Shown: one piece after another, positions 1 through 64,000 of the stretch | Position numbering within the stretch: position 1 is the stretch's first letter | Layout of the letters: the number at the start of each line of letters is the position of its first letter | Origin: Amyelois transitella | Taxonomy: Eukaryota > Arthropoda > Insecta > Lepidoptera > Pyralidae | NCBI RefSeq assembly: GCF_032362555.1 | Contig: NC_083531.1 | Location: 1,736,001-1,800,000 of the forward strand | DNA length: 64,000 nucleotides | Direction: 5' to 3' | Position numbers and translations under genes: made by a program | The notes under the pieces: generated by a model | The model's input: only the letters and a program-made list of their open reading frames with translations | The model's database searches: none | What the model was told of the DNA's origin: nothing

Positions 1-78
1 TAACACGAATCAAATGCCGTCTGACTTCCTCAACTTTAGCAGGGAAACCTTTTCCATATCATGGTCAGATCATAGTAA

Positions 79-340
79 GTGCCGTGTGGCTCCCGGCACC
101 AATACAAAAAAGAATAGGACCACTCCATCTCTTTCCCATGGATGTCGTAAAAGGCATACTAAGGGATAGGCTTACAAAGTTGGGATTCTTTTTTAGGCGA
201 TGGGCTAGCAACCTGTCACTAGTTGAATCTCAATTCTATCGTTAAGCTAAATAGCTGTACGTGGCCATTCAGTCTTTTCAAGACTATTGGCTCTGTCCTA
301 CCCGCAAGGGATATAGGCGTGACCATATGTATGTATGTAT
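79..340 (+). repeat. Family A SINE-like repeat
   Basis: Full copy: GTGCCG...CGGCAC hairpin head, AAAAAAGAATAGGACCACTC, body, CTACCCGCAAGGG tail and TATG run. The tail resembles the 3' end of the RTE-like LINE at 36172. Confidence 0.8.
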
Positions 341-525
341 CATAGTTAGGTACCTACAAATCCAGTTGCCTGATATAGTTACGGATTTTGGGTGAACTTT
401 TAATAATTGTTCACATCAAAGGTTCTTGCACCGAAGCTATAAAACAAATTAGGTAGGTTGCTGGTAATCGCGTATGATAGGGTGACCATGCTCTCTGGCA
501 TTACACGGAATCAATAAATCATATA

Positions 526-798
526 CATAAATACATACATATAATCACGTCTGTATCCCTAGCGGGGTAGACAGAGCCACCAGTCTTGAATAGACCGATA
601 AGCCACGTTCAGCTGTTTGGCTTAGTGATAGAATTTAGATTCAAATAGTGACAGGTTGCTAGTATATCGCCTAAAAGAAGAATCCCAAGTTTATACCTAA
701 GCCTATCCTTTAGTCACGTTTTACGACATCCACGTGGAAAGAGATGGAGTGGTCCTATTCTTTTTTCTATTGGTGCCGGGCACCAACACGGCACTAAA
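526..798 (-). repeat. Family A SINE-like repeat
   Basis: Full copy in reverse: CATA run first, hairpin head last. Confidence 0.8.
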
Positions 799-847
799 TA
801 AAATAATAGATTAAAACATTAATTGAATGTAGTTATAATACCTTAAC

Positions 848-1127
848 TAGCTGTGCCCGCGACTTCGTCCGCCTGGAATACTTATTTCGGGCATCATTGA
901 AGCCCTCAAGGATGAATAAATTTGCCCTTTTTTTCTCACATACCCATTATTTCTTTGCTCCTCATAGTTGCAGCGTGATGTTATATAGCCTAAAGCCTTC
1001 CTCGATAAACGGTCTATTCAAAGCAAAAAGAATTTTCAATTCGAACCAGTAGTTCCTGAGATTAGCGCGTTCAAACAAACAAACAAACAAACTCTTCCGC
1101 ATTTTATTATTAGTATAGATGTTTTCC
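848..1127 (-). repeat. Family C retroposon
   Basis: Starts CTAGCTGTGCCCGCGACTTC and ends with AAACAAACAAAC and ATTAGTATAGAT. This widespread lepidopteran short retroposon recurs seven more times in the window. Confidence 0.75.
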
Positions 1128-1130
1128 TTG

Positions 1131-1318
1131 GCGACTAAGGGATAGGCTTACAAACTTGGGATTCTTTTTTTAGGCGATGGGCTAGAAACCTGTCACTATT
1201 TGGATCTCAATTCTATCATTAAGCCAAATAGCTGAACGTGGCCGATCAGTCTTTTTAAGACTGTTGGCTCTGTCTACCCCACAAGGGATAAAGATATGAT
1301 TATATGTATGTATGTTAT
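1131..1318 (+). repeat. Family A repeat, 5'-truncated
   Basis: Begins in the body at GCGACTAAGGGATAGGCTTA and runs to the TATG end. It abuts the family C copy, so 5' truncation on insertion is likely. Confidence 0.75.
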
Positions 1319-1659
1319 AAAATGGGTAAGAACAAAAAACTGCTACATTACAAACCTTTTTAACAGAACGAAATCTGTCTGAATAATAGATTAAAACATT
1401 AATTGAATGTAGTTATTAATATCTAAATGTTTTCCTTTACCATGGACACCCTCCAAGCACGCGCATTGCCACATGGCCCGACTGAAACGACCTAAACTTT
1501 ATACTGAACTATATTAACGGCGTTTCACAAATAAACTCGCGCTTCCAAGGAAGTGAGCTTAATAAAATTTGTTATTTTTACCTGTAATTTAGTGCTGAAT
1601 TTATTTTCCCTCTCGTTCTCAACGACGCTCCATCAATCACGTCTTCAACGGTGACTAGA

Positions 1660-1905
1660 CGGCCTCTGTGGCGCAGCGGTAGTACGCTTGTCTGTGACAC
1701 CGGTGGTCCCGGGTTCGAATCCCGGCCAGGGCATGATGAGAAAAGAACTTTTTCTGATTGGCCTGCGTCTTGGATGTTTATCTATATAAGTATTTATTAT
1801 AAAAATATAGTATCGTTGAGTTAGTATCTCATAACACAAGTCTCGAACTCACTTCGAGGCTAACTCGATCTGTGTCATTTGTCACGTATATAATTATATA
1901 CTACA
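1660..1905 (+). repeat. tRNA-derived SINE (family B)
   Basis: Head resembles a tRNA with internal RNA polymerase III promoter: A box TGGCGCAGCGGTAGT and B box GGGTTCGAATCCC. The body contains CTGATTGGCCTG and GAGTTAGTATCTC, and the 3' end AATCTGTGT..TTTGTC. It is not a functional tRNA gene, since the same sequence recurs with the SINE body. Confidence 0.85.
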
Positions 1906-1936
1906 CGCCTCTTTCCCGGAGGGGTAGGCCGTGCCA

Positions 1937-2193
1937 GTGCCGTGTGGTTCCCGGCACCAATACAAAAAAGAATAGGACCACTCCATCTCTTTCTCACGAA
2001 TGTCGTAAAAGGCGACTAAGGGATAGGCTTACAAACTTGGGATTCTTTTTTAGGCGATGGACTAGCAACCTGTCGCCAGTTGAATCTCAATTCTATTATT
2101 AAGCCAAACAGCTTAACGTGGCTTATCAGTCTTTTTAAGACTGTTGGCTCTGCCTAACCCGCAAGGGATATAGACGTGATTATATGTATGTAT
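1937..2193 (+). repeat. Family A SINE-like repeat
   Basis: Full copy; a short RTE 3' end (CCCGGAGGGGTAGGC, minus orientation) lies directly before it at 1905-1930. Confidence 0.8.
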
Positions 2194-2264
2194 ATATTTA
2201 TTATACAGGGACGACAGTCAAGAAGAGACTGAAAGGCCACGATCAGATGTACCGCTCGTGACAA

Positions 2265-2390
2265 CATCACTAACTTCAAACAACAACTGTCAGCCATCGC
2301 GAAGTAAATGACGCGCTCAGCCAATGGCAGCGAAGAATCTAAATCGCGATTACGAAGATTTCACGAATTTCAATTCGTTCACTTAACACT
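2265..2390 (+). repeat. Fragment of the solo-LTR family
   Basis: Shares GACGCGCTCAGCCAATGGCA and AAATCGCGATT with the LTR at 15393-15656. Confidence 0.6.
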
Positions 2391-2616
2391 CAACTCTCCT
2401 CCTAACTACACCTATTACAAAGTATTCCTAACACTCAACAAGAACACACCCTCTTTTCCAAAACTGGTTAGCAAAATTAATAAATTAGATAACTAATACT
2501 ACAATTAAGTAGGTACCTACCTACGAAGACTCCTAACACTCAACAAGAATTCACTACACGTCCTCCCACCACCATCTCCTGAAAGAGGTATCCCGAATAT
2601 ATAAGCCTATCAACTA

Positions 2617-2697
2617 TTCGCCTTTTTCGACATCCATGGGAAAGAGATGGAGTGGTTCTATTATTTTTTCTATTTGTGCCGGGAACCACACGGCACA
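2617..2697 (-). repeat. Family A repeat, head fragment
   Basis: Only the head and hairpin end remain. Confidence 0.65.
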
Positions 2698-3004
2698 CGG
2701 AACCTTTTTCATTGTTGTCACTATATAGTTATCTTGAAATTCCGTTTAAATATTTAATGAAAGAAAGACACACCTTTCTTCAAAGTAGGTAAGCAACAAA
2801 ATACCTACAAAAACATATGTACGAGTATGTTTAATTTATTCAAAAATTTACCACCAGATAGATACCAATTTATGTACTTACATTATATTATTTGCGCAAA
2901 TGTTTTCCTGTATAATATTGTTTTTTTCAATTGCGTCACTTATCTACCTAATTTATTTATTTCGCTAACCACCTTTAGAAAAGGGGGTGTGTTCCCACAT
3001 ACAT

Positions 3005-3197
3005 CCTACTACTATTATAAAGGCGAAAGTTTGTATGGATGTTTGTTACTCTTTCACGCAAAAACTACTGAACCGATTACCATGAAATTTGGTATGTAGG
3101 TAGCTGAAGACCCAGAATAACACATAGGCTACTTTTTATCCCAGAGTTCCCGCGGGATTGATAGGGTTTCCATGCGGACGAAGTCGCGGGCGGCTGC
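3005..3197 (+). repeat. Family D retroposon
   Basis: Contains CTACTGAACCGATTACCATG and ends GCGGACGAAGTCGCGGGCGG. Other copies lie at 23258 and 50465. Confidence 0.7.
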
Positions 3198-3435
3198 CTA
3201 ACACTAAATTCGGGAAAGAGGCGAGATTTTGTGTTCATTTGACAAGTTCCTGTCGTGACGTGTGGGAGAGTATGCCTCTAAAGTCCCAGGTTTGATGCCT
3301 GATCGGGTTAGGTATGAAAATTTCCATTTTGTCCTTAAGTTAGGAACTGATTATGGGATGTATAAATTCATATATCACACACGACATAATTTCTGAGTAT
3401 CCCTTATTGAGTAGACAAAGACAGTAGTCACAAGT

Positions 3436-3590
3436 CAATACACACATACAATCACGTGTATATCCCTTGCGGGGTAGACAGATTTAACAGTCTCGAAAAG
3501 ACCAATAGGCCACGTTCAGCTGTTTGGCTTAGCGATAGAATTGAGATTCAAATAGTGACAAGTTGCTAGCCCATCGGCTTAAACAAGATT
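3436..3590 (-). repeat. Family A repeat, 3' half
   Basis: CATA end and body; the head is missing. Confidence 0.7.
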
Positions 3591-3799
3591 ATATAATTAT
3601 AATGTACTTGTAAGTACTTACTAGCGACCCGCCCCGGCTTCGAACCGGTATCATTTATAGTTATAACCCTTCCCCAGGAAACCCTCTTTAAAATATTTCA
3701 AACAGGAACATAATCCGCCAACAACTTACCGAGATTGGCGCTTACTTAAAGACAAGAAATAAATTATAATTGATTAGTTTTTACTCGCAGCTTCGCCCG

Positions 3800-4005
3800 C
3801 GTGAATTTAGCGCCATCTACAGAAAGCTAAGAATTTAAAGTTATAACAAAAAAAAAACGGCAAAATTAACACTACCTACAAAAAGCGGCGAATTAAACGC
3901 CATGTCCAAATAGCGACGAATTTAGCGCCATTTACGAAAAAACTACAAAATTTGCACCACCTACAAAAAGCGGCGAATTAAACTAGTTTAGCGCTACCAA
4001 CAATA
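3800..4005 (+). repeat. Degenerate tandem repeat
   Basis: CCTACAAAAAGCGGCGAATT occurs exactly at 3875 and 3960, 85 bases apart, among diverged units built on TTTAGCGCCAT. Copy number is low and origin unknown. Confidence 0.6.
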
Positions 4006-4359
4006 GTATACAGGTTTTCTATGTCCTTCTACATACAATACAATAACAATTTAATGCATCACAAAAAATTACAGCAAATTCACAATGGTGTATTAAAAAC
4101 GTAAAAGAAAATGGCGGCCTTATCACTAAAAGCGATTTCTTACAGGTAACCTGTAAATTGTGTATTAAACTCCAGACTCTTAATTATATAATATATACGT
4201 GATATTTCAAGATTAATTCAAAAATTCTTAGCATTTATGATACCTATTATACTTGGGAACGCGATAGTTGGGATCAGTTTGAAAATCAAAAACTCTCTTC
4301 GGCGCCATCTTGAAGAAAATGTCAAAAACGATATTTGTTTTCCGAAAAAAATTACACGA

Positions 4360-4627
4360 AGTGCCGTGTGGTTCCCGGCACCAATACAAAAAAGAATAGG
4401 ACCACTATCTCTTTCCCATGGATGTCGTAAAAGGCGACTAAGATTTGGCTTATAAACTTGGGATTCTTTTTTAGGCGATGGGCTAGCAACCTGTCACTAT
4501 TTGAATGTCAATACTATCATTAAGCCAAATAGCTGAACGTGGCCATTCAGTCTACTCGAGACTGTTGGCTCTGTCTACCCCGCAAGGGATATAGACGTGA
4601 CCGTATGTGTATGTATGTATGTATGTA
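4360..4627 (+). repeat. Family A SINE-like repeat
   Basis: Full copy about 160 bases upstream of the sericin A TATA box. Confidence 0.8.
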
Positions 4628-4784
4628 AAAAATTACACGCGTGCTGAACCCACGTATATTAAATGATTATTATGATTATTTAGTTAATAATGAAATTGGT
4701 AGATTCCAACGTTTGTACAGATGTTGGATATTCAGTTTGTCACATTCGATATAATTATGTTTGTTTTGGTAACCGTATATCGGG

Positions 4785-4791
4785 TATATAA
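4785..4791 (+). promoter_or_regulatory. TATA box of sericin-like gene A
   Basis: TATATAA lies 40 bases before the ATG at 4825. This leaves a 5' UTR of about 10 to 15 bases if transcription starts about 30 bases downstream, a compact layout that sericin-like gene B repeats. A strong TATA element fits highly expressed silk genes; tissue specificity is inferred. Confidence 0.65.
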
Positions 4792-4824
4792 GCTAGTAAT
4801 GTCACAGTACCACTAAATACAACC

Positions 4825-7800
4825 ATGAGGTACTTCGCGCTATTAGCCCTTGTGGTAAGTATAAGGATTTATTTTATTTTTTAATTCCTTTATTTAAATC
4901 TTAATTCGATTTTTAAGTTTTTCTTGAAAATCTACTTTAGTAGTAATTCGTCCCGTATATAAAAAAAATATAAAAAATATTTAAAATTGAAGAAAATAAT
5001 AACACTTTGGTTTTTGGACCACTTTATCTTTTTTCGTAAGAGATACCTAAGGGATAAAGCACTCTAGTTACGTGTAACAACCATGATCAAAATTTGGGTT
5101 AAGATACTCTATAAACAAGGTCAGGGAAGTCAAAAATCTTTTGAATAACCTGACCTGCTTCGGTTTCCCGCAGATGTCGTAAGACAGCTTATCTCTTAAT
5201 TGCCTTTTACGACATCCATTGGAAGAGGATGGAGTGGTGTTATTCTCTTTTCATTGGTGCCAGGAACCACACGGCATAATGTTATTTTAATGGTTTTTTT
5301 TTTCAGGCTTTCGTAGCCGTCTCTGCGTATCCATGTAAGTATTCTGATTATATATTCCTGGACTTAGATTGGTATTGTCGTGTAGTTACCGGCAGAATAG
5401 TATAAATTCGTGGAAAAATATAAGCCAAACAGAACTAATTTAACCAAAAAAATACATTACTAAGCGTGAGTTCGGACTAACCTTTGGCTTACAGAGATCA
5501 GAGTTAGAAACATTGTTAAGCCTTCAAAGCTACATTAGTTGAACTTAATGCTAATAACATAACACGTTATGAGAAATACTGAGCAGTCGCTCTATAGAAT
5601 AGTTACTTCGACAAATCATCTTTTGGTCGTAGTCAGAAGGCATATAAATAAATAAATATATGTGACAGATAAAACAGATTGAGTTAGCCTCGAAGACTTC
5701 GAGACTTGTGAAAAAGTTCGTTTCTTATCATGCCGTGGCCGGGATTCGAGCCCGGGACCTCCGGTGTCACAGACAAGCGCACTACCGCAGCGCCACAGAG
5801 GCTGTCATTTTTCCATGGGGGGTGACGTACGTAGACCTAGACGAACGTATCTTGATCAAATTAAGGACGTCCTGGTAAAGGGTCAGGTCAAAAGTACCCG
5901 AAACCGCCGAGCTTGCATGAAGAGAGTTATGAATGTGGATGAAGCGAAGGAAATATGCAGAGATCGTGGCAAGTGGAAAGAGGTAGTCTTTGCCTACCCC
6001 TCCGGGAAAGAGGCGTGATTTGAGGCAGCGGCCCGTTGATGCTATCCGTGATGATCTACTGCGGCAGTCTCCCGTCCGTAGAAATGCAAGATCTCGGCAT
6101 TCCTCATCATACACCAAAAAGGTTCTATATTAATGAGAGACTGAACAGACTCAACGGAATCATATTTGCCAAAACACTTCAGGCATCCCGAAGCGCTGAG
6201 CCTGATAGTTGGAAATTTGTTTGGACAAAAGGAGGAAAGGTGTTTGCTAGGCGCACGGCTTCTTTAAAAGCCTACCCCTTAGTCGCCTTTAACGGCATCT
6301 GCTCCTTCCCATGGATGTCATAAAAGGTAGTGGAAATAGGCACAATTATGTAGTGCAGCTTTTACCTTAACTCAAATAAAGTTCCCCTTTAAAGGTAAAA
6401 CGGTCTACGAAGGTCAGACGGGAGACGCTTCGTGTAGAAACCTGACTTTCCCAGAGAGACGATTCGTGTAGAAACCGGACTCTCTGGGAGAGTCAGGTTT
6501 CTACACGAAGCGTGGTGGTGGTGATCATGGTCAAATACCATTAATGACGGCGTAAAGAAAGAGAGACGTCTTTACTCGTATAAGGAACTTTGTGAGGTTA
6601 ATGTCAAATGTACCCAGATCTTCTGATTAAACAACAAACTTGTGCTTTCGTTTACAGCCAGGTCGGTGGAGTCCTCATCTCCAATCTTGGAGTCGGAGTC
6701 GTCTTACAGCAGCAGCTCCAGCTCCAGCGCTGCCCAAGCTGAGTCCTTCTCGTCCAGCCGTAAGTCATACATACATATGGTCACGTCTATATCCCTTGAG
6801 GGGTAGACAGAGCCAACAGTCTTGAAAAAACTGAATGGCCACGTTCAGCTATTTGGTTTAATGATAGAATTGTGATTCAAATAGTGACAGGTCGCTAGCC
6901 CATCGCCTAAAAGAAGAATCCCAAGTTTGTAAGCCTATCCCTTAGTCGCCTTTTACGACATCCATGGGAAAGAGATGGTATGGTCCTATTCTTTTCTGTA
7001 TTGGTGCCGGGAACCACACGGCACAATTAAGTTACACGTAAGTCATTGTGTCTGTATATTTGTTTGAAATACTTTGTTACTACGAGATAGACCAAAGTAG
7101 TTGAAGTGAAAGACATGGTTTTGTCCGCCCTTCAGACATACATATATATATTCACGCCTCCATTCCTTACGGGGTAGACGGAGCCAACAGTTTCGCAAAG
7201 ACTAAAATGCCACCTTGAGCTGTATGGCATAATGATGGAATTGAGATTCTAATAGTGACAGGTTTCTAGACGATCGCTTACAAGAGGAATCTCAAGTTTA
7301 TAAGCCTATCCCTTAGTCGCCTGTTACGACATTCGTGGGAATGATATGGAGTGGTGGTTCCATTCTAAAGTGCTGGGAACCGCACGGTTTATATGTCTTC
7401 CGATCGTAAAAAAAATGTAAATAAAATGTCTGTAATGACATGCTTCTAGGATTTATTACAAAGGCCTTTACATCATCAAAGCGAATTCGTTATACTTACT
7501 CACTTAAACACTGAAACTTCCATTGTAGTAGCAAAAAGGGGTAAGCCTTATTACGGCTGACTCTCTCTCTCTCAGGGGGCATCAGAAAATATAGTCCCGG
7601 TCCTGTCTATCCATAAAAAAATTCCTCTGGCGTGATTTTCAGGACCGCGGGTTAGACTGGCATTCTTCCATTCATAGACGGTCCTTGGTATTTCTCTCAT
7701 GAATGAAATCTTTTTGAATTTGTATACTGCATATGGGGTCCATCTTGCGTGGAGCAAATATCATTAGCAAGGCTTCATATCTTCTTAGCGAGTTTGCAGC

Positions 7801-10800
7801 GGCTAGTGTCAATTCAGGCACTTTTTTAAGACAACCAAGATAATAGCTGAAGGCTTTTGTTTACCACGTAGGAGAGGGCTAGTCGTGTTTCCAAATGCCT
7901 TCATTCTTCTTCCAAATGGCGTTAGTCCTGGATATACGCTCACCTCTCTGGAAAAGCGACTCCCGTCTAACCTCCGCACTGCAATCTTTGCAAAAAAACC
8001 TAACCTGTATTGGATCATGGTAAAAGCTTCAATAAGTGCCTTATCCCAAATTCTTACTTGACAAATTTTTATTACAGAATACAGTAGCAGTTCCGATGGT
8101 TCAGAAAGCTCATCATCAAGTTCGAGCGAATCGAGCCAGAGCGCTTCGCAACAAGCCCAGGAAAGCTCAAGCAGCTCCAGTTACTCAGATGGCTCTTCTT
8201 CTAGCCAAAGTTCTGAGAAGAAATCGTCAAGCGCCAGCGCTTCCAAAAGCGCATCGTCTTCTATCAGCAAAAAGAGCCTTTCGATCGGGAAGAAGAAGCT
8301 TGGACATGGATTGATTATTGGTGGACCAGGCCCAGTTGTTCCAGGCGGACCGTGTGAAGGAGGTTCTGGTAGTTCTAGTGGCAGTTCCAGCTCTTCTGGC
8401 TCAAGCTCTGGTTCAAGCAGCGGTTCCCACAGCGGCTCTAACAGCGGATCACACAGCGGCTCTAACAGCGGATCACACAGCGGCTCTAAAGGTGGTTCAC
8501 ACAGCGGCGCTAACAGCGGATCCCACAGCGGCGCTAACAGCGGATCACACAGCGGCTCTAACAGCGGATCACACAGCGGCTCTAACAGCGGGTCACACAG
8601 CGGCTCTAACAGCGGATCACACAGCGGCTCTAAAGGTGGTTCACACAGCGGCTCTAAAGGTGGTTCACACAGCGGCGCTAACAGCGGATCCCACAGCGGC
8701 GCTAACAGCGGATCACACAGCGGCTCTAACAGTGGTTCACACAGCGAATCACACAGCGGCTCTAACAGCGGATCACACAGCGGCTCTAACAGCGGATCAC
8801 ACAGCGGCTCTAACAGCGGATCACACAGCGGCTCTAACAGCGGATCACACAGCGGCTCTAACAGCGGATCACACAGCGGATCACACAGCGGATCACACAG
8901 CGGCTCTAACAGCGGATCACACAGCGGCTCTAAAGGTGGTTCACACAGTGGATCCCATAGCGGCGCTAACAGCGGATCACACAGCGGCTCTAACAGCGGA
9001 TCACACAGCGGCTCTAACAGCGGATCACACAGCGGATCACACAGCGGATCACACAGCGGCTCTAACAGCGGATCACACAGCGGCTCTAAAGGTGGTTCAC
9101 ACAGTGGATCCCACAGCGGCGCTAACAGTGGTTCACACAGCGAATCACACAGCGGCTCTAAAGGTGGTTCACACAGCGGCTCTAACAGCGGATCACACAG
9201 CGGCTCTAACAGCGGATCACACAGCGGCTCTAACAGCGGATCACACAGCGGCTCTAACAGCGGATCACACAGCGGCTCTAAAGGTGGTTCACACAGTGGA
9301 TCCCACAGCGGCGCTAACAGTGGTTCACACAGCGAATCACACAGCGGCTCTAAAGGTGGTTCCCACAGCGGCTCTAACAGCGGATCACACAGCGGCTCTA
9401 ACAGCGGATCACACAGCGGCTCTAAAGGTGGTTCACACAGCGGCGCTAACAGCGGATCCCACAGCGGCGCTAACAGCGGATCACACAGCGGCTCTAACAG
9501 CGGATCACACAGCGGCTCTAACAGCGGATCACACAGCGGCTCTAACAGCGGATCACACAGCGGCTCTAACAGCGGATCACACAGCGGCTCTAAAGGTGGT
9601 TCACACAGCGGATCCCACAGCGGCGCTAACAGTGGTTCACACAGCGAATCACACAGCGGCTCTAACAGCGGATCACACAGCGGCTCTAACAGCGGATCAC
9701 ACAGCGGATCCCACAGCGGCGCTAACAGCGGATCACACAGCGGCTCTAACAGCGGATCACACAGCGGCTCTAACAGTGGATCACACAGCGGCTCTAACAG
9801 CGGATCACACAGCGGCTCTAACAGCGGATCACACAGTGGCTCTAAAGGTGGTTCACACAGCGGATCCCACAGCGGCGCTAACAGTGGTTCACACAGCGGA
9901 TCCCACAGCGGCGCTAACAGTGGTTCACACAGCGGATCCCACAGCGGCGCTAACAGTGGTTCACACAGCGGATCCCACAGCGGCGCTAACAGTGGTTCAC
10001 ACAGCGGATCCCACAGCGGCTCTAAAGGTGGTTCACACAGCGGTAGTGGATCCCAATCTGGAAGCAGCTCTGGCTCAAGCAGCGGCAGCCAATCTGGAAG
10101 CAGCTCTGGCTCAAGCAGCGGCAGCCAATCTGGAAGCAGCTCTGGCTCAAGCAGCGGCAGTCAATCAGGAAGCAGCTCTGGCTCAAGCAGCGGCAGCCAA
10201 TCTGGAAGCAGCTCTGGCTCAAGCAGCGGCAGTCAATCTGGAAGCAGCTCTGGCTCAAGCAGCGGCAGCCAATCTGGAAGCAGCTCTGGCTCAAGCAGCG
10301 GCAGTCAATCAGGAAGCAGCTCTGGCTCAAGCAGCGGCAGTCAATCAGGAAGCAGCTCTGGCTCAAGCAGCGGCAGCCAATCTGGAAGCAGCTCTGGCTC
10401 AAGCAGCGGCAGTCAATCTGGAAGCAGCTCTGGCTCAAGCAGCGGCAGCCAATCTGGGAGCAGCTCTGGCTCAAGCAGCGGCAGTCAATCTGGAAGCAGC
10501 TCTGGCTCAAGCAGCGGCAGTCAATCAGGAAGCAGCTCTGGCTCAAGCAGCGGCAGTCAATCAGGAAGCAGCTCTGGCTCAAGCAGCGGCAGCCAATCTG
10601 GAAGCAGCTCTGGCTCAAGCAGCGGCAGTCAATCTGGAAGCAGCTCTGGCTCAAGCAGCGGCAGCCAATCTGGAAGCAGCTCTGGCTCAAGCAGCGGCAG
10701 TCAATCAGGAAGCAGCTCTGGCTCAAGCAGCGGCAGTCAATCAGGAAGCAGCTCTGGCTCAAGCAGCGGCAGCCAATCTGGAAGCAGCTCTGGCTCAAGC

Positions 10801-11175
10801 AGCGGCAGCCAATCTGGAAGCAGCTCTGGCTCAAGCAGCGGCAGTCAATCAGGAAGCAGCTCTGGCTCAAGCAGTGGATCCCAATATGAAAGCAGCAGTT
10901 CCTCTTCATCCCAAAGCCAATCGTCATCCCAATCTAGCCAATCCGCTAGACAGAGCGAATCAGTCAGCCAATCAGGTGGCAAGACCGTTCAGTCATCAAG
11001 TCAGTCCAGCCAATCAGCGAGCGCAGCTAATCAGGCGTCCAGCCAATCACAGAGCTCCAGTGAATCAAGCGCCGACGGTTCCTCATATTCGAGTAGCTCA
11101 TACGAAAGCGAATCTTCTTCAGCTTCCTCATCTTATTCAGAATCTTCCTCGTCTTCTTACACCGAAGACTGCTAG
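4825..11175 (+). CDS. Sericin-like gene A: Ser/Gly/His-rich secreted silk protein
   Basis: Exons 4825..4854, 5307..5334, 6658..6759 and 8078..11175 join to 1085 aa; all junctions are GT-AG and the phases agree (0, 1, 1). Exon 1 plus exon 2 encode a signal peptide, MRYFALLALV then AFVAVSAYP, probably cut after VSA. Exon 3 is Ser-rich with a few Glu. Exon 4 encodes, in order, a Ser-rich stretch, a short Lys-rich segment with GKKKLGHG and GGPGPVVPGGPCEGG (about residues 110-155), a GSHSGSNS array (about 170-705), a GSQSGSSSGSSS array (about 710-988) and a Ser/Gln/Tyr C terminus ending in TEDC. Sericins are the hydrophilic glue coating fibroin filaments; tiny signal-peptide exons and one huge repeat exon are typical of the family. 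The protein is unusually rich in His. Many sericins are rapidly evolving, so orthology to a named sericin cannot be assigned. A non-silk mucin-like coat protein is the alternative. Confidence 0.88.
5204..5276 (-). repeat. Family A repeat, head fragment in sericin A intron 1
   Basis: Head end only, about 30 bases before the exon 2 acceptor. Confidence 0.65.
5655..5802 (-). repeat. tRNA-derived SINE (family B), internally deleted
   Basis: Reverse-strand A and B boxes and 3' end present; the middle of the body is missing. In sericin A intron 2. Confidence 0.8.
5816..6020 (+). pseudogene. RTE-like LINE, 3' end fragment
   Basis: Codes RRTYLDQIKDVLVKGQVKST and the terminal CRDRGKWKEV..YPSGKEA of the element at 36172. 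Directly adjoins the tRNA-derived SINE. Confidence 0.8.
6033..6275 (+). pseudogene. Retroelement ORF1-like fragment
   Basis: An open stretch codes NERLNRLNGIIFAKTLQASR and SWKFVWTKGGKVFARR. A W-x-K-x-G-K-x-x-x-R pattern after a helical segment resembles the region near the end of LINE ORF1 proteins of insects. Assignment is from memory of the pattern, so modest. Confidence 0.4.
6425..6513. repeat. Long near-perfect hairpin in sericin A intron 2
   Basis: Arms 6425-6456 and 6482-6513 are 32 bases each with one mismatch. The 25-base loop carries a third, direct partial copy (GATTCGTGTAGAAACC) of the arm. No other copy of the arm exists in the window. Confidence 0.85.
6765..7025 (-). repeat. Family A SINE next to the sericin A exon 3 donor
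   Basis: The CATA end begins right after the GTAAGT donor at 6760-6765. Full copy. Confidence 0.82.
7134..7392 (-). repeat. Family A SINE-like repeat in sericin A intron 3
   Basis: Full but diverged copy. Confidence 0.75.
7393..8077. other. Rest of sericin A intron 3
   Basis: No recognised element. Minus-strand frames at 7572 and 7809 have no splice or family support. The exon 4 acceptor ends at 8077. Confidence 0.5.
8425..10035 (+). repeat. His-rich 24-bp tandem array in sericin A
   Basis: In-frame array coding mainly GSHSGSNS, with GSHSGAN, GSHSGSKGG and GSHSES variants and 12-bp half units. Variants recur in blocks (for example SKGG, then SHSGAN), which indicates higher-order duplication of several units at once. 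Every unit carries at least one His, and the SKGG variant adds a Lys at irregular intervals. Confidence 0.9.
10045..10880 (+). repeat. 36-bp tandem array (GSQSGSSSGSSS) in sericin A
   Basis: About 23 near-identical 36-bp units code GSQSGSSSGSSS. Only a few synonymous or single-base changes separate units (TCTGGA versus TCAGGA, CAGCC versus CAGTC). The same 36-mer occurs on the opposite strand in sericin-like gene B near 38400-38600. Confidence 0.92.
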
Positions 11176-11274
11176 ATGACTCGTCGAGGTTGTGTTTGTA
11201 TTTGTACAAAATCACATAACACGAAAGTTCTCACTGTCAACCGAGCGCGATTATTGTATTGAAATGTGTTTGCA

Positions 11275-11280
11275 AATAAA
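11275..11280 (+). promoter_or_regulatory. Poly(A) signal of sericin-like gene A
   Basis: AATAAA lies about 100 bases after the stop codon; it is the first such signal in the 3' flank. Confidence 0.7.
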
Positions 11281-11424
11281 TTTGAATGAATAATTATTAC
11301 ATGTTTTTATTTAAAAAAAAATAAATCGAAATCTGACCAATGATAGATTGGTATATTAGAAAACTAGTATTCGAAAGATCAAAATGGCCGCCGACTGATG
11401 AGGGGATATTTTTTTTTTTGCCCA

Positions 11425-11512
11425 TACATACATATAATCACGTCTATATCCCTTCCGGGGTAAACAGAGCCAACAGTCTTCAAAAGACTGATATGCCACG
11501 TTGAGCTGTTTG
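11425..11512 (-). repeat. Family A repeat, 3' fragment
   Basis: CATA end and tail only. Confidence 0.65.
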
Positions 11513-11737
11513 AATTTTTGCTATTATTATTTGTCGGATACACGAATTGAGTAAATTTATTTTATATATTGTGAGATTGCAGTTCGAATTAAGTACCTAC
11601 AAAAACATAACTTTTAATAGAGTAACTATCTATTATATTATCTATTAAATAATCTGAATGTTACAACTTGCGTTACAAAGGCACAGTGTACTCATTAATA
11701 TTAAATTACACATTATTCACATTATTTTCGTCACAGT

Positions 11738-11930
11738 ATGAAAAACCTAAATCGCGCAAGCAAAAATTTCACGGATTGAAGCTATATATGCAACCTTCGA
11801 CACAAAATCGTCGGAGCCGCGGTTCCCCAGGCATCACACCTAGCCTGGCGGAAGATCTTCCCTTTGGTGGCGGTCAAGCCGAATCATCGACTCCGCTACA
11901 ATACATACAGATAGCCACGTCTACAGGGTG
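11738..11930 (+). repeat. Fragment of the solo-LTR family
   Basis: Shares the GCTATATATG TATA-like element, GGTTCCCCAGGCAT and the CCGCTACA end with the LTR at 15393. Confidence 0.75.
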
Positions 11931-12390
11931 AAATTTAAAACAACTGCATCCTTTTAAACATAGACAATACCCATGCTTCTGAGCCGTTTGAGCCTATTTT
12001 TATTTAAATTAAACGTCATCATTTTCACATTTAAAAAACCCTCAAAAACTACGTCACAAGCTTTATTAAAGACCAATACTACAAAAAGGAATTAAAACTA
12101 AACATGTAAATAAATGTCTGACAAATAAATTATTTTTCTAGTATCAAGATCAAGTAAAGTACAGAGTTGTCGAGATCGATCAGCTGAATGAATTGTGTCG
12201 TTGACTTCTGAATCTTACTCGTCGCTTTTCCGCCGACCGGGGTGATATGACGTATTTAGGATCGTGGATTTTGATACTTTTATTTTTTTTCGTACTTTCT
12301 TAAATATGAACCGATATTTTTCTTTTAACGTTTTTAAATATCCTTTAGATGAGTACACTTAACAGTTAAATTTATGCAGTTGAATTAAAA

Positions 12391-12530
12391 GTCAGCCTGT
12401 ATATCCCTGGCGTGGTAAACAGAGCCAAGATTCTTGAAAAGATAGAAAGGCCACGTTCAACTTCATGACGGAATTGAGATTCAAATAGTGTCAAGTTGCT
12501 AGCCCACCGCCTACAACATGGATCTCAAAT
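12391..12530 (-). repeat. Family A repeat, diverged fragment
   Basis: Tail (TATATCCCTGGCGTGGTAAA) and part of the body. Confidence 0.6.
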
Positions 12531-12534
12531 TTAT

Positions 12535-12905
12535 TTTTTTATTTTATTTTATTCAAAAAATATACAGTCTTAAATAATAATTTAATAACTATATAAGAGA
12601 CTATTGACCATTTACATATTTTCACATTTAAAATCTAAACAGCCAATCTGCAAAACTATATATACTACATAAGTAATAACTAAGACAAAAGGAACCAGAA
12701 AAAAAAATATATAAATAAAATTGAACCTTTTGAGAGTCATTAAGCCACCGGACTAAACTAAGCCTTGGACATCCCATTTACAAACTGTCTCGGGCTGGAG
12801 TTGAACAGATCCAGTTCGGAGCCTACAGCTAGTTTATTCAGCTCTTTTGCTGATCTTATAAAGTAGCTATTTTGTCTATAGTCTATTCTTTAGTTACATT
12901 TAATA
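12535..12905 (-). repeat. Possible LINE 3' region
   Basis: AT-rich start with TTTATT runs and then a GC-richer block, resembling in layout the LINE 3' end at 52330. No clear protein match. Confidence 0.3.
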
Positions 12906-12974
12906 CCTCGTCAAATCACTTAAATTTGATAGCAGACCCCTGGCTTTTAAACACCGCTAAGGAAAAAACTGGAA

Positions 12975-13150
12975 ATCTTATATATAAAATTCTCGTTTTA
13001 TATATAAAATTCTAGTGTCACAATGTTCGTTCCCGTACTCCTCCGAAACGGCTTGACCGATACTCATAAAATTTTGTGAGCATATTTAGTAGGTCTGAGA
13101 ATCGGCCGAAATCTATTTTTCATACCCCTTAGTGATATGGGTTAGGTTAT
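12975..13150 (+). repeat. Family F repeat
   Basis: Contains TCCTCCGAAACGGCTTGACC and GAGAATCGGCCGA; other copies lie at 32085 and 48836. Confidence 0.7.
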
Positions 13151-13175
13151 GTTAGGTTAAAATTTAAAACAAGAA

Positions 13176-13240
13176 AGTATTTTCAAGACTGTTAGCTCTT
13201 ACTACCCCGCAAGGTATATAGACTTATATGTATGTATTTT
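13176..13240 (+). repeat. Family A repeat, 3' fragment
   Basis: Tail ACCCCGCAAGG and TATG end only. Confidence 0.6.
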
Positions 13241-13430
13241 CTATTTGAATATTATCAATAAAAGTCGGCCATTTTTTATTTGTCAAATTAAATTGTTCCC
13301 CTAGCATTAACACAGCATGTTGCCTGGTTACCTCGGGGAATTGACACGTGCCTAAAACTATAAGTGGCTGATTTATACAGAACTTGTTGCTTATTATGTC
13401 ACCCTTATGTCAAAACCAACATCGTTGTTG

Positions 13431-13473
13431 TATAAAAAAGGCTAGAGAACGCTCGCAGTTCTGCCGGTGTAAG
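13431..13473 (+). promoter_or_regulatory. Probable promoter and short noncoding first exon of the microexon gene
   Basis: TATAAAAAAG at 13431-13440 is followed 25 bases later by an initiator-like GCAGTT and then by a splice donor (AAG|GTGAGA at 13473/13474). A leader of about 17 bases could splice to an acceptor just before the coding exon at 14059, for example the AG ending at 14038. A second TATA-like run at 14001 would give an unspliced leader instead. Which one is used cannot be decided from sequence. Confidence 0.45.
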
Positions 13474-14058
13474 GTGAGATATGGAGAATATTTTATTAGA
13501 AAATATTTTACATTTTCCTGCCTAATTGACTTCAAAAGTCGAGTTCACTGAATGTAAAAAATGTGTAGTGTATAATAACTATGTATGTATTTGAATGAAT
13601 GAATGAATGATTTACTTTGCAATGAATGAGTCATATTACATTGTTGTGACATTTGTTTTAAGCACTAAACATTCAGTTGGCATGCAAAAATATAGTGTTA
13701 TAAATTTACATTATTAAAATACTTTAATGAATCAATACAATAAATAATTGTATTAATCTGACAATTACATATTATCATTTTTTATTTGCTGAAATAAAAT
13801 TATTTTATGATAACTACATATTTATTTATTTGTCTCTTGAGCGTAGTTTTTTTTTTCATCATCAAACTATCAAATTATGTTACCCATAGTTGACTCTTAC
13901 GACATCCATAAGAAAATTGAAGTGGATTCTAGTCAGACTGAGCAATACCTGACGTGGTACCATAAAAAAGTAGTTACATTAGTTTTACGATGCCAATTAA
14001 TATAAAAAAAATGTAACAAGCAATTATTTTTACCGAGAGAACACTGTTTGGTGACAAA

Positions 14059-17000
14059 ATGCCCAGAAAAGAGTCGTATTTTCTGTTTATTTTATTAAAT
14101 TCATTTATTTTAGTGCAATGTGGATATCCACCGGTAAGTACTGCTAGTGCCGTGTGGTTCCCGACACCAATACAAAAAAGAATAGGACCACTCCATCTCT
14201 TTCCCATGGATGTCGTAAAAGGCGACTAAGGGATAGGCTTACAAACTTGGGATTCTTTTTTAGGCGATGGGTAAGCAACCTGTCACTATTTGAATCTCAA
14301 TTCTATCATTAAGCCAAATAGCTGAACGTGGCCATTCAGTCTTTTCAAGACTGTTGGCTCTGTCTACCCCGCAAGGGATATAGACGTGACCATATGTAAA
14401 GGTATGTAGTATACTATTGCATTTTGTAGACTTTACGGGTTAGCTTTCATAAACCCATTGAATTTTGCACAATAGATAAGGTATGTACCTACTTACTATT
14501 TTTTTTAAACAAGAATCACAAAATACTTCATTTAAAAAGGAGGTTGATCAAATATCTATGAACTATAGTCGCAGACACAGATAAAAAATAACTATCGATG
14601 GATTCATTATAAAAAAAAATATTAAGACGGATCACTTAGGTAGATTAAAATCTTTTTCTAACTCTTCACTTTTTGTCAGTAAATAAAGCGCAATGTCCGG
14701 TTACTTCTAATAAAAATAAATTAAAGTAAATGTTAAAATACTATTCAATCATATGAATATTAAAAATCAACAAAGATTTTTTTGTATAAATGAAAAATAT
14801 ATGTAAGTACTTAGTTATTTATTAATTATTGAAAAATTAAATTAAATTAAGTTAGCGCACATTTGGCGATATCTTCTACTCAATAGAAGAATCATCGATT
14901 AATTTTACAAGAATTCAAATTCAAATTAAATTTACATACATACATACATACATATGGTCACGTCTATATCCCTTGCGGGGTAGACAGAGCCAACAATCTT
15001 GAAAAGACTGAATGGCCACGTTCAGCTATTTGGCTTAATGATAGAACCGAGATTCAAATAGTGACAGGTTGCTAGCCCATCGCCTAAAAGAGGAATCCTA
15101 AGTTTATAAGCCTATCCCTTAGTCGCCTTTTACGACATCCATGGGAAAGAGATGGAGTGGTCCTATTCTTTTTTGTAATAGTGCCGGGAACCACACGGCA
15201 CAAAAATTAAATTTATTTATTCATTATTATAGGATACTTCATATCGCTTAATGATTGTCAAAATTTTTGGTTTCACAACATTGGTTGACGTCAAATTAAT
15301 TACTTAAAACCAAGTTTACTGCCGCTTCCAAGGCGTCAGTGCAAAAGAAGCGGTAACAAATCTGTAGGTAATGTATTTTAAACACACACAATTGTGGCGA
15401 CATCTCTACGCCACTCGTCACAACATCCAATCACACAACAACTGTCAATCATCGCGAAGAAATTGACGCGCTCAGCCAATAGCAGCGAAGAATCCAAATC
15501 GCGATTTCAAAGATTTCATGGATTGGAGCTATATATAATATAAGTACAACCTCCGACACAACATCGTCTGTCGCGCGGTTCCCCAGGCATAACACCTAGC
15601 CTGACGGAAGATCTTCCCTTTGGTAGTGGTCGAGCAGAATCATCTCTCCCGCTACACAATTCAGAATATTTTCATACAAAAATATCCATTTTGGTCGGAA
15701 CACACATTAGATAGAATGCACGAAATTTCCTGTTCATCTTAATTAAGGATCTATCTTTTCTGCAAAGATCGGAGACGAGGTACAAGCTGGCAGTGTTCTG
15801 CTACCGGCCACGAGAAGAGGCCGGTACCTCGCTAACATCGTGAGAAGACAGGCTGTGGTATGTATAAATCAATCAATGAATCACCCATTGTGCCGTGTGG
15901 TTTCGGCACCAATAGAAAAAAAGAAGAGGTGGACTCCATGCCTTTCCCATGGATGTCGTAAAAGACGACTAAGGGATAGGTTTATAAACTTGAGATTTTT
16001 CTTTTAGGCGATGGGCTAACAAAATGTCAATATTTGAATCATTAAGCCAAATAGCTGAACGTGGCCATTCAGTCTTTTCAAGACTGTTGGCTCTGTTTAC
16101 CCCGCAAGGGATATAGACGTGACCATATGTATGTGTATGTATGCATAAAATACATACATATGTAAATGCCAAATAATGAACTTACACAAAATATGTCAAA
16201 TTAGCAAAGCTTGGAGTGGTAATAATTTTTAATTTTTTTTTTCTAATTATGACTTTGATTTAGTCGCGTATCTCATTCTGACTTCATGGATACCCAAGCC
16301 CCCAAGAGGGCTGCCGCGAAATCTATACACATATACATCTATTCCGATGTTCATTTAAACATGTTTTTTTTATAGGATGGCACAGGAATTAAATTCAACA
16401 AAGACGCTGACCGCGTAAGTGTCAAATGGTTTTTTTTTTAAAGAAAATATTGCTTTTATGAATACTTATATAGATAAACATATTTTATTTTTTTATTTTA
16501 TAATAGCTGTGCGATACGTCGTTTTGCCATATAAATAATTTTTAAGTAATTCTAAGGAACGAACATTGTGACACGAGAACTTTATATATATAAATCTTAC
16601 TAGCTGTGCCCGCGACTTCGTCCGCGTGGAATAGTTATTATGGGCATCATTGAAGCCCTCAAAGATGAATAATTTTCCCCGTTTTTTCACAATTTCCATT
16701 ATTTCTTCGTTCCTAAGTTGCAGCGTGATGTTATATAACCTAAAGCCTTCCTCGATGAATGGTCTATTCAACACAAAAATAATTTTTCAATTCGAACCAA
16801 AAGTTTCTGAGATTAGCGCGTTCAAACAAACTCTTCAGCTTTATAATATTAGTATAGATTATTTTTATTTCAAAACCTCCATCTGCAGATGAATGCAGAA
16901 GCGAAGAAGAAAGTGGACGTGCTTTCAGACGATCTCCTCCCTTACATAATGGCCGAACAAGAACGCCGCATCACCCTGTATAAGAGGGTCATGACAGCCA

Positions 17001-20000
17001 TACAGAACGGAGAGAAAGGTGTCACAATAGTCGAGATGAGAAATAAACCACCGCTCATTATTAAAAGAGGTATTTTGAAAGTTGAACTGATGTAACTGCT
17101 CAGAACAGAGTAGACAGAGCCAACAGTATTAACTTTTTAATACTGTTGGCTGAACGTGGCTTATCAGTCTTTACTGATAGGCCACGTTCAGCTGTTTGGC
17201 TTAATGATAGAATTGAGATTCAAATAGTGACAGGTTGCCAGCCTGTCACCTAAAATAATGCCAAATTTAAAAGCCTATCTATCCCTTAGTCACCTTTTAC
17301 GGTATCCACGAAGAAAGAGTGGTCCTATTCTTCTTTCTATTGGTGCCGGGAACCACACGGCACGTTTATATACCTACGTGGTAGTAATTTTAATCATCAC
17401 TCCCGCTACCCAGCAACCCGTCACTATTTGAATCTCAATTCTATCATTAAGACAAACAGCTGAACGTGGCCTATCAGTATTTTCAAGTTTGTTGCTTCTG
17501 TCTACCCCGTAAGGGATAAAGACGTGATCATATGTATGTATGTGTGTACTCCCGCTACATTTGTACCTATTAATGTCGTTTTCTTTCCATTTCTATATTT
17601 TCGAACCGCCGAGCTTGCATGAAGAGAGTTATGAATGTGGATGAAGCGAAGGAAGTATGCAGAGATCGTGGCAAGTGGAAAGAGGTAGACTCTGCCTACC
17701 CCTCCGGGAAAGAGGCGTGATTTTATGTAATATTTAACTACACAAGACCTATATTATATCCCGACGCTAAACTAACCTACCGCTCACCTTACTCATATAG
17801 CATTTAGGGTACATCATTAGATTTTGAAGATGGTTTGACCTCTATGTATCACGTCTATATTCCTTGCGAGGTAGACAGAGTCAGCAGACTTGAAAGACTG
17901 ACGGGGCACGTTCAGCTGTTTGGCTTAATGATAGAATTAAGATACAAATTGTGACAGGTTGCTAGCCCATCGCCTAAATGTATGTCTATATTTTCCAGGT
18001 CTAATGTACAGATGTCCATCAAACCGTGCGCCTAAAGAGCCCGACGGCTCGGGCAACATTTACTGCGAAGACGACATAGAGCCAATATTGGTGATGTATG
18101 ATTCCTGTCTCAGCGCCGAGGACAAGGAGCTTTTTGTCGCCGAGAACCATTACTTCTTTTGTAACCGTGAGTTGTTCCAAATTCAATTTCAAAATCGTTA
18201 TAATGCCGTGTGGTTCCCGGCACCAATACAAAAAAGAAAGGACCACTCCATCTCTTTCCCATGGATGTTGTAAAAGGCGACATAGGGATAGACCTATATA
18301 CCTACTTGGGATTCCACTTTAAGGCGATGGGCTAGCAACCTGCCATTATTTGAATCTCAATTCAATCATTAAGCCAAACAGCTTCAGTATTTTGATGTCT
18401 GTTGGCTCTGTCTACCCCGCAAGGGATATATATAGACGTGATTCTATGTCATGTCATGTAGTAGTAAATTTCAATTAAATCAATTCATCATAACAATGTA
18501 TTCTCTAATCCACATTTCTATTCTTATTCTGAGTTTGGATTTATTGAGAAGTTAACGTTATTGAAGAAAATGCTGCACTGCAGTTTGCACTGACGCTTCG
18601 GCAGCGGCAATAAACCTAGTTTTAAGTAATTTATTCGACGTCAACCAATGTGTGTGACACTAAAAGATATGACAATTATTAAGTAACTAGTTGTGCCCGC
18701 GACTTCGTCCGCGTGGTATAGTTATTTTGGGCATCATTGAAGCCCTCTAGGATGAATAATTTTCCCCGTTTTCACATATTCCATTATTTCTTTGCTTATA
18801 GTTGCAGCGTGATGTTATATAGCCTTCCTCGATAAATGGTCTATTCAACACAAAAAGAATATTACTGTTGCGTGCGCTGCGAAAACGGTTCAAGATACCA
18901 AAAATATATGTATGAATGAATTATTCCTCTTGAAATAATCTAAAAAAATGTCTACGACAGTATATGTCTATCTTTTACTATTAACTCACCAGAACCGTTT
19001 TTATGGTAATCAAAAATAAATAACTATTTCAAGCGGACGAAGTCGCGGGCACAGCTAGTACCCTATAAAGCGTGCGCACGCGCCCAAGACCTTCTCATTC
19101 GATCTTCTTCACCCACAAGAGATACAGACGTGATCCTACATGTACCTACCTTCTCCATCAGGGTACTGGCGGGAGATGCCTGATCTTCCCCGTACGAACA
19201 CCACAGTGGTGGGCTGCCCCCCAACTCAGCGGACTTCCTATAACTACACCATGAGTAAATGTGGCCTGGAGGGCTCCGAAGATGTCCTCGTCCATTATAG
19301 ATATTATCCTGATAGGGTAAGAAAAAAGTACCCGTGGTAGTTGAAGTAAAAGTAATGTGGTTCCCGGCACCAATAATAAAAAAGAATAGGACCACTCCAT
19401 CTCGTTCCCATGGATGTCGTAAAAAGCGACTAAGGAACTTGAGATTCTTCTTTTAGGCGATGGGCTAACAACCTGTCACTATTTGAATGCTTATTCTATC
19501 ATTAAGCCAAACGGCTGAACGTGGCCTATCAGACTTTTGAAGACTAATGGCTCTGTCTGTATACCCCGGAAGGGATATAGACGTGATTATATGTACGGGT
19601 ACTAATAACCTGTCACTATTTGAATCTCAATTCTATTTTTAAGCCAAACGGCTGAACGTGGCCTATCAATCTTTTGAAGACCGTTGGCTCTGTCTACCCC
19701 GGAAGGGATATAAACGTGATTATATGTATGTATGGGTAAGATAAGAAATACTAGTTGAATAGAACTAGAACTTGACACGAAAATATTTTTTGTATGTTTG
19801 TAACGCGATAACTTCAGAATTATTGGGCTGAACTTTATTAAACTTTAAATTCATGTAGGTTCTGTCAATGGCTTTTATAAGTTCGTGGGGCAAATAATTT
19901 GTTAAGAAGTTTTTAATATTAGAATAATAAATATATATAGAACTTTATTTAATATCTACATATATACTATATTAATTGTACACCTGTATCTAACGGATTT

Positions 20001-20156
20001 CCGGTGACATATAACTATGTATGTTTCAGACCTACAAATACGTGACGGAGTTAGATCCTGACAGGGAAGTCTGTGACCACTGGAACCCATGTCAGTTAGG
20101 ATATATCTTCGCGCTGCGGACCATAGACGAGGCTGAGGTGGCTAGCGAGCTCTGGC
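14059..20156 (+). CDS. Microexon gene, exons 1-7: signal peptide and 8-Cys N-terminal domain
   Basis: Seven ordinary exons encode about 278 residues. After the signal peptide a basic stretch (RRGRYLANIVRR) and a charged helical stretch (AEQERRITLYKRVMTAIQ) precede eight cysteines in the order RCPS, YCED, SCLS, FCNR, GCPP, KCGL, VCDH, PCQL. Eight cysteines in a secreted protein suggest four disulfides. Exon 7 ends in phase 1 directly before the first microexon. Confidence 0.8.
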
Positions 20157-23100
20157 GTAAGGCATATATACATACATACATGCACACATGCATATGCACT
20201 CATGCAAACATGCATACATGCACTCATGCATACATACAGACATGTTCACGTGCACACATGCCCTCATGCACACATATGTACATACATGCACTCATGCATA
20301 CATGCATACATACATAGTGTGTATGTATGCATGCATGCATGGTTGATTGCATGTATGATTGTATGTATTACATACATACAATCATGCCTGTGATTTCCAC
20401 AAGCAACGATCCTTACAGACCTCACCCGCTTCCTCCACACTCATCACTTTTTTCAAGTACATTGATACGACGATGATGAAGAGTACTTGTAACATGAATT
20501 TATAATAATGTCGATAAATTATAATAGCATAAAGCATTTTTAACCCCCGACTAAAAAAAGAGGGGTGTTATACATTTGATGTGTCTGTGGCATCATAACT
20601 CGCAAATGGATGGAGCTATTTCAATTTAGTTTTTTGGATTAAAAGTGATTTACGTGCGAGTGTTCTTAGACATGTTGATCAAAATCGGTTGAGCCGTTTA
20701 AGAGTTAAGAGTGTTGAAGGCCGAATGTCGGCGACTATACTCGAGTGAAAACGGAAGTTTTATGTCTATATATGCTAACCATACGAAGCCAGGGGCGGGT
20801 CGCTAGTTAAAAAAATTAAACAGAACAATACAATTAGTACCTAGTGGTATAACAGACAATAACAGTATAAGAGGACCCTGAAATTTAGAGGATTTTCCTC
20901 AGGATCCAGTAAACCAACTATTTCATACCCTGACGAATGAAAAAAAGTATATTTAAACACATTTTTATTTTTCACAGGTAATTACAGTATGTATAATATA
21001 ATTATATTACTTTAAGTCTTCATATTCCTCCTGGTGTTATATCATTGCCTCTCCCTTTTGACTGAATTTGCAGATTTCTTCACGACGTTTTTCCTAACCG
21101 TAAAAACTATCCTTCATCCTTATGGATAAAGGATAGGAAGGTAGATAAGATTATTCTTAAATCATAAAATCTTTCCCATTGCTGTCGTAAAAAGCGACTA
21201 AAGGATAGGCTTATGAACTTCGGATTCTTCTTCTCTCATCTCAATCTTTGAGCCATATAGATGAACGTGGCCATTCAGTAGGTATTTCCGTGAAACTGTC
21301 GGCCCTGTCGACCCCGTAAGGGAAAAAGACGTGATTATATGTATGTTGTTTGTAAATGAGAAACATCGTCAATAATAGATATGAGGGATTTGTATATTAA
21401 TAAAGTAAAATTCAATTATAATAACAATTATTTAATTCTTTTTGATTGTCTTTTTAGCGGAAAGTAAGTATTACTGAAAATTCAGGCTTCTTGTTATAAA
21501 AAAAATAATCATTGTTGGATAAAATTTCACAAGGAAATTTTTGGGGGGTCGAAAATAGCCTCAAATTGCTTCGAGAATAGGATGGTACGGCCGTGCCGCT
21601 TTTTTTTGCTCGACTTGGCTGGGGCACTACCGTGCCCTCATATATTTTTGTAAAAATTTTGTATGTAACCTACATTTTTATAATTCCTGTCGTATGCTAA
21701 ATTTTAGCAATATTCAACCGTTACGTTAGTAATTTTGAAGAAAACAACTTATTGTTTTATTAATTTTTTTTTACATTAAGAAAAATTGCATAAGTTTTAA
21801 TTTATTTTAATAAATATTTATTATTTTATGTTGATTATGTAGCTTAAATTTTGTTTTGCAAATATGTCAATAAATGATGATATACTAAAGATAAATTATT
21901 ACATTTGTTATTATATTTCAGTTCCCGAGGGTAAGTAGTCCAGTAAAAATAATCACGATTATGTATCATAATGGATACCTACACATCAATACTAATATTA
22001 TAAAGCTGAAGAGTTTGTTTGTTTGTTTGTTTGAACGCGCTTATCTCAGGAACTACTGGTTCGAATTAAAAAATTCTTTTTGTGTTGAATAGACCATTTA
22101 TCGAGGAAGGTTTTAGGCTATATAACATCACGCTGCAACTTTTAGGAGCGAAGAAATAATGGAAAATGTGAAAAAAAAAAACGGGAAAAATTATTCACCC
22201 TTGAGGGCTTCAATGATGCCCAAAATAACTATTTCACGCGGACGAAGTTGCGGGCACAGCTAGTTAGATATATTTTTTTATAAATAAATTATTTCATATT
22301 ATTAATATCAATTATTAATTACATTTCCATAGATTATGAACGTAAGTACCTACCTATCTTAATACAATTAGTGTATTTTTAATTTAAAAAAATCTAATAT
22401 TCTAAAAAGTGCCGTTGCCGTGTGATTCCCTGTACCAATAAAAAAAAAGAATAGGACCGCTCCTTCTATTTCCCATGGATGTCATAAGAGGGGACAAAGG
22501 GATAAGCTTAAAAACTTTGGGTTCTTCTTATAGGCGATGGACTAGCAACCTGTCAATATTTGAATCTCAATTCTATCATCAAGCCGAAAAGCTGAACGTG
22601 GCCTATCAGTATTTTCAAGACTGTTGGCTCTGTCTAACCCGCAAGGGATATAGACGTGACTATATGTATCTATATACATACTTATGTATTTTAAAACGTG
22701 TGTTACAAATAATACAGGTATTAAACACGCACATAACGTACCTTTATTTAATCTCGGACGTGTCGAATCATGTTACAATAAATAATCCGTGGTGTAGTGC
22801 ATATGTATAAGAATGAAAGAGAAGGAAGTATTATGCCGTCTCTAGCACACATGCCACCATGATGGATTTTGAACAGCAGTTCATAATGGAGGGTACAGTG
22901 TGTATCTGAGAGCCGATAAGCGGGTGGGTAAGCGAATCTCTACACATTGTCACCAAGCGACTGAAAACCAGCGGCTTAATCTATCCTTCATACATACATA
23001 CAATCACGTCTATATCCCTTGCGGGGTAGACAGAGCCTACAGTCTTGTAAAGTCTGATAGGCCACGTTCAGCTATTTGGCTTTAAGATAGGATTGAGATT

Positions 23101-26100
23101 CAAATAGTGACAGGTTGCTAGCCCATCGCCTAAAAGAAGAATCCCAAGTTTATAAGCCTACCCCTTAGTCGGCTTTTACGACATCCATGGGAATGAGTTG
23201 AAGTGGTCCTATTCTTTTTTGTATTGGTGCCGGGAATCACACGGCACTATAATCTATCCTACTAATATTATAAATGCGAAAGTTTGTGAGTATGTCAGGA
23301 TGTCAGTATGGATGTTTGTTACTCTTTCGCGCAAAAATTACTGAACCGATTACGATGTTTGGTATGTAGGTAGACCCAGAATAACATATAGGCTACTTTA
23401 CTTAGGAATTGATTGTTAAATTATGATGGGCTTCCACGCGGACGAAGTCGCAGTTCTGTTCATCAGTCATAGTACCAAATTAATCAAAATAATTTTAATT
23501 AACTGTATAATAATTTTAATTAACCAAGTTTATAATCCAATATCAAAATAATTATTTCAGGAGATGGTACGTAATAAATGCAATTTATAAAAATACTTAC
23601 TTTATAACTTAGTATTTTAAACTTAACTCAGTATATTAACTTAGTACCTATATCTACGTGCATTCTGGGCGACAATGAATTTGAAAATTATAGTCATCAA
23701 TTTAGTTAATTGAGGATTTGGCATAACTTATAAAAATAACGTTGCATCGCTCATCAAATTATAAATAATATAATTAAATTTTATTTAATAAATTTAATTT
23801 AATTTATTGAAATGTAAAATGACGTAAAAAGTGCCTGCGAAGAAATATTATCTGAATCTGACTTTGATTTAAAACTAAAATTTCTTTTATTTTTTTTTTT
23901 ATTTTACAGAGTATGTTTCTCGTAAGTTTTATTTTTATTATCTCCATTAGTTTTAGTTAACTCCTATTCGCAGCTATTTAAGTTAAGAATTATATGTTCA
24001 TAAATTATAGTATAAAAACTAATTGTTGATTTTCTACAATAAAAAGGCCTGAATATAAGAATAAAAAGTAAGTTTTCTTATGAAAGAATAAGTGTTATAA
24101 AAGTTATAGAAGGAGTTCAAAATTTTTTTTTTATTAGAATAAATGAGTATAAATAACTTATCTGCAGTATAAATTATTCTAATATATATGTATTTATATA
24201 ATAACTTACAGATAATAAAAAAAACTAATAAACTTAGACTTACAGTTAACTTAAATAACTGCGTCAATTTTACCTCACACGAGTATCTTTTCTGTATTAC
24301 AAAATATGATTATCTTACTAGGGTTAAGGTTATTTGGTAAAATTGAAACGAGCAAGAGACTTATTATTTTGGTATAATTTTTAGCTGTGGCTGGTAAGTA
24401 AATTTAACTAGAGAATGAAGCACTAATGACAATGTCGGTTATTGAAAATCAATTCATTAATGCCGTGCCGTGTGGTTCCCGGCACCAATACAAAAAAGAA
24501 TAGGACCACTCCGTCACTTTCCCATGGGTGTCGTAAAAGGCGACTAAGGGATAGGCTTACAAACTTGGGATTCTTTTTTAGGCGATGGGCTAGCAACCTG
24601 TCACTATTAGAATCTCAATTCTATCATTAAGCCAAACAGCTGAACGTGGCCTATCAGTTTTTGATGACTGCTGGCTCTGTCTACCCCGCAAAGGATAAGA
24701 CGTGACCATATGTATGTTCATTAATGCATTATGTTAGTGATGCTGTCACACCCTCTACAATGAAACTTATATATTTTTTAATATTATTTCTTAGTTCGAA
24801 TATATTAGCCCCACGTTGGGTGCCACTGTGACGTTTTAGGTAAAACGTTGCAAGTTAGGTTATCTGTTACACACATAAAGTACTCTGTCAGACCCAAGGG
24901 TTGACTGGTAGATAATGCTTCTAGCATTTAGTCCGCCAATTGTGCTATATATTTTTATTTTGTGCAATGAAGTTTAAATAAATAAATAAGTATGTACTGT
25001 GAATATCGATTTCGTAAAAGGCGACTAAGGGATAGGCTTATAAATTTGGGATTCTTCTTTTAGGCGATGGGCTAGCAACCTGTCACAATTTGAATCTCAA
25101 TTCAATTATAAAGCCAAACAGCTGAACGTGCCCCGTCGGTATTTCAAGACTGCTGGCTTTGTCTACCTCGCAAGGAATATAGACGTGATACATAGAGGTC
25201 AAACGATCTTCAAATTCTAATGATGTAGGTACCCTAAATGCTATAATATATGTGTAAGGTGAGCGGTAGGTTAGTTTAGCGTCGTTATATAATATAGGTA
25301 TTGTGTAGTTAAATATTACATACATACATACATAAAATCACGCCTCTTTCCCGGAGGGGTAGGCAGAGACTGCCTCTTTCCATTTGCCACGATATCTGCA
25401 TACTTCCTTCGCTTCATCCACATTCATAACTCTCTTCATGCAAGCTCAGCGGTTTCGGGTACTTTTGACCTGACCCTTTACCAGGACGTCCTTAATTTGA
25501 TCAAGATACGTTTAACAAGTTAAATATTTATGTTTTATTTTCAGAGGACTCCATGACAGAAAGTGTAGTGTTTGACAAACCTTACGAGTTTTCACGCCAA
25601 GTGAAATTACTCGCTAATTACAAAATCAAGCACGTGGAGAGGAGAAACTGTAAACATTGCAAGGAAGGACCAAATTCACCGGTTAGAATAAATAAATAAA
25701 AAAAAAAAATAATAATAAATGATGCCGTGTGGTTCCCGGCACCAATACAAAAAAGAATAGGACCACTCCATCTCATTCCCATGGATGTCGTAAAAGGCGA
25801 CTAAGGGATAGGCTTACAAACTTGGGATTCTTTTTTAGGCGATGGGCTAGCAACCTGTCACTGGTTGAATCTCAATTCTATCTTAAAGCCAAAAAGCTCA
25901 ACGTGGCCTATCAGAGTCTTTACAAGACTATTGGCTCTGTCTACCCCGCCAGGGATATGGACGTGACCATATGTATGTATGTATGAATACAACTCACAAA
26001 AGAGGATCATTCACACATTATCATCACAGGTTAACGAAAATTATGTGAAAATCGAGGAGGACGAGTCTGGGTACGCTACTGTTACCATCAACTGGCCAAG

Positions 26101-29100
26101 GTTCCCATCATCAGACGCTGATCTCTGGGTGGTGATGGAGAACGACGCTGGTGACGAGAAGAGGGAGAAACTAGCCGATTTTGGTAAGTTTTAAGCCGAT
26201 ATTTCGGATTCGAACAAGGAATTAATCCTCAGTCTCCTGGCGGTAGGTCAGTGGTCAAGTGTAGTCTTACTAGGTCTTAGTCAAGTCTTAGTCTTAGTCA
26301 AGTAACCGGCAAGCTTGCATGAAGAACTTGGACCACTAAAGTTTTTCTGTTTGGTCAGCTGGTCTGATAGAGAATGCCAAACGGCATTAAGTCCGCCTTT
26401 TGTATACATTTTTTTTTTGAAATAAAGTAAATAAGACATATAATAATGAATACACACATACATTGTGACGTCAATAAGTGATACCTTGTATCCAATTTTG
26501 AAAATAAATTTATTCTATTCTATTCTATTCTAAATAAGAGTCGGGTAGTCACACTTTCTAGATCCCTTACGGAGTCTACATAAAGCGCCGCTTCGCGACG
26601 AAACTTACGGATAAGTCCGCCATTGTGCATTGTTTTTTTAATGTCTTTTTATGTACTACTAAAATGTATTATCTGTACTAATATTATAAAGCTGAAGGGT
26701 TTGTTTGTTTGAACGCGCTTATCTCAGGAACTACTAGTTCGAATTGCAAAATTATTATTTATAAATTTTCGTTGAATGGTCTATTTATCGAGGAAGGCTT
26801 TAGGCTATATAACATCACGCTGCAACTATTATGAGCGAAGAAAAAATTGAAAATGTGAAAAAAACGGGGAAAATTCATCCTTGAGGGTTTCAATGATGCC
26901 CAAAATAACTATTCCACGCGGATGAAGACGCCGGCACAGCTAGTTTATTCATATACGTAATCAAGTCGAGCCTTCCTCGATAAATGTTCTATCCAACACA
27001 AAAATAATTTTTCAATTCGAACCAGTAGTTCTTGAGATTAGCGCGTTCAAACAAACAAACAAACTCTTCAGCTTTATAATATTAGTAACGAATTTTCTCA
27101 TGTCATTTCAGCTCAAGCGGCCATTTCAGCGGTGCCTAAGAAATTAGACGCGGTGCCCGCTCAACGCTTTGAAGACTCAATAACAGTTAACTACGAATGT
27201 GATCGGTGTACCTTGGAGTATATTGTTGTCCGTGGAGACAGAGACAAGAGCCTTGTTATACTGGACAAGTCAAGATTTAAGACCATAGATGGCTCGGAGT
27301 AAGTATTTTTTAAGTTTTTTTTTGTGTTTGTACACGTACAATTTAATGTATAGACTTAATAGGATGTCAAATAGTAGGAAATGAAGCGATTCTTTACATA
27401 AAATTAAATTGAATAATTTCTTTATTTTTGTACCAACTTAGATCAAAAATATTTGTGACCGAGATCTCCTTTTAAGTATTAACACGAACACTTATTTAAT
27501 ATAATAATTATTAATGCACAATTTAGATCTAATTATTTAAAAATTGCCAATCAAATACAATGCAAACACAAACAACATGACGTTTGGGTTCCCGCGTAAA
27601 GCTCAAATTTTATGTTAGTTTTTTTTTTTGTCGTATTGGCAAACGAAGTTTTTCATGTGATTATTTTTTGCCAGTGTCAAGTGTACTTAAAGATTATTTG
27701 TCGTATTAGGAGTAATAGCTGTGGATGTTTCTATTCTAGGACTTTTTGGGACATCAAAAGTCACCGAATTCGTTTTTGTTGATATTTCACTTATTTTTTA
27801 ATAATCTACACTTTTAAATAACATTGCATCAAACATTCATTTTGGAAAAAAAAAATAATAGCGCAAACAACATAAAGTTTGGATTCTCGCCAAATAATAA
27901 GTATTTTTAATGGTAGTATTATTGGCGGTCACGGCAACATGTCTTATAAGGCTATTTACACGTATAAACTCATCAGACGATGGGCATTTTTTTTACATTA
28001 TAATCACGTCTATATCCCCTGCGGGATAGACAGAGCCAACAGTCTTGAACAGAAAACTAGATGTGTAACCATGATCGATCCAATACCAAAAACCTTGCTC
28101 ACCCAATCCAGGGTTCATGGGCAAAAGCATACCCCGGGCTCCTCTCCTGAGTGGTGAGGATGCAACCGGGACTAGAAGCCAGGAGGAAGCAGATAATTAT
28201 ATTATACTGATTACTAAATTTCCTTTCCAGAGGAAAATACATACAATTCGACCTGGGCCGGCTGAAGCCCAAAGACGTGGGTCAATACTTCGGCCAATTC
28301 ACCGACGGTAATGGCAACCCGGAGAGAGTGAAACTGCTTACCCTTGACGGTAAGTTTACTAAGGCATATAAGTAAATAGTACCTGGGCGACCGAGCTCAG
28401 CTCGGTGAAATGACATCAGTAAAACAAAACAAAAATTGTTTTTGTTAAATTGTAGTTGTGTTAGTAGCGACTAAGGGATAGGCTTATAACCTTGGGATTC
28501 TTCTTTTAGGCGATGGGCTAGCAACTTGTCACTATTTGAATCTCAAATCTATCATTAAGCCAAACAGCTGAATGTGGCCTTTCAGTCTTTTGATGACTGT
28601 TGGCTCTGTCTACCCCGCAAGGGATAAAGACGTGATTATATGTAATGTAATGTAATCCTCCGTTGCCAGACTCCACGATGTGAACACCTGTACGACTTTA
28701 AAGTCAATATAAATTTTGGATACACTGTTTTTTTAAATAAATGAAAGTACCTACCTATTTTATTGATTCCCAATTGTTTTTCAGGGCCAAGGCGTGGTAA
28801 GTTCTCATATATACAACTCATCTATACAAATATTATAAAGCTGAAGAGTTTGTTTGTTTGTTTAAACGTGCTAATCTAAGTAACTTCTGATTCGAATTGA
28901 CAAATTTTCTTTTTGAGTTGAACAGACCATTTATCGAGGAAGGCTTTAGGCTATATAACATCACGCTGCAACTATTAGGAGCGAAGAAATAATGGAATAT
29001 GTGAAAAAAACGGGGAAAATTATTCATCCTTGAATTCAATGATGCCCAAAATTACTATTCCACGCGGACGAAGTCCCACGCACAGCTAGTCTATAATAAT

Positions 29101-32100
29101 TTGACACACTTTTTTTTAATTATATTAATTTAATATTTTTTTAACATCTGTTGTTTGCTAGATGTTTACTTATAAATTTAAATCGTGTTAAGTTCAAATT
29201 TTTTTATTATTATTTTATTTCAGACAATAGTAAGTTAATCAATCTGTGTTTAAATTTATTTATATTTATTTATACACAAGTATATTCTTTGCATACCTAT
29301 TAAAGTTTACTTTGTATTTTTAATAATCATATGTTTGGATGTATGTATGTAATAATCACATAAAAAAATAATTTTGTTTGATTACTTTGGATAAAAGTAT
29401 TTTAAATTTTTAACAATTACTTTTTATTTTCTAGAAAATAGTAAGTATATCTTAAAAATATTATGTTTACTGAGTGATTTACTATTATTTTAATGATAAA
29501 TTATTTTAAGAGGAGTTCACAAAGGTTCTCTGCTTAACCCAATGGTAGACTGTTAGATATGATATTAGCATTAAGTATGCCTATTGTACTTACTTAACAA
29601 ATTGTGAATGTTACAATACAAATATATAATTGTCAATAACATAACGAGGAACCGATAAATTGAACCTACACACTCATGCTTCTACACCAATTCTAAATTA
29701 CAGACTAAAAATATTATTGTTTAAATTTTGACTATTAATTCAAATTTAAATTCAAAATTTTTATTCGTTATTATAGGATATTTCATATCGCTTAATAATT
29801 GTCAAATCTATTGGTTTCACAACATTGGTTCATTGACGGCAAATAAATTACTTAATACTAAGTTTACTGCCGCTTCCAAGGCGTCAGTTCAGAAGAAGCG
29901 GTAACAAACTGCACTGCAGCATTTTCTTCAACAACGTCAACTTCACAACAATCCAAACTTAGAATAGAAATGTGGACGAGAGAATACATTGTTCAGATTA
30001 ATTAATTTATATGAGATTTTAATAATTAATATAATAATATTTTTTTATGGATTGCCAATTTTAAATAGATTTATGTACAGAGTGTACTGAATTTTGATTT
30101 AGGTTCAAATCAAACTACAATTCATTAAGAGGTTCCTGTGCCAAGCTCAAGCATTGAGTAATTGAATAATTCCCTTTCAGTAATGACCGTGAACCGCCTC
30201 AAGGTGTCCGGCACCGTGGGCCAGCCGTTCGACCACACCGTGACCTACTCCTGCGACAGTTGCGAGCTGACTGACATAATTTGCAACGGAGACAGCATGA
30301 TATCGGGCAACAAAGTGTCGCATCTACCCGCAAATAAAAATGTTGTTTTTAATTTTCCCAAGTAAGTTTTTTATTTTATTTTTTTATAAATTATTTATCA
30401 AAAGGATTATAATTCCATTACCAATTCAAAATTAATCAAATGTTTTTGACAAATTCACTTTTGATTTTTTGGGGGAAGTTTCGTTTTATTCTTATTTACG
30501 GCCTCTGTGGCGCAGCGTTAATACACTTGTCTGTGACACCGGAGGTCCCGGGTTTGAATCCCGGACAAGGCATGAAAGAAACGAACTTTCTCTGATTTCT
30601 GATTCTGATTGGTCTGGGTCTTGGATGTTTATCTATCTAAGTATTTAAGTATTATAAAATATAGTATTGTTGAGTTAGTATCTCGTAACACAAGTCTCGA
30701 ACTTACTTCGAGGCTAACTCAATCTGTGTAATTTGTCCCGTATATATTTATTTATACTAACATTCTCATTTGTCATATAAACCGTTGATTTCAGCTTCCA
30801 AGATGAAAATGCGTGTGTCTACATTGGAACTTACACACATAGCAACTCTTCTTATAGAAAGATCTTTGCCGTTATTGACAGTAAGTTTTTTATTTATTCA
30901 TTTATATAAAACGCGTTTCGTGCACACATCTACATTTTACACACATCATGACTGAGATATTTATCAAAAAAATAAATAATTTTGAATAAGTTAAATTATT
31001 AGATTGTCATAAAGATTTAAAAAAAAAATAAGCAAAAATCAAAACTCATGTGGGTATGCAAAATAATAAAATGTGAAAAAAATAAACTTATTTTGTTTTT
31101 ATCCTAATATCAATTGGATTTCCATAGAATTTCGCCAAAGACATAGTTTTAACAAGAAAACATACTGTTGACCATGGCAAAATTGTTTTCAAAAATTTAT
31201 TTATGAAAACGGGCCCGACATAGGCCGTTATTTTATCGTTACGTTAACAGTATATAAAAAGCTATTACTTACATATTTTGTTTTACTAAATTAATAGTCT
31301 TTTATATAAAAATCTTAAAAAATATTTACCAAGAGCTATATTTTTTGAATTCCGGTATTTATTTTTTGACTCTAAATAATAAGGGTCATAAAACTTACCT
31401 ACATAGGTATGTTTTACATCGTTTAGTCATTGGAAACTGATAAAACTTTCATCATTCTTTTTTCAGACGACTGTAAGTAAAAATTTTTATTAAGAAAAAC
31501 AGAACATCTCTTGGAATAAATACTGTTACATTAATTATTATATCAACATTGTCTATTTATTTTCGTTCTTTTTATTTACAGCAAAAGGTATTTTTTATAT
31601 TAGATTTACTTAAACTCCTATGACTTACTAGTTTGTCATCTTTATAAAAAATTCATCACTTTATAACAAATTCAAAATCATTATAAAAAATTTAACTCAC
31701 GGTTATTTAAATTGATAGCGACATCACTACGTCACACGCCATCTGCCAATAACAGCGAAGTACGCTACGTGATCAGCCAATAGCAGCGAAGATTCTTAAT
31801 CGTTCAAGTTTTATTTCTAAGTACTGGAGCATATAACTTCAACCTCTTGTTTTTGTGGCGATCGAGATAGATAGATAGATAAATAAAACTCTTTATTGCA
31901 CCATAAGAGTTAAACATACAAAACAGCACAAAACAGATAGAGATGGTACAAAGGCGGACTTATCGCTAATGCAATCTCTTCCAGTCAACCCTTGGGTGGA
32001 AGGAAACCAAACAGGAGATTGGCGTTGACGCAGAACAAGATAAATAAATGTTAAAACATAATAAAATACACACAGAATATACATCTTATATATAAATTTC

Positions 32101-35100
32101 TCGTGTCACAATGTTTGTCTCCGTACTCCTCCGAAACGGCTTTACCGATTTTAACCAAACTTTGCATGCATATTCAGTAGGTCTGAGAATCGGCTAACAT
32201 CTATTTTTCATACCTCTTATTGATAAGGGTTGTCCACACTTGACATTTTTTTTTACCTATAAATTACTTAAAAAATATTTATATGGCAAAACAACGTTTG
32301 CCGGGACAGCTAGTATATCTATATAATAAAGAGATCTAATCTATCCATATAATAACTAGAGATAATTAATCGTCGCTCCAGTAACGATTACTTTGTTCAT
32401 TATAATTTTTTTTTATGTAGACGTATCCGTGTCGGAGGAAAGCGTTGATGCGCCGAAAGTCGGAGACGGGTTTGAAGTTGAACTGCCAATAAGCTGCGAA
32501 GGATGTACGGTAGAGGCGGTTAGTATTTTACATACATACATATGGTCACGTCTATATCCCTTGCGGGGTAGACAGAGCCAACAGTCTTGAAAAGACTGAA
32601 TGGCCACGTTCAGCTATTTGGTTTAATGATAGGAATTGAGATTCAAATAGTGACAGGTTGCTAGCCCATCGCCTAAAAAAGAATCACAAGTATGTAAGCC
32701 TAACACTTAGTCACCTTTTACGACATCCAGAAAGAGATGGAGTGGTCCTATTCTTTCTTGTATTAGTGCCGGGAACCACACGGCACGTATTTTATATAAA
32801 TATATATATTATACATACATATAATCATGTCTAATCCCTTGCAGACAGAACCAGCAGTCTTGTAAGACAACAGTAAAGACTGATAGGCTAAGTTCAGCTG
32901 TTTGGCTTAATTGATAGAATTGAAATTCAAATAGTGATAGCCCATCGCCTAATTGAAGAATCCCAAGTTGATAAGCCTATTCCTTAGTCGCCTTTTACGA
33001 CATCCATGGAAATGAGACGGAACGATTTTATTCCTTTTTTTATCGGTGCCGGGAATAAGACGGCATAAATATTATTCGGGTAATATATATATTATATATA
33101 TATATATAAACTGACATACTAATTTTTCGGTGAAGATTGAAGACGTCTCCAACACCTACAAAAGAATACACTGCGCTGCGCAGATCATTTTATGTACAAA
33201 ATTGCTACTGCGCATTCCGAAAGTGGCAAATTCTAAATTCTACTTATTTGCGGGGTGCTATACTGTGTAACACTGCGGGGTGCTATACCTACTTACAATG
33301 TCATTGAAAATTATGAAACATGTTAGCTTGATAGAAATTGCACATTTATTTTTAGGTTTCGGTGAACGGCGTTCCCCTTGATCCAGAGCCAACCCGGAGA
33401 TTTGACGTATCACCCACGGCATGTTACCTGGTAAGATTTTGTTATTTTTTCAAACAATAGATTAACCTATATTTTAGACTACGAGCACTGAAATCCTTAT
33501 ATGAGGATTCGAGTGCTTGTGTCAGGATAAACGAGGCGCACACTGTGGGATGTGTTGCGTCACCGTGGCTGTTCAACCTATTTATGGATAGTTGTTTGAC
33601 AGATTTGAAAGAGTCTGAAAGTGGATTAAGGATGAATGAGTTACTCGTCAAATGTCTGCTCTATGCCGACGATCAGGTTATACTGGCGTCATCAGCGGAG
33701 GAGTTACAGGAGATGGTAAACTGTATGCATGAAGCTTTAAAAGAGAAAGGAATGAAAGTGAACGTAAGTAAAACTAAAACACTGGTTTTTACATGGAGGG
33801 TGTGGAGGGAATGGTCGGAGTGGGAAGACCTACACGAACGTATCTTGATCAAATTAAGGACGTCCAGGTAAAGGGTCAGGTCAAGAGTACCCGAAACCGC
33901 CGAGCTTGCATGAAGAGAGTTATGAATGTGGATGAAGCGAAGGAAATATGCAGAGATCGTGGCAAGTGGAAAGAGGTAGTCTCTGCCTACCCCTCCGGGA
34001 AAGAGGCGTGATTTTTATGTATATATGTGTGTATATTTTATACTCGTATATTAACTCAGCGCCACCTGATTATATTTTCTCTGGGTGAAGTTTTATACAC
34101 AATTTACAGGTTACCTGGAAGAGAACGCTCAAAGTTTCTCTGTTTGGTCAGCTGGTAGTTTAGTAGAGATTGCCAAACGGCATTAAGTCCGCCTTTTTTG
34201 TGTAATAAAGTTTCAAATTAATAAATACTAGTGTCAACAAATTCTTAAAATATAAATATTGTTTTTCAGGCGACCGGCACTTCTATTAAAATTCGAATCA
34301 GCTCTTTCACCGTAGGCTACGCCGGCATCTACCAAGCGTTGTTTAAGTTTAAATCAACAAATATTACCAAGACTTTACTAGAAATCAAGTAAGTGATTCA
34401 AACAACATCAAACTCCTTTCTCGGCAATATTCGACGGCGTAGAATGCAGCCTACGATACCGAATGAAAACTCAATTACGGCTTTACTACGAGGATATTAA
34501 ATTCAAAATCCAAAATCAAATATCTCCTGCTATCTCGCTCTAGTTAGCTAGTCTACTAGCTCTCGTTAGTAGTACAATAGCGCACAGTTCGCGGTTTCAA
34601 ATGGCGCGCTCTGATTGGCTGAACCGCTCAAATGTTTTCGCGCCACTGAAAAATTTGACATGTGTTTGACACATGTGTAACATTGAAAACTTTCACAAAA
34701 TCCCTTTTTTTCAGGGATGGCGAAGAAGGCGGCGCGCCATCTGGTGGAACTGGTACGATTTTTGATATCCTTAAAAAATAAAGAAATGAGGTACAATGAT
34801 AATTAACGATTTAAACTCTTCGATTTTGAATAGTCATACATACATTTATCATCTTGTCTTGTCATGGCTAAAAGACCATGTTCAGCTGTATGGCTTAATG
34901 GAATTGATTTAATTTTAAAGTTACCAGCTTAAAAATTATATTGACAGTTCCTACAATATTTTTTGTTGATCATCAAAATCAACCAAATAGTTTTTGAGAT
35001 CTTCACAATTTTATTAAAATTTAAAGCGTCCGCGAGGTCTATGTTTGCGGCAAACGACTAGTACCTTATTTCTTTTTTTACAACTCCATGATATTTCATC

Positions 35101-35395
35101 AGGCACAGAATCGGCCGGCGACGCGTCAGAAAGTCCAGATGGTGATGCCACTGAACCTTCAGCGGACGGTTCAGAAACTCCTGAAGGGGAAACCACTGAG
35201 GGGGGCGAAGCCGCAGAAGGCGGTGAAGCCACTGAAGCAGCCGAAGAGGCAGCCGCGGATGAAAGAAGAATGGGTGTTAAAAATAGACATACCACTGTCC
35301 CTACTCAAACATCACAAGACACTACTCCAGTGGCAGCCACAGATGCGGTAACATCTGCTGTCACTGGAACCAGTAGTGCGACTGAGAAGAGTTAA
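14059..35395 (+). CDS. Large secreted modular protein with 12 phase-1 microexons (unrecognised family)
   Basis: Thirty coding exons join to 805 aa plus stop: 14059..14133, 15768..15857, 16376..16414, 16889..17069, 17999..18166, 19162..19316, 20030..20156, seven microexons (20978-24393), 25545..25681, 26030..26183, 27112..27298, 28231..28349, three microexons (28785-29440), 30181..30361, 30795..30880, two microexons (31467-31587), 32421..32518, 33356..33430, 34270..34388, 34715..34752, 35103..35395. The summed length, 2418 nt, is divisible by three and every join is GT-AG with matching phase. The first exon encodes a signal peptide (hydrophobic FLFILLNSFILVQC). Then come an 8-Cys N-terminal domain, an acidic linker, four modules each with C-x2-C, and an acidic Thr/Ser/Glu tail. 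I do not recognise the family; the modules look beta-rich, perhaps immunoglobulin-like, but this is inference. It sits between two inverted sericin-like genes, suggesting a silk or extracellular-coat role. Confidence 0.82.
14148..14408 (+). repeat. Family A SINE after exon 1 of the microexon gene
   Basis: Starts 14 bases after the exon 1 donor. Full, well conserved copy, so a young insertion. Confidence 0.82.
14936..15204 (-). repeat. Family A SINE-like repeat
   Basis: Full copy; (CATA)n end first. Confidence 0.82.
15222..15365 (+). repeat. Family G repeat
   Basis: Contains GGATACTTCATATCGCTTAA, CATTGGTTGACGTCAAAT and CCGCTTCCAAGGCGTCAGTG. Recurs at 18530, 29768, 43450 and 61600. Confidence 0.7.
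15393..15656 (+). mobile_element. Solo LTR with 4-bp target-site duplication
   Basis: 264 bases beginning TGTGGCGACA and ending CCGCTACA, with the TG...CA ends of an LTR. CAAT flanks it on both sides (15389-15392 and 15657-15660). It contains a promoter-like TATATATAATATAAG. No internal retrotransposon sequence is present, so recombination between two LTRs probably removed it; a short TRIM-like element is the alternative. Confidence 0.82.
15889..16150 (+). repeat. Family A SINE-like repeat
   Basis: Starts about 30 bases after the exon 2 donor of the microexon gene; somewhat diverged. Confidence 0.78.
16600..16860 (-). repeat. Family C retroposon
   Basis: CTAGCTGTGCCCGCGACTTC start, ATTAGTATAGAT end, 28 bases before the exon 4 acceptor. 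Confidence 0.75.
17100..17364 (-). repeat. Family A SINE-like repeat
   Basis: Body and head intact; the tail near 17100-17170 is rearranged, with an inverted duplication of the ACTGTTGGCTGAACGTGGC part. Confidence 0.7.
17400..17548 (+). repeat. Family A repeat, 5'-truncated
   Basis: Body to TATG end. Confidence 0.68.
17600..17722 (+). pseudogene. RTE-like LINE, 3' end fragment
   Basis: Codes CMKRVMNVDEAKEVCRDRGK and the terminal YPSGKEA; ends GCGTGATTTTATG. Confidence 0.8.
17845..17982 (-). repeat. Family A repeat fragment before exon 5 acceptor
   Basis: Tail and body without head, ending 16 bases before the exon. Confidence 0.65.
18202..18463 (+). repeat. Family A SINE-like repeat
   Basis: Full copy, 35 bases after the exon 5 donor. 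Confidence 0.8.
18530..18680 (-). repeat. Family G repeat, partial
   Basis: GACGCTTCGGCAGCGG and GACGTCAACCAATG in reverse orientation. Confidence 0.55.
18686..18865 (-). repeat. Family C retroposon, truncated
   Basis: Starts CTAGTTGTGCCCGCGACTTC and is cut after CACAAAAAGAATATT; a detached end (GCGGACGAAGTCGCGGGCAC) lies at 19034-19057 in the opposite sense. Confidence 0.65.
19350..19735 (+). repeat. Two tandem family A copies
   Basis: A full copy (19350-19610) is followed head-to-tail by a second 3' half (19611-19735). They share the unusual CCCCGGAAGGGATAT tail variant, so the second half probably arose by local duplication. Confidence 0.75.
20160..20395. repeat. Compound CATA/CATG/CACA microsatellite
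   Basis: Over 200 bases of CATACATGCACA-type repeats starting about 3 bases after the exon 7 donor of the microexon gene, ending as mirrored TGTATG repeats. Confidence 0.85.
20540..20815 (+). repeat. Family E repeat
   Basis: Starts ACCCCCGACTAAAAAAAGAG and ends CGAAGCCAGGGGCGGGTCGC. A related end occurs at 50290-50465 and 3615-3660. Confidence 0.65.
20978..24393 (+). CDS. Microexon cluster 1: seven exons of 6-12 nt (linker before module 1)
   Basis: Exons 20978..20986 (9 nt), 21458..21463 (6), 21922..21930 (9), 22333..22341 (9), 23561..23566 (6), 23910..23921 (12) and 24385..24393 (9). Each is preceded by a pyrimidine-rich AG acceptor and followed by a donor: gtatgt, gtaagt, gtaagt, gtaagt, gtacgt, gtaagt, gtaagt. 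All are phase 1 on both sides, so each adds two to four whole residues: RNY, TE, IPE, DYE, RD, EYVS, PVA. Together they form an acidic, Tyr-bearing linker. The 23561 exon could alternatively end 4 bases later at another GT, which would break the frame. Confidence 0.72.
21170..21348 (+). repeat. Family A repeat, 5'-truncated
   Basis: Starts at the CCATTGCTGTCGTAAAAAGC part of the body; lies between microexons 1 and 2. Confidence 0.7.
21990..22265 (+). repeat. Family C retroposon, opposite orientation
   Basis: Begins ACTAATATTATAAAGCTGAA and ends GTTGCGGGCACAGCTAGTT. Between microexons 3 and 4. Confidence 0.75.
22408..22690 (+). repeat. Family A SINE-like repeat
   Basis: Full copy between microexons 4 and 5. 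Confidence 0.78.
22988..23250 (-). repeat. Family A SINE-like repeat
   Basis: Full copy in the same intron, opposite orientation to the previous one. Confidence 0.8.
23258..23455 (+). repeat. Family D retroposon
   Basis: ATTACTGAACCGATTACGATG and GCGGACGAAGTCGC end. Confidence 0.65.
24462..24720 (+). repeat. Family A SINE-like repeat
   Basis: Full copy 70 bases after microexon 7. Confidence 0.82.
24865..24995 (+). repeat. LINE 3' end fragment
   Basis: CTCTGTCAGACCCAAGGGTT, AGTCCGCCAATTGTG and an AAATAAATAAATAAG end. Very similar to 54050-54170. Confidence 0.6.
25012..25195 (+). repeat. Family A repeat, 5'-truncated
   Basis: Body and tail; resembles the 17845 copy including its neighbouring unique sequence, suggesting a segmental copy within the gene. 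Confidence 0.65.
25321..25515 (-). pseudogene. RTE-like LINE, 3' end fragment
   Basis: CATA run, CCCGGAGGGGTAGGCAGAG and the codons for the terminal part, ending 30 bases before the module 1 acceptor. Confidence 0.8.
25545..26183 (+). CDS. Microexon gene, module 1 (two exons)
   Basis: Exons 25545..25681 and 26030..26183. The module begins around SVVFDKPYEFSRQVKLLANY, carries CKHC, and continues with alternating hydrophobic and polar residues (YATVTINWPRF, DLWVVMEND) as in a beta sandwich. The splice between its two exons is phase 0, as in module 4. A family A SINE fills the 348-base intron almost completely. Confidence 0.8.
25721..25986 (+). repeat. Family A SINE within the module 1 intron
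   Basis: Full copy filling most of the 348-base intron between 25681 and 26030. Confidence 0.82.
26225..26640 (+). repeat. LINE 3' end fragments
   Basis: GTTTGGTCAGCTGGTCTGA and GCATTAAGTCCGCC (also at 34135-34200), then TTCTATTCTATTCTA and a family G-like CGCCGCTTCGCGACG piece. Confidence 0.5.
26675..26944 (+). repeat. Family C retroposon
   Basis: Full copy, opposite orientation to the next one. Confidence 0.75.
26961..27092 (-). repeat. Family C retroposon, truncated
   Basis: Second half only. With the neighbour at 26675-26944 it makes an inverted pair just before the module 2 acceptor. Confidence 0.7.
27112..28349 (+). CDS. Microexon gene, module 2 (two exons)
   Basis: Exons 27112..27298 and 28231..28349 encode about 102 residues starting AQAAISAVPKKLDAVPAQRF and carrying CDRC. 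The internal splice is phase 2, shared with module 3, and supports an old module duplication. I see no microexon between modules 1 and 2, so this linker differs from the other two. Confidence 0.8.
28000..28200. repeat. Family A tail plus an unrelated repeat
   Basis: 28000-28055 is a minus-orientation family A tail. 28060-28195 carries CCCCGGGCTCCTCTCCTGAG and is repeated in reverse at 45150-45240. Confidence 0.6.
28465..28660 (+). repeat. Family A repeat, 5'-truncated
   Basis: Body to the TATG end. Confidence 0.7.
28785..29440 (+). CDS. Microexon cluster 2: three exons of 12, 6 and 6 nt
   Basis: Exons 28785..28796, 29224..29229 and 29435..29440, each with a pyrimidine-rich acceptor and an exact gtaagt donor, all phase 1. 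They add GPRR, DN and KN between module 2 and module 3. GPRR followed by Asp/Asn is exposed and basic, unlike the acidic first linker. Confidence 0.75.
28808..29093 (+). repeat. Family C retroposon
   Basis: Begins 12 bases after microexon 28785-28796 and ends with CACGCACAGCTAGT. Confidence 0.75.
29768..29925 (+). repeat. Family G repeat
   Basis: GGATATTTCATATCGCTTAA and GCCGCTTCCAAGGCGTCAGT. Confidence 0.65.
30181..30880 (+). CDS. Microexon gene, module 3 (two exons)
   Basis: Exons 30181..30361 and 30795..30880. Starts MTVNRLKVSGTVGQPFDH, carries CDSC, then IICNG and later ACVYIG, so this module has two further cysteines. Its internal splice is phase 2, as in module 2. A tRNA-derived SINE occupies most of the intron (30500-30762), ending about 30 bases before the acceptor. 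Confidence 0.8.
30500..30762 (+). repeat. tRNA-derived SINE (family B)
   Basis: Full copy with A and B boxes inside the module 3 intron; one base is changed in the A box (GCAGCGTTAAT). Confidence 0.85.
31467..31587 (+). CDS. Microexon cluster 3: two 6-nt exons
   Basis: Exons 31467..31472 (donor gtaagt) and 31582..31587 (donor gtattt), phase 1, separated by only 109 bases. They add ND and SK between module 3 and module 4. The second donor is weaker than the others, so its use is less certain. Confidence 0.65.
31715..31870 (+). repeat. Fragment of the solo-LTR family
   Basis: GCGACATCACTACGTCACAC and CAGCCAATAGCAGCGAAGA. Confidence 0.6.
31880..32080 (-). repeat. LINE 3' end fragment
   Basis: AATAAAACTCTTTATTGCAC and GGCGGACTTATCGCTAATGC; a related end lies at 42245-42335. 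Confidence 0.55.
32085..32318 (+). repeat. Family F repeat
   Basis: TCCTCCGAAACGGCTTTACC to GCCGGGACAGCTAGT. Confidence 0.7.
32421..34388 (+). CDS. Microexon gene, module 4 (three exons)
   Basis: Exons 32421..32518, 33356..33430 and 34270..34388. Starts DVSVSEESVDAPKVGDGFEV, carries CEGC and a later ACYL. The introns are crowded with repeats: two family A SINEs and a plus-strand RTE-like reverse-transcriptase fragment lie between its exons. Confidence 0.8.
32529..32788 (-). repeat. Family A SINE next to a module 4 donor
   Basis: The CATA end starts about 10 bases after the donor at 32519. Confidence 0.82.
32810..33068 (-). repeat. Family A SINE-like repeat, diverged
   Basis: Second copy in the same intron and orientation, older by its changes. 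Confidence 0.7.
33476..34020 (+). pseudogene. RTE-like LINE fragment with internal deletion
   Basis: Carries part of the RT (CVASPWLFNLFMD, YADD) and the C-terminal end, but the middle and C-terminal RT parts are fused after a large deletion (33785-33795). Ends YPSGKEA and GCGTGATTTTTATG. Lies in the intron of module 4, opposite in strand to the longer copy at 36172. Confidence 0.85.
34120..34235 (+). repeat. LINE 3' end fragment
   Basis: TTTGGTCAGCTGGTAGTTTA and GCATTAAGTCCGCC with a TAATAAAG end, about 35 bases before the next exon. Confidence 0.55.
34715..35395 (+). CDS. Microexon gene, C-terminal acidic tail (two exons)
   Basis: Exons 34715..34752 and 35103..35395. The 38-nt exon codes KDGEEGGAPSGGT; the last exon codes a tail of about 98 residues rich in Glu, Ala, Thr, Ser and Gly, then DERRMGVKNR and a Thr/Ser/Ala-rich end suited to O-glycosylation. 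A further acceptor-like AG at about 35551 could start an alternative terminal exon; I see no need for it. Confidence 0.78.
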
Positions 35396-35604
35396 ATTGA
35401 CAGGTTTGATAAATTGACTTCTATTGGAAATTTTTTGTTCAGGTATTTTTTTTGTTCTAAAGTGTCTATAAATGGGTACTTTACGTTGTGTTTGATGTTG
35501 ATATACATGTAGTTTGATCGAATTAAATTTTTATAACATTTTGGTTACAGGTGGAATCTGGCGGTCGCTTTCTAACTGAAATTATGTAGTTATACTTAAT
35601 TGAA

Positions 35605-35610
35605 AATAAA
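35605..35610 (+). promoter_or_regulatory. Poly(A) signal of the microexon gene
   Basis: AATAAA about 210 bases after the stop at 35395. Confidence 0.65.
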
Positions 35611-36171
35611 ATATTAAACATCAGTATTGTATTTTCATTTATACTATTCTTGGTTCCTCTAACAATATCTGATCTGACTGAAAGACTACTTACAATTTTT
35701 ATAAAATACCTACTGCGAAGTACCTTTGCCGTACAATCTTCTGAGAAAAAAAACCTAAATGTGTTATATACCTACCAGAAGGCAAGGATACTTAGCTTTC
35801 AAGAGCCAAAGGTATAGCGCCTAACATTTATCCAAGTGACTTTTGCTAAATAAAGTGAACACTTTTAGAAATTGTATAAATTTTTTCTTTAAATAGACCT
35901 TAATTTGTGGCTATGACAAATTTTGTGACTGAATTTATCAAGATGTACATACATACAATTTGGCGGGAATAGAGACGTCATTGATTTTTGGCAGACCAAT
36001 AAATATCAGCTGAATGACCTCTGCCATGTAACTCTCGCTGTCCGCTGCGGACGAGGACAATACTTGTACTTTTCTGTGATAATGATTATAGTTGGCTCCC
36101 TCTGCTGTCTATGAAGATATCGTTTTGTAGTGCATGGATTTTGCTTTATAGAGAGAGGTTAAGATAAAACT

Positions 36172-37326
36172 TACATACATACATACATAAAATCACGCCT
36201 CTTTCCCGGAGGGGTAGGCAGAGACTACCTCTTTCCACTTGCCACGATCTCTGCATACTTCTTTCGCTTCGTCCACATTCATAACTCTCTTCATACAAGC
36301 TCGGCGGTTTCGGGTACTTTTGACCTGACCCTTTACCAGGACGTCCTTAATTTGATCAAGATACGTTCGTCTAGGTCTTCCCACTCCGACCTTTCCCTCC
36401 ACACTCTCCTTGTATATCTGCTTAGTCAACCTGCTTTCATTCATCCTCTCCACATGACCGAACCATCTTAACATACCCTTTTCTATTCCTGTAACTACAT
36501 CTTCTTTCACATCACAACATTCCCTTATCACGCTGTTCCTTATCCTGTCACTCAATTTCACACCCATCATACTCCTTAACGCTCTCATTTCCACTGCATT
36601 TATTCTGCTTTCATGCTTCTTTTGCCATACCCAACTTTCACTCCCATACATTAATGTCGGGACCAACACGCCCCTGTGCACAGCCAGTCGAGCCTTTTTG
36701 GATAGTTTCTGACTGCTCATAAAGGCATGCAAAGCTCCATTCACCATGTTCCCCGCGTTCACTCTCCTTTCAATATCACTATCATACTTGCCATCTGATG
36801 TAAACTTTGATCCTAGATATACAAACTCTTTCACTTGCTCCACTTTTTCTCCTCCAATCAAAATATTACATGCTGTCATTTCTTTCTCCATTTCAAAAAC
36901 CAGTGTTTTAGTTTTACTTACGTTCACTTTCATTCCTTTCTCTTTTAAAGCTTCATGCATACAGTTTACCATCTCCTGTAACTCCTCCGCTGATGACGCC
37001 AGTATAACCTGATCGTCGGCATAGAGCAGACATTTGACGAGTAACTCATTCATCCTTAATCCACTTTTAGACTCTTTCAAATCTGTCAAACAGCTATCCA
37101 TAAATAGGTTGAACAGCCACGGTGACGCAACACATCCTTGCCTAACGCCTTTCTCAATCTTAAACCACTCAGTGTGCGCTCCGTTTATCCTGACACAAGC
37201 ACTCGAATCCTCATATAAGGATTTCAGTGCTCGTATTAAGAGACTGCTCACCCCATGCATAGAAAGTGCTGACCACAATTCATTCCTCTCAACTCTGTCA
37301 TAGAACTTAACTGACAATAAATTCAA
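36172..37326 (-). pseudogene. 5'-truncated RTE-like LINE, reverse transcriptase C-terminal part
   Basis: An open frame of 377 codons (37326 down to 36193) encodes the palm and thumb region of a non-LTR reverse transcriptase: KGVRQGCVASPWLFNLFMD, the catalytic YADD, then YLGSKFTSDG and the C-terminal LRWFGHVERM motif of RTE-type and related elements. It lacks the endonuclease and the N-terminal half of the RT, so it cannot move by itself. The element ends in the TACCCC(T)CCGGG...GCGTGAT segment and a CATA repeat. It is the longest RTE copy in the window and its frame is intact, so the insertion is recent. It lies in the 3' flank between two convergent genes. Confidence 0.88.
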
Positions 37327-37530
37327 AACTGTTTTTGATTTTTATCCAAGGTTGTTGTGGGTATTTTTGGAATTTAAAGGTGATTAAACAACAATTTTTT
37401 ATAAAATTTCTGCACACACAGGCAAAAAATAAAGATACTAGGATCCGACAGGTTAATATTGTTTTCAAAAGAAAGATTTTACCACAGTTCATCACAATAA
37501 ATTAAAAAAACGATATAATGCTCATAAATC

Positions 37531-37536
37531 TTTATT
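37531..37536 (-). promoter_or_regulatory. Poly(A) signal of sericin-like gene B
   Basis: AATAAA on the minus strand, about 160 bases after the stop at 37697. Confidence 0.65.
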
Positions 37537-37696
37537 TCTGTGCCAAACGGCCAATTTTTTTTATGCTTTTTCGATAAACAACATTGTTGAAGAGTGATCA
37601 GGTATCCCTTCAGCCTCCAACATAAACTATAGAACCTATCAAATCCGTTACACTTAGCCTGGTCGTAAAGATATCCGAGATCTTATAATTAGGTTT

Positions 37697-40600
37697 CTAA
37701 TTGGAGTAAGTCTCACTTTCGCTTGAACTAGAACTGGAACTGCTGCTGCTTGAGGAGCTCTCAGATTCGTACGACGATGATCCATCAGCAGATCTTGAGC
37801 TTGAACTTTCAGCGGCAGCGCTAGATTGGCTCGCAGACGCGGATTGGCTAGAACTGCTGCCATTTGGTCCAACTTGAGAACTGCTGCTACTCTTTGAAGC
37901 GGCGGCGCTTTGGGCGGAGCTAGCAGAATTACTTTCACTGCCATCAGAGTTGACACGCCTGCTGCTTTCTGCCTGATTGGAGTATGCGTTTTGGCTTTCC
38001 GCTTCGCTGCTGGATGAACTGCCGTCTGATGACTGACTTCTCCTAACTGACTTGCTAGATGAACCACCTTGACTGGCGGATGATGATCGTGAGGATGAAC
38101 TGAAAAAGTAAAAACAAGTGGCTTTATATTTGGAAATTAAATGTTTTTGAAGCTTAATAAACAATGTACATTTAAGATGAATGTGGAAATTGTGATTTAT
38201 GACAAAACACAAGAGTTGGGATGGGAAAGAATTAACTTAAAAAACATCCAAAATTTGCCGGACCGATTATCAAATTTAACAAACACCAAAAAAATAATTA
38301 CCTCGTTCTAGCACCTGAACCACTGGATCCGCTGCTTGAGCCGGAGCTGCTTCCTGATTGACTGCCGCTGCTTGAGCCTGAGCTGCTTCCTGAGTTGCTT
38401 CCGCTGCTTGAGCCAGAGCTGCTTCCAGATTGACTGCCGCTGCTTGAGCCAGAGCTGCTTCCAGATTGACTGCCGCTGCTTGAGCCAGAGCTGCTTCCAG
38501 ATTGACTGCCGCTGCTTGAGCCAGAGCTGCTTCCAGATTGACTGCCGCTGCTTGAGCCAGAGCTGCTTCCAGATTGACTGCCGCTGCTTGAGCCAGAGCT
38601 GCTTCCCGAGTTGCTTCCGCTGCTTGAGCCAGAGCTGCTTCCAGTGTTGTTTCCGCTGCTTGAGCCAGAGCTGCTTCCTGAGTTGCTTCCACTGCTTGAG
38701 CCTGAGCTGCTTCCTGAGTTGCTTCCGCTGCTTGAGCCAGAGCTGCTTCCTGAGTTGCTTCCGCTGCTTGAGCCAGAACTGCTTCCTGAGTTGCTTCCGC
38801 TGCTTGAGCCAGAGCTGCTTCCTGAGTTGCTTCCGCTGCTTGAGCCAGAGCTGCTTCCTGAGTTGCTTCCGCTGCTTGAGCCAGAGTTGCTTCCACTGCT
38901 TGAGCCAGAGTTGCTTCCGCTGCTTGAGCCAGAGCCGCTTCCAGAGTTGCTTCCGCTGCTTGAGCCAGAGCTGCTTCCTGAGTTGCTTCCGCTGCTTGAG
39001 CCAGAGTTGCTTCCACTGCTTGAGCCAGAGTTGCTTCCGCTGCTTGAGCCAGAGCCGCTTCCAGAGTTGCTTCCGCTGCTTGAGCCAGAGCTGCTTCCAG
39101 AGTTGCTTCCGCTGCTTGAGCCAGAGCTGCTTCCTGAGTTGCTTCCGCTGTTTGATCCAGAGCTGCTTCCAGAGTTACTTCCGCTGCTTGAGCCAGAGCT
39201 GCTTCCTGAGTTGCTTCCGCTGTTTGAGCCAGAGCTGCTTCCAGATTGACTGCCGCTGCCTGAGCCAGAGCTGCTTCCTGAGTTGCTTCCGCTGCTTGAG
39301 CCAGAGCTGCTTCCTGAATTGCTTCCGCTGCTTGAGCCAGAGCTGCTTCCTGAGTTGCTTCCGCTGCTTGAGCCAGAGCTGCTTCCAGAGTTGCTTCCGC
39401 TGCTTGAGCCAGAGCTGCTTCCAGAGTTGCTTCCGCTGCTTGAGCCAGAGCTGCTTCCTGAGTTGCTTCCACTGCTTGAGCCAGAGCCGCTTCCAGAGTT
39501 GCTTCCGCTGCTTGAGCCAGAGTTGCTTCCTGAGTTGCTTCCGCTGCCTGAGCCAGAGCTGCTTCCTGAGTTGCTTCCGCTGCTTGAGCCAGAGCTGCTT
39601 CCAGAGTTGCTTCCGCTGCTTGAGCCAGAGCTGCTTCCTGAGTTGCTTCCGCTGTTTGATCCAGAGCTGCTTCCTGAGTTACTTCCGCTGCTTGAGCCAG
39701 AGCTGCTTCCTGAGTTGCTTCCACTGCTTGAGCCAGAGCTGCTTCCAGAGTTGCTTCCGCTGTTTGATCCAGAGCTGCTTCCTGAGTTGCTTCCGCTGCT
39801 TGAGCCAGAGCTGCTTCCAGAGTTGCTTCCGCTGCTTGAACCAGAGCTGCTTCCAGAGTTGCTTCCACTGCTTGAGCCAGAGCTGCTTCCAGAGTTGCTT
39901 CCGCTGTTTGAGCCAGAGCTGCTTCCAGAGTTGCTTCCGCTGCTTGAACCAGAGCTGCTTCCAGAGTTGCTTCCGCTGTTTGAGCCAGAGCTGCTTCCAG
40001 AGTTGCTTCCGCTGCTTGAACCAGAGCTGCTTCCAGAGTTGCTTCCGCTGTTTGAGCCAGAGCTGCTTCCTGAGTTGCTTCCACTGCTTGAGCCAGAGCT
40101 GCTTCCAGAGTTGCTTCCGCTGTTTGATCCAGAGCTGCTTCCTGAGTTGCTTCCGCTGCTTGAGCCAGAGCTGCTTCCAGAGTTGCTTCCGCTGCTTGAA
40201 CCAGAGCTGCTTCCAGAGTTGCTTCCACTGCTTGAGCCAGAGCTGCTTCCTGAGTTGCTTCCGCTGCTTGAGCCAGAGCTGCTTCCAGAGTTGCTTCCGC
40301 TGCTTGAGCCAGAGCTGCTTCCTGAGTTGCTTCCGCTGCTTGAGCCAGAGCTGCTTCCAGAGTTGCTTCCGCTGCTTGAACCAGAGCTGCTTCCAGAGTT
40401 GCTTCCACTGCTTGAGCCAGAGTTGCTTCCGCTGCTTGAGCCAGAGCTGCTTCCAGAGTTGCTTCCGCTGCTTGAGCCAGAGCTGCTTCCTGAGTTGCTT
40501 CCGCTGCTTGAGCCAGAGCTGCTTCCAGAGTTGCTTCCGCTGCTTGAACCAGAGCTGCTTCCAGAGTTGCTTCCACTGCTTGAGCCAGAGTTGCTTCCGC

Positions 40601-43600
40601 TGTTTGAGCCAGAGCTGCTTCCAGAGTTGCTTCCGCTGCTTGAGCCAGAGCTGCTTCCAGAGTTGCTTCCGCTGCTTGAGCCAGAGCTGCTTCCAGAGTT
40701 GCTTCCGCTGCTTGAGCCAGAGCTGCTTCCAGAGTTGCTTCCGCTGCTTGAGCCAGAGTTGCTTCCGCTGCTTGAGCCAGAGTTGCTTCCGCTGCTTGAG
40801 CCAGAGCTGCTTCCTGAGTTGCTTCCGCTGCTTGAGCCAGAGCTGCTTCCTGAGTTGCTTCCGCTGCTTGAGCCAGAGCTGCTTCCAGAGTTGCTTCCGC
40901 TGCTTGAGCCAGAGCTGCTTCCAGAGTTGCTTCCGCTGCTTGAGCCAGAGCTGCTTCCAGATTGGGATCCACTGCTGGAACTAGAGCTTGAGCCGCTACC
41001 ACTTCCCCACCTTCCTAACCTCCTCCTAGATCCACTCCTGCTCTGTGATGATGCTTTCGAGCTGCTGCTACTTCCAGATTCCCTGCTTGAAGATTCGGCG
41101 CTGCTTTGAGAAGAAGCGTTTGAACTACTACTGCTGCCAGATCCCCTTCCCAAAGACCTACTCCTGCTGCGCGATGAAGCACTTGAGCCGCTTCTACTGC
41201 CTGAATTGCCGCTGGATGATCCACTGCTGCTTTCAGAAGAAGAGCTGGATCCACTGTTGCTTCCAGATCTACCACTGGAAGAACCACTGCTGCTTTGGGC
41301 TGCAGAGCTGGAGCCACTGCTGCTTCCAGATCGACCACTGGAAGATCCACTTCCACTTTGGGCTGAAGAGCTGGAACCACTGCTGCTTCCAGATCGACCA
41401 CTGGAAGATCCACTTCCACTTTGGGCTGAAGAGCTGGAACCACTGCTGCTTCCGGATCTACCACTGGAAGATCCACTTCCACTTTGGGCTGAAGAGCTGG
41501 AGCCGCTGCTGCTTCCACTACCAGATCTGCCTCGAGCGATAGCATTTGAAAGATTGCTACTGCCATAGTTTCCACTAGAAGATCCGCTACTACTTTGTGA
41601 AGAAGCGCTGGATCCACTACTGCTTCCAGAGTTGCCGCTGGAGGATCCGCTGCTGCTTTGGGCTGAAGAACTGGAGCCGCTGCTACTGCCACTCCTGTCT
41701 TCATCGCTTTGGCTACTGGAGTAACTCTGGGCTGAGCTGGAACTTTGTGAGCTGCTTTCGGATTCAGATTGGGATGACGCTGACGAGTAGCTACTGCTGG
41801 ACGCCCCACCTTGTCTGATTACGGTGATTTCCTTGCCTGTGAATGCATTGAAAAGATGTTGAAATTCCGTTGAGTAAAGAAAATTGGTAGTGTCGTGAAA
41901 ATTGAGAAAGGAATGTTGAGGTAAGGTTTTTCTCCACCTTTTGTTTCTCCTGGTTTATCTCAATGCTATTGTGTAAGTAGTTAGTCGGTTCCGAGCTAGT
42001 CCAAAGCTCTTTGTCCAAACGGAATACATTGAAACGGTTACCGAAAAACAAGTTACTGACAATTGAAAATATCAGAAAGCCTTTCTTCTAAAAGGCAAGT
42101 GAAATTTATATTCAAATTGTCTGCAAATGCAACGCATGATGAAAATACAGAAATTGAGAAAATACAAAAGATAACTCAGATGTCATTACACGTAATTGTT
42201 TGACTCTTTTATTGTTGTCATAGGTCCCTAAGGAGTCATTTCGTTTGTTTGTTTGTAATATCTTTATTACACAGCAATACAAATAGTACATAGTTAAAAA
42301 AAATCATATACAGTGGCGGACTTATCCCATGAATTCGTTATTTAATTCATTACGAAATAAACACGGTGAAGATGAATCGTGTAGCAAGATGGCTTGGGTG
42401 GAATTGAGATTCTGAGATAGTGACAGATTCCTAATTCATGTCTAATAGAATCCCAATTTCAAAAGCCTGTTCCTTGATTAAGTAGTTTTACATTAAGCGC
42501 CTGAAGAGATCGGCATACATATAGTAAGTAGGTACGTAGCAATTACTTTCTCAAATTAAAGACAAAACGTTTGTAGCAATAAAAGATGTCACTCACCTCC
42601 AAGCCTTGGGGCAGCCTGGGTGGCTACCAGCGCCTGAAAACAAAGACAGTTACATTTAAAAATATAAAAAGCTAAAGCCAGATAAATCTGGTTATGAAAA
42701 AAAAATAACGATAAAATTAAAAAAAGGAACGGGGCGGGGCCTTTTTGGCGGGAAACTACGTTGTTAGTCTGTGGAGACTGTGCTGAAATATTTTTATTCG
42801 ACTAACAACGCCATGAGTCTTCAAGCGTTACAAATCCCAATTTATTTTGTAGGTGTCCCAAAAAGTCTCGAAGAAGGAGGAAGTGCAGCACCCACAGGTA
42901 TAACTCAGCCATTAGTCCACCAACTAACTAACTGACTAATTATGAATTATAAGGATAGGAGAGATATTAATTTAAAAAAATTAAAGATATTTAGAAAAAG
43001 AATTGGTTCCATGAGATTTTAACGGGAAAAAAGAAGGGACTTTTTGGTGGGAATACCTGACGGTCCCAGTCCTGGATCGAAGTCAGATGCGGACCCGGAC
43101 CCCGGGCTCGTCTCCAAGAGGGCGCAACAGGTATAAATGCCACAAGTAGAGTTATGATGATTACCATAAAAATCTAAATATAATCTAGGTATAATAACAC
43201 CCCTGTAAAACCCCTAAAAACCCCTGTATAACCCAAAGCAAATGTAATTTTGATAAAGCGTAATGTAATTTGGATTACCTATATGGATTAAAAATAAAAA
43301 AACAATACTTAGTTCTTAAACATTTATGAATAACGCACATTATATGTGTCGTTATCGGTAAAAAAGAATTCTAAATCAGCAAAAACAAAAGTCAGCTTAT
43401 AAAAAATAACCGTTTAGCAAATTAAATGGCAATTTTTCACCGCTTTTGTAAAAGTTTAAAAGTAATTTATTCGACGCCAACCAATGTTGTGAAAACAAAA
43501 GTTATGACAATTACAAAGTAACGCTCGAGATTTTCCATGATAATGAATAATTTTTTTTAAAATTTAATTAAGAATTTGAATTAAAAGAATTATCTTACCG

Positions 43601-43631
43601 TTAGGAGGACCAATGCAAAAGCCAACTTCAT
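37697..43631 (-). CDS. Sericin-like gene B: Ser/Gly/Asn-rich secreted silk protein
   Basis: Minus-strand exons 43599..43631, 42597..42633, 38302..41836 and 37697..38099 join to 1335 aa; junctions are GT-AG with phases 0, 1 and 2. Exons 1 and 2 encode the signal peptide MKLAFALVLLT then ALVATQAAPRLG. Exon 3 starts GKEITVIRQGG, then Ser/Gln-rich sequence, a 63-bp repeat set, an Arg-rich patch (SGSRRRLGRW) and a 2.6-kb array coding GSNSGSSSGSSS. Exon 4 is a Ser-rich nonrepetitive C terminus ending SETYSN. The product lacks Cys altogether and nearly lacks His, in contrast to gene A. Both share a C-terminal SADGSS...SYESESSS motif and the 4-exon signal-peptide architecture, so they are paralogues. 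The role expected is filament glue; gene-specific function is unknown. Confidence 0.88.
38330..40975 (-). repeat. 36-bp tandem array (GSNSGSSSGSSS) in sericin B
   Basis: Roughly 70 units of 36 bp, with 24-bp units where one GSSS block is missing. The Asn form dominates; a block of Gln units (GSQSGSSSGSSS) sits at the C-terminal end, 38340-38600, and one Gln unit near 39245 and one at the start near 40960. Point variants such as GSNSGSNS recur in clusters. The repeat is so regular that other frames and the opposite strand stay open for hundreds of codons; these are shadows. Confidence 0.92.
41266..41530 (-). repeat. 63-bp repeat set in sericin B N-terminal part
   Basis: About four near-identical 63-bp units coding a 21-residue unit that contains SGSSSGSSSSAQSGSGSSSG and one Arg. 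This is a second, independent repeat period upstream of the main array. Confidence 0.75.
42240..42340 (-). repeat. LINE 3' end fragment in sericin B intron 2
   Basis: TTTGTAATATCTTTATTACA and CAGTGGCGGACTTATCC. The rest of this 760-base intron shows only weak family A remnants near 42400. Confidence 0.5.
42634..43598. other. Sericin B intron 1
   Basis: Contains GC-rich islands at 42850-42895 and 43050-43135, the latter with CCCCGGGCTCGTCTCC shared with repeats at 28136 and 45190, and a family G fragment at 43450-43530. I see no gene. Confidence 0.5.
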
Positions 43632-43679
43632 TTTTGATAGGATATCCAGAAGTACGAATTGACATGCAATTTTACCACC

Positions 43680-43686
43680 TTTTATA
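43680..43686 (-). promoter_or_regulatory. TATA box of sericin-like gene B
   Basis: TATAAAA on the minus strand, 49 bases before the ATG at 43631, leaving a leader of about 20 bases. The layout matches that of gene A. Confidence 0.65.
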
Positions 43687-44069
43687 CCAAACTCATACAA
43701 TAAGTGGATAAATTTTGCACACTATACAAACACACATACAAAGTCTGCAGGTAATTAAATAAAGACAAAATGCGAAACAAAAATTTATGTCCGTGTAAAA
43801 TTTTAAATACACATTTATTATATTAATATTTGCTTTTAAATGATATATATTTATTGATAAGTTGCAATTTGATTACGTAATAATAGATTCTATGTAATAT
43901 TGATTTCTACAAATAGTGCTACATAATTTTTTCTGATTTTACTCCTGGTCAGGTCATTGGATCTTGGATTTGGACCACAATCCAAGCCAGGATTTAACAC
44001 GAAGCGACTCCTGTCTGAACATAAACCTATTGGATCATTGGTTACAAATAAGTTAAATAAATAAATAAA

Positions 44070-44296
44070 GCGGGACATATTACACAGATTGAGTTATCCT
44101 TGAGGCAAGTTCCAGACTTGTGTTACGCGATACTAACCAAACGTTACTATTTTTAATGATAAATACTTATATAGATAAACATCCAAGACCCAGGTCAATC
44201 AGGGAAAGTTTGTTTCTCATCATGCCCTGGCCGGGATTCGAACCCGGGACCTCCAATGTCAGAAACAAACGCACTACCGCTGCGCCACAGAGGCCC
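44070..44296 (-). repeat. tRNA-derived SINE (family B)
   Basis: Reverse-strand B box (GGGATTCGAACCCGGG) and A box (CACTACCGCTGCGCCA), with body. Confidence 0.85.
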
Positions 44297-44429
44297 TTCA
44301 AAACATTGCCTGAAGAAAATAAAAACGAAGTAAATTTCCTATGACTTTTCCCTCATCGATTTGCATTTTAAGTAATGTTAGTAATCTAAATTATCTGTAA
44401 TATAATTACCATTGTTAGCCTGAACACCC

Positions 44430-44640
44430 TAGTGACCGGTCCAGTCAAGAGTATCCTAAATTGACGAGCTTGAAGCGAATAATGAATGTGAAGAATAAGA
44501 AGAAGAATGGCTTATGACAATTTTGTAGTATGCAGTCTCTGCCTACCCCTCTGGGAAAGAGGCATGTTTTGTTGGCACAGTGGGATTCGAACCCAGCTTC
44601 ATCGATACCTACTTCGCGGTCAGATAACTTAACCTCCAAT
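44430..44640 (+). pseudogene. RTE-like 3' end remnant plus tRNA-like piece
   Basis: Diverged RTE end (CTCTGCCTACCCCTCTGGGA) followed by GGGATTCGAACCCAGC, a minus-strand B-box-like sequence. Confidence 0.5.
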
Positions 44641-44849
44641 CTAATGTCGTAAAAGTCACGGTAATTATTTAGTATAATTTTTGCCTATGTCCCGCTGGTA
44701 CGGCCGCGGGCGTAGCTAGGACGGTTTAGGTACAAAAGGGCAAGGATTGAATATGAGTAAGTCTCGAAGTTCTTCATTTACTTGCATTAGGTACATTTCA
44801 GGTACAAGTATAAATGTGCCTATGGTTTAGATATTCTGTACAAAATATA

Positions 44850-45122
44850 CATACATACATACATAATAATATATATAATCACATCTATATCCCTTGCAGG
44901 GTAGACAGAGCCAACAGTCAGAAAAGACTGATAGGTTACGTTCAGCTATTTGGCTTTAAGTTAGAATTGAGATTCAAATAGTGACAGGTTGCTAGCCCAT
45001 CGCCTAAAAGAAGAATCCCAAGTTTATAAGCCTACCCCTTAGTCGTCTTTTACTACATCCATGGGAGAGAGATGGAGTGGTCCTATTCTTTTTTCTATTG
45101 GGGCCGGGAACCACACGGCGCA
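44850..45122 (-). repeat. Family A SINE-like repeat
   Basis: Full copy. Confidence 0.8.
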
Positions 45123-45419
45123 AAATACATATTAAGATTTTTTTATCAATGATCTTCTTCCTCCTGGCTTTTAGTCCCGGTTGCATCCTCACCACTCTGG
45201 AGAGGAGCCCGGGGTATGCCTTTGACCATGGACCCTGAAATGGGTGAGTTAAGTTTTTACACGAAACGACTCCCGTCTCACCTCCGCAACCTTTGCAGAT
45301 ACCTAAAACCTAACCCGTATTGAATCAATCATGGTTACACATCCAGTTTCCTGAATGTTCAAGTTTGTCCTCATAGCATGGGTTAGTATTCAAACTAACG
45401 TACATTACTTTCGAAAATA

Positions 45420-45825
45420 GTCATCATCGATGGGCTAGCAACCTTAAAATTTCAATTTCATCATTAAGCCATACAGTTGAACTTGGCTTTTTAGTCTTTT
45501 CAAAGCTGTTTGCTCTGTCTATCCCCCTAGGCATATAGACGTGATTATATGTACGTAGAATATATTTCTAATAAGGAATATATTCCGTGTGGTTCCCGGC
45601 ACCGGTACAAAAAAGAATAGGACCACTCCATCACTTTCGGATAGGCTTACAAACTTGGGATTCTTTTTTTAAGGCGATGGGCTAGCAATCTGTCACTATT
45701 TGAATCTCAATTCTAACATTAAGCCAAATAGCTGAGCGTGGCTTATCAGTCTTTTCAAGACTGTTGGCTCTGTCTACCCCACAAGAGATATAGACGTGAC
45801 CATATGTATGTATGTATGTAATATA
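45420..45825 (+). repeat. Two family A copies
   Basis: 45420-45555 is a diverged 3' half; 45586-45825 is nearly full with a deletion after the head. Confidence 0.72.
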
Positions 45826-46289
45826 TTTCTTTAGGGGGAGTCACCGGCCCCACTAGTCGTACCTAGCTACGCCCAAGCGCGCAGCTGTAGGCAAATATTG
45901 ATGTTTCATTATTTAATCACTTTGTTATACCAATTGGCAATTTTTCAATATAATTGAACGTCACACATGTGGTTGATGTCATTGAGAATACAATACAATA
46001 ACTCTCCTGTTTTTGCGTAGTCGTGTAAAATAAAAGAAACTTTTAATATTTAAATGAAAATTTATTTCCTTTCATAATGGTCGAATAGCGAAGGAACAAC
46101 ATTTTTTTTCCAATTGAGAGATTTTAAGAGTCAATACCTACATACATATGATCACGCTTATATATGTATATAGGTACGCTATACCTTTTGCAGGGTAGAC
46201 AGAGGCAACCATGAACGAATTAGATATTAATTATCACCCATCGCCTTTACGAAAGAATGCCTAGTTTGTGAGCTTTTATTGATTTTAAT

Positions 46290-46575
46290 CGTGCCGTGTG
46301 GATCCCAGCACTACTTACAATAAGACCACTACATATTTTTTCTGTCGTAAAATGCGACTAAAGGAAAGGTTAAAATTGCGACTATACTATTGCGACCTGA
46401 AATGCGACTAAGGGAAATGTTAAAAAAAAAATTGGGATTCTTCTTTCAGACTATGAGCTAGCAACCAGTCACTATTTGAATCTTAGTTACATCATTAAAG
46501 CTGAGCGGTTCAGTCTTTTCAAGACTGGCTCTGTCAACCCCGCAAGGGATATAGACGTGACTGTGTATATGTAAT
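46290..46575 (+). repeat. Family A repeat, diverged
   Basis: Includes a local duplication of the AAATGCGACTAAGGGAAA segment. Confidence 0.65.
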
Positions 46576-46832
46576 CCAGGTACCTATATAAATCCTAAAT
46601 AGTCGTTTGCAGCTAGAAGAGTTAGGATTCAACATCAAGTTTTTATTCCAGTTACGACTATATAGAATACTGACTTACTTTTCTATTAGGGAAAGAACGT
46701 TGGACCAAAAACGCGTACTGAGTTGCAAAAAAATTATATTTAATTTACCGTGTTATTAATTTTTTTTTACGTGAGATCGTAAAATAATACATTGTACACT
46801 CAAAAACATTTATTACAATCGTTTACAATAGA

Positions 46833-47095
46833 TGCGCCGTGTGGTTTCCCGGCGCCATTTGAAAAAAGAATAGGACCAATCCATCTCTTTCTCATGGATG
46901 TCGTAAAAGGCGACTGAGGGATAGGCTTATAAACTTGGGATTCTTCATTTAGGCTACAGGCTAGCAACCTGTCACTATTTGAATCTCAATTTAATCTTTA
47001 AGCCATACCTACAGCTGAACGTTGCCTTTCAGTCTTTGTGGGACTGTTGGCTCTCTCTACCCCGTAAGGGATAGAGACGTGATTGTATGTATCTA
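46833..47095 (+). repeat. Family A SINE-like repeat
   Basis: Full copy, 125 bases before the start codon at 47220. Confidence 0.8.
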
Positions 47096-47219
47096 GGTAA
47101 TAAAGTTTAGAAAATATAGTATCGTTGATTTTGTTAACTATACCCACTTTATTACAGTAGCTATTAATTTCATTATAACAGTAAGTACCTTAACACGCTT
47201 CAAAATACAACAATGCGAG

Positions 47220-50200
47220 ATGATTGTTTTGTTTTTATTATATGCTGGTATGTAATACTTTTTAAAAAAATATATAAATTATACTTATTTAAAATTAAGT
47301 AAAGTTAAAGTACATAATTCCGACGCCTTCAAAGGTAGAATATGTGTTAACAGAAACTGTACTTGAATACTTACGACCTATGTATATTGTAATCAAGGAT
47401 TTTGATTAAAACCACCATTATCCACATTTTTAACTACCATTGATCTAAAGGTAAAGGTATTATGGTAAAGGGTCAGGTCAAAAGTACCCGAAACCGCCGA
47501 GCTTGCATGAAGAGAGTTATGAATGTGGATGAAGCGAAGGAAGTATGCAGAGATCGTGGCAAGTGGAAAGAGGTAGTCTCTGCCTACCCTTCCGGGAAAG
47601 AGGCGTGATTTTATATATTGATCTAAAATGCAATGCTTCGTACCCGTACCAAAATACCTATATATATATATACATATATATTTAAAGGTTTTGTTCATTT
47701 CGGTATCTTGAAAACTATTTCTAAGTGCACCCCTAGACTACTTACATAAATAAGGACTGTGTCTTGGTATGTAAGTCAGCTTCTTTTATGTCACCGGAAA
47801 ATAACAAAAACTGCAAGATAATAAATTTTCGTAGGATTCTTAACGAGAGATGAATTGTATAATATTAACTTACATTCACATTTTCGCACACGACTTAGAA
47901 AATTTATAAACTTGCCATTCTTGTAATTTTCCGGTGACATTTACAATTAAATGTCTCCCATCTTTGCGTGCGGATTGTAAAAACTTGGGAATCTTCTTTT
48001 ATGCGATGGGCTAGCGACTTGTCACAATTTGAATTCTCAATTCCATCATTAAGGCTACAGTTGAACGTGGCTGGACATCTTTTCAAGACTGTTGGTTTTG
48101 CCTATCTATCTATATTGTCTTTCTACCTTGGCAGTATGTCTGTAAGTATCTAATTTTAACATACATACATATAGTCACGTTTATATCCCTTGCGGGGAAG
48201 ACAGAGCCAACAGTCTTGAAAAGACTCATAGGCTACGTTGGGCTTTTAGGCTTAATGACAGAATTGAGATTCAAATAGTGACAGGTTGCTAGCCCATCGC
48301 CTAAAAGAAGAATCCCAAGTTTATAAGCCTGTCCGTTAGTTGCCTTTTTGACATCCATGGGAAAGAGAAGGAGTGGTTCTATTCTTTTTTTTATTGATGC
48401 CGGGAACCACACGGCACATCTAATTTTTTTCTATCTATTTAAGGTCTTCTTCACATCAACCCACTCCTCGGTTCTATTGAAGAGCTGACAGAATTGATAC
48501 CTTATATGTCTGAAGAATTATATTACAGCCTCTTTAAAGATAATAACAATTCTGTAACTGGAGAAATAAGAGGTGATATTGAAAACGATCTCAATATTTT
48601 TGAAATGATGAGTTGTTCTCAAAAAAACATAAAACTTTAGAAATGAAATACTTACCTTACCTGTCCTGGGATAAAACTGGGAGCAAAGCCAAATATTAGG
48701 AATACAGCCTCTATAGCGCAGCGGTAGTGCACTTGTCTGTGACACCGGAGGTCTCGGGTTCGAATCCCGGCCAGGGTTTGGTGAGAAAAGAACTTTTAAT
48801 GCTTGGCCTGGGTCTTAAATGTTTATCTATAAAAGTATCTTATATATAAAATTCTCGTGTCACGATGTTCGATCCCGTACTCCTCCGAAACGGCTTGACC
48901 GATTCTCGTGAAATTTTGTGAGCATATTGAGTAGGTCTGAGAATCGGCCGACATCTATTTTTCATACCTCTTAGTGATAAGGGTTGTCCACCCTTAACAT
49001 TTTTTTTGAACTATAATTTATTTTTTTATATGGCAAACTATTTTTTATCGAACGATATTTTATAATAAACTATAAAATATCGTTCGATAAAAAATTGTAT
49101 CGTTGAGTTAGTATCTCGTCTCGTAACACAAGTCTCAACTTACTTCGAAGCTTACTCAATCTGTGTAATTTGTCCCGTATATCTTTATTTAATTTATATT
49201 TGATAAGTAATTTCTATTTAAATGTTGGCTAACTCAAGTAGTTAATTGTAACTTTTTTTTGTATTTTATCGTTTACATACATATAGTCAAGTCTATATCC
49301 TTTGCGGCTTAGACAGAGCCAACAGTCTTGCAAAGACTGAATGGCCACGTTCAGCTATTTGGCTTAGTGATATAATTGAGATTCAAATAGAGACAGGTTG
49401 CTAGCCCATCGCCTAAAAAAGAATCCCAAGTTTGTAAGCCTATCCCTTAGTTGTGCTTTCACTTTAAGGTGCCGAAACCCACACGGCTCCGTGTGGTTTA
49501 CGGCACCTTTCATGTATTTTATCGTTTCCAGGGGATAAACCCTTAAACAAGAGGGACATCGATACTTTCAGAAGATTTTCAGTGTGGGCGGTGAATGCCT
49601 TCTGGCCTTTTGCGTATGACGAAAACAATATCGCTTTTAAATCTTGCCATTCGATAAGAAACATTTATCGCGGCTCGTAAGTGTTATCAGTTTTTAATTA
49701 ACCTCATAAGAAAAAAAAATACAAGTGTTAAAATTAAAATAGTAGTCATCTATAGGTACTAATATAATAAAGTTGAAGAGTTTGTTTGTTTGAACGCGCT
49801 AATTTCAGGAACTACTGGTTCGAATTGAAAAAATCTTTTGCGTTGAATAGACCATTTATCAAGGAAGTCTTTAGGCTATATATCATCACGCTGCAACTAT
49901 AAGGAGTAAAGAAATAATGGAAAACGTGAATAAAACGGGGAAAATTATTCATCCTTGAGGGCTTCAATGATGCCCAAAATAACTATTCCACGCGGGCAAT
50001 GAATTATGTTTTGATTATCTTTAATTTTGCTAAGCTTCCACGCTAACCAAGGAGCGAAAAAAATAAGATATAATTATTACAGAAACTAGTTCTTTTTCAG
50101 ATTGGACATGATATATCGTTATTACAATATAAGGACTCTATACAAGGACACCATAGAATATGATATAGGCTACATCACCCACCAGATAATATTGCGTTAT

Positions 50201-53200
50201 CAACTGATGATCGAGACTTATCATATTGTGATAAAGAAGTATGCCTTTAGTTCATTATTTTCACATCTGTTCCAGCACTATCACTACATAGTATAAAACA
50301 AAGTCGCTATTTTAGTCTGTTTGTCTGTATGCTTAAATCTTTAAAATTACGCAACGGATTTTGATGCGGTTTTTTGTAACAGGTAGAGTGATTCAAGAGG
50401 AAGGTTTTTATGTATAATAACATTTATAATTTTGCACCCGTGCGAAGCCGGGGCGGGTCGCTAGTTTCTTATATATGCACAACTAGAGGCGGCCTGCGAC
50501 TTTGTCCGCGTGGAAAACTTATCGTAACTTAACAATTAATCCCGCGGGAACTCCAGGATAAAAAGCCTATATGTTATTCTGGGTCTTCAGCTACCTAAAT
50601 ACCAAATTTCATCGTAATCGGTTCAGTAGTTTTTGCGTGAAAAAGTTACTAACATCCATACTAACATCCTGACGTACTCACAAACTTTCGCATTTATAAT
50701 ATTAGTAGGATACACGTACTAATCGCATAGTAATCACGTATTGTGGACTAAGGGATTCCTGTATTTAAGATACTTTTTACATACTAGAATCGGAGACATT
50801 CTAGCAATTGGTCTGGTCAATAGTGCCCGAAACCGACGACCCTCTGCCTACCCCTCCGGGAAAGGGGCGTGATTAACGTATTCATGTATGTACTACAAGG
50901 CGATCATTATATAAGACTAATAACTTATGAACATACATTCATATAATCACGTATACGAGTATATCCCTTGCGGGGTAGACAGATAATCAATTTCGAAAAG
51001 ACTGAAAAGCCACGTTCAGCTGTTTGGCTTAAATGATGGAATTAAGATTAAAAAAGTGACAAGTTGCTAGCCCGTTGCCTACAACAAGAATCCCAAGTAG
51101 AAAGCCTAATAAGCCTTTCCCTTACTTGTGATGTTTAGATTAGTCGCCTTTTACAACCTCCATGAAAAAAAGTTTATGTTGGTGCCGTGCGGTCCCCGGC
51201 ACCAACATAAAAAAGAATAGGACCACTCCATCTCATTTCCCATGGATGTCGTAAGAGGCGACTATGGGATGGGCTTATAAACTTAGGATTCTCGTTTTAG
51301 GCTAGCAACCTGTCACTATTTGAATCTCAATTCTGTCATAAAGCCAAACAGCTGAACGTGGCCTATCAGTCTCTTCAAGACTTTTGGCTCTGTCTACCCC
51401 ACAAGGGATAAAGACGTGACTATATGAATGAATGATGAAGGAGAAAAAGATGGAGTAGTCCTATCATTTAAGCGACGGGCTAGCAACCTGTCACTATTTT
51501 AATGACAATTCTATCTCTAAACCGTAGTACGTAACGTCTTAAAGTAGGCCTTTCAGTCTTTGCGAGCCTCTTGGCTCTGTCGTCCTCGTTTAAGATAAAA
51601 ACGTGATTATACGTAGGTATGTACAGTTTGAATCGCAGTTTATCAATGACATATGTATGTTATGTACATACATCAATGTTGCAAATGATTTCAGATTTGT
51701 CAAAAAACCGGACGAAAGAGCGCTGCCTATTTCACCATTTTTCTATTTGTACACGAACATGATCGAACTCGGTCAAGTAATAGTGAACCTGGCCAATATG
51801 CTGGCGGAAACGGAAGCCAAGTACAGGGACGTCACCAACCCGCTTTGGGTTGATCTGACCTCGAGGAGTGAGTATTTCATTTTACAAATGGCGATAGACC
51901 GAGCCGGGTCGCTATAGCAATCAATAAATTCTATATGTGTGAAATATAGAGGTGTGCCGTGTGGTTAACGGCACCAGTACAAAAAAATAATAGGACCACT
52001 CCATCTCTTTCCCATGGATGTCGTAAAAGGCCACTAAGGGATAGGCTTACGAATTTGCGATTAAGCCAAACAGCTGAACGTGGCCTATCAGTCTTTTCAA
52101 CACTGTTAGCTCTGTCTACCCCGCAAGGGATATAGACGTGACTATTATATACATATATAGAATACAGATTATATACGCTTTTGTTTCTCAGCTCGCAGAA
52201 CTACCAGAGATTATACGGGAAGTCCTGAAAATTTGACGACTGTTTTTGGTCAACCTGCAGTCTCTAAGGGGGAATCTGGCGAGGAAAATCTGCAAGGCGC
52301 GCAAGCTTATCAGGCCCAACTTATAGTAAGATTTTTTTACGTAATTTATACTAAAATAAAAAATAAAAATATTTTATTGGGTAACAATCATTACAAATAA
52401 TAGTAGTTGCTGGGGCCTCCTTTTAAGCGAAAAAGGCTTGTGCCAGGCGGCTCCGCTCTTTTTATCGCTAGATTAGGTACATTGTCACCAATATAATATA
52501 TAAAGTTTTTACATGCTATAAATTTGAGAATATAAATAGAAAAATATATAAAAAGAGAATAAAGTTATACTAGTTACGTTATACATTGTTACTGATTAAT
52601 GTCTCCAGTTCATCATAGGTTTGATTTCTTAACCATGTTATTAACATAGATTTAAACTCATAATAGGATTTGTTATATACGAGTATATACAGTGTTCTAT
52701 TAATTTTATTATATAAAAGGGAAGCACGAGAGTTAAGCTGCACCCTTGCAAATTTTGTATTGTGTGCGGAATGTCAGCAACGGCGTATCTTCTTCTTCTC
52801 CCTGCAGTGTCAGATTTAAAGGATAAGGTTTTATGTTTACTGAGAATGAGTTCCAGAATGTACAATTTCCTAATAGACAGAAGATTACATGTCAAATATA
52901 GTTCAGAAGTCGGGAAGTCTTTTTTTTTAAATACATAACTTTCAATAGCATTCTCTGTGCTCGTTCAATTTCCAGGAAGCGAGTTTTTAAAGCACCGCCC
53001 CAGATCGAAATGCAGTATGTGATGACAGACTGAACTAGTGAGATATAGATATTATTAGAAGTTTTCTAGAAACTATATGGCGTAATGTCTTAAACATCCA
53101 TATGAATTTACGGATCCTAGCTGTTATTATTTCAATCTGTTGGTACCACGTTAACCTCTCATCAACAACTACACCCAGATACTTAGTTTGGTTGACTTTA

Positions 53201-54676
53201 TCAATTGAAGGACAATTGCAGGCAGAGTTAGAAATATTGCCACATATTGATTTGTGAAAAACCTGTATAAGTACTTTTATAGGTGGCGTTTAATTTGCGC
53301 GGGCGCAGTTGCGAGTAAAATTTAATAGCCAAAAACTACAAAAAGAACTTTGGAGATAATTTTTAATTCCGATATCTTTATTTAGTGCACCTATCACAAT
53401 ATTTTGTTACTTACAGGCAGAGCAAAAGAGAAAAAGAAAGGAATTAAGGAAACAGAGGAAGGACATGCAAAAGGGTATCGTTACGCCCACCAAGGGTACC
53501 TACCCTTGGAAAAAACCTGGATTCAAAAAGTAAGTACAAAATATACAGCGATACGTGATGCCCTTTCAGTATTTTCAAGACTGTTGGCTCTGTTAACCCC
53601 GCAAGGGTTATAGAGACTATAAGGAGATATGAATGTAGTACCTCATTATAATAAACATTTATTATGTACTTAAGGAACAAGCTGAATCTGAAACTGCCGA
53701 GCTTGTATGAGAAGAGTTATGAATGTGGATGAAGCGAAAGAAGTAGGTATGCAGAGATCGTGGCAAGTGGAAAGATGTAGTTTGTACCTAGGAAAAAGGG
53801 GTGATTTTATGTATGTACTTATGTAAGTTTGGACGAAGAAAATAAGTAGGTTTACAAACATTTACTTAGCAAAAAGCGATATTTTTTGTAATTTCCCATA
53901 CCAAGGTCGATCAACTAAACAAGCAATTTATATGCAATCAATCTGGATCAAATCAATTTCTATAGAATACCTAAATAAGCAAGTTTCATTCTCCAAAAAC
54001 ATCTTTAAAAAACATAGCCTGCATACATATATTTATTTAGTTTAACCCCACATTAAGTTCTCTGTCAGACCCAATGGTTGACTGGTAGATTATGCTTCTA
54101 GCATTAAGTCCGCCAATTGTGTTATACATTTGTATTTTGTGCAATGAATTTTAAATAAATAAATAAAGTCCATCTTTTTACTTCTTCTTCCATTACCCAG
54201 GATTGGAAAAGAGCCGTGTGGTTCCCGGCACCAATACAAAAAAGAATAGGACCACTCCGTCTCTTTCCCATGGATGTCGTAAAAGGCGACTAAGGGATAG
54301 GCTTACAAACTTGGGATTCTTTTTTAGCGATGGGCTAGCAACGTGTCACTTTTTGAATCTCAATTCTATATTTAAGTCAAATAGCTTAACGTGGCCATTC
54401 AGACTTTTCAAGACTGTTGGCTCTGTCTACCCCGCATGGGATATAGACGTGACCATATGTATGTATGGAAAAGAGCTCTAAGGAGAAGAGTCCGCGGTAC
54501 GCCTTTTGATCATAATTTAGGATTTGGTAAAATCAGTCAGTCCGAATTTGTTTACGTAAATGTCCATGAACCATTATTATACCGATTCCTTGCTCACTGT
54601 AGAACCCTTAAAAACATGTTTTTTTATTTTCAGACTATGGAAATATGATTACGGCTGGTCGATAGAGAACTGGTGA
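47220..54676 (+). CDS. Secreted Tyr-rich, C-terminally basic protein (unrecognised)
   Basis: Exons 47220..47247, 48444..48572, 49532..49676, 50101..50238, 51695..51867, 52192..52325, 53417..53529 and 54634..54676 join to 300 aa; all GT-AG, phases 1, 1, 2, 2, 1, 0, 2. The start was chosen at 47220 and not at the ATG eight bases earlier (47212) because only this frame matches exon 2. Exon 1 and the start of exon 2 make a signal peptide (MIVLFLLYAGLLHINPLLG). The middle is helical and Tyr-rich (LDMIYRYYNIRTLY, SPFFYLYTNMIELGQ) with a single Cys (KSCHS). Exon 6 is polar. Exon 7 is strongly basic (AEQKRKRKELRKQRKDMQKG), and the end is aromatic (KLWKYDYGWSIENW). I do not recognise it. Its introns are full of SINEs. 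A role beside the sericin-like genes is only inferred from position. Confidence 0.8.
47459..47616 (+). pseudogene. RTE-like LINE, 3' end fragment
   Basis: Codes KGQVKSTRNRRACMKRVMNV and the terminal YPSGKEA. Confidence 0.8.
47970..48110 (+). repeat. Family A repeat, 5'-truncated
   Basis: Body and part of tail, diverged. Confidence 0.6.
48160..48418 (-). repeat. Family A SINE before exon 2 of the 300-aa protein gene
   Basis: The hairpin head ends 25 bases before the exon 2 acceptor. Confidence 0.8.
48706..49195 (+). repeat. tRNA-derived SINE interrupted by a family F element
   Basis: The SINE head and body run 48706-48838; the SINE end (GTATCGTTGAGTTAGTATCT...) resumes at about 49098. Between them lies family F (48836-49035) and an inverted AATATCGTTCGATAAAAAAT-like duplication. 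Confidence 0.75.
49274..49508 (-). repeat. Family A repeat before exon 3 acceptor
   Basis: The head is rearranged: the ACCACACGG part occurs twice in opposite sense around 49480-49505, 24 bases before exon 49532. Confidence 0.7.
49757..50000 (+). repeat. Family C retroposon, end truncated
   Basis: Starts ACTAATATAATAAAGTTGAA; lacks the final GTCGCGGGCACAGCTAG. Confidence 0.7.
50290..50720. repeat. Family E end joined to a family D copy
   Basis: 50290-50465 ends GAAGCCGGGGCGGGTCGCTA; 50480-50715 is family D in reverse (GTAATCGGTTCAGTAGTTTT). Confidence 0.65.
50800..50877 (+). pseudogene. RTE-like LINE, terminal remnant
   Basis: TCTGCCTACCCCTCCGGGAA and GCGTGATT. Confidence 0.65.
50930..51170 (-). 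repeat. Family A repeat
   Basis: Head-to-head with the next copy; together they form a long inverted repeat. Confidence 0.72.
51182..51615 (+). repeat. Two family A copies
   Basis: Full copy 51182-51440 then a diverged 5'-truncated copy 51450-51615. Confidence 0.72.
51954..52160 (+). repeat. Family A repeat with internal deletion
   Basis: The segment between GATAGGCTTAC and AAGCCAAACAGCTG is missing; ends about 30 bases before exon 52192. Confidence 0.75.
52330..53280 (-). pseudogene. Decayed LINE reverse transcriptase, 3' part (CR1-like or related)
   Basis: On the minus strand one frame codes KVNQTKYLGVVVDERLTWYQ and RIRKFIWMFKTLRHIVSRKL; after a stop another frame codes SVITYCISIWGGALKTRFLE and IERAQRMLLKVM, the usual C-terminal order in non-LTR reverse transcriptases (YLG-D-L-W, then YC-WGGA, then AQR-L). 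Frameshift and stops mark it dead. It fills the 1.1-kb intron before exon 53417 and is unrelated to the RTE-like element. Confidence 0.75.
53558..53815 (+). repeat. Family A tail followed by RTE-like remnant
   Basis: 53558-53620 is a family A 3' end; 53690-53810 codes a diverged CMRRVMNVDEAKEV-like stretch and ends GGTGATTTTATGTATG. Confidence 0.65.
54050..54175 (+). repeat. LINE 3' end fragment
   Basis: TTCTCTGTCAGACCCAATGG to AAATAAATAAATAAAG; matches 24865-24995. Confidence 0.6.
54212..54470 (+). repeat. Family A SINE-like repeat
   Basis: Full copy in the last intron of the 300-aa protein gene. Confidence 0.82.
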
Positions 54677-54691
54677 AATATGTTATAAAAT

Positions 54692-54710
54692 AATAAAATA
54701 TGTAAATAAA
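54692..54710 (+). promoter_or_regulatory. Two poly(A) signals of the 300-aa protein gene
   Basis: AATAAA occurs at 54692-54697 and again at 54705-54710, 16 to 34 bases after the stop codon, giving a very short 3' UTR. Confidence 0.65.
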
Positions 54711-54812
54711 AATATAAAGCATTTTAATTTTACAAATAATATTATGTACCTACACATTTGACCTCAGCATTTGACAATGCCAATGATAATTTCTATTTTA
54801 GTTTACATGGAA

Positions 54813-55050
54813 CATACATACATATGGTCACGTCTATATCGCTTGCGGGGTAGACAGAACCAGCAGTCTTGAAAGACTGACGGGGCACGTTCAGCTGTTC
54901 GACTTAATGATAGAATTGAGATAGCCCACCGCCTAAAAAAGAATTCCAATTTTGTAAGCCTATCCCTTAGTCGCCTTTTACGACATCCATGGGAAAGAGA
55001 TGGAGTGGTCCAATTCTTTTTTGTATTGGTGCCGGGAACCACACGGAAAC
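54813..55050 (-). repeat. Family A repeat with small deletion
   Basis: Part of the body around GATAGCCCACCGCC is shortened. Confidence 0.78.
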
Positions 55051-55136
55051 ATTACATTACATGGAAATTGACATTTATTCGTCTGTAGGCTAAATGTAAC
55101 ACCATTGTGACCTGTTTTCTTTCACAAATAAATTGA

Positions 55137-55385
55137 TCATAGCCGTAGCAAAAATGGCGGACTGAGTTTTACTATACAGCAAAATGAAGCACCATTGTAT
55201 ATATATACATAGAGGCCTCACGCGCTCACTCTCACCAATAGTGTGACAGTCGGCCGCCATTACGTCATAGATGCGTCATAGACTATCTCATTTTCTATCA
55301 CTCACACGTGCGTACAATGCCGCCAAAACGATGCTTCACTTTTTTTCAAGCCGCACTCCGCCTTTTTGTCTACGTCCATGATATT
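55137..55385. mobile_element. MITE-like element H with terminal inverted repeats
   Basis: The ends match as inverted repeats: AAAAATGGCGGACTGAG...TGAAGCACC at one side, GATGCTTCA...CACTCCGCC and CTACGTCC at the other. No coding capacity. A second copy lies at 61390-61820. Confidence 0.65.
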
Positions 55386-55419
55386 GATTGATCTTTAAAC
55401 CATTCAGTCATATTTTGAC

Positions 55420-55660
55420 GGCCTGTATGGCGCAGCGGTAGTGCGCTTGTCTGCGACACCGGAGGTCCCGGGTTCGAATCCTGGCCAGGGCATGATGAGA
55501 AACGAACTTTTTCTGATTGGCCTGGGTTTTGGATGTTTATCTATATAAGTATTTATTATAAAATATAGTATCGTTGAGTTAGTATCTCGTAACACAAGTC
55601 TCGAACTTACTTCGAGGCTAACTCAATCTGTGTAATTTGTCCCGTATATATTTATCATTC
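55420..55660 (+). repeat. tRNA-derived SINE (family B)
   Basis: Full copy with A box TGGCGCAGCGGTAGT and B box GGGTTCGAATCC. Confidence 0.87.
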
Positions 55661-56714
55661 AGTTGAACGCAGCCTCCATTTCTTTCAAGACTTTTGCCTC
55701 TGTCTATCCCATAAGATACAAGGGCACTTAGGTACGGCACAATAAAACAAAAAATATATTTTACAATGTGTTTATTTCACCTAAACAGGTTGTATTTGGT
55801 TTCGCTTCCACTCTTTTATACAAATTTACAACAAATGTGTTTTATCACAGAACAAATGAAATTTTTACAAAAGACAATTTAATTTCGATGTTATAACTAG
55901 TGAATAAACGGCATAATGTATACCTAAAACATGTTACAAAAACACTGTTCAATCTGCGATTGTAATTGTGAAATTTCTTTTAAAAAGATTTACTATCTAA
56001 TAAAAAAACTATCGAAAAAAGGCTGGTAGTGCCTGCTTGGCTCGTCTTGACTCCCGTGTTCCCAGGTAGGTTAATATACAGGATTACTTTTAATTTACTC
56101 GCAAACTCGCAGGTTCTAAGATAGCTAACATCATAAACAACAACGTTTGTTTAACGAGTTTTGATAATTCATTAGATTTTAACCTCATCAAAAAAAATAT
56201 TAATTTAATATGCAATTCACTATTTATAACTCTTCTAGCATCGTAAAAGATAAGCAAAGAAGGAACTCGAAGAAACAGCGTTGGGCGCGGCATCGCGTAC
56301 AAGCGTGACAGGACGATACAGACTAAAAAAAAACATTACTAATTAATATATTGAGTTTTATCAAAATTCGTAGAACCAACTATATTGCTTATGATGTCAG
56401 CTAGATACCCTGCGAGGTTTGTGGTAAGCTAAAAATAACCCTGTATAAACATGTTTTAGAAAATTTAATATTGAAAGAAGATAAAATTACATGGCAACAC
56501 TTATACGTATCGACTTAACGCTCGTTGCCGCCGACGACACGGTGTTGCCATTGTTTGATTTTGAATTTGCTAAATATTGAGTAAATAAATGGAAATTTCC
56601 GATATGAGTAAAAGGAATCTATAACATTTTAAGTTATTTCTTAATTGTTTCTTAACTTATCACTCTCAAAGCAATTTTCAGTTTCAAACAGAGTTTTTGC
56701 TACATTACGCGAGT

Positions 56715-56764
56715 ATAAGGCGTATGTCTTTCTATAGAGAGGCCTGATAAGACATACGCCTTAT
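56715..56764. repeat. Perfect 16-bp inverted repeat
   Basis: Arms 56715-56730 and 56749-56764 (ATAAGGCGTATGTCTT and its complement) around an 18-base spacer containing CTATAG. Inside the probable Mgat2 3' UTR. Confidence 0.9.
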
Positions 56765-57342
56765 CAAAAATTAATGAATAGTGTTGTCAATCAACGTAAG
56801 GTGCGGCGGCCAAATGACTATAGCACCTGCTTACACGCCGCCATTTTGAATATATGCGTATGCGCCGTGATTCGTCACAACGTACGCTTTACAATGCGCA
56901 TACCTACACATATCTAAACAAACAGCTTTTTACAAAAACAAAATACTAAAAAAAACATGATGTAAGACTTCAAAACATTTTACATATGACTGATATAATT
57001 ACTATTAAAAAAAAATGTCTCGGCATTGTTTCCACCAATTCGCTAAGTTAACTTTTTCTCGCAAATAAAATCTAATACTCATTCAGTACTTAGCGTCATT
57101 GATAATACAGGCCATTAGATTTTTAAGGTAGTGTGTTCAGTCGCTAACAATATTAGTTTACAAAAAGTTAAACTAACGAATCATGTATACAGTTATAAAT
57201 GTTCATATGAACTTCCATCATGATGGGGGAAAAAAACGCAAATAAACATTAAAAAAACAATATACAAAAAAAGTTTAAACGAAAACATTAAGCAATAGAT
57301 GATTTAAACTTGAAATTATTAAACCCTATCTACAAGCTTCGT

Positions 57343-57425
57343 GCATTGAAAGCGCGGCCGCCTAAATAATAACAAAAAAAAAACTAAATATAAAAAAAAG
57401 CAAAAATACGTAGCGCTTTCAATGC
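57343..57425. repeat. Perfect 13-bp inverted repeat with A-rich loop
   Basis: GCATTGAAAGCGC at 57343-57355 pairs with 57413-57425; the 57-base loop is A-rich and opens with GGCCGCC. Confidence 0.88.
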
Positions 57426-58837
57426 GAGAGAGCGAGTTAGTCACAATATACATTTTTGCACAATTTATATTTATTTAATTATTTCTATAGAATATAAAGC
57501 CACACATATGATCAAATGATTACCATAAAAAAATATGTGTGATTAGTGATTTTTTTTATAAATATTGCAAACAAAAAGCTGAACGTTCATTGACAAAAAA
57601 AAGGCACATATGCATCAAAAAGACTGTGCTATATATGAATCGAAATTACTCAAAAAGTCGAAATCTCAAATTTGCACTCATTCAAATCATTATGGCATTA
57701 TACTCTAGTTATTTATTTATATCGTCAACATATCTTCATCAAATTCTCATTTCTCCCTCCACTTTTGAAGAGACGAAACTGGGGCTCCGCCAATAACCAC
57801 GATCCAGGTATAGAACATCAAATAATTACACGAAAGGGATACAATCCAATCTCAGTTTTAAAAATTGAAGCTATGGCTCGTATTTGCCTGAATGTGCAGG
57901 TTTCCCTGCGTTAAGACATACACCTCGTTGTCGGCTATACCACTGTCCACCTAATTTATATTTAATTCCATTCGTTAAAAAGACATTAATTAAATTTCAG
58001 ATATTAATATGACGGTGCTTCATCTTAAAATATTAATGATTATTATCTATCTTTCACATATTAAAATACTATAAATATTTGTGCTTGAATATTCTCTGAA
58101 AAATCGAATAAAAAATTTAACAACCAAATATAAAAAAACAACTTAACTTAGGCAACGAGACTATAATACAAATTTTTAATCATAAAAAAAATACTATATT
58201 CGTAAGTACATACAGTGCAGTTTGCGCGTAAAAAATACTGAATTTTATACTGATTCAACAAAAAAATATACCAATTGAGAAAAGAGAGAAAAAAAACGTA
58301 TTAAGTATAAGAAAAAAAAACCTTCTCAAAAAATTATTAAAACAATTAGAAAAAGTGGTTAAACTAACTATTAAATATGTAAAACATTATACAAGGATAT
58401 CATTCTAAAATTAATTTGTCACTGGTTCCAAAAGTGTTTTGACAAAAAAGCCATATAAATAAATATTTCGATTCTTCTGTAATAATTAAGAATGCTTATT
58501 TATATCACTTTGTAACCTTTCTTCATAATTAAACAAGTTAAAAACACATTATTGAGGTAATGGGCCTAGCTGAAACAACTGTATTTTTCTCTTAAAAAGT
58601 TTAACTTTACATATAACTTTATATATTAAATTATTATGGCATCAATTTGATACTATTTCTCTCAAACATATTGAATGTTATAATATTGTAAGTAAGCTGT
58701 TTAACACACAAATAAAAATTGATCAATTGATATGAGGTTATGGGCCTAGATGAAAAATTATTTTACTCTTACACTTTACATAAATATGGCGTAAATTTGA
58801 TACTATTCATTCCAAAATAAACTGGCTGGCTTTAAAT

Positions 58838-60820
58838 CTACAAAAGGTCGGCCAAATGAGGTGTGTTTGTGTATTGTTTCCTCTGTCTACCTATCTTCGT
58901 CATATTCGTACAAAGCTCCCGATCTCTGAAAGAAAAATATATAATAATTAAATATAATTCAGTTTGGGACCATGGAGTTCTTCTCTTTTTATTTCCTGAA
59001 TAGAATAGAATAGATTTATTTTCAAAATTGGTTACAAGGTATCACTTATTGACGTCACATCACTTAAATCTAATTATATCTACTACCGCTCCCAAGGCGC
59101 ATGTGTAGAAGAAGCGGCGGAACAAACTACACTGCAGCACCCTAAAAACACTGTAAACACCCTAACCTCCATTTTTTTTTTTGGAATAAAATAGAAGTTT
59201 TAATGTCTTGTATATTTTGAGTTTGACTTTATACGAAGAATTTATGCTCCACCACCAACCCCAAATTTTCGCGGCATACAAATATTGCTGCACAATAACT
59301 GATATGTACACTACACGCATACATACATACATACAGTCACATCTCTATCCCTTGCGGGGTAGATAGAGCAAACAGTCTTGAAAAGACTGATAGGCCACGT
59401 TCAGCGTTTTGGCTTGATGATAGAATTGAGATTCAAATAGTGACAGGTTGCTAGCCCATCGTCGAAGAGAGGAATCCCAAGTTTATAAGCCAATCCCTTA
59501 GTCGCCTTTTAGGGCATCCATGGGAAAGATGGAAATGGTCTTATTCTTTTTTTATTGATGCCGGGAACCACACGGCACCTATATGTATAATACATACATA
59601 CATAAAATCACGCCTCTTTCCCGGAGGAGTAGGCAGATACTACCTCTTAATATGTATAATAACTAACAAATAACATACCTGATGTCACCCCAGCCCCCGT
59701 TGCCCTTCACCAACTTCTTGTTCTGCTTCGCGCCGCCAGCCGTGATCGTGGCGGTCACTCTGTTAGGATACATGTATGACTTGGCGTTCTGCAGAAGTTT
59801 CTGCACTTTGCTGATGACTGTAGAAGCGTTGCAGTTCGATTTTTTATGGTGGATGCCACTGGAATGAGTTTTTTTGTTGATCGTTTTTTTTTGTTGAGAG
59901 TTGATTGAGATGAATTACATACATACACATAATCGCGTCTATATCCCTTGCGGGGTAGACAGAGCCAACAGTCTTGAAAAGACAAGATTGTTCGGCTTAA
60001 GACAGTATTGAGATTAAAATAGTGACAGGTGACTAGCCCATCGCCGACAAGAAGAAATACAAGTTTATTAGGCTTTCCCTTAGTCGCCTTTTACGACATC
60101 CATGGGAAAGATATGGAGCGGTCCTATTTTTAACTGCCAGGAACCACACGCCACATAATGTATCTTCGAAAATAGTCATTTGTACATGGCCGAGGTGGGA
60201 TTCGAACCTGTGTCTTTCTGCGAATCGCGCGTTTTTAACAAACCTTACCGATTCGACCACCGACGCTCATGGAACATACATACATACATATGGTTACGTC
60301 TATATCCCTTGTGGGCTAGACAGAGCCAACAGTCTTGAAAAGACTGAATGGCAACGTTCAGATATTTGGCTTAATGATAGAATTGAGATTCAAATAGTGA
60401 TAGGTTGCTAGCCCATCGCCTAAAAAAGAATCCCAAGTTTGTAAGCCTATCCCTTAGTCGCCTTTTACGGCATCCATGGGAAAGAGATGGAGTGGTCCTA
60501 TTCTTTTTTGTATTGGTGCCGGGAACCACACGGCACATGGAACCTGGAAACAATTCTCACAAGAGTATAAAATTTAAAAAAAAAAACAAAAAAAAATCTC
60601 ACCATTCCCCAATATGAAACACCCTAGGCCCCTTGCACAGAATAACCCTAAATTTCTCCCTGCCCGGGCGATTCTGAGACAGTTTCAACAGAGAATAATC
60701 CCAGTTGTAATCGTCATAATTGCAGAACAAATCCTGGAGTTCCATTATCGAGTTCCATACGGTTCTGTTGAAGGCGAAACCCATGTTGTGCATACTTGAA
60801 TGCCACGGCGTGATTTCCAC
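58838..60820 (-). CDS. Mgat2: Mgat2: N-acetylglucosaminyltransferase II, C-terminal exons
   Basis: Three minus-strand exons, 60603..60820, 59679..59858 and 58838..58925, form the C-terminal part of alpha-1,6-mannosyl-glycoprotein 2-beta-N-acetylglucosaminyltransferase, a Golgi type II membrane enzyme that adds the second GlcNAc branch to N-glycans. Recognised by HNMGFAFNRTVW, FCNYDDYNWDYSL, GPRVFHIGECGIHHKK, GNGGWGDIRDRELC, in family order. Junction phases 2 and 2 agree; the Cys of GECGIHH is split by an intron. After RDRELC the protein runs 23 residues further than I expect from the human enzyme. The N-terminal anchor and the nucleotide-binding half lie beyond the window or in exons I cannot see. 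Confidence 0.9.
59317..59580 (-). repeat. Family A SINE in Mgat2 intron
   Basis: Full copy; an RTE 3' tip (CCCGGAGGAGTAGGCAGA) follows at 59592-59648, just before the Mgat2 donor. Confidence 0.8.
59917..60155 (-). repeat. Family A repeat, diverged
   Basis: Shortened body and head in the Mgat2 intron. Confidence 0.72.
60155..60269 (-). repeat. Second tRNA-derived SINE family, head
   Basis: On the minus strand GCGTCGGTGGTCGAATCGGT (A-box region) and CAGGTTCGAATCCCACC (B box), followed by ACTATTTTCGAAGATACATT. A remnant of the same body sits at 45405-45425. Confidence 0.7.
60271..60540 (-). repeat. Family A SINE-like repeat
   Basis: Full copy 60 bases from the Mgat2 exon 60603-60820. Confidence 0.82.
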
Positions 60821-61389
60821 CTAGAATTGTATAATGCCTGAGAATGATGTAGGGCTTGGTTGGGCACTACCGTTAGGAGGCTGACTACGCAATCAAATTT
60901 CGACCTTCCCTCGTTGGGTTAAGTCTCAAAATGACTTGTTCGCAAAATGTCCCCAAGTGGTTTCAAATTCTTTTTTTTTTCTTAATTGTATTTGTCATTT
61001 GTCTTCCAGACAGACACAGTCTATAGTCTTAGTGGAAAATTATTTTGACATTTTGTAAAGATAGATAGATAGTGAAAATACCTACTACTTCACTAAGAAT
61101 TTTTTTTTACGGGCTCTTCAAGTAATTTCTTTTTTATTATTTTATAGAATCAACCTCCAAACGATATTTATCAATAAAACAGTTATGTCTTAGAAACTAA
61201 AAAAATAAATAACTTAAATTTATATTTACAATGTCATTCACCTCAGTCTTAATAATATGAGTTAGCAAAAGCATGCATAAGTTCAAAATTAGTGTTTTTA
61301 AAATGTTAGTGGTATATATTACATACAGTGCCATCTAGCGAGATTAAGCGCTTATGACGTGCATCATCTGATCGCCGAAACAAACAAAA
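60821..61389. other. AT-rich intronic sequence upstream of Mgat2 exon
   Basis: No element or exon recognised. Confidence 0.5.
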
Positions 61390-61820
61390 AAAAATATATC
61401 ATAGACGTAGAAAAAAAAGGCGGACGGAGTGTGGCTTGACAACAAATGAAGCATCATAATGGCAGCGTCGTACGAATGTGTGTTCTCTGTCAAAACTTGC
61501 CATTTCGTGAGATAGTCAATGACGCATCTATGACGTCATGGCGGCAGACTGTCACACTATTGGTGAGTGGCAGTGAGCCAGCATACTATTGGTGTTTAAT
61601 TTTGCTCAAAAATTCAAATTCATTATTATAGGATACTTCATATCGCTTAATAATTGTCAAATCTTACGGTATCACAACATTGGTTGACGTCAAATAAATT
61701 ACTCAAAACTAAGGTTACTACCGCTTCCAAGGCGTCAGTGCAGAAGAAGCGGTAACACACTGCACTGCAGCTGTATGCTGTATAGTAAAACTCCGTCCGC
61801 CTTATTTTACATCTTATAAT
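61390..61820. mobile_element. MITE H copy split by a family G insertion
   Basis: Outer parts match the element at 55137 in reverse (AGGCGGACGGAGTGTGGCTT and TATAGTAAAACTCCGTCCGCC); 61600-61775 between them is family G (GGATACTTCATATCGCTTAA). Confidence 0.65.
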
Positions 61821-63020
61821 GATGAAGTTAAGATCATCTGTGTAATATGACCCGTATATATTTATTTTTTAAATAAGCAGTTGATGTATGAAAGATCTTT
61901 CAAATACAATCAGTGAGTTTATTCACAAAAGTTAACAAGGCTCTTTTCTGCCACTTCGGTTCTCCGCAACGATAGAGGGAGAGGCAAGATTACTTGTAAA
62001 AGTAAGTGAATAAGTCATTGAATAAACTGTAATATGTAAGGCACTGGCCGCAAATTTTTGTCACTAACTTTTACAAGTCATCTTGTGACTTACATATACA
62101 GTTCATTCACAGATTTAAATCAAGGTTTACTACTGACGCCATTTTAGGTCAATGCACGTCCCGGTACATTTTACAGTCAACGGCTGAGAAACCTGACCTC
62201 CTAAGTTACAAATTTCAATTTTCAAGAACAGAGGTCATTTTTCTCTACCATTAATATTAAGCACTGAAATATTTATAAAATACATGCTTCAACTACAAAG
62301 CTTAAAATACTGCATGCTATTAAAAAAATAGTTCATTTTCTCTATTGATGATTTTATTTTTTATTTATTGCACGATTTTCCAGGTTTCAATGATTACAAT
62401 TTTTGTCTATGCTCCAAAAGAATTTAAAGCAATGAAAAGTGAGTAGCTAACCCGTAGTCTATTCATAAAAAAAGGAATAAAGTCCAATCCCTTGATCTGA
62501 CTTCAGGATATAATCAAAATAGCAGCTATATACACACGCACCCAAAAAAAGCTGTAATTTTCACCAATTAAGGCAACTTATAGCGCGTCTATCTACTACT
62601 AGATAAAAAAAACAGTTCTTATTCAGTGCGTACGCACTTAATAGAAACAATATATTCTAATTCAGCTATTATTTTAAATTTCTTAGTACAGATATTGAAT
62701 ATGCCACCAATTTTTATGTATAATTGAAAACATTTTTAGGTATGTACTTATTTAATTTAAATTTAATGCTAATAATTAATTTGCAAACTAAAGAAGTTAT
62801 GACCACTAGATATAAGGCAATTATTTTTGTTGCACCTGTGAAACGATTAATTTTTTTTTATTTTATTGGTCGCCTTAAGATAATTTGTGCCAAACTTGCT
62901 TAAGTCCGCAATAATTTGCTTTTTATAATTTATTCATTAATAATAATATATTTTTATTTAACTGGAAGAGATATGCAGCTTTGTACTACAATTACTGTAT
63001 TAAATGCTTACTGTAAATAA
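61821..63020. other. AT-rich sequence, nothing recognised
   Basis: Scanned on both strands for Mgat2 exons and for other genes; none found. Confidence 0.45.
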
Positions 63021-63024
63021 TTTA

Positions 63025-63230
63025 CCCTACATACATAAAATCACGCGTTTTTCCCGGAGGGGTAGGCAGGCAGAGGCCACATCTTTCCACTTGCCACGAT
63101 CTCTGCATACTTCCTTCACTTCATCCACATTCATAACTCTCTTCACGCAAGCTTTTTCGGCGGTTCCGGGTACAAACGTATCTTGATCAAATTAAGGACT
63201 TCCTGGCAAAAGGTCACGTCAAGAGTATAT
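63025..63230 (-). pseudogene. RTE-like LINE, 3' end fragment
   Basis: CCCGGAGGGGTAGGCAGG, the CRDRGKWK codons in reverse, and a tip (CTTGATCAAATTAAGGAC) in inverted orientation at 63180-63225. Confidence 0.7.
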
Positions 63231-63341
63231 AATTTTGTGTACATAAATAAATAAAAATAAAGTAAACATTTCTTTATTTTTAAAATTGGAGGCATTCCAA
63301 CACCCGTACCGTAACTAACTTTAAAGCAAAAAAATAAACAC

Positions 63342-63473
63342 CTTCTGTTTACTCGAATACAAATTGGGATAAACTTGGAAATTCCACGTTTGCGATTCCT
63401 GTTGCCGTCTCCTTCGCTCCTCGTTCGCCGCGTGCACTTGCTGTATGTAGTTCAGGGTGAGTTGCTTCTTCCG
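63342..63473 (-). CDS. Possible exon, 44 codons, upstream of Mgat2 exons
   Basis: An open block bounded by a good acceptor (ACAACAG before 63473) and a donor (GAAG|GTGTTT after 63342), in phase 0 with the Mgat2 exon at 60820. It codes RKKQLTLNYIQQVHAANEER, then a polar stretch and WNFQVYPNLYSSKQK. The residues do not match what precedes the HNMG region in the known enzyme, where a Gly-Thr-Tyr segment is expected. It may be an alternative exon, part of another minus-strand gene, or a chance frame. Confidence 0.4.
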
Positions 63474-63626
63474 CTGTTGTAATAACGACTATATTCGCTT
63501 GGCGGCTAAAGCTGAGCCTATTTTAGCTTAAAAACTATGTACTGTACTAATGAACACATAATAAGCTCAATTTTTAAACACTCAAGTTTTCGTGTAAGTA
63601 GTTCAATTTGAAACTGTTCGCGTATG

Positions 63627-63828
63627 GGTCGTTCAACTTATGAACGGTTCGACGACAAATTTTTCGTCATATAAACATTAGACGAGAGTATTTTTCATCA
63701 AAAAACGATTCGTCGACAAAAAAATAATATTTTTTCGACGAATGATTGGACGATGAAAAGTTCTGCTGAACTCTCGACGGTGAATAACTATGTCGTCGAA
63801 CCGTTCGTAGGGCCAATGAGAAACGACC
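63627..63828. mobile_element. MITE-like palindromic element I
   Basis: Perfect 16-bp inverted repeats GAACGGTTCGACGACA (63642-63657) and complement (63791-63806), outer GGTCGTT/AACGACC (63627-63633, 63822-63828), and a central palindrome ATTCGTCG...CGACGAAT (63708-63743). No coding capacity. Only one copy in the window. Confidence 0.7.
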
Positions 63829-64000
63829 TTCAATTTTAGACTAAATTTACTTTCGGTTTTTATTTGCAAATCTTGACAAGGTAGGCTTAAGATTATCTTG
63901 TAAGGTTATATTATAGACATCAATTTAAATATTACACATATAAATGAGTAATCACTTATATGTATATAAATGTTTTATAATGTGAAAATAAAATCCAAAG

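Follow-up and report, generated by a model that had tools for sequence, protein, structure and literature searches.

A predicted 30-exon secreted-protein gene with twelve microexons of 6 to 12 nt between two sericin-like genes of the moth Amyelois transitella

Introduction

At 6-12 nt, the exons of a string fall short of the size commonly assumed to be manageable by exon definition. Frame-neutral small exons, down to 3 nt, are known between domains of a protein of the immunoglobulin superfamily (IgSF) from the muscle-specific block of NCAM; this block is found in vertebrates, lies at an FNIII boundary and has fewer exons than the twelve microexons of the moth gene reported here. Bicycle proteins, the products of the aphid bicycle genes, carry CYC motifs. 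Bicycle genes are classified by a gene-structure formula, the coefficients of which are printed in PMC9168663, and a saposin-like fold was reported for their proteins (PMC13041983). Secreted or exposed products, with variants that arise from alternative splicing, characterize the micro-exon genes (MEGs) of schistosomes. In these genes short exons of 6-36 bp, symmetric in phase, account for about 80% of the coding region (PMC5825161). The closest documented mechanism, by analogy, may be that of the receptor PTP-delta, where the four-residue mini-exon B acts as an adjustable linker between Ig domains and governs how Ig2 and Ig3 are spaced and oriented; affinity hardly altered when other four-residue inserts, or two copies of the mini-exon, took its place, while three copies lowered it threefold (PMC4423211). 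Exons of up to 15 nt are often missed in annotation, as shown for plants (PMC8831610).

The moth gene is located in a window of 64,000 nt from Amyelois transitella (contig NC_083531.1, positions 1,736,001 to 1,800,000 of the forward strand). Like the MEGs, it has a product predicted (by hydropathy) to be secreted and symmetric exons that occur in runs and can be as short as 6 nt; such exons make up 96 of its 2415 coding nt, compared with a share of about 80% for the MEGs. With the aphid bicycle genes (PMC9168663) it shares that they encode insect secreted proteins from many small exons of one phase, and it differs from them in its large ordinary exons. The bicycle formula gives it a linear score of -43.2 to -111.1 in all six phase assignments, and the string CYC is absent from the 805-residue protein. 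Membership of the families named as parallels in the initial annotation is thus not supported, given a microexon share of 4% versus about 80% and the negative formula. With mini-exons A and B of PTP-delta (PMC4423211) the likeness is in very short, frame-neutral extracellular inserts, one of them at an Ig-Ig junction; the differences are two sites versus twelve, and a neuronally studied receptor with phosphatase domains. The transmembrane segment and phosphatase domains of type IIa receptor phosphatases were not found in the moth protein, in which the likely signal peptide is followed by no other strongly hydrophobic segment and for which Pfam gave no phosphatase match. A described lepidopteran counterpart, of which the initial annotation knew none, was likewise not found in the literature (open-licence full texts); in a paper on reproductive genes of the corn borer (PMC4007636), the word microexon occurs once.

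Gene structure

Positions are those of the window and refer to the + strand unless stated otherwise. Rebuilt exon by exon, 30 exons at 14059-35395 join to 2418 nt, that is 805 codons and a stop, without internal stop, which agrees with the single open frame proposed in the initial annotation. AG precedes 29 of the 30 exons (all but exon 1), and GT follows 29 of the 30 (all but exon 30). The twelve proposed microexons of 6, 9 or 12 nt are all present at their positions; they sum to 96 nt of the 2415 coding nt (4%), and their host introns have sizes of 1.5 to 5.4 kb.

Exon 1 (14059-14133) contains the start codon and the likely signal peptide (MPRKESYFLFILLNSFILVQC, from hydropathy). Exons 2-7 (15768-15857, 16376-16414, 16889-17069, 17999-18166, 19162-19316 and 20030-20156) encode the N-terminal region. 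The following intron (20157-25544) hosts seven microexons of 9, 6, 9, 9, 6, 12 and 9 nt, at 20978-20986 (microexon 1, GTAATTACA), 21458-21463, 21922-21930, 22333-22341, 23561-23566 (microexon 5, with donor GTACGT and a competing donor that would make it 10 nt), 23910-23921 (microexon 6, with a competing GTATGT 1 base past the AG) and 24385-24393 (microexon 7, the last of the seven for an acidic first linker). Exons 15-16 (25545-25681 and 26030-26183) encode the first and most diverged of four predicted CxxC repeat units; the donor of exon 15, GTTAGA at 25682, is weak. The second unit is encoded by exons 17-18 (27112-27298 and 28231-28349), with a phase-2 intron inside. Microexons 8 (28785-28796, 12 nt), 9 (29224-29229, 6 nt) and 10 (29435-29440, 6 nt) follow in the intron 28350-30180, microexon 9 being the top-scoring microexon-like site of the window. 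The third unit (exons 22-23, 30181-30361 and 30795-30880) again has a phase-2 intron inside, and the intron 30881-32420 hosts microexons 11 (31467-31472) and 12 (31582-31587, donor GTATTT), of 6 nt each. The fourth unit is encoded by exons 26-28 (32421-32518, 33356-33430 and 34270-34388), and a low-complexity tail with many T, A, E and G residues, together with the stop, by exons 29-30 (34715-34752 and 35103-35395).

Two further candidates were excluded from the model. The symmetric exon candidate 30650-30673 (24 nt, score 13.2) lies in a phase-2 intron and had no other support. The 22-nt exon-like site 24168-24189 has good splice scores and breaks the frame; it is possibly a poison exon or a product of chance.

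Splice sites of the microexons

The donor is exactly GTAAGT in nine of the twelve microexons, the count given in the initial annotation, and GTATGT, GTACGT and GTATTT in the remaining three. GTAAGT is not significantly commoner here than in ordinary exons (8/17, P = 0.25). Among the 20 bases preceding the AG of each microexon acceptor, 8-16 are T, so that to call them T-rich was fair. Donor and acceptor matrices were trained on the intron sides of ordinary exons alone, with the microexons left out. On the acceptor matrix the ordinary acceptors (n = 17) score 7.1-16.5, values flattered by their being its training set, and it is below this minimum of 7.1 that half of the microexon acceptors fall: 20978 (2.4), 21458 (1.5), 21922 (5.4), 22333 (3.8), 24385 (1.8) and 31582 (6.8). 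The lowest totals of donor and acceptor are those of 20978 (9.9) and 31582 (10.0). Microexon 1 opens with GTAATT straight after the AG and could, for this reason, double as a recursive splice site. Neural microexons are marked by an upstream TGC, a motif absent within 30 nt upstream of all twelve acceptors.

Microexons have a G+C content of 43% versus 32% in the host introns (P = 0.04); this is not above that of AG..GT-flanked pieces of the same introns (P = 0.23), and G+C is weak as evidence of coding. An origin of the microexons as recent duplicates of each other was considered and is not supported by matches between their neighbourhoods. The only match that spans a microexon is that of 29224 with 29435 (77% over 43 bases); 21458 and 22333 match in 52 AT-rich bases upstream of the microexons (79%), and the remaining long matches are overlapping windows or copies of repeats.

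Comparison with chance

Microexon-like sites of 3-15 nt with lengths in multiples of three were counted, and each host intron was shuffled 200 times with dinucleotide composition retained. At a cut-off of 9.9, the score of the weakest microexon, which was chosen post hoc and favours the claim of an excess, the three host introns contain 7, 3 and 2 matches versus shuffle means of 0.785, 0.425 and 0.20; the shuffle maxima are 5, 3 and 1, the count of the second intron being reached by a shuffle. The counts are 6, 3 and 1 versus means of 0.535, 0.16 and 0.125 (maxima 4, 2 and 3) at a cut-off of 11.5, and 3, 3 and 1 versus means of 0.065, 0.02 and 0.01 (maxima 2, 1 and 1) at 15. No such site at 9.9 was found in the 14 other introns of the gene (10,256 bp). 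The flanking + strand (42 kb) contains 4 sites at 9.9, 2 at 11.5 and none at 15, and the whole minus strand of the window 14, 13 and 1, respectively. When sites of 3-15 nt with a length divisible by three are ranked by score over the + strand of the whole 64 kb, microexons of the string take each of the first eight places, and all twelve rank within the top sixteen. The excess of the string over chance is thus confirmed. The microexons at 20978 and 31582 have a strength that chance can reach, and one or two of the weakest could be due to it.

Length offers the best independent test for the microexons. When exon-like sites of 1-30 nt were taken from the host introns, multiples of three made up 12 of 15 at a cut-off of 9.9 (P = 0.0003), 10 of 13 at 11.5 (P = 0.002) and 8 of 11 at 13 (P = 0.009), where two pairs of matches have a common acceptor and the matches are therefore not fully independent. 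A strict scan, with the length free within 3-15 nt and at least 10 of 15 pyrimidines, YAG and GTAAGT demanded, gave 11 matches on the + strand, of which 9 lie within the gene, and 2 on the minus strand. All nine matches in the gene are multiples of three; relaxing the pyrimidine limit to 9 or 8 added to these a 7-nt match at 34382, which adjoins a true donor. Such a length bias would not be expected from splice-like noise or from recursive splicing points.

All twelve microexons are 1-1 symmetric and lie in phase-1 introns; three of the seven phase-1 introns bear microexons versus none of the ten other introns (Fisher P = 0.051). Every subset of microexons leaves the frame open, in 128, 8 and 4 combinations for the three host introns, all 140 in sum. 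Because every subset stays open, the open frame across the microexons is no evidence of their inclusion. The statement of the initial annotation that the model needs no forced choices of phase is accordingly true but carries little weight.

Protein features

Hydropathy peaks in a 19-residue window that begins at residue 8, and this N-terminal peak makes a signal peptide likely, as was proposed. Past residue 31 the top hydropathy value is 0.86. Residues 26-279 form the N-terminal region with its eight cysteines, and T, A, E and G abound in the last 105 residues. Serine accounts for 56 of the 805 residues (7%).

The four repeat units, as drawn at 25545-34388, have an invariant CxxC (4/4) and no other invariant Cys. 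Their identity to unit 2 is 25, 26 and 16%; by tblastn, units 2 and 3 match with 36-39% identity over about 33 residues (E 0.26-0.29). Comparison of the protein with itself by BLASTP, with matches allowed up to E 10, did not reveal any internal repeat. No Ig family was found in Pfam with the whole protein (E up to 5) or with the four units (E up to 10), searches in which the HMMER filters drop weak matches. The Pfam matches obtained were one non-Ig family for a single unit (E 0.015) and, with the whole protein as query, two non-Ig families that stayed below their cut-offs (E 0.032 and 0.12). The whole protein had no match in the PDB at E up to 5. A PDB search with a profile of the units gave nothing significant; the best match was a pilin (E 0.027), followed by azurins, with Ig chains among the weak matches from E 0.12. 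In the Ig superfamily a Cys pair joins strands B and F, and we take the ends of the units to resemble the D-x-G-x-Y stretch of Ig domains. The units are regarded as Ig-like by inference, probably as beta-sandwiches. In tblastn searches of the window no tandem copy of the gene was found elsewhere, matches outside the gene having E values of at least 0.95; a 103-residue unit compared with viral contigs gave six pattern matches, none of which was confirmed as a relative.

The first seven microexons separate the N-terminal region from unit 1; the next three fall at the junction of units 2 and 3 and the last two at that of units 3 and 4, and the junction of units 1 and 2 has none. All microexons are outside the units as drawn, a position which is partly circular, the exons being known when the units were delimited. 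Exon borders have no bearing on the CxxC pairs or on the tblastn match of units 2 and 3. The 7, 3 and 2 microexons encode linkers of 20, 8 and 4 residues. The first linker, RNYTEIPEDYERDEYVSPVA, is acidic and has three tyrosines; with all seven microexons left out it would read LWQDSM. At full length the linkers are ordinary hydrophilic sequence. The number of distinct linkers obtainable from subsets of microexons is 128, 8 and 4, and an N-glycosylation sequon occurs in 33 of 128 forms of the first, in none of the 8 forms of the second and in 2 of the 4 forms of the third.

Interpretation

The explanation that fits best, with a rough probability of 0.55, is a real and intact gene for a secreted multi-domain protein, in which frame-neutral microexons let splicing tune the linkers between domains. 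The protein would consist of the N-terminal Cys-containing region, four diverged CxxC units (probably Ig-like) and an acidic low-complexity tail, and the twelve phase-1 microexons would contribute the linkers at three inter-domain junctions. From the excess and the length and phase bias we infer that the microexons are spliced into the mRNA, possibly in alternative combinations. As each of them can be included or skipped in frame, splicing could decide how long and how charged the linkers are and whether they are N-glycosylated. Such changes may alter the spacing and reach of the domains, and perhaps binding, in the way of mini-exon B between Ig2 and Ig3 of PTP-delta. The placement at predicted domain boundaries would point to linker control, as by the mini-exons of PTP-delta, rather than to a protein built of microexons.

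The main alternative is that the microexons are real and always included, as a frozen structure of cut-up linkers or gained small exons with no regulatory use. This is possible, at distinctly lower odds than tunable linkers: the exact GTAAGT at nine of the twelve donors favours steady use, as does the ordinary hydrophilic sequence of the complete linkers, whereas exons of 6-12 nt are usually hard to include constitutively and half of the acceptors here are weak. Moreover, all twelve are frame-neutral and at predicted domain boundaries, and cutting up a linker need not yield 1-1 exons of 6-12 nt alone. Some or all of the sites might instead be recursive-splicing steps or decoys that aid intron removal and leave no residues in the mRNA. 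Microexon 1, with its GTAATT right after the AG, and microexon 6, whose competing GTATGT would make it a near zero-length exon, look the part, yet such steps do not require multiples of three, which are found in 12/15 and 9/9 matches, and the host introns are just 1.5 to 5.4 kb long; this explanation is improbable.

Slightly less probable still is that splice-like motifs of AT-rich introns arose by chance and were picked to fit by a pattern reader. The post hoc cut-off, shuffle maxima of 5, 3 and 1 in 200 shuffles each, the 14 sites on the minus strand, the six weak acceptors and the chance-level strength of the two weakest microexons speak for it; the empty 14 control introns, the mere 4 sites in 42 kb of flanking + strand and the rank of the microexons among the + strand sites speak against it, and a chance origin of the nine microexons with GTAAGT is unlikely. 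Least probable of all is that the gene represents, in Lepidoptera, a family of micro-exon effectors of the MEG or bicycle kind: secretion and many symmetric tiny exons of a single phase would suit it, while the 4% share of coding sequence, the bicycle scores and the lack of CYC do not. Returning to tunable linkers, a stronger version has the three banks of 7, 3 and 2 microexons act as a combinatorial linker code of up to 4096 forms that tunes domain spacing, charge and glycosylation, possibly in silk or the silk gland, and that has an evolutionary origin separate from those of MEGs, bicycle genes and synaptic mini-exons; this version is doubtful. Seven microexons in a row at one domain boundary make a compact natural test of the splicing of tiny exons, and the gene could serve to test whether such exons act as a dial of linker length outside neurons and parasites.

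Genomic neighbourhood

As stated in the initial annotation, the gene lies between two sericin-like genes; the flanking long repeat ORFs have 52% Ser (upstream, 8311-11175, + strand) and 63% Ser (downstream, 38298-41153, minus strand). Serine-rich repeat genes thus flank it on both sides, in contrast to the 7% serine of its own protein. This position puts the gene among sericin-like genes and not in silk as such, and makes it at most a candidate for a silk role. Were silk glands to use it, silk-associated proteins would gain a further kind, one that repeat-based searches overlook. Sericin clusters with conserved neighbours are described for pyralids in PMC9745057. No microexon gene of this kind is named in the available parts of two pyralid sericin papers (PMC9745057 and PMC12661448). 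The term 'immunoglobulin' occurs 0 times in the main text of either, and 'exon' 0 times in that of PMC9745057; the main text of PMC12661448 has no instance of 'micro-exon' and four of 'exon', those in the parts available being on probes.

The two sericin-like genes contain long tandem arrays of 24, 36 and 108 bp (8418-10896 and 38328-41006), both made of SGS-type repeats and on opposite strands. At 4825-4854, MRYFALLALV followed by GTAAGT resembles a signal-peptide exon of the upstream sericin-like gene. An ORF that by eye resembles a LINE-like reverse transcriptase (36193-37326, minus strand) separates the gene from the downstream sericin-like gene; the intron that follows exon 27 contains a fragment related to it (33500-34030), and a short SINE-like repeat occurs in several introns.
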